Assembly (NCBI RefSeq): GCF_013403245.1
Contig: NZ_JACBNQ010000028.1
Location: forward strand, 1 to 38,472
DNA: 38,472 nt
Source: Sedimentibacter hydroxybenzoicus DSM 7310
GTDB lineage: Bacteria; Bacillota; Clostridia; Tissierellales; Sedimentibacteraceae
Reading direction: 5' to 3'
Shown here: in pieces, positions 1 through 38,472 of the stretch
Layout: every line of letters begins with the position of its first letter
Numbering within the stretch: the first letter of the stretch is position 1
Made by a program: the position numbers and the translations under genes
Notes under the pieces: model-generated
Told to the model about the DNA's origin: nothing
The model's input: the letters and a program-made list of their open reading frames with translations, nothing else
Database searches by the model: none

Positions 1-55
1 TTGTTTTATAAAGACTATGCAACCCTTGATATATAAAGGTTTTAACAAAAAAATA

Positions 56-87
56 GTAGTGTTTACTTGACACTACGGAATTATAAT
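56..87 (+). promoter_or_regulatory. Putative promoter/operator region of the stress-protein gene
   Basis: A TATAAT box lies at 82-87, just upstream of an AAGGGGTGA ribosome binding site and the ATG at 101. A 7-bp inverted repeat, GTAGTGT (56-62) and ACACTAC (70-76), sits immediately upstream of the -10 box, where a -35 box would be expected. TTGACA at 67-72 is only 9 bp from the -10, so it cannot be the matching -35. The repeat may be a regulator site. This is inferred from position only. Confidence 0.35.
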
Positions 88-100
88 AAGGGGTGACATT

Positions 101-553
101 ATGAAAAAGATATTGATTCCGGTTGACGGCTCTGTAGCATCTGAAAAAGCAGCGAAAAAGGCAGTTGAAATCGGCAAGTTAATAAATGCGGAGCTTACTT
201 TCGTAACAGTTGTTAACACTCCCACAGAGGATAAATATTCATACTTCGGAATGAATGTAGAGCATGCTTTTATCGCAAATTGTGAGGAAATGCTTAAAAA
301 TCTCATACGGGAAGAAACCAAAATGCTTGATATACTTGTAAGAAATCTGAATTGCGATGATTTAATGACGACAAAAAGAGTGGTGGTTGGAAAGCCTTCT
401 GTTGAAATATTAAAAATTGCTACTGATGAAAAATTTGATTTAATCGTAATGGGAAGACGAGGGTTGTCAAATATGGAAAGAATTTTTATCGGTTCTATAA
501 CTCAAAAAGTAATTTCACAAGCACCGTGCCCTGTAATGGTTGTGAACGGATAG
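101..553 (+). CDS. Universal stress protein (UspA family)
   Basis: The 150-residue product is one complete Usp domain, the usual length for a single-domain UspA. It opens with KKILIPVDGS, the first strand of the fold with its conserved Asp. It ends with the ATP-binding type signature GRRGLSNMERIFIGS followed by the final strand CPVMVV. These cytosolic proteins bind ATP or nucleotides and act in stress or starvation survival; a specific role cannot be read from the sequence. The ATG has a good ribosome binding site (AAGGGGTGA, 7 nt upstream). The gene stands alone, with an inverted repeat at its -10 box and a strong terminator right after the stop. Confidence 0.93.
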   Translation: MKKILIPVDGSVASEKAAKKAVEIGKLINAELTFVTVVNTPTEDKYSYFGMNVEHAFIANCEEMLKNLIREETKMLDILVRNLNCDDLMTTKRVVVGKPSVEILKIATDEKFDLIVMGRRGLSNMERIFIGSITQKVISQAPCPVMVVNG

Positions 554-561
554 GAAAGTAT

Positions 562-594
562 GCCGGTAGAACAAAATGTTCTATCGGCTTTTTT
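562..594 (+). terminator. Rho-independent terminator of the usp gene
   Basis: A 12-bp stem, GCCGGTAGAACA (562-573) and TGTTCTATCGGC (577-588), with one mismatch or wobble and an AAA loop, is followed by six T residues. It lies 9 nt after the usp stop codon. Confidence 0.92.
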
Positions 595-614
595 CTATGT
601 GCAATCTTAAGAAA

Positions 615-880
615 TTATATAACAGTATATAGCCAAACAAAAATAGGAATAGTTATTAATGATATTAAATGTGTGGTAACTACTATTTTTGATCCGAATA
701 TAATATCTCCTCCATATTTTTGTGCAAGTATCGGCATCAGAACCGCAACCGGTAAAGAAGCGTATATAACATAAACTTGCTCAATCATTATATCAAATTC
801 AAAAAACTTTAATATTAAAATCATAAGTAATGGAGAAATTATTAATCTGAAAAAAGTTGCAATATATGCTTCCTCCCTGT
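615..880 (-). pseudogene. 3' remnant of an auxin efflux carrier (AEC) family transporter
   Basis: Reading the minus strand, codons upstream of the only ATG (824) stay open to about 890 and give AYIATFFRLIISPLLMILIL before that Met. The frame then runs through SLPVAVLMPILAQKYGGD to a terminal hydrophobic segment. This is the pattern of the last three or four membrane helices of AEC permeases (P-x-A-V-L-x-x-I-L-A-x-x-Y-G-x-D). The N-terminal two thirds is missing; the sequence before it becomes hairpin and repeat DNA. I read it as a decayed 3' fragment. The intact AEC gene at 36329-37267 has a different C-terminus, so this is not a recent partial copy of it. Confidence 0.65.
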
Positions 881-914
881 ATATGCCCTGTCATGGCTGT
901 AATGATTTAAGCTT

Positions 915-943
915 AAAGGGACTGTATAGAAAACAGTCCCTTT
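915..943. terminator. Hairpin, possibly a bidirectional terminator
   Basis: An 11-bp perfect stem, AAAGGGACTGT (915-925) and ACAGTCCCTTT (933-943), surrounds a 7-nt loop and is followed on the plus strand by ATATTTTAC. It sits at the broken upstream end of the transporter remnant and may be part of the repeat block that follows. Confidence 0.5.
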
Positions 944-974
944 ATATTTTACAGTGTTAGCACTTTCGACACTG

Positions 975-1075
975 TCATTCTGAGGGCTTTGCCCAAAGAA
1001 TCTCATCTTTTGTACAACGAGATCCCTCGCTTTGCTCGGGATAAGCGACCGACACCAAATCAAAGATTAGGGTCG
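975..1075. repeat. Dispersed palindromic repeat (REP/ERIC-like)
   Basis: The stretch starts TGTCATTCTGAGGGC and holds an imperfect inverted repeat: AAGAATCTC near 1000 against GAGATCCCTCGC at 1019-1030. The minus frame reads through as PEQSEGSR, a signature often seen in spurious ORFs made by dispersed palindromes in many bacteria. Its right part, GACCGACACCAAATCAAAG (about 1047-1065), resembles sequence near 34883. No gene is supported here. Confidence 0.55.
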
Positions 1076-1171
1076 TCCCAGTCTCATTCACCAATGTTTT
1101 ATCTCCCTTTGGTCGCAAACGTTGGGAATTCATTGCGAATGACCTACCTACCATTTCTCGGAAACCAATTC

Positions 1172-1229
1172 GGGGACATTCCTCTAAAGCTTTCTGCATA
1201 GATTGTCTTTACTTTAGAGGTGTGTCCCC
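1172..1229. repeat. Long inverted repeat with GGGGACA ends, downstream of the E3 gene
   Basis: The arms at 1172-1189 and 1212-1229 match at 16 of 18 positions (GGGGACA...CCTCTAAAG against CTTTAGAGG...TGTCCCC) around a 22-nt loop. The repeat lies 33 nt beyond the stop of the operon's last gene, so it may also work as an mRNA 3' end. The GGGGACA end recalls REP-type elements moved by Y1 (RAYT) transposases in Clostridia; no such transposase is in the window. Confidence 0.6.
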
Positions 1230-1262
1230 ATACATCTGACAAATGGGGTTAGGGCATCTCAC

Positions 1263-2681
1263 TTACTTAGCTTTCATGGAATGTATGGCTTGCTTTTTAA
1301 CGGCTAATACCGCTTCCTTTAATCCTTCAGAAACAGTAGGATGTGGATGAATAGTTTCAATGAGCTCATCTACTGTGACTTCTAAATTGATACCAAGAGA
1401 AAATTCTGAAATCATTTCAGTCGCCCTCGGTCCATAAATTGAAATACCTATTATTTCATCATACTTTTTATCGGTTACAACTTTAATGAAGGTATTTTCA
1501 ACATCACCTGTAATTAATGTTTTCCCGTTATTAACCAACGGAAACATACCTGTTTCGTAGTCAATGCCGCGATTCTTGGCTTCGTCCTCTGTAATTCCCA
1601 CATATGCTACTTCTGGTTTGGTATATAGACATCCGGGGACAATGTCATAGTTTATGGTTTTATTACTTCCAAGCAGCATATTTTCAACCGCAACTATGCC
1701 TTGTTCTTCTGCAACGTGAGCCAGCATAATCTTACCCGTTACATCTCCCACCGCATATATATTTTTAACATTTGTTTTCATGTTGCTGTCAATGTTTATG
1801 AAGCCTCTGTTGCTTACAGCTATTTTTGCGTTCTCTGTTTGAAGTCCTGTTGTCACAGGTTTTCTTCCTGTTGAAATTAACACATTATCTCCGTATGCAA
1901 ATTTGTCTTCTCCGTTTAGCTCATACTTAACACAAAGCCTGCCATCCTTTTTTTCTATTCCGACAACCTTTGCTGAGGTTTGTATTTGTATTCCTGACTT
2001 CTCCATATTTGCAGCCAACATTGCAGCCACATCTGAATCTATAGACTGACCTAATTTAGGCATCATTTCAATCATGGTTACTTTTGTTCCAAAGGAGCTG
2101 TATACACTGGCAAACTCGATACCTATGACACCGCCACCTATAATAACCACTTCTTCCGGTAATTTTTCTGAGCAAAGAGCTTTTGTACTGTCTATTACCC
2201 CTTCTAAGTCTGACCCCTTTATAGGTGGAATCATAGGCTCGGAGCCTGTTGCTATCACAAAATATTCGCTGTTTATAACCTCTTCTTTCCCGTCTGACAA
2301 TCTTACCTTTATACTTTTATTGTCAAGGAAGCTTGCTTCTCCTCTTATTAATGTTATATTATTGGATTTAAGAAGCATTTCAACTCCCTTAACAAGCTTG
2401 TTTATTATGCTTACCCTTCTCGTTTGTAATTTCTGCCAATTTACTTTGGGTTTGTTTTCTAATTCTAATCCTAATTCATCGGCATGCTTTAATTCTTCAT
2501 ATAGCTCTGCAGTATGAAGCAATACCTTTGTAGGGATACATCCAACATTAAGGCAAGTGCCTCCAAGATCTGCTCTTTCTATTAATGCAACCCTTGCGCC
2601 TAATTGTGCCGCTCTTATTGCAGAAACATAGCCTCCTATACCTCCGCCGATTACTGTTACCTTATAATCATTTGCTGACAT
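1263..2681 (-). CDS. lpdA: Dihydrolipoyl dehydrogenase (E3) of the 2-oxoacid dehydrogenase operon
   Basis: This 472-residue flavoprotein reoxidises the dihydrolipoyl arm of E2 and passes electrons to NAD+. The FAD-binding GGGIGG is at residues 12-17, the redox-active disulfide C43/C48 is in GGTCLNVGC, the NAD-binding GGGVIG is at about 182-187, and the catalytic His447/Glu452 pair is in HPHPTVSEG near the C-terminus. All are intact and the length is normal. The ATG at 2681 has a GGAAGGAG site and lies 17 nt after panB, so it is co-transcribed as the last gene of the operon. A second E3, in the glycine cleavage operon, is clearly divergent, which suggests each complex has its own partner. Confidence 0.95.
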   Translation of the reverse strand: MSANDYKVTVIGGGIGGYVSAIRAAQLGARVALIERADLGGTCLNVGCIPTKVLLHTAELYEELKHADELGLELENKPKVNWQKLQTRRVSIINKLVKGVEMLLKSNNITLIRGEASFLDNKSIKVRLSDGKEEVINSEYFVIATGSEPMIPPIKGSDLEGVIDSTKALCSEKLPEEVVIIGGGVIGIEFASVYSSFGTKVTMIEMMPKLGQSIDSDVAAMLAANMEKSGIQIQTSAKVVGIEKKDGRLCVKYELNGEDKFAYGDNVLISTGRKPVTTGLQTENAKIAVSNRGFINIDSNMKTNVKNIYAVGDVTGKIMLAHVAEEQGIVAVENMLLGSNKTINYDIVPGCLYTKPEVAYVGITEDEAKNRGIDYETGMFPLVNNGKTLITGDVENTFIKVVTDKKYDEIIGISIYGPRATEMISEFSLGINLEVTVDELIETIHPHPTVSEGLKEAVLAVKKQAIHSMKAK

Positions 2682-2698
2682 ATATTGCTCCTTCCCTA

Positions 2699-3547
2699 TT
2701 ATTTAAATTCCTCAAATAACTTTTCGAATTCGGCAATATCTTCGCTTATGTGATACACATGTTTGTCTTCAGGAAATTTAACATTTCTTACGTCATCACA
2801 ATATTCCTTTATAGCACTGATAGTTATCTCTGCCAGATTCGCATATTTCTTTACAAATTTAGGAGTGAATGCCTGAAACAATCCCAACATATCCCCGCAA
2901 ATAATTAATTGTCCGTCACATGATGCACCGGCACCGATAGAATATACAGGAATAGTTAATTTTTTAGTTATATATTCCGTTACTTCCGGCGGAACTGCTT
3001 CTAATAAAAGAAACTTTGCTCCGGCTTCCTCTATTGCTATAGCATCTAATATTAATTCTCTGGCACTTTCCACTGTTCTGCCCTGTGCTTTAAATCCGCC
3101 AAGAACCCCTGAGCTTTGAGGAGTTAAGCCAATGTGTCCGCAAACAACTATACCTGCATCCGTAATAGCTCTTATACGTGAACACATTCTTCTTCCACCC
3201 TCAAGCTTAACAGCATCAACATCAGCTTCTTTTAAAAATCTGCCTGCATTTTCAACTGCTGATTCGTCTGATATCTGGTATGACATAAACGGCATGTCAC
3301 CTACTATCATTGTATTTTTAGCACCCCTTCTTACTGCCTGACAATGTGATATACAATCATCCATTGTAACAGGTATGGTACCTTCATATCCCAATACAAC
3401 CATTCCCAAGGAATCACCGACAAGTATCATGTCAATTCCTGCTTGTTCAGCAAATGAAGCAATAGGAAAATCATATGCTGTAATCCATGTTAGCTTTTCA
3501 CCCTTTTTCTTCATAGATTGCAAGTCAAGAATACTTTTTTTCCTCAT
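2699..3547 (-). CDS. panB: Ketopantoate hydroxymethyltransferase (PanB) in a catabolic operon
   Basis: PanB reversibly transfers a hydroxymethyl group between 5,10-methylene-THF and 2-oxoisovalerate, giving 2-dehydropantoate. The TIM-barrel landmarks are all present: TAYDFP, ILVGDSLGMVVLGY and VGDMPFMSYQ (the Mg-binding Asp pair), AVKLEGG (Lys/Glu), GHIGLTPQS and the catalytic Glu in LLLEAVPPEV. I choose the ATG at 3547 (282 residues, normal length), which has GAGGTG 6 nt upstream. The longer frame from 3607 adds 20 atypical residues and no good site. It lies between E2 and E3 of a dehydrogenase, with no panC or panD near. That setting suggests it runs in the cleavage direction, feeding 2-oxoisovalerate to E1 (inference). 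Confidence 0.93.
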   Translation of the reverse strand: MRKKSILDLQSMKKKGEKLTWITAYDFPIASFAEQAGIDMILVGDSLGMVVLGYEGTIPVTMDDCISHCQAVRRGAKNTMIVGDMPFMSYQISDESAVENAGRFLKEADVDAVKLEGGRRMCSRIRAITDAGIVVCGHIGLTPQSSGVLGGFKAQGRTVESARELILDAIAIEEAGAKFLLLEAVPPEVTEYITKKLTIPVYSIGAGASCDGQLIICGDMLGLFQAFTPKFVKKYANLAEITISAIKEYCDDVRNVKFPEDKHVYHISEDIAEFEKLFEEFK

Positions 3548-3580
3548 TATATTCACCTCATAATAATTAAATTTAAAGTA

Positions 3581-3627
3581 CTCCTTCTTAAAAATATTTA
3601 ATAACATCTGTTTATTTTAAGAAGGAG
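3581..3627 (-). promoter_or_regulatory. Intercistronic stem-loop between E2 and panB
   Basis: A 13-bp perfect inverted repeat, CTCCTTCTTAAAA (3581-3593) and TTTTAAGAAGGAG (3615-3627), closes a 21-nt loop. No T-tract follows on the minus strand, so it is more likely an mRNA-processing or stability element, or a weak attenuator, than a full terminator. It contains AAGGAG-like sequence that would be hidden in the stem, while the real panB site lies downstream. Confidence 0.6.
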
Positions 3628-3650
3628 AAATGTAATACGGTGATTGATAT

Positions 3651-4973
3651 TTAATCAATCAACAAATATGGATTTTCTATAAATTCCTTTATTTCGCTCA
3701 GGAATTTAGCTGATAATGCACCGTCCACCAAGCTATGATCTGTCGTCAGACTTAAATTCATCATAGGTCTTACAACCACTCGTTTATCAATTGCTACAGG
3801 CTTATCAACTATTCTGTTTATTCCCAAAATGGCAACCTCAGGTCTGTTGATAATAGGTGTAAATGAATCCATTCCAAACATACCGATATTTGTAATCGTG
3901 AATGTTCCATTAAATAAATCATCAGGATTCAGCTTGTTGGTTCTTGCATTTTCTATCAATCTTTCCGTTTCTTCTGCTATCTCCTTAAGGGTCATTGTTT
4001 CCAGACCTTTAACATTAGGTACCATCAATCCCTTTTCAACATCTACTGCTACACCAAGATTTACATAGTTATGATATGTTATGGTATCATCCTCTAAGCT
4101 TGCATTAAGATGTCTGTACTTCATCAGAAGCTTGCCAAGTACCTTCATTATCATATGATTATACGTTAATTTCAATCCTTCTGCTGCATATATCGGTTTA
4201 AGCTTTTCTCTTAATCTGATAAATTCTGTCATATCTACTTCCATGTTAAATGTTACCATAGGAGTAGCAATCCAATTTGCTCTCATTCTCTCTGAGATGA
4301 TTTTTCTCATACCGACAGCTTTTTCAGTCTCTGTAGGCTGATCATATGCTGATTTTTCAGATTTTGTTGCATATCCCGCAACATCTGATTTCTTAATTCT
4401 GTCATTCTTTTCAATTGCGGACAAATCTATATTATTTTCAGAAGCCATCTTCTTAGCTGCAGGCGTAGCCTTTATTCTCGGCTTATCATTTTGATATCTC
4501 TCAACATCTTTTGCCAATATAACTCCGCTATAGCCTGTCGCTTCAACTTCCGATAAATCTATACCTTTTTCATAGGATAATTTCTTAGCATAAGGTGTAG
4601 CAAGAATGTAGTCAGAATTTTCTTTTGTATTCTTTATTTCATTAACTTCCACATCTGATATATACGATGTATCCGCAACTTTTTCCTCTTCTTTATTGCC
4701 TAAGTTCTTCCCTATTATCCCGGAGATATCCTCATTTTTATCAGCAATAACACCTATAAGCGCCTTAACAGGCACGGTTTCACCTGCTTGTACAACTATC
4801 TTTCTTACTATTCCCTCTGTATCTGCAATAATTTCATTGGTAAGCTTATCTGTTTCTACCTCAAATAACTTATCCCCTACTTTTACATTATTTCCTTCTT
4901 CAACAAACCACTTGGTGACAGTTCCTTCTGCCATCGTAAGTCCTAATTTGGGCATTAATATTTCTCTTGCCAT
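3651..4973 (-). CDS. 2-oxoacid dehydrogenase E2 (lipoyl acyltransferase) with tandem subunit-binding domains
   Basis: E2 carries the acyl group on lipoate and transfers it to CoA. In order it has one lipoyl domain (about 1-77, lipoyl-Lys43 in VETDKLTNE), a linker, two peripheral-subunit-binding motifs (about 124-160, TPYAKKLSYEKGIDLSEVEA; about 168-202, TPAAKKMASENNIDLSAIEK), and a catalytic domain with TDHSLVDGA near the C-terminus. The second binding motif lacks the usual GTGxxGRI loop. I choose the second ATG (4973, 440 residues) because AAGGAGG lies 6 nt before it, whereas it touches the first ATG. By motif it is nearer acetoin/pyruvate-type than branched-chain E2; the substrate cannot be fixed. 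It would need lipoylation, for example by the LplA at 13108. Confidence 0.93.
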   Translation of the reverse strand: MAREILMPKLGLTMAEGTVTKWFVEEGNNVKVGDKLFEVETDKLTNEIIADTEGIVRKIVVQAGETVPVKALIGVIADKNEDISGIIGKNLGNKEEEKVADTSYISDVEVNEIKNTKENSDYILATPYAKKLSYEKGIDLSEVEATGYSGVILAKDVERYQNDKPRIKATPAAKKMASENNIDLSAIEKNDRIKKSDVAGYATKSEKSAYDQPTETEKAVGMRKIISERMRANWIATPMVTFNMEVDMTEFIRLREKLKPIYAAEGLKLTYNHMIMKVLGKLLMKYRHLNASLEDDTITYHNYVNLGVAVDVEKGLMVPNVKGLETMTLKEIAEETERLIENARTNKLNPDDLFNGTFTITNIGMFGMDSFTPIINRPEVAILGINRIVDKPVAIDKRVVVRPMMNLSLTTDHSLVDGALSAKFLSEIKEFIENPYLLID

Positions 4974-4997
4974 ATTCATCCTCCTTCACAGCTTTAA

Positions 4998-5966
4998 TTA
5001 AAATAAATCCTTTAACCCTTTTGCAATTTTTTCTGAATTTAATCTATAAGCATTTTCTAATGGTGGTGAAAATGGTACCGGAGTAAATGGCGCCCCAAAT
5101 CTCTTAATTGGTGCATCTAAGTACTCTACTGCTTCTTCTGCTACGTATGCAGCAATTTCAGAGCCAACGCCCCCTTGTTTTACCGCCTCATGTATAATGG
5201 CTAATCTATGAGTTTTCTTTACCGATTCTAATATTGTTTCCTTGTCATAAGGCACTATCGTTCTAAGGTCAATAATTTCAGCATTAATTCCGTCCTTGGC
5301 TAATAAATCAGCAACTTCATAAGCTTTTTTCATTGCTATTGAATAAGAAACTATAGTGATATCCGAACCTTCTTTTGCTACCTTAGCTTTTCCTATAGGA
5401 ACGAAATATTCACCATCAGGAACCGGTCCTTTTTCCTTATATAATATTTTATTTTCAAAATATATTACAGGATTGTTATCTCTTATTGCTGATTTTAATA
5501 ATCCTTTAGCATCTGCAGGATTTGATGGTGTAACTACCATAAGCCCCGGGATATTCATAAACCATGCTTCAATGCTCTGTGAATGCTGTGCTGCTGCACT
5601 CAAAGACAATCCGTCAGGTGCTCTTATAACCATTGGAACTGTAGTCTGCCCTCCAAACATATATCTGATTTTAGCCATTTGATTAAATACCTCATCCATG
5701 GCAACACCTAAAAAGTCTGCATAGTGCATATCCGCTACAGGTCTTAATCCTGCCAGCGCAGCTCCTACTGATGCTCCGATAATTGCTGTTTCAGATATTG
5801 GAGTATCCATAATTCTTTCGCCGAATTCAGCAGGCAAACCTTTGAATTGTCCAAAAATTCCACCTTGTCTTACTATATCTTCCCCCATTACAATTATGTC
5901 TTCATCTAACCTCATTTCTTCTGCCATTGCTTCTAATGTTGCTTGTGAAAATGTAATCTCTCTCAT
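4998..5966 (-). CDS. 2-oxoacid dehydrogenase E1 beta subunit (acetoin/pyruvate type)
   Basis: This 322-residue transketolase-like subunit forms the thiamine-diphosphate E1 with the product of the gene just upstream. Landmarks are MGEDIVRQGGIFGQFKGLP, ERIMDTPISE, the pyrimidine-binding domain through AQHSQSIEAWFMNIPGLMVV, and the C-terminal domain with DLRTIVPYD and HEAVKQGGVGSEIAA. The length matches AcoB/PdhB. The ATG at 5966 follows GGAGG and lies 11 nt after E1 alpha, so the two are translated together. It acts in the cytosol in a large E1-E2-E3 complex. The sequence does not tell whether it takes pyruvate, acetoin or a branched oxoacid. Confidence 0.95.
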   Translation of the reverse strand: MREITFSQATLEAMAEEMRLDEDIIVMGEDIVRQGGIFGQFKGLPAEFGERIMDTPISETAIIGASVGAALAGLRPVADMHYADFLGVAMDEVFNQMAKIRYMFGGQTTVPMVIRAPDGLSLSAAAQHSQSIEAWFMNIPGLMVVTPSNPADAKGLLKSAIRDNNPVIYFENKILYKEKGPVPDGEYFVPIGKAKVAKEGSDITIVSYSIAMKKAYEVADLLAKDGINAEIIDLRTIVPYDKETILESVKKTHRLAIIHEAVKQGGVGSEIAAYVAEEAVEYLDAPIKRFGAPFTPVPFSPPLENAYRLNSEKIAKGLKDLF

Positions 5967-5977
5967 TTTTCTACCTC

Positions 5978-6949
5978 CTACACATATAAGTCATCAAATA
6001 TTTCTGACGGATCCGGGTACTCACTGTTTAGTGCGAAATTTAATGCTTCTTTAATTTCTATTTCAACTTTTTCTCTTATTTTCTTTAGCTGTTCTTCAGT
6101 CATTAATTTTTCTGACAAAACTTCTTCTTCAAATCTTGTTATTGGATTATTATTTACATATATTTCATTAACTTCTTCTTTTGTTCTATACATTTCGGGA
6201 TCACCTACAAAGTGACCTTTAATTCTATACGTCTTAGCTTCTAAGAAGAACGGACCGTTACCAGCTTTAACATATTCCAATGCTTCCTTGAAGCCTTCAT
6301 ACACTGCAAAAATATCATTGCCATCAACAATTTTACTCGGCATATTATATCCCTGTGCTCTTATCGATATGTCCTCTACTGCTGTTGTAGTTCTATATGG
6401 AGTTGTTGATGCCCATTGGTTATTTTCACAAACGAATATTACTGGTAATTTCCACGCAGATGCCATGTTTAATGCTTCATGGAATGTTCCTCTGTTTGAT
6501 GAACCATCACCGAAAAAAGCGACCGAAACATTAGTTCTTTTTTTCACCTTAATAGCTAATGCAGCACCTGTAGCTAAATTGAATCCTCCGCCTACTACTC
6601 CGTTTGCTCCCAGCATTCCTACTGAAAAATCAGCAATATGCATTGAGCCTCCCTTGCCCTTGCAAGAACCTGTCTTCTTTCCAAATATCTCGGCCATAAC
6701 CTGATTCAAATCTGCACCCTTTGCAATTGTATGTCCGTGACCTCTATGTGTACTTGCTATATAATCTTCATCTGTTAAGCTCGTGCAAACACCTGATGCA
6801 ATTGCTTCTTCACCTATGTATAGATGCACAAATCCCGGTATTTCTCCATCTAAGAAATACCTCTCAACTGTTTCTTCAAATCTTCTGATTTTCATCATTT
6901 TGTAGTAAAATGTTTCTAATAATTCCTTGTTATACTTTACCATTCTCAT
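5978..6949 (-). CDS. 2-oxoacid dehydrogenase E1 alpha subunit (acetoin/pyruvate type)
   Basis: This is the thiamine-diphosphate-binding half of E1 (323 residues), which decarboxylates the substrate and hands it to the E2 lipoyl arm. The TPP motif runs from GDG (147-149) to NN (176-177). GKGGSMHIADFSVGMLGANG and GHFVGDPEMYR are typical of the AcoA/PdhA branch; branched-chain E1 alpha usually differs here. The start at 6949 has AAAGGAGC 6 nt upstream. A 216-bp gap to dctM is the longest inside the operon and could hold a separate promoter or a processing site. The apparent acetoin-type character is the main objection to a 2-oxoisovalerate substrate. Confidence 0.94.
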   Translation of the reverse strand: MRMVKYNKELLETFYYKMMKIRRFEETVERYFLDGEIPGFVHLYIGEEAIASGVCTSLTDEDYIASTHRGHGHTIAKGADLNQVMAEIFGKKTGSCKGKGGSMHIADFSVGMLGANGVVGGGFNLATGAALAIKVKKRTNVSVAFFGDGSSNRGTFHEALNMASAWKLPVIFVCENNQWASTTPYRTTTAVEDISIRAQGYNMPSKIVDGNDIFAVYEGFKEALEYVKAGNGPFFLEAKTYRIKGHFVGDPEMYRTKEEVNEIYVNNNPITRFEEEVLSEKLMTEEQLKKIREKVEIEIKEALNFALNSEYPDPSEIFDDLYV

Positions 6950-7008
6950 GTTCTGCTCCTTTAAATATATTTACATTTCCATGTACTTAATGATTCATTA
7001 TTAAACTA

Positions 7009-7146
7009 TTTGAAAAAATATATCCGGTTTCCTCGTAATGCTTCATGTATAAGACCGATTACAAAGGTTGGATTCTCTCCCTTGAAGAAGTACCCTCCAT
7101 ATGCTATTTCTTGCTGCAAACAAGCATATGGAGATGAACTGAATTT
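7009..7146 (-). pseudogene. Open stretch without a start codon between dctM and E1 alpha, possible gene scar
   Basis: On the minus strand a frame stays open for about 46 codons between TGA (7149-7147) and TAG (7008-7006). It reads like real protein, with the segments CLQQEIAYGGYFFKGE and NPTFVIGLIHEALRGN, but has no start codon or ribosome binding site. I do not recognise the family. It may be the tail of a lost gene or coding-like repeat DNA. Confidence 0.3.
7095..7133 (-). promoter_or_regulatory. Intercistronic stem-loop between dctM and E1 alpha
   Basis: A 10-bp perfect inverted repeat, CTCCATATGC (7095-7104) and GCATATGGAG (7124-7133), closes a 19-nt loop. There is no T-tract on the minus strand, so it is probably an RNA processing or stability element separating transport genes from enzyme genes. 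Confidence 0.5.
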
Positions 7147-7165
7147 TCAAGAATAACTGCTAAAT

Positions 7166-8434
7166 TTACATCAGTCCGGGAAGCCAAAGAGTTATTGCCG
7201 GCACAAAAGTTGTCAACATCAATGTTATTAATCCAACTGCAAAATACGGCAGCATTGAAATAACTGCCTTCTCAAATTTTGACCCGGCCATCTGAGAACC
7301 GAGTAACAGGCATATTCCAACCGGAGGAGTCAATAGTCCCAAGCATAAGTTAACTGTCATAAGAACTCCGAATGTTATTGGTGACATGCCAAGTTGTGTT
7401 ACTATTGGAACTAATATTGGAATTAAAATTATAACGGCTGCATTTGCTTCCATTAAGCAGCCAACTATAAGCAATATAATATTAACTAGCATTAATATTA
7501 AGAATGCATTGTCTGTTATCCCCAGTATTGCATTAGCAACCATTGTTGGCAAATTAATAACTGTTATTACCCATGCTAATATTTTTGATGTTGCCAGAAT
7601 TAACATAATAGTTGAAGCAGAAACCGCAGCCTCTCCAAGTATTTTTGGCAAATCTTTAAGGGTAAAGCCTTTATATACAAACAATCCTATTATAAAAGCA
7701 TATACTACTGATACAACTGCTGCTTCCGTAGGTGTAAATGTTCCCGAAAAAATTCCTCCCAATATTATAACCGGCATCATCAACGCCCAGAAGCCCTCCT
7801 TAACTGCATCAAACTTTTCTTTAAAGCTCGTTTTTCCTTCTCTGGGATAATTATTTTTCCTTGCCTGATATACAGCAATTAATATAAAGGCAAAAGTCAT
7901 AAAAATTCCGGGAACAGCCGATGCTAGAAATAATGAGCTGATTGAAAGCTGAAGCGATGAACCATAGACTATTAAAGTTATACTTGGAGGAATTATAGGA
8001 CCAACTATAGATGCCGAAGATGCAACACCTGCTGCATAATGATCAGGGTATCCTTGTTTTATCATAGCCGGGATAGTTATCCCCCCAATAGCTGCTACAG
8101 TAGCAACCGCAGATCCTGATATAGCTGCAAAGAAAGCAGATGCAACTATTGTTATAATCGGAAGACTGCCCGGCAGGTTTCCTAGAAATGCATTTGCAAC
8201 TCTTATAATTCTTTTATTTAAGCCTCCCCCATTCATCAATTCTCCTGATAGTATGAAGAAAGGAATAGCTAATAAAGGAAAAGAATCAATACCACCAAAC
8301 AACTTTTGCGGCACTACCACTAGCGGATATCCTTCGGCTATTATGGTTACAAGTGAAGAAATTCCTAGTGAAAATGCTATTGGTATGCCTATGATTGCAA
8401 AAACTAATATTAAAATTATTAATATAATTCCCAT
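7166..8434 (-). CDS. dctM: TRAP transporter large permease (DctM)
   Basis: This 422-residue, highly hydrophobic protein is of normal length for DctM, with about 12 membrane helices. Family landmarks include the opening helix after MGIILIILILVFAIIGIPIA, PFFILSGELMNGGGLNKR, SASIVGPIIPPS and the C-terminal LLTPPVGICLLLGSQ. It forms the ion-coupled channel of a tripartite TRAP importer for carboxylates or related acids, together with DctQ and the binding protein DctP. It lies 1 nt after dctQ, so translation is coupled. Confidence 0.95.
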   Translation of the reverse strand: MGIILIILILVFAIIGIPIAFSLGISSLVTIIAEGYPLVVVPQKLFGGIDSFPLLAIPFFILSGELMNGGGLNKRIIRVANAFLGNLPGSLPIITIVASAFFAAISGSAVATVAAIGGITIPAMIKQGYPDHYAAGVASSASIVGPIIPPSITLIVYGSSLQLSISSLFLASAVPGIFMTFAFILIAVYQARKNNYPREGKTSFKEKFDAVKEGFWALMMPVIILGGIFSGTFTPTEAAVVSVVYAFIIGLFVYKGFTLKDLPKILGEAAVSASTIMLILATSKILAWVITVINLPTMVANAILGITDNAFLILMLVNIILLIVGCLMEANAAVIILIPILVPIVTQLGMSPITFGVLMTVNLCLGLLTPPVGICLLLGSQMAGSKFEKAVISMLPYFAVGLITLMLTTFVPAITLWLPGLM

Positions 8435-8435
8435 G

Positions 8436-8915
8436 CTATACCTCCTTAATGTTTCTACTCTTAATATCGTTGATAATTATCTCTATTGTAAATAGCAACA
8501 TTAAAAATCCGCCTACCGGAACCGAGGCATACATATACGCCATAGGAATTCTCAATCCAGAAGATAATTGTTTAAAAGTTATACTGACAAGGTTGACACC
8601 ATAAATTATAATTACCAATAAAAAGCCTATAATCAATGCTTTTGTAATAATTGAATTTATAGTCTTCATAGTCTTGGGCATACGCTTCACCACAAAATCA
8701 ACATCCATATTTCTACCGCGTCTTGTAGCTACAGCTGAACCAAGCATAGACATCCAGATTAATGTATATCTTGTCAATTCTTCAGCCCACGGATTACCGC
8801 TTTCAAATATAAATCTCAAAACAATCTGGTAAAAAAATGCTATTACCATAACAGTAAATAATATTGCCAATATCCACAAAATAATTTTTTCTAGTTTATC
8901 GAGAACTATTTTCAT
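8436..8915 (-). CDS. dctQ: TRAP transporter small permease (DctQ)
   Basis: The 159-residue membrane protein has four hydrophobic segments and the DctQ pattern: ALFTVMVIAFFYQIVLRFIF near the start, NPWAEELTRYTLIWMSMLGS in the middle with WAEELTRY conserved, then RRGRNMDVDFVVKRMP. It stabilises the large permease DctM, whose gene follows after 1 nt. The start ATG (8915) lies downstream of a 16-bp hairpin that separates it from dctP. Confidence 0.93.
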   Translation of the reverse strand: MKIVLDKLEKIILWILAILFTVMVIAFFYQIVLRFIFESGNPWAEELTRYTLIWMSMLGSAVATRRGRNMDVDFVVKRMPKTMKTINSIITKALIIGFLLVIIIYGVNLVSITFKQLSSGLRIPMAYMYASVPVGGFLMLLFTIEIIINDIKSRNIKEV

Positions 8916-8976
8916 TTCTTTTAGTAATACAAAGATATTTCTCCCGTATTATTGCCTCCTTCTGATAAAATTTTCA

Positions 8977-9012
8977 AAAATACTTATTCACAGAAATGTG
9001 AATAAGTATTTT
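8977..9012 (-). promoter_or_regulatory. Strong stem-loop between dctP and dctQ
   Basis: A 16-bp perfect stem (8977-8992 and 8997-9012) closes a 4-nt loop, starting just after the dctP stop codon. The minus strand continues TGAAAATTTT, a weak T-tract. The likely effect is partial termination or 3' protection, raising binding protein levels above the permease, as is common in binding-protein transport operons (inference). Confidence 0.75.
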
Positions 9013-9025
9013 GCAATTTTTTACT

Positions 9026-10012
9026 TTATCTTGATGCGTGTACTTCTTCAACTAAACCAGCTAAATTAGGAAATTCTTTTGCAAAATCAGCAAGTTTTTC
9101 TTGGAATCCGCTTAAATCCGGTCTTAAAACTTCCATTCCTTTCTCCGCCATAAGCTCAATTGTTTCAGCTTCAAGATCTTCTACAAGCTTTGTTCTGAAA
9201 TCTCCAGCTTCTTTTGCAGCTTCTCTGAAAATCTTTTGTTGCTCTTCCGGGAGACCATTAAAATATTTGTCATTGAATATGAATACATCTGTACTAAACA
9301 CATGGTTAGTTAATACCAAATATTTGCACACATCATAGAATGCATTACCATAGCTATACATTATAGGATTTTCTTGTGCATCAACTGTACCTTGCTGCAA
9401 TCCGGTATATATTTCTGAAGGATCCATAGGCAACGGTGATGCTCCCAAATATTCCCAAGTTTTTATGTACATTTGTATCCCCGGTGCTCTAATTTTTACC
9501 CCTCTGAGATCATCAGCACTTTCAATCTTTTTGTTCGATGTTACAATTCTGGCACCTCTGTTTGAAGGTCCCATCAGTACAAAATTACCTTCTTCAGCAA
9601 CAGCATCCATTATCTTTTGACCTACTTCACCGTTAAGCATTACTCTTTTATAGTGGTCATAATCATCATATAAATATGGATATGCATCTATACTTGCTGT
9701 AGGGCTGTATGCTTCTAAAGTTCCTATACTTTCACAAACAATCTGCACAATATTTGGCTCAAGTCCTTCAATAGTATCTCTCCATGATCCTAAAGTTCCG
9801 CCTGAATAAACTTCAACTTTCATTGTTCCATTTGATTTCTGATCAACTAATTTTGCAAACTCCTGTAATGATTGATCCCTCTCATCTCCTAATGCACTAC
9901 CATTCGCTAATTTAAAGACAGAAACCTCATCGCTTTTAGATCCACAACCAACGACAGATGCTGCAGCCAACACGACTACTAATACTAAAGCTAATAATTT
10001 AGATTTTTTCAT
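9026..10012 (-). CDS. dctP: TRAP transporter substrate-binding lipoprotein (DctP)
   Basis: The 328-residue extracellular solute-binding protein has a lipoprotein signal: KK at the N-terminus, a hydrophobic core and the lipobox ASVVGC, after which it would be lipid-anchored. DctP landmarks are GVKIRAPG, whose Arg usually grips the substrate carboxylate, GASPLPMDPSEIYTGLQQG and TVDAQENP. I choose the ATG at 10012: the in-frame ATG at 10024 overlaps the ribosome binding site (ATGGAGG), which is correctly spaced for the downstream start. It lies between the SDR gene and the permease genes. The substrate is an organic acid by family; pantoate is my proposal from the operon context. Confidence 0.95.
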   Translation of the reverse strand: MKKSKLLALVLVVVLAAASVVGCGSKSDEVSVFKLANGSALGDERDQSLQEFAKLVDQKSNGTMKVEVYSGGTLGSWRDTIEGLEPNIVQIVCESIGTLEAYSPTASIDAYPYLYDDYDHYKRVMLNGEVGQKIMDAVAEEGNFVLMGPSNRGARIVTSNKKIESADDLRGVKIRAPGIQMYIKTWEYLGASPLPMDPSEIYTGLQQGTVDAQENPIMYSYGNAFYDVCKYLVLTNHVFSTDVFIFNDKYFNGLPEEQQKIFREAAKEAGDFRTKLVEDLEAETIELMAEKGMEVLRPDLSGFQEKLADFAKEFPNLAGLVEEVHASR

Positions 10013-10063
10013 TTTTTCCTCCATAAAATTTTATAAATAAGTTTTAAATTGTACTAAGAAATT

Positions 10064-10822
10064 TTAGTGATAAGAGAATCCTCCGTCTACCATGTAAAGA
10101 GATGCTGTAATAAATTGTGCATCATCCGATGCCAAAAATACAACAAGCTCCGCAAGCTTACTTGGATCTCCTGCTGTTTTTAAAAGAAAACTATTCTTTA
10201 GTTCTTCAATTTGTTCTGCGCCCATGTTAGCCTCAATAAGAGGTGTAACGTGAAGAGATGGGGCTATTGCATTACAGTATATTCCATATGGTGCGCATTC
10301 TTTTGCAACAGCTTTTGTAAATCCTATTACACCTGCTTTGGCAGTTGCATAAGCTGCCTTTCCAAGTAATCCACCACCTCTTAATCCGGCAACTGATGAA
10401 AAATTAACTATTTTACCGTATTTATTTTCAACCATATTTTCTATAACAGCTTTTGTACAGTTAAACATACTGGTCATATTTAAATCTATCAATCTATCCC
10501 ATTTTTCATCATCCAATTCTCTTAGCCCAAGAGCAATATCTCTGCCCCCACCTGCACAATTGATTAAAATATCAACTCTACCAAAATCCTGAATTACCTG
10601 AAGTCCTATTTCCTGCACTTCTTTGTAATCCGTAATGTTTGTTTTATATCCTTTAGCTTTTACACCATAACTTGAAAGCTTTTCTTCCATTTCTTTTAAA
10701 CCCGCCTCATTTACATCCCACAATGCAACATTTGCACCATTTTCTGCAAACTTTATAGCTACTGCGGCACCTATTCCTCCGGCAGATCCTGTAATAACAG
10801 CGATTTTATCTTTTAATCTCAT
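10064..10822 (-). CDS. Short-chain dehydrogenase/reductase, first gene of the sigma-54 operon
   Basis: A 252-residue classical SDR: nucleotide-binding TGSAGGIG at residues 11-18, an acidic residue after strand 2 (ALWDVN, suggesting NAD(H)), NCAGG, the catalytic Ser in VNFSSVAG and YATAK (Tyr/Lys). The C-terminus ends in the usual VDGGF. It interconverts an alcohol and a ketone in the cytosol. As the promoter-proximal gene beside an importer and a 2-oxoacid dehydrogenase, it most simply oxidises the imported hydroxy acid to the oxoacid, for example pantoate to 2-dehydropantoate. The family alone does not give the substrate; annotation as FabG would be misleading. Confidence 0.93.
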   Translation of the reverse strand: MRLKDKIAVITGSAGGIGAAVAIKFAENGANVALWDVNEAGLKEMEEKLSSYGVKAKGYKTNITDYKEVQEIGLQVIQDFGRVDILINCAGGGRDIALGLRELDDEKWDRLIDLNMTSMFNCTKAVIENMVENKYGKIVNFSSVAGLRGGGLLGKAAYATAKAGVIGFTKAVAKECAPYGIYCNAIAPSLHVTPLIEANMGAEQIEELKNSFLLKTAGDPSKLAELVVFLASDDAQFITASLYMVDGGFSYH

Positions 10823-10882
10823 TTTTTTCTCCTGTTTTATTATAAGATTTTTTAACTAAACCCTCCTTCGTTATTTTTTATA

Positions 10883-10900
10883 ATGCAAACTTTATGCCAA
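10883..10900 (-). promoter_or_regulatory. Sigma-54 (-24/-12) promoter of the catabolic operon
   Basis: The minus strand reads TTGGCATAAAGTTTGCAT from 10900 to 10883. It has the invariant GG (10898-10897) and GC (10886-10885) with exactly 10 bp between, matching TGGCAC-N5-TTGCA with few changes. Transcription should begin near 10873, about 50 nt before the SDR start codon. The adjacent gene encodes a sigma-54 activator, which supports the call strongly. Confidence 0.92.
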
Positions 10901-10980
10901 CATAATACAAAATTTGCGAATGCATGTCATAGTAACATAATATTAAAATTATTTATAATCTATATAAACACAAAAATATA

Positions 10981-11030
10981 AACAGTGCTAAAATATTGAG
11001 CAATCAATTGCTCAATATTTTAGCACTGTT
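10981..11030. promoter_or_regulatory. 24-bp perfect palindrome: activator site and/or terminator of the regulator gene
   Basis: The arms 10981-11004 and 11007-11030 are perfect reverse complements with a 2-nt centre; the inner part is GAGCAATtgATTGCTC on the minus strand. It begins 20 nt after the regulator's stop and is followed on the minus strand by TATATTTTTG, so it can act as a terminator. Its centre is about 132 bp upstream of the predicted sigma-54 start site, the normal distance for an enhancer-binding activator. It could serve as both. Confidence 0.75.
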
Positions 11031-11050
11031 TAATAATTACACACTAATAT

Positions 11051-12982
11051 TTACATTTGATAATTATATATATCCAAATTATATTTTTTTACTTTGTTAT
11101 ATATCGTGTTTCTTGTAACTTTAAGCATGTTTGCTGCCGTAGTAATATTTCCGTTCGATACTATAAGAGCTTGTTTAATTGCTCTTTCTTCTAAAACCTC
11201 TAATGGAACAATATCATTTTCATTTGATGAGTTCATACAACTATGTTGATTTATGCTATTATCTTGATAAAACAAATCACTATTTATCTCTTTTTCAGTA
11301 ATCATATTACCCTCGCAAATATTAACAGCTCTTTCCAGCACATTTTCTAACTCTCTTACATTTCCGGGCCAATCATATTTAATTAACAAATCCAATGCAT
11401 CCGAAGAGATGCCTAAAATAGTTTTATCCAAACGATAGCTATATTTATTTATAAAATATTCAGCTAATATAGGTATGTCTGATTTTCGTTCTCTCATGGA
11501 TGGAATTTTAACATTCAATACGTTAATCCTATAGTATAAATCCCTTCTGAAAAGTCCTTGGTCGCATAGCTTAATCAGGTCTTTATTCGTAGCAGCAATA
11601 ATTTTAACATCTACATTAAAAACATTGTAGCCTCCAACCCGTGTAACCTTTTTATCCTGAAGCACTCTCAACAGCTTAACCTGCATATCAAGCGGCATCT
11701 CTCCTATTTCATCTAAAAATATTGTACCACCTTCAGCAAGCTCAAATTTACCTGTTCTCCCCTTTGTGGATGCTCCTGTAAAGGAGCCGGCCTCATAACC
11801 AAACAATTCCGATTCTAATAATTCTCTTGGTATAGCACCACAATTAATCGTTACAAATGGTTGATCTCTCCTATCGCTATGACTATGTATCGAATGTGCA
11901 ATTAACTCCTTACCTGTACCACTTTCACCTGTTATTAAAACATTGGATGTGCTGTTTGCAGCAATCTTTGCTATTTTTATACACTTCTTAAGATTAGTGC
12001 TGTTTCCTATTATATCATCAAATCTAAAGTTAGAATACGCACCCGTCATCTCATTTATAAGTTTTTGTACTCTCTTAATCTTTCTGAATGTGTCAACCAC
12101 ATTTACTATATTTCCATCATCATCCTTTACCGGAACAGCCGTCTTTATAAAATGAGTCTTTACACCTGTCCTATCGGAAACTATAATTTCTTTGTCAACG
12201 TAGCCTTGTCCCGTTTTCAAAACATTTAAAATCACCGGTTTAAAATCCACCAATTCCGAAACGTGCTTTCCCATTGATGTTTCTCTTTCAAACCCCAAAA
12301 TTTCTGCTCCAACTTGATTGATATACTCCAAGCGACCCTCTTTATCAATTATGAGCAATCCATCTGTAATGGAATTCATAATGGCGCTCTGCATCTTGTA
12401 CCTCAAGCTTAACTCTTTGTTGCTATTGTTAGATTCGTATCCTAATCCTATTATCTTAGCAATTGACTCAATTATACTGAGTGAATCATTGTTGTTTCTG
12501 CCTTTTGACACTACCGAAAGAGTTGCAATTATCTCATTGTTATAATAAATCGGTGCACTCATTGATAAAAGATTATGATAACAATCACAATAATGATCAT
12601 CTCCAATTAAACATATAGATTTATTTTCAATAATCGAAGTACTTATTGAGGTATTACCGTTATACTCCTCACTAAATCGTCCACCCAAACAAAAATAAGC
12701 ATTATCTAACCTTTTATTTGAATGAGGTTGTATTTCATCAACAATATATCCTTCCTTATTCACTAAAGCTATTAATAAATAATCGTTAAGAAGCTTTTCC
12801 ACCTGTTCCATAAATGGATGTGCAGTTTTTATTAAATCTTTGTGTTTCGCTAATAAATTACTTAAGTCAGATTCAGATATATCGTTAAAACATAGATCGC
12901 TTTGTCTGTTTGTATTCAGATGTTCACATCTTTCCCATCCATTTAACACATAATCATGTTTTTGAATCACAAATGATATCAT
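11051..12982 (-). CDS. Sigma-54-dependent transcriptional activator (AcoR-like, GAF-PAS-AAA-Fis)
   Basis: This 643-residue activator has a GAF-like sensor region (about 50-185), a PAS domain (about 196-305, starting near [20 protein letters not shown]), an AAA+ domain (about 322-560) and a C-terminal Fis-type helix-turn-helix ([20 protein letters not shown]). Walker A GESGTGKE is at 352-359 and Walker B GTIFLDE at about 419-425. The sigma-54 contact loop reads GSFTGA (399-404) instead of the commoner GAFTGA, an accepted variant. The architecture is that of AcoR, the acetoin-operon activator. It lies directly upstream of the -24/-12 promoter, so it most likely senses the operon's substrate through its N-terminus. 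The ATG follows GGGAGG. Confidence 0.94.
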
Positions 12983-13107
12983 AATCGTACCTCCCTGGAA
13001 CCATATGTTAACGTTTGATTTTGAATTATATTACATTAATCAATAAATGTCAAATTTTTACACCCATTATCTTAATTTATATAACATTTTTATTTTATTT
13101 ACGTACG

Positions 13108-14091
13108 TTAATTAAACAAACATTTCATAAATTCGTCTTTGGAAATTCTTCCTAAATAATCCTCAACCGTAACATCTGATAGAGCATCAATCACTTCACT
13201 TTCATTATATCTGAGCCCATTTATTTTTTGTTCTAATTCATGTATATCGCCTTTTCCGAAAAAATCTCCGTAAATTTTACAGTTTTCTATGATGCCGTTT
13301 TCAACCTGTAATCTTGCTTCAACACAACCGCCTGCAAATCTGTTGTATCCGCTATAATTAAATTTAGGTGATTTGCCGTAATTCCACTCCCATGTACCAT
13401 ATCTTTCATCGACCATTTTTTGAATGTTATTTTTGTCATCTTCAGATAATTCATATATTTCTAAAGGTTGATCAAAATATTCAAATATATTTTTTAATAA
13501 AACCTGTTTAAATTGCAAGACATCAATATCATCCTTAACGTACGGCTTGATGTTGGTAACCCGGCTGGAAACTGATTTAACTCCCTTTGATTCTATTTTA
13601 TCCCTCTTTACATTTAATGCCTTCGACAATGTATCTAATTTGGAATCAAAAAGCAAGGTTCCATGATTTAAAACTCTGCCTTTATTCACACTTTGAGCTA
13701 TTCCGGAAAATTTCTTTCCATCAATTACAATGTCGTTTCTCCCAGACAATTCACAATTAACTCCCAGCTTTTCCAATGCTTTAATTATGGGAACGTTATA
13801 TGTTTTAAAATCAATTAAATTGCTTTCTGTTTTAGTTATAAATGAAAAATTCAAATTTCCCAAATCATGATAAACTGCACCTCCGCCGGTTACCCTTCTG
13901 ACTACATTTATATTATTTTCCTTAACATAATCCATATTAATTTCTTCAACCGTATTTTGATTTTTCCCTACGATTATAGAAGGTCCGTTTCTCCACAATA
14001 AAACAATATCTTCATCTAAATTTTTAAAAATATATTCTTCAAATGCTAAATTATAATGTGGATCAATAGAATTGTTTTCAATAAATTTCAT
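13108..14091 (-). CDS. lplA: Lipoate-protein ligase A
   Basis: The 327-residue ligase activates lipoate with ATP and attaches it to lipoyl-domain lysines. Motifs are NLAFEEY near the N-terminus, the lipoyl-AMP-binding RRVTGGGAVYHD at 65-76, the catalytic Lys (about 127) in DGKKFSGIAQ and NHGTLL. The C-terminal accessory domain is present (KFNYSGYNRFAGGCVEARL), so it should be self-sufficient. The start has GAGGAG and lies 16 nt after the Dph6-like gene, with which it is probably co-transcribed. Likely targets in this window are the E2 at 3651 and GcvH at 32328. Confidence 0.95.
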   Translation of the reverse strand: MKFIENNSIDPHYNLAFEEYIFKNLDEDIVLLWRNGPSIIVGKNQNTVEEINMDYVKENNINVVRRVTGGGAVYHDLGNLNFSFITKTESNLIDFKTYNVPIIKALEKLGVNCELSGRNDIVIDGKKFSGIAQSVNKGRVLNHGTLLFDSKLDTLSKALNVKRDKIESKGVKSVSSRVTNIKPYVKDDIDVLQFKQVLLKNIFEYFDQPLEIYELSEDDKNNIQKMVDERYGTWEWNYGKSPKFNYSGYNRFAGGCVEARLQVENGIIENCKIYGDFFGKGDIHELEQKINGLRYNESEVIDALSDVTVEDYLGRISKDEFMKCLFN

Positions 14092-14107
14092 TTTTTAGCT
14101 CCTCTTT

Positions 14108-14764
14108 TTACAACTGTATTTTAATATGTGCCCACTTTTCACCTATCGGTATAGCCTCCGTACCAAAATTTAATTTAATGGATTTTTTGAAAATTGGACC
14201 GTCATAAACAACGGTATGGTATTCTCCATTTTCACCGCAAGCGTCTGCTCCGCAATTTTCTATTTCTTTAATCAGTGATAAGCTTAAATCTTGTCCCAGA
14301 AATTTTGTATCTAATGATGTAATGTCAACTACCGCTATCTTTGCTTTAAAGCCAAGATTTATAAATTCTTTAACTATATCTCTCCTGTTAATTTTCCAAA
14401 GAGGAAGCAATGCGGTAATCGAAGCCTTTTCACATACTTTTTCTTCCCACTGTCTATGCTCCTCCAAATCTATATCACCAAATATCCCATAGTTTATACC
14501 CTGTTTTTTAAATAATTTGATATACGATACAAATACATTTTCATAATCATTAAACTCAGCTCTTCCTATTATACTTTCTACACCTATTGCTTCTGCCTGA
14601 GCACGAAATATGTTTTCATCCAACCTATGTGCCGAACTGATTCCGCTTTCCAAGCTAAACATTGTCAGGAGCTTTCGAGGTTCATATCCCGACTCTATCG
14701 CCCTATATAAAGCTAAGCAGGAATCCTTCCCTCCGCTCCATGAAACGAAACATTTTTTATTCAA
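14108..14764 (-). CDS. Dph6-like ATP-pyrophosphatase (diphthine-ammonia ligase family protein)
   Basis: The 218-residue product carries the PP-loop SGGKDS at residues 10-15 and the family's C-terminal signature GADACGENGEYHTVVYDGP. This is the MJ0570/Dph6 group of ATP-dependent amide-forming enzymes. True diphthamide synthesis does not occur in bacteria, so the bacterial role is unknown; a nucleotide-activating amidation is all that can be said. It precedes lplA by 16 nt and may be in one transcript with it. Confidence 0.85.
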   Translation of the reverse strand: MNKKCFVSWSGGKDSCLALYRAIESGYEPRKLLTMFSLESGISSAHRLDENIFRAQAEAIGVESIIGRAEFNDYENVFVSYIKLFKKQGINYGIFGDIDLEEHRQWEEKVCEKASITALLPLWKINRRDIVKEFINLGFKAKIAVVDITSLDTKFLGQDLSLSLIKEIENCGADACGENGEYHTVVYDGPIFKKSIKLNFGTEAIPIGEKWAHIKIQL

Positions 14765-14882
14765 CAGTTCACTCCTTAAAATGAAAATAAATTACTATAT
14801 TATATAACATATCGTCCGTTTTTTCAAGATTTTACTTTTTTTGTTTCTTGTTTTGTTCTTTTTAATTATTGTGCGATTATTG

Positions 14883-14912
14883 TTGAAATAAGTATTATTT
14901 TGGTGATATAAT
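14883..14912 (+). promoter_or_regulatory. Promoter of the DUF4886 gene
   Basis: A -35 TTGAAA (14883-14888) and a -10 TATAAT (14907-14912) are 18 bp apart, and a TG at 14904-14905 makes an extended -10. The start codon follows 39 nt downstream. Confidence 0.7.
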
Positions 14913-14950
14913 CAAGATACAATCAGGACATATTTCTATGAGGGCACAGC

Positions 14951-15949
14951 ATGAAAAAAATTACATTAATTTTATTAATAATTGCATTTTTATTTCTAAA
15001 CACGGTTACAAGCTATTCATACGCAACAGTAAATACCATAGAAACAACCACTACCGAAGAAGCTCAGATAAATCAATTTAGGGTTCTGACCGTCAAAATA
15101 GTTAATATTTTAAATAATATGCTGGATACAAGGTATGTGCCTTCGGAAAAAGCTATAAAAATATTATCTGTCGGAAATTCTTTTTCACAGGATTCGGTTT
15201 ATTACCTGTATGAAATTGCTAAGGCGGCTGATGTAAATATAATAGTTGGAAATTTGTATAACAGCGGATGTTCCTTAGAAAGACACCTTAAATATGCAAA
15301 CAGCGATGAAAAAGCATATACATATTATAAATGGAACTCAAAGGGAATGAGAGAATACAAAAACAAAACTATGAAGGACGCAATATTGGATGAGGATTGG
15401 GACTATATTACACTACAGCAGGCTTCGGGCGAATCGGGCGTATACGATACATTTCAGCCATATCTTGATGAATTAATAGATTATATAAAAGAACTTTCAA
15501 CTAATACTGATTTAAAGCTTGCATTTAATATGACATGGGCTTATGCAAGCAAAAGCCCAAACAATAACTTTAGTTATTATAAAAGAAATCAGATTACAAT
15601 GTACAATTCAATTGTAGATGCCTATAAGCAAGCATCGGATGAAACTGGAATAGATATAATTATCCCATGTGGAACAGCTATACAAAATGCAAGAAATAAT
15701 AAATATTTGAAAACATCAGCAAATGAATTAACAAGCGACGGTTACCATTTAGGATATGGATTAGGACGATATATAGCCGGATTAACCTTTTTTCAGACAA
15801 TAATTGTCGATAATGAAAAGATAGATATAAGCTTATCCAAGGATGTTGCGTTTTTCCCCGATACTAAGGATTGCACCGAGGAATTAGCTTCCTTGGCAAA
15901 AAAGGCGGCATTAAATGCAGTCAAAAAACCATTCGAAATTACGAAATAG
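14951..15949 (+). CDS. Secreted DUF4886/SGNH-hydrolase-like protein
   Basis: The 332-residue protein starts with a clear signal peptide (KK, a hydrophobic core, cleavage likely near SYSYA, about residue 25). The mature part begins with ILSVGNSFSQDS, where GNS (75-77) is the SGNH block I with the candidate nucleophile Ser77. It ends with the DGYHLGYG block (Asp263, His266), completing a Ser-His-Asp triad. This fits DUF4886, whose members are predicted esterases or hydrolases acting outside the cell, often on carbohydrate esters. It stands alone with its own promoter. The substrate cannot be predicted. Confidence 0.85.
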   Translation: MKKITLILLIIAFLFLNTVTSYSYATVNTIETTTTEEAQINQFRVLTVKIVNILNNMLDTRYVPSEKAIKILSVGNSFSQDSVYYLYEIAKAADVNIIVGNLYNSGCSLERHLKYANSDEKAYTYYKWNSKGMREYKNKTMKDAILDEDWDYITLQQASGESGVYDTFQPYLDELIDYIKELSTNTDLKLAFNMTWAYASKSPNNNFSYYKRNQITMYNSIVDAYKQASDETGIDIIIPCGTAIQNARNNKYLKTSANELTSDGYHLGYGLGRYIAGLTFFQTIIVDNEKIDISLSKDVAFFPDTKDCTEELASLAKKAALNAVKKPFEITK

Positions 15950-15960
15950 CTTATGATATA

Positions 15961-16125
15961 ATCGAGTAGGAGATAATAAATTAATTTAATTATCGTCCTC
16001 TCACCCACCGTACATACCGTTCGGTATACGGTGGTTCAATATAATTAACATTTTGATCGCTGTACTGCCCGGGCAGGCATACCCCCTCTGAGAATACGCT
16101 CATAACGTGCAGGAGTATCAACTAA
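15961..16125 (-). mobile_element. 3' end of a group II intron (domains V-VI and the maturase tail), scar
   Basis: On the minus strand a domain-V-like hairpin (16037-16004) has arms ACCGTATACCG and CGGTATGTACGGT, with the expected 2-nt bulge in the 3' arm. It is followed by GTGAGAGGACG, a domain-VI-like stem and the characteristic end CTCCTACTCGAT at 15961. Upstream, the frame ending RGGMPARAVQRSKC (stop near 16048) resembles a maturase C-terminus. Domains I-IV and the reverse transcriptase are absent, and the usual AGC triad of domain V is altered, so it is non-functional. Confidence 0.75.
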
Positions 16126-16142
16126 AAACTGGAACATAACAC

Positions 16143-16178
16143 AAAAAATGAACAGTTCGGAAGAAGTGTTCATTTTTT
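16143..16178 (-). terminator. Terminator of the flavin oxidoreductase gene
   Basis: A 12-bp perfect stem, AAAAAATGAACA (16143-16154) and TGTTCATTTTTT (16167-16178), sits about 75 nt downstream of the stop. On the minus strand the stem itself ends in six T residues followed by GTGTT. Confidence 0.8.
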
Positions 16179-16252
16179 GGATATAAATAAGCCGGACTGT
16201 CAGTAAAATTAACCAAAGAAATCCAGTGTTAGATGCCGTAATTCGGACAATG

Positions 16253-18211
16253 TTACAGATTAAAGGATAGTTCGCGTCCGTCAGCGATTGCATTTACAAG
16301 TTTTCCGACTGAATTGGCGTCGCCGATTACATGAATTGGAATTGAAAGTTCTTTCAATTCTTCAGCAAGCGTGTTGGCAGGCTGAGTGCCCATTGCCACA
16401 ATAATCGTATCGATGCCCTCCAGAACAGTCTCTTTATCAGTCTTGACATAAGATACAGTATTTGACTGTATGGAGGATACTTTTGCATTGGTAACAATAT
16501 CAATAGGTTTATTTTTGATACGACTCATCAAATAATCCCTGTTAGCAGTATAATCGCCAGCGTCAATATTATCCTGCATTTCAATAAGCGTAATTTTTCT
16601 GCCGCCTAGTGTATTATAATTATGGCGATCAGATATAAATTCAGCTGTTTCACAGCCCACAGAACCACCGCCGATAATGAGAACATTCAGACCGGGATGA
16701 GCGTTGCCTTTAATGATATCCCATGCGGAGACCACATTCGGGTGTCCGGATTTGGTGATCCACCTCGGCATAAGGGGGGTTCCGCCGCTAGCAACAATAA
16801 TTTCGTCGGGTCTTAAAACCTTTACTGTCTCAAGATTTGCTTCAGTATCCAATCGAATATCGACATTGGTCTTTTTAAGCTGCCTTATCATGTATTTAAG
16901 TCCGTGAGAAAGCTCTTGCTTGACAGGGGGAAAACTGGCGAGCCTGAATTGACCGCCCAACACAGATGCCTTTTCAAGCAAGGTGACATTATGTCCTCGT
17001 TTTGCAGCAGTGGTGGCAGCCTCAATCCCTGCAGGACCTCCACCGATAACAACAATATTTTTCTTTGTAGTTGCTTCTTCGATATGTTTGAGCTTATCCT
17101 TTGCGATGCTCGGATTCATTGTACATTGCATAGTAGATTCCAATTCCGCTGAAGTAAGGCAGGTCAGGCAGCCGATACAAGGACAGACGTCATCAAACCT
17201 TCCTTCGAAGGATTTTTTGACGAATTCAGGGTCGCAGATGAGAGCTCTTCCAATATAGACGAAATCCACATTTCCCTGTTCGATCAACATGTCCGCCATC
17301 CACGGCTCTTTGATTCGACCGACGATGCCGATTGGAATATTAACCGCTTTTTTGATAATATCTGTGTAAACCGCATTCAGTGCACGTGGTTTGCCCGTTG
17401 GCGGAAGTAATGTTCCTACATCATACAATGTGCCGTTAGAAAAGTGGATATAATCTACACTTGCCGACTCTAGTAATCGGGCGATATAAGCCGTATCATA
17501 GACGGTGTTGCCGCCTTCTTCGCATTCATCTGCTGATAATCGGACACTGATGGGGAAATCTTCGCCTACGCCCTTGCGCATTGCTTCGATAACTTCAACG
17601 AGGAAACGAGTCCTACCAATGATATCCCCACCGTATTCATCTGTTCTGTGATTGACAAGTGGAGAAAGGAAAGAACCAAGAAGCGCATGACCATGGGCAC
17701 AGTGAATTTCGACAGCGTCACACCCCGCAGCTTTTGCACGCTTTGCAGCAGCCACATATTTCCCAATATAGCGTTGTATATCCTCTTGTGTCATCTCCGT
17801 AGGCGTTTCCATTGGGTTCCAAACATGTGCAATTGGTGACGAACTCAAAGGCATTCTGCCTTCGTTGTCTTTGGAATTTGCGAAAGGACCACCTTGGATA
17901 AGCTGCACGGAGAGCTTTGTACCATGCTGATGAAGTGCATCTGCAAGTTTTTTAAACCCGGTAATTTGAAGGTCATCATAAATACCCAAAATGGTAGAGT
18001 CGTATAGATGTTCCCCATCGACCTCTGCCGCTTCTGTCGTAATAAGACCGACGCCGCCACGGGCCATGGCCTCATAATACTGGATAATTTCATCGCTCAT
18101 TTCATGGGTGTTTGTAATGTAATTTGTCTTCATAGGCGGTAAAAACACCCTGTTTTTAACCGTCATTCCACGGAAAGTGATTGGTTTTGATAGGTTTTCA
18201 TAGTTACTCAT
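16253..18211 (-). CDS. NADH:flavin oxidoreductase, 2,4-dienoyl-CoA reductase/enoate reductase type
   Basis: The 652-residue protein joins an old-yellow-enzyme FMN barrel (about 1-340; ITFRGMTVKNRVFLPPMKTN, DAVEIHCAHGHALLGSFLSP, RTDEYGG) to an Fe-S segment and a FAD/NAD(P)H domain (VVIGGGPAGIEAA, LIIGGGSVGCETAEF). The Fe-S cysteines read CIGCLTC then C after 11 residues (CTMNP). One spacing is a residue shorter than the usual Cx2Cx3C. Family members reduce activated C=C bonds such as enoates, dienoyl-CoA or bile-acid intermediates. I choose the ATG at 18211 (AAAGGAC upstream); the longer frame to 18262 runs over the operators. The gene is visibly GC-richer than its neighbours, suggesting acquisition together with the divergent tetR. 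Confidence 0.92.
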   Translation of the reverse strand: MSNYENLSKPITFRGMTVKNRVFLPPMKTNYITNTHEMSDEIIQYYEAMARGGVGLITTEAAEVDGEHLYDSTILGIYDDLQITGFKKLADALHQHGTKLSVQLIQGGPFANSKDNEGRMPLSSSPIAHVWNPMETPTEMTQEDIQRYIGKYVAAAKRAKAAGCDAVEIHCAHGHALLGSFLSPLVNHRTDEYGGDIIGRTRFLVEVIEAMRKGVGEDFPISVRLSADECEEGGNTVYDTAYIARLLESASVDYIHFSNGTLYDVGTLLPPTGKPRALNAVYTDIIKKAVNIPIGIVGRIKEPWMADMLIEQGNVDFVYIGRALICDPEFVKKSFEGRFDDVCPCIGCLTCLTSAELESTMQCTMNPSIAKDKLKHIEEATTKKNIVVIGGGPAGIEAATTAAKRGHNVTLLEKASVLGGQFRLASFPPVKQELSHGLKYMIRQLKKTNVDIRLDTEANLETVKVLRPDEIIVASGGTPLMPRWITKSGHPNVVSAWDIIKGNAHPGLNVLIIGGGSVGCETAEFISDRHNYNTLGGRKITLIEMQDNIDAGDYTANRDYLMSRIKNKPIDIVTNAKVSSIQSNTVSYVKTDKETVLEGIDTIIVAMGTQPANTLAEELKELSIPIHVIGDANSVGKLVNAIADGRELSFNL

Positions 18212-18234
18212 AGATATAGTCCTTTCAAATGAAT

Positions 18235-18267
18235 TTACCGAGGTAATGATATGTCTTACCACGGTAA
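18235..18267. promoter_or_regulatory. Twin TetR operators, TTACC-N2-GGTAA
   Basis: Two 12-bp palindromes, TTACCGAGGTAA (18235-18246) and TTACCACGGTAA (18256-18267), have centres 21 bp apart, so they lie on the same helix face. They cover the predicted start point and early leader of the oxidoreductase gene, ideal positions for repression by the divergently encoded TetR protein. Confidence 0.85.
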
Positions 18268-18271
18268 AGCT

Positions 18272-18300
18272 ATAGTAGCACAGGTTCTGTACTTTGTCAA
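18272..18300 (-). promoter_or_regulatory. Sigma-A promoter of the flavin oxidoreductase gene
   Basis: On the minus strand, TTGACA (18300-18295) and TACTAT (18277-18272) are 17 bp apart. The start point falls near 18265, inside the second TetR operator. Confidence 0.85.
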
Positions 18301-18390
18301 TAAATTAATGATCTATTTCTTTTGTTATAATGCTATGATATAATAACCTCACCTGCCGGCAAAAGATCAGAGAAAAAAGGGAGTGCACTT

Positions 18391-18975
18391 ATGGAACAAA
18401 ATATAAAACAACGAATCACTGATACAGCATATGAACTGTTTCAAGAACAGGGATATGATAATACATCGGTAAAAAATATTTGTGAAGCATGTGGAATAAG
18501 CAAACCGACATTCTATTATTATTTAAAATCTAAAGAAGAATTGCTTTCTTGTTTTTTTAACCAACTTACCGACGAGCTCGCGACACATATGATGGATATG
18601 GTCGTAGCTGAAAACTATTGGGAACAAATATGGGCAGGTTTTAAAACCCTTATGATACGATCCAAGGGATTCGGCCAGGATCTCTACGCTCAGCTCTTTA
18701 TTTCAAACCTCAAGGAAAACAAGGGTACCTTTGATGTTAACGAGTCGCTGATGCATACAATGGTTATCTTGGTTGAACGTGCACAAAAATCAGGACAGAT
18801 TCGCAATCAAACGCCAGCGGAAGATCTTTACCGAGATTCTATTTACCTTAATATAGGCTATGGCGTACGGTGGTGTATTGAAAAAGGTTCTTTTGACCTT
18901 CTCAGTGAATTCCGTGCTGCTCTGGAAAATATGTATGATATTGCACCGGAATTTAGAGACGGTAGGTCGAAATAG
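18391..18975 (+). CDS. TetR-family repressor, divergent from the flavin oxidoreductase
   Basis: A 194-residue protein of typical TetR length. The N-terminal helix-turn-helix is clear: RITDTAYELFQEQGYDNTSV, then CEACGISKPTFYYYLKSKEELL. The C-terminal ligand-binding part has no recognisable specificity. It has an AAGGGAG site before the ATG. Divergent placement and the twin palindromes in the shared 179-bp gap indicate that it represses the neighbouring oxidoreductase and is released by a substrate of that enzyme (inference). Confidence 0.93.
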   Translation: MEQNIKQRITDTAYELFQEQGYDNTSVKNICEACGISKPTFYYYLKSKEELLSCFFNQLTDELATHMMDMVVAENYWEQIWAGFKTLMIRSKGFGQDLYAQLFISNLKENKGTFDVNESLMHTMVILVERAQKSGQIRNQTPAEDLYRDSIYLNIGYGVRWCIEKGSFDLLSEFRAALENMYDIAPEFRDGRSK

Positions 18976-18988
18976 GTCAAGAAGATAG

Positions 18989-19132
18989 AACATACAAGAG
19001 CAATACACTTATATTATAAAAAGAAAAGCTCTTGAGAAGATTACAAATGTTAAAAACTCTGTTTTTAAAGCAGAAAAGTTTAAATTTGAAAATGACGATG
19101 AAGTGATAAAACGGTTGTATGGATTAGAATAA
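18989..19132 (+). pseudogene. C-terminal fragment of an unknown gene
   Basis: A 47-codon open stretch without a start codon or ribosome binding site runs from just after a TAG to TAA at 19130-19132, with segments ALEKITNVKNSVFKAEKFKF and EVIKRLYGLE. Its composition looks like a real protein tail, but I cannot name the family; a decayed transposase or regulator tail is possible. Confidence 0.3.
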
Positions 19133-19148
19133 AAATATACCGACAAAA

Positions 19149-19187
19149 ACATCAGAGATGTCTTTTAAAACAAATCATCTCTGATGT
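19149..19187 (-). terminator. Terminator of the aminotransferase gene
   Basis: A 12-bp perfect stem, ACATCAGAGATG (19149-19160) and CATCTCTGATGT (19176-19187), is followed on the minus strand by TTTTTGTCGG. It lies about 90 nt beyond the aminotransferase stop codon. Confidence 0.75.
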
Positions 19188-19276
19188 CTATAACAAAAAG
19201 TTATAATAGGTCGTAGTATTAATGTAATTTCTATCGGCTTTAGTGACTTTGAAATTTTCTTTTGTTATTTAAATTT

Positions 19277-20593
19277 TTATCTGCTTGCTTCGAAGGCTTT
19301 CAAAAGCTTTACGAACAACTCAGGAACTTTCATCATAGTTTCCGGAGCTTCAACATATGAGATACGGAACTGAGTACTTCCCGGATTGCTTTGTCCTTTT
19401 GCAATATCATAGAAGCCCTTCATCGGAGCAACCAATAATGTTGTTTGAACTCCGTCTATTTCAACAGCACCCTCTCCTGCGCAGTAAAGCACGAAATCAA
19501 TAGCATCAAATCCTGGTTTAACAACATTTCTTACGTCTATAACCGTATATATTGATGCATCAGGGCTTGATATAATTAAGCCCGGTTCTAAATCTTTTAA
19601 TCCCTTGCTTACTTTTTTAATTGTATCTCCGTAATAATCACGAAGTTCTTTACACCAGCTCGCAATTTGCTCTTTGCTTTCATGTGCTAAAGCTCCAAAT
19701 ATATATTGTCCGATAGCATTTGCACATAAATTTGCTGTATATTCAGCCGCACAACGGTTATTGAATTCCGCACTGTCAGTAACTACCGCACCGATTCTTA
19801 ATCCGCAGGCATTCCATACCTTTGAAGCTGTTTCAATGCTTATTCTTCTTCCTTCGATACCAGGCACATCTTTGTCTGTAATGCCCCAAATACTTACTAA
19901 TTCGCTGCCTTCAACATAATATAATTCACGATAAGCTTCATCACTTACCATCCATAGATTGTATTTTACACATAATTCAGCAAGTGCTTTAAGGGTTTCT
20001 TTATCATATAATTGTCCTGTCGGATTGTCATATGGTATAACAAGTAATGCTCCGGGATTATTAGCTTTTATAACTTCTTCTATCTTATTAAGTTCAGGTA
20101 AGCTGAATTTACCATCTTCATTCAAGTGACGTTTTACTGTAACAGTCTTACGTCCTACTCTTTCAGCAAATGAAATATAGTTTGTATATGCCGGATCTAT
20201 CATCATTAATGGTTTTTCATCTGTTCCCGCAGGTCCGCAAACTCCCATTATTAACAATTCCATACCTGTTGATCCGCCATCTGTTACCGTAACATGTAAA
20301 TTACTTGTATCAAAGCCTTCGCACTTAAGAATGTTCTTGAATGCTTCTTGAGTTTCATCAAATCCACCTGTAGCTGTATACCTTATAACACCTTTATTAA
20401 ACGGACTTTCAGGTGCATCCAAGTTGAACATTCTGTTCATCATAGCAGGGTTTGTCGGAAGAGAAACATTGCCTATACCTATATTGATAACTGCTTCAGG
20501 TTTAACTTTACGTTCTGCGTATTTCATCTGTGCCAATCTAACATCTGATGGCACTCTTGACTCAAAATGTGCTGACATAATTGGTTTGCTCAT
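19277..20593 (-). CDS. Class I/II pyridoxal-phosphate aminotransferase
   Basis: The 438-residue fold-type I enzyme has IPYDNPTGQ (about 186-194), SDEAYRELYY (Asp218/Tyr221), the PLP-binding Lys258 in SIETASKVWNACGLRIG and the carboxylate-binding Arg in RISYVEAPE near the C-terminus. It transfers an amino group between an amino acid and a 2-oxoacid; the amino-acid specificity cannot be read off. I choose the ATG at 20593 because GGAGG lies 8 nt upstream; an in-frame ATG at 20608 overlaps that region. It is monocistronic, with a long upstream gap (20594-20895) in which I see only AT-rich sequence. Confidence 0.92.
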   Translation of the reverse strand: MSKPIMSAHFESRVPSDVRLAQMKYAERKVKPEAVINIGIGNVSLPTNPAMMNRMFNLDAPESPFNKGVIRYTATGGFDETQEAFKNILKCEGFDTSNLHVTVTDGGSTGMELLIMGVCGPAGTDEKPLMMIDPAYTNYISFAERVGRKTVTVKRHLNEDGKFSLPELNKIEEVIKANNPGALLVIPYDNPTGQLYDKETLKALAELCVKYNLWMVSDEAYRELYYVEGSELVSIWGITDKDVPGIEGRRISIETASKVWNACGLRIGAVVTDSAEFNNRCAAEYTANLCANAIGQYIFGALAHESKEQIASWCKELRDYYGDTIKKVSKGLKDLEPGLIISSPDASIYTVIDVRNVVKPGFDAIDFVLYCAGEGAVEIDGVQTTLLVAPMKGFYDIAKGQSNPGSTQFRISYVEAPETMMKVPELFVKLLKAFEASR

Positions 20594-20895
20594 AAAAAAA
20601 ACCTCCAAAATTTTATAATTTGAATTCTAATAGTATTATTATGTAAAATTTTTTATATCTTAAACACATTATATAAAAATAAAAAGCATTTGTCCATAGA
20701 TACTATTACAATAATTATGTTAAAAATGCAATATATCGTATAGCAAATATCATTTAGTTGAATTAAGGTTAAAAAAACGCATAATGATTATTCTACCTAA
20801 TGCACTTTATTACAATAAAGTTATATTCTCAGCACTAACACCACAATATTTATCTAATGCATCTTATTTTTAACGAATTTCATTTTTAAATGCTT

Positions 20896-21120
20896 CTATC
20901 TCTCAAAACGGTATATTTGCAGATTAAGCCACCTTTGTACACGATCAAATAAATGTGGTTGAATTTGAGGGTAGGTTAGATTTTCAGGCAAATAATCAAA
21001 CAGCACAAGCTCTGCCATTTCATAATCAGGAAGTTCTGATAATTCTTTTATATCAGCAAAAAACAGGTATCCTCCAGTCCATAGTACTGCCTTATCAACA
21101 TTTTGAATTATAATATTTCA
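20896..21120 (-). pseudogene. C-terminal scar of an unrecognised gene
   Basis: On the minus strand about 74 codons are open between TGA (near 21122) and TAG (20898-20896). They read as convincing protein, for example VLWTGGYLFFADIKELSELP and YEMAELVLFDYLPENLTYPQ, ending in WLNLQIYRFER. There is no start codon or ribosome binding site. I do not recognise the family. It is probably the end of a gene whose front was lost in the accessory region. Confidence 0.4.
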
Positions 21121-21147
21121 CAAGTTATATCCTTCTATCCAATATAC

Positions 21148-21186
21148 GTTAAAATGCGTTTTCAATTTTACAAAACGCATTTTAAC
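21148..21186. terminator. 15-bp perfect hairpin downstream of hicB
   Basis: GTTAAAATGCGTTTT (21148-21162) and AAAACGCATTTTAAC (21172-21186) flank a 9-nt loop. It is placed about 57 nt after the hicB stop and is likely the transcript end, although no long T-tract follows. Confidence 0.6.
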
Positions 21187-21242
21187 ACATTTACTTTAAT
21201 TAAGTTTTCTTCTTCCTAAAAACTCTGTACCAATGGTAATCA

Positions 21243-21605
21243 TCATTTAACTAACATTGTATCATTTCTTGAAAGAAGATACACACAATACTGGTTCATA
21301 CTGATACCTTCTCTCTTAGAGTTTTCTGCAAGAGTTCTATGAAGGCTACGGGGAATACGTAATTTAAACTGTCCCGAATAATCTCCAAGACTATCCGGTT
21401 CTTGAATATCAATCCCTTCTTCCAGTGCTGCTTCAATCCATGCTTTTTTCGCATCAATCGCATTCGCAACCGCTGCTTCTACTGTCTCACCAGAAGTAAT
21501 ACAACCCGGAAGATCTGGATAGGAAACTATAAATCCGCCTTCAACTTTATCTTCTACAATCTCCATACGATAGGACATTGCCATATAATCATTAAGTTTC
21601 TTCAT
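21243..21605 (-). CDS. hicB: HicB antitoxin of a HicAB toxin-antitoxin pair
   Basis: The 120-residue protein has the HicB N-terminal domain (GGFIVSYPDLPGCITSGETV, then AVANAIDAKKAWIEAALEEG) and a C-terminal ribbon-helix-helix DNA-binding domain (FKLRIPRSLHRTLAENSKRE, then GISMNQYCVYLL). It neutralises HicA and represses the operon. I choose the ATG at 21605 with GAGG upstream; an in-frame GTG at 21620 is possible. It overlaps the end of hicA by 14 nt, so translation is coupled. Confidence 0.92.
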   Translation of the reverse strand: MKKLNDYMAMSYRMEIVEDKVEGGFIVSYPDLPGCITSGETVEAAVANAIDAKKAWIEAALEEGIDIQEPDSLGDYSGQFKLRIPRSLHRTLAENSKREGISMNQYCVYLLSRNDTMLVK

Positions 21606-21846
21606 TATTTTTCGCCTCACTTTCTACAATATGCTTTACCATCTCAACATATATCTTCTTAATCGGCTCATGCTTTGGTACAGTTATAGGTTGGCAGCCC
21701 GACTTGCGAAATGTGTAATGGCTGCTTCCACTTCTTGGAGCCTTCATCTCATATCCATAGTTCTCCATCACTTTACACAATTCCTTAAATCGGAGGTCCT
21801 TTGATAATGAGCAAATTTTTATTAATAGTTTATCCCATTTTGACAT
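21592..21846 (-). CDS. hicA: HicA toxin (mRNA interferase)
   Basis: The 84-residue dsRBD-like HicA carries FKELCKVMENYGYEMKAPRSGSSHYTFR, whose His in SSHYTF is the expected catalytic residue, and a C-terminal TVPKH segment. It cleaves mRNA independently of the ribosome when free of HicB. It is somewhat longer than the commonest HicA (about 60 residues) at both ends. The ATG follows AGGAGG, 8 nt away. It is the first gene of the pair, with a strong promoter. Confidence 0.9.
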   Translation of the reverse strand: MSKWDKLLIKICSLSKDLRFKELCKVMENYGYEMKAPRSGSSHYTFRKSGCQPITVPKHEPIKKIYVEMVKHIVESEAKNNEET

Positions 21847-21866
21847 CTTAAATACCTCCTAATTAT

Positions 21867-21895
21867 ATTATATTTGGTGTCATATTTGGTGTCAA
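21867..21895 (-). promoter_or_regulatory. hicAB promoter with tandem direct repeats (likely HicB operator)
   Basis: On the minus strand, TTGACA (21895-21890) and TATAAT (21872-21867) are 17 bp apart, a consensus promoter. Two perfect adjacent 12-bp copies of TGACACCAAATA (21894-21883 and 21882-21871) fill the -35 and spacer, suiting binding by the ribbon-helix-helix HicB. Confidence 0.88.
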
Positions 21896-22372
21896 TATGT
21901 TTTTATATTATCTCAATATTTGTCTCAATTCTTTTAGGTCTCATATTATTTAGCATTGTAATTCAATTTTACTATCATTTTTAACCGGTAATATTATTTT
22001 TCATCTTGACATTCTTTAACATTATATTTGTAAGCATAGCGATATCTTCTTTTTGCTGTAATATCACTGTTTTAGGAAAAGATATCAATATTTATTTTGC
22101 ACGGCTTTCTCTATGGATTAAATTTTTTTCACATCATCTAAAAATACACACAAATGTGGATTATAAGAATTTTCTACTACACTTACATTATAATTCACTC
22201 CCAAAACATTATTGTCCATAGAGTTGTTCGTATTTCTAACAAAATATGTAATTCCATCATTGTAATAAGTTTATCCAATAAAAGGAATAATATCTCCTAT
22301 CATATTAGCTAATATCAGTCAAGAAAAACTCTTCCAATTCCATCTTATCAAAGGAGCTGCATTATATATTTT
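21896..22372. other. Intergenic stretch with no supported gene
   Basis: About 480 bp of AT-rich sequence lies between the hicA promoter and the end of the specificity-subunit gene. Short open frames (for example 22006-22221 on the plus strand) are low-complexity hydrophobic or lack ribosome binding sites. Nothing else was recognised. Confidence 0.5.
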
Positions 22373-23431
22373 TTATTTATCAAGATATTTCAAAACATTT
22401 TTTATCTGTTTTTTTTCAATATTTTTTACGAAATTTTCCATGTATTCATAATGAATTTTACCATCTAATACGGGAAGCATAATTTTTTGCCTTTTCAATC
22501 TTCCTGTCCCCATTTTATATCCATAGCCATACTTCTCTCTCTGCCTTGTGATTGCGTAAGTTATAAAAAGGGAAGTATATTTATTTCTTTTAATAGGCTT
22601 TAATTTCCTAGTATCATTTCCATAAAGGGCTTCATATGAATGATAAAATGAATATCCTACTGAACCATTACGGTTTACAGATATACATTCAGATTCTTTT
22701 GTAGTATTTTCATTATCAACAAAATATCCGATACCATTATTGCTAGCGGTCGCTGTAATATATGGTGTATTTCCATCTATTCGTTCTCGTTCGTAAATAT
22801 CCTTACCCGATACAATTTCTGCTGTTTCTTCTATAAAAAACTCTCCCCACTCTACATCTGTAAGCACTTCTGGACTAATCACCAAATCAAGCAATATATC
22901 CTTATAGTAATCTTTTAGTCTTTGCCTTTGCTTTTCTTCTCTTTCCCTGATAAATTTTTCCATGAAGTGCCAATTGGGATTACCATCCTCATTTATAGGC
23001 AATACTATTTTTGTACGATTTAACCTTGTTAAAGTCGCCCCATTTCCACCCCAATTAAACTTTTTCATTTGAATTTTAATGAGCGGAATGATAAACATAG
23101 CATTATTTCTATTTAAATTTGAGTTTCGTAATACTTGAATATTTTGACCGGTAAAAAAAGCATTTCTTTGGTAAAATACTGTTTGCGTATCTAAACCAAT
23201 AGTTATAACATTACCCTCATCTTTTTTATACTTTTTGTTTTGTTCATCAGTAATAAACAGATTAATACCGTTATCTATTTCGCTTCTCGTAATATAAGGA
23301 GTATCTCCAGTAATAACATTCAACTTATTTTTGTCAATTCCGCTTCGTGTTGCCGTAATATTGAAAAGACCTTCATCTCCTCCAATAAAAAATTCTCTCC
23401 AATCGACGTCTTCTAAATTACATCTATACAT
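22373..23431 (-). CDS. Specificity (S/B) subunit of a BcgI-like restriction-modification system
   Basis: About 352 residues with two copies of a target-recognition module: WREFFIGGDEGLFNITATRS with TPYITRSEIDNGI in the first, and WGEFFIEETAEIVSGKDIYE with TPYITATASNNGI in the second. Each ends in a helical spacer (EKFIREREEKQRQRLKDYYK and MENFVKNIEKKQIK). Two half-site recognition domains with coiled spacers are the layout of type I S and BcgI B subunits; BcgI B is of similar size (341 residues). Its start overlaps the end of the methylase gene. I use the second ATG (8-nt overlap); the first ATG, at 23443, sits directly on the GAGG site. Confidence 0.88.
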   Translation of the reverse strand: MYRCNLEDVDWREFFIGGDEGLFNITATRSGIDKNKLNVITGDTPYITRSEIDNGINLFITDEQNKKYKKDEGNVITIGLDTQTVFYQRNAFFTGQNIQVLRNSNLNRNNAMFIIPLIKIQMKKFNWGGNGATLTRLNRTKIVLPINEDGNPNWHFMEKFIREREEKQRQRLKDYYKDILLDLVISPEVLTDVEWGEFFIEETAEIVSGKDIYERERIDGNTPYITATASNNGIGYFVDNENTTKESECISVNRNGSVGYSFYHSYEALYGNDTRKLKPIKRNKYTSLFITYAITRQREKYGYGYKMGTGRLKRQKIMLPVLDGKIHYEYMENFVKNIEKKQIKNVLKYLDK

Positions 23432-25391
23432 AGTCGATACCATCCTCTGCTACTTTTAAAATTTCTTTTTCAATCAATTCATCCTCTTTAATTCCAAACA
23501 AGTATCCTCTGCCATGTGTAATCATATTTACCTCAAAGGTAAGATAATCAGCAATTATCTTTTCAAAATCTTCTTCCTTTGGGATTTCATCATTAAAATA
23601 ATAGAAAGAATGTAACCATTCGTCTGTATCTTCTACTGTTGTTGAAACACAAAACTTTGTAGGTGCTTCTATTTCATCATTCCACACATCTAAAAGATGT
23701 CTCTTTTTATCCTTTGCACTTCCATCGTCAATGAGACCTATATGTTTACTTACAATATATCCGTCATTTTCAAAGTTTATAAACTTAGCCTTCTTCATTT
23801 TGTAATGTGGAATGCCTGCTGTAAAGATACCGATACAAGGATTAGTACCAACACCATAAAAAGTATTCTTGTTAAGCGTTATAACCCCTTCAAGAGTATG
23901 TTTTTTTAGAATTTTAGTTTTCAAATTCTGCTCATCTTTAGTTTTTCCAGTAAAGGTTGATTGCGGAACAATAACTGCAACCTTTGCTCCCTCAACTAAA
24001 CTTTCTAACAAGTGATTAACAAAGTTTATCTCATATAATTCAGGATTTTGTTTTGAGCCTTGAGAGTATGGCGGATTCATCATTCCCACCGTACAACCCT
24101 TTAATTGTAATTTGCTTGGATTTTGTACTAAAAAATCTTGGTTTTCTAAATTACTTTTGCCATCACCACGAAGAATCATATTTGTAGTAGCTATGGTAAA
24201 CATATAATCCTGTAATTCAATTCCAAAAAGCTGGTTTTTTCGTATATCTAACTTTTGTGCTTCATCATCAGTTTTAGAAAGCATTTGATTCATAGCAGCA
24301 ATTAAGAAACCTGCTGTCCCACAACATGGATCTAAAACTCTATCCGTTGGCTTAACATCTAAAAGTTCACAAAATAAATCCGTAATATGTCTTGGTGTAA
24401 GTATGATCCCTAGAGATTGGCCATCACCACCAGAATAAGACATAAATTCACCATAAAATCTACCTATGTAGTCCTCTGTAGATGAACTATATTTAATATT
24501 AGTAAAAATACTGTTATATAAAACCTCTGTAAAATATTTTAATGGTGTTTTTCCTAAGTTAGTATTTATTTCATTTATTTTGTTATTGTCCTTAATAATG
24601 TTGAATTGATTAAGAAGTTTATCTCTCTTAACTTCAGGGCTAACATTTGCTCTTTTTAAATTATCTTCTATAGCTTTATAAATTTTCGTTCCGTCAGTTC
24701 TGATTTTATCCCCATTCAAATCTAATATATCAAAGTTTTTATGTTCAATCTCTGATAACGCAAGAAGTATTCCTGAAACAATGAGAGGTTTATTCTTATC
24801 TTCTAAGTTACCATAATTTCTTAAGTCTTCATGTAATGAGCGAGCAACTTTTAAAAGTTCCTCTGTCTTTAGTTCTTCATTTGTCTTTACCTTTAGAACT
24901 TCTCTTTCATAGTATTCTGTGATGTTTTCTTCACTGAAAGAGATAAAAGTTTCTACATTTTCAAGTTCTTCATAATCTCCACGCTCATTAATAAAAACAG
25001 GTGAAATTATATGATTTTTTTCATTCCCACTAACACCTATAGCAATAATCTTTTTATAACTTGTCTTTGCTGCAAGGTGCTTTCCATAAAATAATGCTCC
25101 GTTTACAGCATAGTCTGTGATAGATTTTATATCTTCAGCAATCAAATCCCTTTCATCGCGTAAAATATGCTTATTTAAATTCGCTTTATCTTCTATAACA
25201 ATAAGAAAATCTTTTACTACACCTACATACTCAGGAAAGCCTACATTCCCTGTGCCTTTCTTCGAAGCGGAAGATAGAGCTTCATCTATTTCTTTAACAT
25301 TACTTCCTTGTGCAAAAAACTTATTTTGTACTCCAATTTCCTTGAGCATGTCATATACCCAAAGATCTGTCATAATTTCTTTTTTAGCCAT
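23424..25391 (-). CDS. BcgI-like restriction-methylation subunit (nuclease plus N6-adenine methylase)
   Basis: The 655-residue protein starts with a PD-(D/E)xK-type nuclease (P53-E54, then E67-D68-K69 in FPEYVGVVKDFLIVIEDK) and continues with a helical connector and a gamma-class methylase: LTPRHITDLF, SAM motif DPCCGTAGFL (354-363) and catalytic NPPY (439-442). Cleavage and methylation in one chain with a separate S subunit is the BcgI (type IIB) plan, where the A subunit is 637 residues. It should methylate adenine at a bipartite site and cut on both sides; the recognition site is not predictable. It overlaps the controller gene by 8 nt and has a GGAGG site. Confidence 0.9.
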   Translation of the reverse strand: MAKKEIMTDLWVYDMLKEIGVQNKFFAQGSNVKEIDEALSSASKKGTGNVGFPEYVGVVKDFLIVIEDKANLNKHILRDERDLIAEDIKSITDYAVNGALFYGKHLAAKTSYKKIIAIGVSGNEKNHIISPVFINERGDYEELENVETFISFSEENITEYYEREVLKVKTNEELKTEELLKVARSLHEDLRNYGNLEDKNKPLIVSGILLALSEIEHKNFDILDLNGDKIRTDGTKIYKAIEDNLKRANVSPEVKRDKLLNQFNIIKDNNKINEINTNLGKTPLKYFTEVLYNSIFTNIKYSSSTEDYIGRFYGEFMSYSGGDGQSLGIILTPRHITDLFCELLDVKPTDRVLDPCCGTAGFLIAAMNQMLSKTDDEAQKLDIRKNQLFGIELQDYMFTIATTNMILRGDGKSNLENQDFLVQNPSKLQLKGCTVGMMNPPYSQGSKQNPELYEINFVNHLLESLVEGAKVAVIVPQSTFTGKTKDEQNLKTKILKKHTLEGVITLNKNTFYGVGTNPCIGIFTAGIPHYKMKKAKFINFENDGYIVSKHIGLIDDGSAKDKKRHLLDVWNDEIEAPTKFCVSTTVEDTDEWLHSFYYFNDEIPKEEDFEKIIADYLTFEVNMITHGRGYLFGIKEDELIEKEILKVAEDGIDYV

Positions 25392-25809
25392 TGTTTTTAT
25401 CCTCCATATAATTTCTATTCTCTAAAGCAATCTCCTCTAATAAACAAGATAATTTATTTATCTGTGATTCCGTTAGTTTGTACTTATTTTTTCTAATAGC
25501 ACCAAAAACACCTTCATTGTCAATTAAAAAATCACAAATGTCTGGTGGCGGTGTTCCTCTAATTGCCGAATAAAAACTATCCATAATATTTATCTCTTCT
25601 TTATTAGGTTTAAGTACTCGTATAATCTTTGTATAAATATCAGGACTAGGAGCATTTACGCCATCTTCTATGTATTTTAAGTTTGAATTAGGTATATCAA
25701 TTTCTCTAGCCAATCCTCTCTGGCTCATCCTTCTATTGCTACGAATAGTTTTTATTAGCATCCCTAACTCGGATTTTAATTTTATTTTTTCTTCATCAGA
25801 TCGAACCAA
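25384..25809 (-). CDS. XRE-family controller (C-protein-like) of the restriction-modification operon
   Basis: The 141-residue protein has an N-terminal Cro/XRE helix-turn-helix (LGMLIKTIRSNRRMSQRGLA, then REIDIPNSNLKYIEDGVNAP) and a C-terminal helical part of unknown role. It uses a TTG start with GGAGG 8 nt upstream and no in-frame ATG nearby, which would lower its expression. It is co-transcribed with, and overlaps, the methylase-nuclease gene. A perfect palindrome 23 nt upstream of the start is its likely operator, so it probably times restriction after methylation. Confidence 0.85.
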   Translation of the reverse strand: MVRSDEEKIKLKSELGMLIKTIRSNRRMSQRGLAREIDIPNSNLKYIEDGVNAPSPDIYTKIIRVLKPNKEEINIMDSFYSAIRGTPPPDICDFLIDNEGVFGAIRKNKYKLTESQINKLSCLLEEIALENRNYMEDKNNG

Positions 25810-25831
25810 AATGCTCCTCCTTTCATATTTT

Positions 25832-25857
25832 TGTTATATGTTCTGTAACATATAACA
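25832..25857. promoter_or_regulatory. Controller operator (palindrome) of the restriction-modification operon
   Basis: TGTTATATGTT (25832-25842) and AACATATAACA (25847-25857) are perfect inverted repeats around CTGT. A TATAAT box on the minus strand overlaps the upstream edge (25861-25856). The layout suggests autoregulation by the XRE protein. Confidence 0.75.
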
Positions 25858-26138
25858 TTATACACTAAAAAATATTTCTTTGCACTATTTTTAGAAAAAA
25901 AACTGATGCAATTTAACATCAGCCTATACTTATCTTTCTTTTTCTGTTTTTTAGTTTCCTTATCTTTACCAATCATGTCTCTATACACTTACCCCATCGG
26001 ATATTGATTCTTATATTTGACTTGTGTACACTCTCTTTGCATTGAAAGATATGTACGGTCTGAAAATTAGTAAGATTGAAGGTGAAATCTGTCTGCATCT
26101 TGATAATCCACAGTAGATACATCCACTTCCATATTTTA

Positions 26139-26348
26139 TCCCTAATTACACACTATAAACCGTTGGGTAAAAATGCATTCGCAAGAACTTTCCGTGGTTC
26201 TATCCATTTGCACGGACACCAACATAATCACGCTGACTATAACCATCAGGACCTTGAAAGAGGCTTGCGGCGGTTTGATGTTGGTGTAGATGTAAACGAT
26301 ATGTCCTCAGTAAGTATAGATAATATAGTAGCATTTTTTACGATATAA
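26139..26348 (+). pseudogene. 3' remnant of a metallophosphoesterase gene
   Basis: The end of an open frame reads HYKPLGKNAFARTFRGSIHL, then HGHQHNH and GLRRFDVGVDVNDMSSVSID, and stops at TAA (26346-26348). This is the C-terminal pattern of calcineurin-like phosphoesterases (HLHGHxHN, then GxRxFDVGVDxN). The N-terminal metal-binding motifs are missing and the upstream sequence is unrelated, so the gene is broken. It sits at the boundary between the accessory region and guaA. Confidence 0.75.
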
Positions 26349-26392
26349 AAATAGGATTGTACTCAATTTGTACTCAAAGGACAAAACAAAAC

Positions 26393-26425
26393 GTCGGAAA
26401 CCCAGTGTTTATGCGGGTTCCCGAC
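26393..26425 (-). terminator. guaA terminator
   Basis: On the minus strand GTCGGGAACCC (26425-26415) pairs with GGGTTTCCGAC (26403-26393), with one G-U pair, and GTTTTGTTTTG follows. It starts 11 nt after the guaA stop codon. Confidence 0.9.
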
Positions 26426-26435
26426 ATCCTTTTAT

Positions 26436-27968
26436 TTACTCAAATTCTATAGTTGACGGTGGCTTGCTTGTTATGTCGTAAACTATACGATTTACGTTGT
26501 CTACTTCGTTTACTATTCTGTTTGATACTTTTTCCAGTACTTCGTATGGGATGCGTGCCCAGTCGGAAGTCATACCGTCTGTGGAGGTTACTGCTCTAAG
26601 GGCGATTGTATGTGAATATGTTCTTTCGTCTCCCATTACACCAACGCTTCTGATGTTGGGAAGTGCTGCGAAGTACTGCCATATTTCGTTGTTTAAGCCT
26701 GCTTTTTTAATTTCATCTCTGAAAATAAAATCTGCTTCTCTGATGATTTTTAATTTATCTTCTGTCACTTCTCCTAAGCAGCGGATTGCTAAGCCGGGTC
26801 CCGGGAATGGCTGTCTTTCAACTATTTCTTCGGGTATACCAAGTTCTCTTCCCACTTCCCTGACTTCATCCTTAAATAATTGTCTGAGAGGCTCTAGAAG
26901 TTCAAAGTCTACATCTTCCGGAAGTCCTCCAACGTTGTGGTGGCTCTTTATTACTGAAGCAGTAGATGTTCCGCTTTCTATAACGTCCGGATAGATTGTA
27001 CCTTGAACTAAATAATCTATATGACCAAATTCATCTTTTAATTTTTGTTTTTCCTCTTCAAAAACTCTTATAAATTCTTCACCTATAATTTTTCTCTTGG
27101 TTTCAGGGTCTGTAACACCTTTTAATTTACCTAAAAATCTTTCGACCGCATTTACTCTTATTAAATTCATTTTGAATTTTTCTTTGAATATTTTTTCAAC
27201 CTGATCACCTTCGTCCTTCCTTAAAAGACCGTGATCAACAAATACACAGATTAGGTTTGAGCCAATTGCCTTATGAACCATTACTGCTGCAACAGATGAA
27301 TCTACTCCTCCGGACATGGCGCATAATGCCTTTTTATCACCAACCGTTTCTTTTATTTTTTGGATTGAATCTTCTGCAAAATTACCCATATTCCAATCCT
27401 TAGAAAGGCTGCAAACATTGAATAAGAAGTTTTGAATTATTTCTCTTCCTCTTTCGGTATGTTCTACTTCAGGATGAAATTGCACAGCATAAATTTTCTT
27501 TTCTTCGTTTTTCATGGCACAAACAGGGCACGTTTCCGATGATGCAGTTATTTCAAATCCATTTGGAGCTGTTTCTATATAATCTGTATGGCTCATCCAG
27601 CATAATGAATCCTGCTCAATTCCTTTAAACAGATCATCATCCGACTGCACATGAAGCTTTACTCTTCCATATTCCCTGAAATCTGCTTTATTTACTTTTC
27701 CTCCGAATTCCTGCGCTATAAATTGTCCTCCATAGCAAATCCCAAGAACAGGAACGTTTAAATTAAATACTTCGTTCGTAATTTTTGGAGCATTTTCTAC
27801 GTAGACACTTGCAGGTCCTCCGGAAAGTATAATTCCCTTTGGATGTTTTTCCTTAATTTCATCAATTGTATATGTATATGGAACTATTTCACAATATACT
27901 CCTGCTTCTCTGACCCTTCTTGCGATGAGTTGACTATATTGTGCACCAAAATCAACTATTAATATCAT
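26436..27968 (-). CDS. guaA: GMP synthase (glutamine-hydrolysing)
   Basis: This 510-residue enzyme makes GMP from XMP, ATP and glutamine. The N-terminal glutaminase domain has the nucleophile Cys78 in LGICYGGQ and the His/Glu pair in QFHPEVEHT. The ATP-pyrophosphatase domain has SGGVDSS near residue 220, and the C-terminal dimerisation domain ends in [15 protein letters not shown]. Length and all catalytic residues are normal; GGQ replaces the common GMQ next to the nucleophile. GAGGAG precedes the ATG. It is a single gene with its own promoter and terminator. The 3' end of guaA is a known insertion point for mobile elements, and accessory DNA begins right after it here. Confidence 0.98.
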
Positions 27969-28010
27969 TATTTACTCCTCTTCGGCTGATTCTACCTATA
28001 TTTTTTATAT

Positions 28011-28039
28011 AGATTATCAAAAAAACTTATTCGTGTCAA
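28011..28039 (-). promoter_or_regulatory. guaA promoter
   Basis: TTGACA (28039-28034) and TAATCT (28016-28011) are 17 bp apart on the minus strand, about 37 nt upstream of the guaA start codon. No purine riboswitch pattern was seen in the short leader. Confidence 0.7.
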
Positions 28040-28077
28040 ACAATAATTAACCGTTATTTTCGTAGAGAATTAAGTAA

Positions 28078-28101
28078 GAAAGCAGACAAACGTCTGCTTT
28101 C
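28078..28101 (-). terminator. Hairpin ending the glycine cleavage operon
   Basis: A 10-bp perfect stem, GAAAGCAGAC (28078-28087) and GTCTGCTTTC (28092-28101), with a 4-nt loop lies 22 nt beyond the lpd stop. The minus strand continues TTACTTAATTC, a weak T-tract. Confidence 0.65.
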
Positions 28102-28123
28102 ATTTACATAAATTCTATTTATG

Positions 28124-29524
28124 TTATTTTTTCTTTGGCATTGAATGTATAGCCTCTCCAACACAGCTGCACACGGCTTCATAAAACACTTCCGACAATG
28201 TAGGATGTGCAAATACGGATTCTTTTATATTTTCAATCGTAAGCTGGTTTCGTATAGCCATAGAGCCATCATGAATAATATCACTGGCATGGGGTCCCAT
28301 TATATGGACGCCGATTATTTTATGACTTTCCTTGTCAGCAAGTACCTTTACGAAACCTTCTCCCTCTCCCATTGTAAGTGCTTTGCCGTTTGCTCCAAAC
28401 ATCGACTTACCTACAAGGTATTCAATATTACTAGCTTTTGCATCGTCTTCCGTCATACCGGATGTAGCAACTTCAGGGAATGTAAATATGCATGATGGTA
28501 CTGCATTGTAATTTACATCTGCATTGTGACCGCCGCATAGCTTTTCAACGCATACCTTACCTTCTTCGGATGATATGTGAGCAAGCATGGTTCCGCCGAT
28601 TACGTCACCTATGGCATAAACTCCTTCTGCAGATGTTTTATAATTTCCGTCAACCTTTATGCCTTTTTTGTCATATTCTATACCTGCCGCTTCCAAGTTT
28701 AAACCGTCGGTATTTGGCTTTCTGCCTGCTGCGGATAAAAGATAGTCACATTTTAATTCTGTCTTTCCTTTTTCGTTTTCTACTATGCCTATTAACCCGT
28801 CCTCACTTTGCTGAACTTCTTTCAAACCAGTGCCGGTCATAATTTTTATGCCTTGCTTTTTTAAATAAGCTGTTAATTTTTTTGAAAGCTCATCATCTAA
28901 TCTGAATAATATTTTTGGCATAAATTCAACAATGGTTACTTCTGAGCCAAACGAAGCAAATATGCTGGCAAGCTCCACACCTACTACACCTCCGCCAAGC
29001 ACCACAAGACGCTTTGGAACTTCCTCGAAGTTTAATATTTCATCGCTTGATATAACTCCATTTAGATGAATTCCCGGAACAGGAACTAAGGATGTTGATG
29101 ATCCGGTTGCAATAATTATGTTATCCGCAGTTATTTCTTCTATGCCTGATTCAGTTGCAACCTGAACGACCTTACTGCTTTTAAAGGATGCTTTTCCCTT
29201 TATAACCTCAATGTTGTTTCCTTTTAACAGTTGGTCAACTCCCGAAACTAATTTATTAACAACTTCATCTTTTCTTTTTTGAGCAGTTGACATATCGAAA
29301 GTAAATTCACCTAATGATACGCCAAATTCAATCATCTTTTTTAAGGAGTTGACTGTTTCCGCATTTTTATATAATGCTTTTGTAGGTATACATCCTCTGT
29401 TTAAGCATGTACCTCCCACTCTGCCCTGCTCTATAAGGGTTACTGTCTTTCCCAGCTGAGCTCCTCTGATAGCGGCTTCGTAGCCGCCGGGACCCCCGCC
29501 GATAATTACTAAATCTCTGTCCAT
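28124..29524 (-). CDS. lpdA: Dihydrolipoyl dehydrogenase (L-protein) of the glycine cleavage system
   Basis: The 466-residue E3 reoxidises the dihydrolipoyl arm of GcvH with NAD+. It has FAD-binding GGGPGG (9-14), the disulfide in GGTCLNRGCIPTK, NAD-binding GGGVVG and the catalytic HPTLSE near the C-terminus. It follows gcvPB by 7 nt with an AGGTGA site and is the last gene of the operon. It is clearly different in sequence from the E3 at 1263, so the two complexes appear to have dedicated E3 proteins, although exchange between them is possible. Confidence 0.95.
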   Translation of the reverse strand: MDRDLVIIGGGPGGYEAAIRGAQLGKTVTLIEQGRVGGTCLNRGCIPTKALYKNAETVNSLKKMIEFGVSLGEFTFDMSTAQKRKDEVVNKLVSGVDQLLKGNNIEVIKGKASFKSSKVVQVATESGIEEITADNIIIATGSSTSLVPVPGIHLNGVISSDEILNFEEVPKRLVVLGGGVVGVELASIFASFGSEVTIVEFMPKILFRLDDELSKKLTAYLKKQGIKIMTGTGLKEVQQSEDGLIGIVENEKGKTELKCDYLLSAAGRKPNTDGLNLEAAGIEYDKKGIKVDGNYKTSAEGVYAIGDVIGGTMLAHISSEEGKVCVEKLCGGHNADVNYNAVPSCIFTFPEVATSGMTEDDAKASNIEYLVGKSMFGANGKALTMGEGEGFVKVLADKESHKIIGVHIMGPHASDIIHDGSMAIRNQLTIENIKESVFAHPTLSEVFYEAVCSCVGEAIHSMPKKK

Positions 29525-29531
29525 TTTTCAC

Positions 29532-30977
29532 CTATTTTTTATATCGTGTTATTGGTTTTCTTGCTGCCGTCGCTTCATCCAATCTTGAAACTACGGTTGT
29601 ATGTGGTGCAGAAGTTACTAGTTCCGGATTATTCTCTGCTTCATCTGCAATTTGTCTCATTGCTTCAATGAATTTATCCAATGTTTCTTTTGATTCGCAT
29701 TCTGTCGGTTCGATCATCAATGCTTCAGAAACAATAAGAGGGAAGTAAATTGTCGGAGGATGATATCCGAAGTCTAACAATCTCTTAGCTATATCCAATG
29801 TGGATACACCCTTTTCTTTCTGCCAGATTCCTGAAAGCACACATTCATGCATGCATATTCTGTCTACCGGAAGATAATATTTATCTTTTAACCTGCTTGC
29901 AATATAGTTTGCATTTAAAACAGCATTTTGAGCAACTTCTCTTAATCCGTCAGGACCCATGCTCAGTATATATGCATATGCTCTCGCATATACGCCAAAG
30001 TGTCCATAAAATGATTTTACTTTTCCTATTGAAAGCGGCCTGTTATAATCAAATGCATACTTATCTTCTGATTTAACGACTACAGGAACAGGCAGGAAAT
30101 CTGCTAAATGTTTTTTAACTCCAACAGGTCCGGAGCCAGGTCCGCCGCCGCCGTGAGGGGTACTGAATGTTTTATGAAGATTCAAGTGAACAACGTCAAA
30201 TCCCATATCTCCCGGTCTTGTGATACCCAGAATCGCATTGGCATTTGCACCGTCATAATACATCAGCCCGCCGGCTTCATGTACTATTTGGGATATTTCT
30301 AAGATATTTTCATCAAACAAGCCTAATGTATTTGGATTTGTAAGCATAAAGCCTGCGACTTCATCGCTCATAACTGCTTTCAGGCTCTCGATATCCACCA
30401 AGCCTCTGTCATCGGATTTTATCTCTACAACATCAAAACCTGCAACTGCCGCTGAAGCAGGATTTGTACCGTGGGCAGAATCAGGCACTACAATTATATT
30501 TCTTTTAAAATCACCTTTGTTCCTATGATATTCCTTCATGATCATAAGACCTGCCAATTCACCGTGAGCTCCGGCCGCAGGTTGAAGAGATATATCATCC
30601 ATGCCTGTAATTTCTGAAAGCATATTATTTAAGTTGTAAATCAATTCCAATGCGCCCTGAACTGTTTCTTCGGTCTGGTATGGGTGAACCTTTGCAAAAC
30701 CATCAAATCTTGCAACAGCTTCATTCATCTTCGGATTATACTTCATTGTACAACTTCCTAAAGGATAAAACCCTGAATCAACTCCGTGATTTCTTTGGGA
30801 TAGCTGGGTGAAATGTCGAACTGCATCTAATTCACTTACTTCGGGAAGCTCAGGTGCTTTTGATCTCAGATATTTACTGTCTATTCCTCCGCAAACAGGT
30901 ACATCACATTCAGGCAGCGAATATGCGTTACGGCCTGTTTTACTTATTTCAAATATTAAAGGTTGATGTTTAAGCAT
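29532..30977 (-). CDS. gcvPB: Glycine dehydrogenase (decarboxylating) subunit 2, P-protein
   Basis: The 481-residue PLP-binding half of the split P-protein decarboxylates glycine and loads aminomethyl onto lipoyl-GcvH. PLP-binding Lys269 lies in [18 protein letters not shown], a hallmark Gly-rich run, and the N-terminal [16 protein letters not shown] is also typical. It begins 1 nt after gcvPA, so the two subunits are translationally coupled. Two-gene P-proteins are usual in Firmicutes. Confidence 0.97.
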
Positions 30978-30978
30978 A

Positions 30979-32316
30979 TTATTCTACCGCCTTTCTTACT
31001 AAATCATCTATTTCTGCTTTAGTACGTTTTTCTGTAACAGCAATCATCCATCCGTCTTTTAATTCAGGATACTGCGATTCCACTTCATAGCCGCCGATAA
31101 TATTCTTTTTCAGCAGCTTACTATTAAGCTCGTTTACTTGTTCGACGCTTTTCACCACAAATTCTTTGAAGAAGGGAGCATCGAATACAGGACTGAATTT
31201 TCCTGTTTTAATCAATTCATCATAAGCGTAATGAGATTTGTTGTAACACAATTCCGCTACCTTTTTAAGGCCCTCTTTTCCCATTAAAGTCATATATATT
31301 GTAGCCGTCAATGCATTTAGTGCCTGATTTGAGCAAATATTAGAAGTTGCTTTTTCTCTTCTTATATGCTGTTCTCTGGTTTGCAGTGTCAGTACAAAAC
31401 CTCTGTTTCCCTCCTTATCAACCGTTTCTCCTACGATTCTTCCGGGTATTTTACGCATTAATTTATCGGTAACTGCCATATATCCTAAGGACGGACCTCC
31501 GAAGCTCATGGGATTACCTAATGGCTGACCATCACCAACCGCTATGTCAACACCTGACTCTTCAGGGCTTTTGAGAAGTGCCAAAGAGATAGGGTCTGCA
31601 TTTAATATAATTAAGCTTTTATTCTCATGGGCCATATCCGCTATTGCCTTTATATCTTCTATAACTCCAAAAAAGTTCGGACTTTGAATTATAACAGCCG
31701 CAATATTATTGTTTAATTTATTTTTTAAATCTTCAACATCAACTTGTCCATTTTGATAGCTTAGTTCAGTGACAGTCATATCTCTGAATTTAGCATACGT
31801 ATTTAAAACTTGTCTGTTTTCAGGATGTACACTTTTGGCAACTAAAATTTCTTTTCTCTTAGTCGATTCACATGCCATAATTGCTGCTTCTGTCATAGAA
31901 GTAGCACCGTCATACATGGATGCATTAACAACGGGAAGTCCTGTAAGCTCGCTTATCATTGTCTGATATTCAAATATAACCTGCAACGTACCCTGACTTA
32001 TTTCCGGCTGATACGGTGTGTATGCAGTAAAAAATTCTTGTCTTAACAACAGTTGATCTATAACTGCCGGAATATGGTGATCGTATGAACCGGCTCCTAA
32101 GAAGCAAGTATAGTTATCAACGTTTAGATTTTTATTAGACAATGCTTTTAAATTTTTCATGAGCTCAATTTCGGATTGAGCCCTTGGTATATTTAAATCG
32201 CTTTTTAAAAGTACTGATTCAGGAACTGCGTCAAATAGGGAGTCCATGTTTGAAAGACCCACTTCTTTAAGCATTTGATCTCTGTCTTCATTAGTATTTC
32301 CAATATACCTTGCCAT
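30979..32316 (-). CDS. gcvPA: Glycine dehydrogenase (decarboxylating) subunit 1, P-protein
   Basis: The 445-residue first subunit of the split P-protein. Landmarks are [16 protein letters not shown] at the start, [38 protein letters not shown] and YEWQ-like [20 protein letters not shown]; the C-terminal region carries [20 protein letters not shown]-like sequence. It has the PLP-enzyme fold but no active Lys, which gcvPB supplies. It lies 11 nt after gcvH with GGAGG upstream of its ATG. Confidence 0.96.
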
Positions 32317-32327
32317 TAGCTCCTCCT

Positions 32328-32702
32328 TTAATGATACATATTTTCATATTCTTCTGCAGAAAGCAGATTGTTTATTTCAGTTGGATCTGACATATCAACA
32401 GCTATAAGCCATGCATCATATGCTGATTCGTTTATGAGACCCGGGTTATCCACAAGATCTTCATTAATTTCTACAACAGTTCCGCCTATAGGAGAATACA
32501 CATCTGATGCAGCTTTTACCGACTCTAAAACTATACATTGATCTCCGGCTTCAACTATGATTCCTGTTTCAGGAAGTTCAACATAAACCACTTCTCCCAA
32601 ATGATCCTGCGCATAATCTGTTATTCCTATATAGGCTTTGTTACCATCTACCTTAACCCATTCATGTGACTCTGCATACTTTAATTCATTTAATAACTTC
32701 AT
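32328..32702 (-). CDS. gcvH: Glycine cleavage system H-protein
   Basis: The 124-residue lipoyl carrier shuttles the aminomethyl group between P-, T- and L-proteins. The lipoylated Lys63 lies in VLESVKAASDVYSPIGG, and HEWVKVDG near the start and DPTEINNLLSAEEYENMY at the end are typical. It would be charged by LplA (13108). A 148-bp AT-rich gap separates it from gcvT, longer than any other in the operon; no convincing promoter or hairpin was seen in it. Confidence 0.97.
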   Translation of the reverse strand: MKLLNELKYAESHEWVKVDGNKAYIGITDYAQDHLGEVVYVELPETGIIVEAGDQCIVLESVKAASDVYSPIGGTVVEINEDLVDNPGLINESAYDAWLIAVDMSDPTEINNLLSAEEYENMYH

Positions 32703-32850
32703 ATAATCCTCCTGTTATTTACAATTGTACAAAATTGATTCAATTGTTTCATAATTTTTATTTACTAATATAAATACCCAATTTATATTGTTTTAATTCT
32801 ATTTTTTTGCTAACATGCTCAGTAATAATATAATTTAATATTGTTTTATG

Positions 32851-33945
32851 TTATTTTTTATACTTCTTTGTATAAAATGGTTTTTTTATTACGACCGCTT
32901 TTAAATTTCTGTTTCTTACGGCAATTTCTATTTCTGTTCCTTCTTTTGCATAGGCAGTTTCTATTAAGGCAAGACCGATATTTTTCTTCAACGTCGGTGA
33001 GAAGCTTCCTGTAGTTACATAGCCAACTTTGTTTCCGTCAGCATATACTTCATAGTGACTTCTTGGTATGCCTCTGTCCACCATTTCAAAACCAACTAAT
33101 TTTCTTTTTAAACCGGCAGCTTTTTGTTCCGCCAAGCTTTCCTTGCCGATGAAATTATCTTTTGCTAACTTAACACAAAATCCCAGTCCTGCTTCTAACG
33201 GTGTAATGTCTCTGTCAATTTCATGTCCGTATAACGGAAGGCAAGCTTCAAATCTAAGAGTGTCTCTCGCACCTAATCCTGCAGGTACCAGTCCCTCTTC
33301 TTTTCCTGCTTCAAGAAGTAATTTCCACATCTTAGGTCCATCTTCTGAAGCGAAATACAACTCAAATCCATCTTCTCCGGTATAACCGGTACGCGAAACC
33401 AACGTTTTCATTCCCCCAACATCAATATTATCAAGGAAGTGGTAAAATTCTATTTTGTTTAAATCTTCTGTAACTAATTTCTGCAATATATCTTGAGCAT
33501 TAGGTCCTTGTAAAGCAAGCTGCGCATATTTTTCCGATACGTTTTCAACAGTTACATTACCAAATTCATTTTCCTTGAACCATTCATAATCCTTATCTGT
33601 GTTTGAAGCATTTACAACCAATAAATAATCTTCATTGTTATGTTTGTAAACCAGTAAATCATCAACCACTCCTCCGTCAGTATAGCACATTGTTGTATAT
33701 ACAATCTGGTTGTCTGTCAAGACTGTGATATCGTTTGTCACAACCGCTTGAATGTACTTTTCTGCATCTTGCCCCTTTACGGTGATTTCTCCCATATGGG
33801 AAACATCAAACAATCCGGCTTTGGTTCTTACAGCTTCATGTTCTGCAAGTATGCCCGTGTACTCTACGGGCAAGGCCCAGCCTCCAAAATCAATTATCTT
33901 TCCTTTCAATTCTAAATGATTTTCATACAATGGTGTCTGTTTCAT
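32851..33945 (-). CDS. gcvT: Aminomethyltransferase (T-protein) of the glycine cleavage system
   Basis: The 364-residue enzyme transfers the aminomethyl carbon from GcvH to THF, giving 5,10-methylene-THF and ammonia. It starts [20 protein letters not shown] and has [10 protein letters not shown], the catalytic Asp region with [22 protein letters not shown] and [20 protein letters not shown]. It is first in the operon, with GAGGTGATG before the ATG, and is preceded by a glycine riboswitch with a terminator. Its product pool would also receive methylene-THF from PanB if that enzyme runs backwards (inference). Confidence 0.97.
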
Positions 33946-33986
33946 ATCATCACCTCTTTATATATTTTAATTAATTATGTTATTTA

Positions 33987-34025
33987 TAAAAAAACAGAGA
34001 TAATAACTTATGTCATTACCTCTGT
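33987..34025 (-). terminator. Riboswitch-controlled terminator of the gcv operon
   Basis: On the minus strand ACAGAGGTAAT (34025-34015) pairs with ATTATCTCTGT (34004-33994), with one G-U pair, followed by a run of seven T residues. It lies between the glycine aptamer and the gcvT ribosome binding site. Confidence 0.9.
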
Positions 34026-34044
34026 CTTCACACAATTTGTTATT

Positions 34045-34160
34045 CAGAGTATTGTCCAAGTTTGGTCCTTTTGCCTGAAAGTTTCGTCACACTTGACCGG
34101 TGTGATTTGCTTCTTCGGCGTCCGTATAGGATCTCTCGCAAACTTTTCATACAATATATA
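34045..34160 (-). ncRNA. Glycine riboswitch (single aptamer) upstream of gcvT
   Basis: On the minus strand a P1 helix, TATTGT (34155-34150) with ACAATA (34055-34050), encloses the glycine-aptamer core: GCGAGAGATCC, then GGACGCCGAAGAAGCAAA, then TTTCAGGCAAAAGGACC and a closing TTGGACAATAC. The GCCGAAG and CAGGCAAAAGGAC segments are diagnostic. Only one full aptamer is seen, not the usual tandem pair. Downstream, CTCTG (34049-34045) can pair with CAGAG (34024-34020); this short ghost helix excludes the terminator, giving an ON switch when glycine is bound (inference). Confidence 0.93.
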
Positions 34161-34210
34161 ATTATTAATTTTTTTGCAAATCAACTCAACGTAATAAAGT
34201 TGATAATAAT

Positions 34211-34240
34211 ATTATAAAGCTAACGTTCCCAGGTTGTCAA
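34211..34240 (-). promoter_or_regulatory. Promoter of the glycine cleavage operon
   Basis: TTGACA (34240-34235) and TATAAT (34216-34211) are 18 bp apart on the minus strand. The start point falls near 34204. The transcript would then begin with a small stem, ATCAACT and AGTTGAT (34204-34180), before the aptamer. Confidence 0.85.
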
Positions 34241-34322
34241 CAGTTTTTCGCTCGTCAAAAAATCTACTTTCAAAATGTATATATCTTGCATTAAAATGAT
34301 AATATATTAACAATGCTTCAAC

Positions 34323-34351
34323 TTGACAATATTACTATATAATATTATGAT
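34323..34351 (+). promoter_or_regulatory. Promoter of the flavodoxin-like gene
   Basis: TTGACA (34323-34328) and TATGAT (34346-34351) are 17 bp apart, 49 nt before the ATG at 34400. Confidence 0.7.
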
Positions 34352-34399
34352 TATTACATATTTCTTAATTTAAAAATTTAAATAAATTATGGAGGCAAT

Positions 34400-34888
34400 A
34401 TGAAAATACTTATTGCTTATGCAGGAAATAACAACACTACGCAGGATTGTGCAAATATTCTTAAAAACAAACTTCACAATGCGCATGTTATAAATTTAGC
34501 TAAACAACAACCTGATATTTCTGATTACGATACAATAATTATCGGAAGCTGTATAAGATTTAACGAAATCCACAATTTAGTAAAAATTTTCATAAGAGAT
34601 AATATGAATTTACTTATGAAAAAAAATACCGCAATATATATATGCTGCGGTTTTCCTGAAAAAGCAAATCAGTACCTTCTTCATAATTTTCCGAAAAAAT
34701 TGTTGAACAAATCATTTTCTATTCAATGTTTTGGAGGAAATTTAAAAGTTAAACCATATAAAATTCTTGATTTAATGATTATGAAAATTGTGCAAAAAAA
34801 CTTTAAAACAAATGAAAAAAGTCCAACAAAAATAATTGAAGAAAATATTCTTGAAATGGTTAATGATATTGAGAAATTAAGCGACTGA
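34400..34888 (+). CDS. Flavodoxin-domain protein (HemG-like)
   Basis: The 162-residue protein starts with the FMN-phosphate-loop region KILIAYAGNNNTTQDCANIL and continues with DYDTIIIGSCIRFNEIHNLV, the pattern of the flavodoxin-like proteins related to menaquinone-dependent protoporphyrinogen oxidase. Later parts (NTAIYICCGFPEKANQYLL) also fit. The usual T-x-S/T-G-N-T loop is altered to AGNNNTTQ. A redox role in the cytosol is likely; calling it HemG would go too far, as no haem genes are near. GGAGGC lies upstream of the ATG. Confidence 0.8.
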   Translation: MKILIAYAGNNNTTQDCANILKNKLHNAHVINLAKQQPDISDYDTIIIGSCIRFNEIHNLVKIFIRDNMNLLMKKNTAIYICCGFPEKANQYLLHNFPKKLLNKSFSIQCFGGNLKVKPYKILDLMIMKIVQKNFKTNEKSPTKIIEENILEMVNDIEKLSD

Positions 34889-34918
34889 CACCAAATCTTT
34901 GATTTAGCTCAGTCGCTT
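34879..34918 (+). repeat. Hairpin overlapping the flavodoxin gene stop, REP-like
   Basis: AAGCGACTGA (34879-34888) pairs with TCAGTCGCTT (34909-34918), and inside it AAATC pairs with GATTT. It includes the stop codon and probably ends the transcript. The segment GACTGACACCAAATC matches GACCGACACCAAATC in the repeat near 1047. Confidence 0.7.
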
Positions 34919-35094
34919 ATGCTATAAGTGCAAGTGATATAAAGAATGGTCTTTTGAAATATTCAAAAGACCTTCTATTTGTACAAACAACTAGGTTCCT
35001 GAAGCCAAGCAATCTTTGGGCGGTGTTCCTCATGCGAAGCATCAAGATTCCCGGAACCCACCAGAAATCTTTGATTTCATCGTGGGTTGGGTTC
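34917..35094 (-). repeat. Repeat-like block with hairpins and a translated relic
   Basis: It contains a perfect 11-bp hairpin (GGTCTTTTGAA at 34948-34958 with TTCAAAAGACC at 34962-34972) and an AACCCACCAGAAATC...GATTTCATCGTGGGTT inverted repeat (about 35055-35085). The minus frame reads MLRMRNTAQRLLGFRNLVVC and stops at 34917, without a start signal of its own. It looks like dispersed-repeat DNA rather than a gene. Confidence 0.45.
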
Positions 35095-35457
35095 TTACTG
35101 TTGATTATTAAACTTTCTGTTTTTGTTATTATTATTGTTATTATTGTTGTTATTGTTATTATTATTGTTGAATCTGTTGTTATTGTCGCGATTTTCAAAT
35201 TTGTTGTTATTATCGCGATTTTCAAACTTGTTGTTATTATCGCGATTTTCAAACTTGTTATTATTGTTGTTATTATTGTTGTTATTATTGTTGTTATTAT
35301 TGTTGTTATTTCTGTTTTCTAATTTGTTGTTATTGTTGTTATTGTTGTTATTGAATTTGTTGTCAAATCTGTTATTGTTGTTATTCATTAGTTTCATCTG
35401 CTCCTTTAAATTTAGTTGACTGTCTAGTTTGGCTTGATCTTCCCAGTTATCTAACAA
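35095..35457 (-). CDS. Polyasparagine-rich hypothetical protein
   Basis: The 120-residue frame begins LDNWEDQAKLDSQLNLKEQM, an ordinary charged helix, and then becomes runs of Asn broken by KFENRD, ending NKNRKFNNQQ. There is no signal peptide or known domain. From TTG (35457) there is no close ribosome binding site. In-frame codons continue upstream (TKSKNDIL) to ATT at 35481, which has AAGGTGA 6 nt before it, so a non-ATG start is possible. The run of AAC/AAT codons could equally be expanding repeat DNA. I do not assign a function; expression is uncertain. Confidence 0.5.
   Translation of the reverse strand: MLDNWEDQAKLDSQLNLKEQMKLMNNNNNRFDNKFNNNNNNNNNKLENRNNNNNNNNNNNNNNNNNNKFENRDNNNKFENRDNNNKFENRDNNNRFNNNNNNNNNNNNNNNKNRKFNNQQ
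35174..35254 (-). repeat. Three 27-bp tandem repeats inside the Asn-rich frame
   Basis: Units at 35174-35200, 35201-35227 and 35228-35254 share TATCGCGATTTTCAAA at their core. The last two are identical and the first differs at a few positions. Each encodes KFENRDNNN; the unit length keeps the frame. TCGCGA occurs once per unit. Confidence 0.9.
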
Positions 35458-35606
35458 TATATCATTCTTGCTTTTTGTAATGATCGATCACCTTCATTTA
35501 AAATATTTTAGGACGTGATTGCAATCTGCTTCCTCAGATATATTATTTACAATAGATAACTTATTATTTATCCAATTTTTAGTTAATATTTGGATTAATT
35601 TACATT

Positions 35607-36320
35607 TTAGTTAAAAAAATGATACAGGGCAATGCCGACAGCAATAGGGAGATTCAACGAATCTATACGATCAGTGTGTTTTATTAAAATACTTTTGCCT
35701 ACAGATGAATATGACGAGTCCAAACCCTTGGCTTCATTACCAAAAACTAAAGAAAATAATTCGTTTTTATCATGGTGAACTTCTTTTAAAGAAATTGCGC
35801 CATCAAGCATAAATGTATACTTCTTGTGATTTTTAAACGAAGAATTATATCTATTAAAATTATCATAATATTTAAAGTTTATTCTGAACAACGAACCCAT
35901 AGAGCCTCTTATAACCTTCGGATCAAATATATCAACACCCGGAGCTATGATTGCTAAATTGTTTAATCCAAATCCGGTGAGCGTCCTGATTATTGTTCCC
36001 ATATTACCCATGTTACTGGGGTTTACCAATACAACATGAGATTCATTGTCATTTAATTCGCACTCATATTTTGAAAAAATTCCAACAACAAAATTGTTTT
36101 CTTTGTCACTTATGCGATTTATAACCTTATCGTTTACTTCCGTCTTAATATTATATTTTTTACACAATTCAAAAATATCTGTATCTGAATCTGTTTTATA
36201 TTTAGAACTGACCAAAACCTTTATTACTTTTTCGGATTTTGACTTTATTAATTCAATTGTAGGAAATATTCCAAATGTATAAGAATATTCAAAAGATTTT
36301 TTATATGATTTAATGTCCAT
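35607..36320 (-). CDS. SpoU/TrmH-family RNA 2'-O-methyltransferase
   Basis: The 237-residue SPOUT enzyme has the three knot motifs: NPSNMGNMGTIIRT (motif 1), VFGNEAKGLD (motif 2) and DSLNLPIAVGIALYHF (motif 3), preceded by an N-terminal substrate-binding part. It methylates a ribose 2'-OH in rRNA or tRNA using SAM; the exact nucleotide is not predictable. The first 90 residues are divergent from the usual L30e-like domain. It lies 8 nt after the AEC transporter gene and is probably the last gene of a three-gene transcript. Confidence 0.9.
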   Translation of the reverse strand: MDIKSYKKSFEYSYTFGIFPTIELIKSKSEKVIKVLVSSKYKTDSDTDIFELCKKYNIKTEVNDKVINRISDKENNFVVGIFSKYECELNDNESHVVLVNPSNMGNMGTIIRTLTGFGLNNLAIIAPGVDIFDPKVIRGSMGSLFRINFKYYDNFNRYNSSFKNHKKYTFMLDGAISLKEVHHDKNELFSLVFGNEAKGLDSSYSSVGKSILIKHTDRIDSLNLPIAVGIALYHFFN

Positions 36321-36328
36321 ATTTTCCC

Positions 36329-37267
36329 CTAAAATAAACCTACTGATTTTAAAACAAAAATAAACATAAAAATTGTTATCGGGCTGAACAATGTTGTTAT
36401 AAATACTAATTGCCCTGCCAGTTCAGAATTACATTCGTATTGCAAAGCCATCGTATAGCTTGAAACAGATACGGATGGTGCAGCCATGCTGAACAATGCT
36501 CCTAATTCAACCCCCCTGAACCCAAACATAACTGCTGATATAATCACTATTGAAGGTACAACCAACAGTTTTCCTACGGCAACCCTAAAAAGTAGTTTAA
36601 TGTTTTTTCCTAAATTTTTTATTTCTATATCCCCGCCTAAAATTATCAAAGCAATCGGTGTTGCGGTTGCAGCAATATCTGAAATTGTTTTTTCAGCAAA
36701 TTGCGGTATTCTAATATTTAATAGAGAAAAAATTATCCCCATACACGACCCGATTATTAATGGGTTTTTAATTACGGATACGATTGTTTTTTTATAATCA
36801 CTTTTATCACATGAATACCAATCTAATATAAAAACCGCAAAGAAGTTATATAAGGGAATTATTATTGCCGTCAGGGTAGTAACCGTACCTAAACTTGAGG
36901 TCCCAAAAATATTGCTGCTTAAGGGTACTCCGAATAAAACAAAATTTGTTCTGTATAATCCCTGAATTACTATACTTCTATCCCTGTTTTCTTTAACCAA
37001 TTTAGGCACTGTTATAAACAGTATTCCTACAATCACAAAATTTATTAATACGGCAAATAATATGAATTTTATATTTATTACTTCGGATATCTGACTTTTA
37101 TATATATTATTAAAAAGAAGTATAGGTAAAAGTACTTTAAAGGCAAAATCATTTGCTTTTTCCAGAAATTCCTTGTCCAATAATTTTACTTTTCTAAGAA
37201 AAGTACCCATAAGCATAAGAGAAAAAATAGGTAAAATAACATTAAAAGAGAATATTAAGTTTTCCAC
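36329..37267 (-). CDS. AEC-family (auxin efflux carrier-like) transporter
   Basis: A 312-residue membrane protein of normal length with about 10 helices. It opens with NVILPIFSLMLMGTFLRKVK, where the family's early Pro and Gly residues are present, and includes LVVPSIVIISAVMFGFRGVE and SMAAPSVSVSSYTMALQYEC in the C-terminal half-repeat. AEC proteins move small organic acids or related compounds across the membrane; the substrate is unknown. It starts with GTG (37267), preceded by AAAGGAAA. It lies 19 nt after the M42 peptidase gene. Confidence 0.9.
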   Translation of the reverse strand: MENLIFSFNVILPIFSLMLMGTFLRKVKLLDKEFLEKANDFAFKVLLPILLFNNIYKSQISEVINIKFILFAVLINFVIVGILFITVPKLVKENRDRSIVIQGLYRTNFVLFGVPLSSNIFGTSSLGTVTTLTAIIIPLYNFFAVFILDWYSCDKSDYKKTIVSVIKNPLIIGSCMGIIFSLLNIRIPQFAEKTISDIAATATPIALIILGGDIEIKNLGKNIKLLFRVAVGKLLVVPSIVIISAVMFGFRGVELGALFSMAAPSVSVSSYTMALQYECNSELAGQLVFITTLFSPITIFMFIFVLKSVGLF

Positions 37268-37286
37268 AGCGTTTCCTTTCTGATAT

Positions 37287-38318
37287 TTACTCTGTCAAAT
37301 AAGCATATATCAATTGTATTGTATTGATTATCCCATCAATATGAGTTCGTTCCATTCCATGGGAGCCGTGAACACCCGGTCCGATTAATGCTCCCTTTAT
37401 ATCATTTCCGCCCTCTAATGAAGCCGAAACATCTGATCCGTACATCGGATAAATATCTACAGCATAATTTAAATTATGTTTTTTTGAAAGCTCAATAAGC
37501 TTATTAGTAATATCATAGTCATACGGCCCTGAGCTGTCCTTTGCACATATGGAAACATCCTGTTCCGTACATGATAAATCAAGACCTATACATCCCATGT
37601 CAATTCCTACAAGCTCATCTATATCGGCAGGTATATTAGAACTGCCATGACCAACTTCTTCGTAGGACGAAATTATTATCTTAACTTTATTCCTTGGTTT
37701 GATGCCCATTCTGATAAACAATTCCATAAGTGATAACGCACATACAGTTCCTGCTTTATTATCTAAATATCTTGATTTTATATATCCGGAAGAAGTAACT
37801 TCAAACTTTGGTTCAATGGATATAAAATCACCTGTTCCAATTTGCAATTTGATTACATCTTCTTTATTTTTAACTACCTCATCAATTCTAACCATCATGT
37901 TATCTTCTGTTCTTTCCTTTGTTTTAGCATCAGGATATACATGAGCAGCAGGCGAGGTTGAAAGCATCGTTCCGGTATATGTTTGTCCTGCTCTTGTATG
38001 TATTTTACAATACTCCCCATCAAGAGTTGAATACATATTGCCGCCTATTGATGTAATTTTTAAAGTTCCGTCAGAATTTACAGATCTGACCATTGCACCC
38101 AAGGTATCTACGTGAACAGGAATACCAATGCAGTAGCTGTTATCGTCACCTTCTATTTCAATTATTCTGTTACCCTTTTTATTTGAGGATATTTTATATC
38201 CATATTCGCTAACAACATTTTCTATATGAAGCATTACATTTTTCGTGTAACCTGTAGGGCTTGGAATATCAATTATTTCTTTTAGCAGCTTAAGAATAAA
38301 TTCTTTGTTTATGTCCAT
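37287..38318 (-). CDS. M42-family metallopeptidase (glutamyl aminopeptidase type)
   Basis: The 343-residue peptidase has all expected dinuclear-metal residues: His69 in PVHVD, Asp186 in RYLDNKAG, the Glu pair 220-221 in SSYEEVGHG, Asp240 in VGIDMG and the last His in GPGVHGSHGMERTH. M42 enzymes form large cytosolic tetrahedral assemblies that trim peptides from the N-terminus. The start at 38318 has AAGGAGAG about 5 nt upstream. It appears to be first in a transcript with the AEC transporter and the RNA methyltransferase. The 150 bp upstream, up to the window end, is AT-rich with no clear feature. Confidence 0.93.
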   Translation of the reverse strand: MDINKEFILKLLKEIIDIPSPTGYTKNVMLHIENVVSEYGYKISSNKKGNRIIEIEGDDNSYCIGIPVHVDTLGAMVRSVNSDGTLKITSIGGNMYSTLDGEYCKIHTRAGQTYTGTMLSTSPAAHVYPDAKTKERTEDNMMVRIDEVVKNKEDVIKLQIGTGDFISIEPKFEVTSSGYIKSRYLDNKAGTVCALSLMELFIRMGIKPRNKVKIIISSYEEVGHGSSNIPADIDELVGIDMGCIGLDLSCTEQDVSICAKDSSGPYDYDITNKLIELSKKHNLNYAVDIYPMYGSDVSASLEGGNDIKGALIGPGVHGSHGMERTHIDGIINTIQLIYAYLTE

Positions 38319-38472
38319 GATTTGTCTCTCCTTGATATATTCTTTAATGATTATACTACTTTATCAACGAATTGCACAATACTTAATTGCATATATGCCA
38401 CGACAAACGCATGAATGAGTTTCACAATTAAACTATTGAAAGATTAAATTTAAAAAAATATGATCCAGTTCA

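Follow-up and report, generated by a model that had tools for sequence, protein, structure and literature searches.

A PanB-family enzyme within a predicted 2-oxo acid dehydrogenase operon of Sedimentibacter hydroxybenzoicus as a possible catabolic demethylolase

What would an enzyme of the PanB family do among genes for the import and oxidation of an organic acid? The question is raised by the window studied here, i.e. the whole stretch of 38,472 nucleotides of S. hydroxybenzoicus DSM 7310 that was analysed, in which a minus-strand run with the order SDR-TRAP-E1-E2-PanB-E3 lies behind the gene of a sigma-54 activator. All these genes are long open reading frames with matches to the expected families, thereby confirming the SDR, TRAP importer, PanB and E1/E2/E3 genes listed in a preliminary description of this DNA. 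At the upstream end, the SDR dehydrogenase (10064..10822, minus strand as for all features below; PF13561/PF00106) has mainly generic FabG-like matches, and no NCBIfam model exceeded its cut-off among the best 25 matches listed. The TRAP importer is complete, with the solute-binding protein DctP (9026..10024; TIGR00787, 212 bits for a cut-off of 175), the small permease DctQ (8436..8915; PF04290) and the large permease DctM (7166..8434; TIGR00786, 434 bits, cut-off 268); the best PDB relatives of DctP are mostly sialic-acid binders and are uninformative on the ligand. Then follow E1 alpha, which is PDH/acetoin-like (5978..6949; TIGR03182, 376 bits, below the cut-off of 394), the pyruvate-dehydrogenase-like E1 beta (4998..5966; PRK09212, 350 bits, cut-off 321) and E2, a lipoyl-E3-binding-acyltransferase (3651..4979; PF00364, PF02817, PF00198). 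PanB itself (2699..3547; TIGR00222, 332 bits, cut-off 208; PF02548 or Pantoate_transf, 367 bits, cut-off 28.7) is positioned between E2 and E3, 17 bases upstream of the latter, a dihydrolipoyl dehydrogenase (1263..2681; TIGR01350, 537 bits, cut-off 409). While the PanB reading frame is open to 3607, the start at 3547 is more likely, given the Shine-Dalgarno-like GAGGTGA just upstream.

The activator (11051..12982) has a GAF-PAS-AAA-Fis architecture (PF01590, PF00989, PF00158, PF02954); acetoin/pyruvate dehydrogenase operons have sigma-54 activators of the AcoR type. About 60 bases upstream of the SDR start, a sigma-54-like -24/-12 site (TGGCATAAAGTTTGCA, 10884..10899) deviates by one mismatch from TGGCAC-N5-TTGCW, in agreement with the sigma-54 promoter previously proposed. 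At two mismatches, the pattern is found 19 times window-wide against 15.1 expected, which is not significant, so that the weight of the site comes from its position and from the neighbouring activator gene. Between the two lies an inverted repeat of 20 perfectly matched pairs with a T-rich stretch after it (10982..11029), which may be the terminator of the activator gene and/or a putative binding site of the activator. Although 216 bases separate DctM from E1 alpha, the predicted operon is likely to be read as a single transcript. Finally, the open reading frame adjoining the activator gene (13108..14091), which by eye we take to belong to the lipoate-protein ligase-like family, could encode the lipoylating enzyme of E2.

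With regard to its catalytic machinery, the window PanB resembles E. coli PanB, or KPHMT (EC 2.1.2.11, 1m3u), with which it shares the PF02548 family and the catalytic and metal-binding residues. These residues, which we take to be D45, S46, D84, K112, E114, H136 and E181 in E. coli numbering, are all present in the alignment, as the preliminary description had stated for the active site, and D45, D84, K112, E114, H136 and E181 are conserved in 41/41 rows of the subfamily to which the window protein belongs, itself included. This subfamily, type B, forms one supported clade in the tree (42 rows with two long-branch outliers, support 100/96), separate from E. coli PanB, and differs in residues at the probable 2-oxo acid pocket. 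According to an excerpt of PMC7611260, the replacement I212A (and I202A) in E. coli KPHMT alters the range of 2-oxo acids accepted. Position 212 is V in 55/57 canonical rows and L in 32/41 type B rows, including the window protein, while type B keeps I202; further shifts in type B are from V to L at 179, from I to Y at 200 and from V to I at 214. The window PanB thus carries L179, Y200, L212 and I214 instead of the canonical V179, I200, V212 and V214, and V179, V212 and V214 are kept in 11/11 rows of another subfamily, type A. V214 or V212 is retained in 8 or 9 of the 41 type B rows, among which the second PanB of the genome and two type B proteins encoded near formate-THF ligase (L104, L105). 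The probable pocket of the window enzyme, like that of most type B rows, therefore carries bulkier residues than in the biosynthetic PanBs and in those linked to PanE/PanF, the assignment of columns 179, 200 and 214 to its lining being deduced from strand alternation rather than from a ligand-bound structure.

The genomic setting differs from that of a vitamin-biosynthesis enzyme as well. Profile searches for panC (PF02569) and panD (PF02261) found nothing anywhere in the genome (98.9% complete), the same searches matching in 9/14 and 8/14 control genomes, respectively; the absence of panC and panD from the vicinity, mentioned in the preliminary description, thereby extends to the entire genome. 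Nor is the window panB the only one: two PanBs are encoded, both of type B. The second one is located behind serine dehydratase-like genes, which were not seen on the short contigs carrying its orthologs (L106-L109), and this setting is not explained by the demethylolase function discussed below. Among mapped rows, panC neighbours occur in 0/39 of type B and in 31/56 of the canonical ones. Consequently, that PanB makes pantoate for CoA and lies in this operon by accident is highly improbable, and a biosynthetic PanB was rejected because panC and panD were not found in the genome. The intact catalytic residues and the family name would suit such a role, and pantothenate synthesis would in principle be possible with unknown partners; against it, besides the lack of panC neighbours, no PanB match at all was obtained in 12/27 genomes of the family search.

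The neighbourhoods of related PanBs, although very mixed overall in type B, point in a catabolic direction. Formate-THF ligase (Fhs) is encoded close to PanB in six type B loci (L005, L103, L104, L105, L119, L120), some of which also hold FolD, FchA or FocA; among mapped rows, such proximity concerns 5/39 of type B, 2/9 of type A and 0/56 canonical ones, and fits methylene-THF as the product. Other type B neighbours are an IlvD dehydratase (L004, L122, L130), a UxaA-like one (L005), and an enolase superfamily gene with two TRAPs (L128). In 9 of 21 loci, type B PanB is neighboured by a protein of about 420 residues; for this protein, neither Pfam (two members scanned) nor NCBIfam (one member) gave a match, and since its predicted fold (pLDDT 83.9) resembles methylene-THF reductases weakly (TM about 0.3-0.4, rmsd 12 A), no function is drawn from it. 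In type A, PanB accompanies PanE; TRAP, Fhs, FocA and FolD join them in L112 and L114, and L113, L132, L133 and L135 have PanF together with either an M20 hydrolase or an amidohydrolase. The M20 hydrolase, of the ArgE/DapE kind in the one member scanned (L132), directly adjoins PanE or PanB in L132, L133 and L135, with PanF close by. These PanE-type A clusters look like pantoate/pantothenate degradation loci. Like the window operon they combine PanB, a dehydrogenase and an importer, two of them adding genes leading from C1-THF to formate (L112, L114), but they use PanE, canonical-like pockets and, in four distinct clusters, PanF, whereas the window operon pairs an SDR and E1-E3 with a PanB that has the type B pocket.

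Given the missing panC/panD matches, the absence of panC beside type B genes and the contexts of relatives, the window PanB most likely works catabolically and in reverse, a direction that we infer, taking a C1 unit off a small acid. More precisely, with a probability of about 0.4, the operon degrades a small imported hydroxy acid with PanB as a demethylolase, the substrate, step order and direction being those we infer. The TRAP system would bring in a 2-hydroxy acid with a terminal hydroxymethyl group, whose oxidation by the SDR would give a 4-hydroxy-2-oxo acid. From this, type B PanB would transfer the C4 hydroxymethyl to tetrahydrofolate, yielding methylene-THF and a small 2-oxo acid, and the PDH-like E1/E2/E3 would turn the latter into acyl-CoA, NADH and CO2. 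In the simplest series, 2,4-dihydroxybutyrate would give 4-hydroxy-2-oxobutanoate and then pyruvate plus methylene-THF, pyruvate being converted to acetyl-CoA. The C1 unit could proceed to formate and ATP via the formate-THF ligase encoded in the genome, or to the nearby glycine system; the operon itself has no C1-disposal gene.

A substrate smaller than ketopantoate, most simply 4-hydroxy-2-oxobutanoate, is favoured because the residues of the probable pocket are bulkier in most of type B and E1 appears more pyruvate-like. In the PDB, E1 alpha scores 216 bits with mitochondrial PDH, 139 with BCKDH and 115 with another PDH (3dva, bacterial), while E1 beta scores 277 with PDH, 269 with 1um9, a 2-oxo acid dehydrogenase whose substrate is not named (presumably the Thermus enzyme), and 224 with the branched-chain type. 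Both subunits score best with PDH, so that a BCKDH reading is disfavoured and E1 looks nearer the pyruvate than the branched-chain type, E1 alpha being mixed. An acetoin/pyruvate-like E1 had already been recognised as the weak point of the pantoate route initially proposed. In that route, imported pantoate becomes ketopantoate through oxidation by the SDR, PanB splits the latter into 2-oxoisovalerate and methylene-THF, and E1-E3 carry 2-oxoisovalerate on to isobutyryl-CoA. Its catabolic, reverse PanB is retained here, but the passage from pantoate through 2-oxoisovalerate to isobutyryl-CoA is less supported and, overall, unlikely. The annotated family, the unmatched panC and panD, and the PanE-type A clusters of relatives, notably L112-L114, L132, L133 and L135, speak for it; L179, L212 and I214 of the window enzyme, at positions where type A keeps V, the mixed E1 scores with PDH on top, the SDR standing in for PanE, and the SDR-TRAP-E1 operons of relatives devoid of PanB speak against it.

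The last point also bears on whether PanB belongs to the main flux at all. Conservation of PanB in orthologous operons, a check suggested in the preliminary description, was seen in two of 14 E1 alpha-ortholog loci and not in the other 12, some loci ending at contig edges, which tells in part against the pantoate route. The same SDR-TRAP-E1-E2-E3 set occurs without PanB in L143, from a genome (86% complete) in which no PanB was found, and in L152, whose genome has four PanBs, all elsewhere; E1 orthologs accompany TRAP genes and no recognised dehydrogenase in L161-L164, and a Tdh-like dehydrogenase replaces the SDR in one orthologous operon scanned (L138). PanB is hence not an obligate step. 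Close PanB relatives do not lead to the same operon: no E1/E2/E3 adjoins PanB in the available flanking DNA of 21 loci at 62-80% identity. It could be, although we consider it somewhat unlikely, that TRAP, SDR and E1-E3 are self-sufficient, converting a hydroxy acid to a 2-oxo acid or ketol and then to acyl-CoA, and that PanB has a lineage-specific side task, such as recycling of by-product formaldehyde or methylene-THF, or broadening of the substrate range. One of the other E1 operons of this genome, the aco-like L144 with what we take, by eye, to be an AcoX-like gene, is in line with such self-sufficiency. Nevertheless, in one relative (G023), PanB (89% identity, cut at the contig end), SDR (79%), E1 alpha (86%), E1 beta and E2 are together again in a different order, and this co-occurrence, with the tight placement of PanB inside the window operon, points to PanB taking part in the flux of the other enzymes.

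Compared with known systems, the window operon shares the E1a-E1b-E2-E3 and sigma-54 activator plan of acetoin/pyruvate dehydrogenase operons, including the aco-like one of the same genome, but has no AcoX-like gene and adds TRAP, SDR and PanB. According to the preliminary description, pantoate degradation in Pseudomonas runs via aldopantoate and dimethylmalate, and so deals with a hydroxy acid of the same class by other enzymes. Among the literature matches listed, covering titles and abstract openings and few subscription journals, none described reverse PanB as a natural catabolic route.

In a wider, tentative perspective, the PanB family of anaerobic bacteria may have split into several catabolic demethylolases feeding methylene-THF to formate and ATP. 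Pantothenate/pantoate would fall to type A, acting with PanE and with PanF or TRAP; another type, with a polar pocket (T or C202, N212, N214) and located beside IlvD-like or UxaA-like dehydratases, could together with type B remove in turn two hydroxymethyls, e.g. from dehydrated apionate; and type B would turn 4-hydroxy-2-oxobutanoate into pyruvate, the window version being wired to acetyl-CoA. Engineered pathways built on promiscuous PanB exist, and the window operon would then be their natural counterpart. As of 2023, according to an excerpt of PMC10393543, the protein behind pantothenase was still unidentified; the type A clusters make this gap testable, the M20 hydrolase of L132, L133 and L135 being a candidate. 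Since curated models label types A and B as 3-methyl-2-oxobutanoate hydroxymethyltransferase, the vitamin-biosynthesis enzyme, a catabolic role of both types would mean that pantoate synthesis is being attributed to genomes in error, and that metabolic maps lack a route by which hydroxymethyl acids yield C1 units.

The gene run set out in the preliminary description, with an SDR, a TRAP importer, PanB and E1, E2 and E3 of a 2-oxo acid dehydrogenase under a sigma-54 promoter, was borne out by the gene order and a -24/-12-like site. From 12982 to 1263 on the minus strand, a sigma-54 activator is followed by SDR, DctP, DctQ, DctM, E1-alpha, E1-beta, E2, PanB and E3, the -24/-12-like site lying about 60 bases upstream of SDR, with a perfect 20-pair inverted repeat between this site and the activator gene. 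DctM and E1-alpha are 216 bases apart, and PanB probably starts at 3547, as a GAGGTGA Shine-Dalgarno-like stretch stands immediately upstream. A 16-pair inverted repeat also lies between the DctP and DctQ genes (8977-9012). Outside the operon, the window carries type I restriction-modification-like genes at 22373-25809 (specificity and methylase subunits, with a helix-turn-helix gene upstream, by eye) and, at 34954-35457, a low-complexity stretch of which one strand encodes long asparagine runs.

The window PanB is probably not used for vitamin synthesis. The lack of panC and panD, previously pointed out for the neighbourhood, extends to the whole source genome (3.81 Mb, with 98.9% completeness and 3.2% contamination): searches with PF02569 and PF02261, respectively, gave no match there, the same searches being positive in 9/14 and 8/14 control genomes. 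This genome holds one formate-THF ligase (Fhs) and two PanB genes, the second of which (63% identity to the window PanB; L003 7162-9616) is located directly 3' of L-serine dehydratase-like genes annotated by eye; its orthologs from the same genus (L106-L109), which lie on short contigs, show no such genes. Within the window, the glycine cleavage genes gcvT, gcvH, gcvPA and gcvPB are present together with another dihydrolipoyl dehydrogenase gene, the second of the window (28124-33945, named by eye), and this set might consume or supply methylene-THF. A scan of genome contigs with the window PanB gave at least 592 loci, of which the best 80 were kept: 21 upper loci showed 62-80% identity, the next ones dropping to 56% or less. 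These 21 are spread across phyla (among them Bacillota, Desulfobacterales, Spirochaetales, Bipolaricaulota, Atribacteria and Synergistaceae); no panC or panD was found in their examined DNA, whereas PanE was found in two of them (L004, L005). Among the 59 lower loci of these best 80, 52 have panC, panD or panE in the examined DNA. An 87-row tree places the window PanB inside a 42-row clade (100/96 support) devoid of panC-linked rows, the core of which defines type B; type A corresponds to another clade, about 44% identical to the window PanB.

The contexts of type B, mapped by scoring fetched regions of relatives with marker proteins, are varied, several loci having no recognisable partner, and their common trait is the absence of panC/panD. 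Fhs lies near type B in L005, L103-L105, L119 and L120, and among mapped rows it is nearby in 5/39 type B, 2/9 type A and 0/56 canonical cases. Other type B neighbours are an enolase-superfamily protein with two TRAP sets (L128), a gene with SBD_N/NBD_C domains, which we take to be sugar-acid-kinase-like (L126), aminotransferase or glutamate-dehydrogenase-like genes (L117, L124, L127) and, in L007, an aminotransferase-like gene whose closest model, of the PdxR type, scores below its cut-off. A functionally unassigned protein of 415-446 residues accompanies type B in 9 of the 21 upper loci, from several phyla (62-80% identity; L010 1089-2336, L011 7529-8791, L014, L016-L020, L024); it gave no Pfam match (two members scanned) or NCBIfam match (one member), and its predicted alpha/beta fold has weak PDB matches. 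Type B also occurs with an IlvD-like dehydratase, a TRAP importer and a second, polar-pocket PanB (L004, identical to L118, and L122; broken copies in L130), and with a UxaA-like dehydratase (L005). Two different PanBs, one polar-pocket, are present in these dehydratase operons (L004/L118, L005, L122, L130), and such pairs could remove two hydroxymethyls successively, for example from dehydrated apionate. In genome G269, a divergent PanB (L158 8003-13460; 46% identity to the window PanB, N at 214) adjoins an Ldh_2-family dehydrogenase, followed by a TctCBA-like importer and an RraA-like protein (both by eye), then Fhs and FolD.

Type A PanB is found in a GntR-TRAP-PanE-PanB-Fhs-FocA-FolD arrangement (L112, L114), or with PanE and the pantothenate importer PanF (TIGR02119, 552-577 bits, cut-off 328), the PanF-linked rows forming one group within the clade (95/90 support). 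The latter loci are putative pantothenate degradation clusters, in which PanF, PanE and PanB are joined by an M20 hydrolase in L132 (7765-14582, also with a class III aminotransferase), L133 (8307-13439) and L135 (8089-14475), and by an Amidohydro_3 protein instead in L113 (1940-8637). The M20 hydrolases are orthologs, 80-89% identical and, in L132, of the ArgE/DapE kind; together with the L132 aminotransferase, they match what is expected for splitting pantothenate into pantoate and beta-alanine. The M20 enzyme is a candidate pantothenase, an activity whose protein is described as unknown in PMC10393543. A relative of the M20 enzyme with 46% identity occurs in the Chloroflexi locus L071, where PanE and a canonical PanB are also present. 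L113 and L131 share 8,573 bases at 100% identity, their genomes (G007, G207) being placed in different families, which reflects a recent transfer or a mis-binned contig.

Reverse, catabolic use of the window PanB is the reading suggested by these comparisons, with an estimated probability of about 0.7, and the nature of its substrate was approached through the pocket. According to Table 2 of PMC7611260, I202A and I212A alter 2-oxo acid acceptance by E. coli KPHMT, conversion to products 3h and 3i being raised by both and to 3c by I202A only. From these published variants, positions 202 and 212 probably line the pocket, and strand alternation with 181, 202 and 212 suggests that 179, 200 and 214 face the substrate. 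In rows aligned to E. coli PanB, canonical members (n=57) have V179 (53/57), I200 (56/57), V212 (55/57) and V214 (57/57), and type B members (n=41) have L179 (41/41), Y200 (30/41; L in 8, F in 2, I in 1), L212 (32/41) and I214 (33/41), I202 being unchanged in both. The window PanB shows L179, Y200, L212 and I214; V212 and V214 are kept in the second PanB of the source genome and in L104/L105, as are V179, V212 and V214 in type A (11 rows, including the identical L113/L131), and three intact IlvD-linked rows have T or C202, N212 and N214. The larger residues suggest that type B would take a smaller 2-oxo acid, pyruvate or 2-oxobutanoate, in preference to 2-oxoisovalerate. As for the E1, its acetoin/pyruvate-like appearance, conceded in the preliminary description as a weak point, holds in that a PDH outscores BCKDH for E1-alpha (mitochondrial PDH, 216 against 139 bits) and for E1-beta (277 against 224, with 269 for the 2-oxo acid dehydrogenase 1um9, of unnamed substrate), but the picture is mixed, another PDH (3dva) reaching only 115 bits with E1-alpha, which also misses the PDH equivalog cut-off (376 bits against 394) and could be acetoin-like. 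Elsewhere in the source genome are an aco-like operon (L144) and two more TRAP-E1-E2-E3 operons (L145, L146). The E1 thus leans, without proof, towards pyruvate-type substrates, and this ambiguity slightly reduces the odds of the pathway favoured here. Tentatively, at somewhat under even odds, we favour a pathway in which reverse PanB would split a small 4-hydroxy-2-oxo acid into a pyruvate-type 2-oxo acid and methylene-THF. That imported pantoate would instead be converted through ketopantoate and 2-oxoisovalerate to isobutyryl-CoA, as initially proposed from the gene run, seems distinctly unlikely for the window operon.

It is somewhat unlikely that PanB would be peripheral to the main flux of the operon, and the orthologous loci speak on both sides. 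Fourteen loci have an E1-alpha ortholog at 64% or more: the window, eight others at 70% or more, four at 69-72%, and L152, reached via DctP. PanB is present in 2/14 of these loci, the window and L102 (genome G023), a 4.5 kb contig reading PanB-E1-alpha-E1-beta-E2-SDR; it is absent from the other 12, and contig ends truncate some of the loci. Without PanB, L143 and L152 read activator-E1-alpha-E1-beta-SDR-TRAP-E2-E3, L137-L140 and L142 have other TRAPs (with an alcohol-dehydrogenase-like gene in L137, L138 and L140; that of L138, the only one scanned, is Tdh-like), L141 is truncated before a TRAP is reached, and L161-L164 have a TRAP with no dehydrogenase recognised. Window-type TRAPs also occur at a contig edge in G023, before a 2-hydroxy-3-oxopropionate-reductase-like gene scoring below its cut-off (L149), and next to another SDR without an E1 in the vicinity (L148, L150, L151). 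No PanB was found in G194, the genome of L143 (86% complete); G269, that of L152, has four at other loci, of which two resemble type A and lie with PanE, and one resembles type B. Given the PanB-less orthologous loci, the SDR-TRAP-E1-E3 set can presumably work without PanB, which, where present, would probably extend the pathway to a hydroxymethyl substrate.
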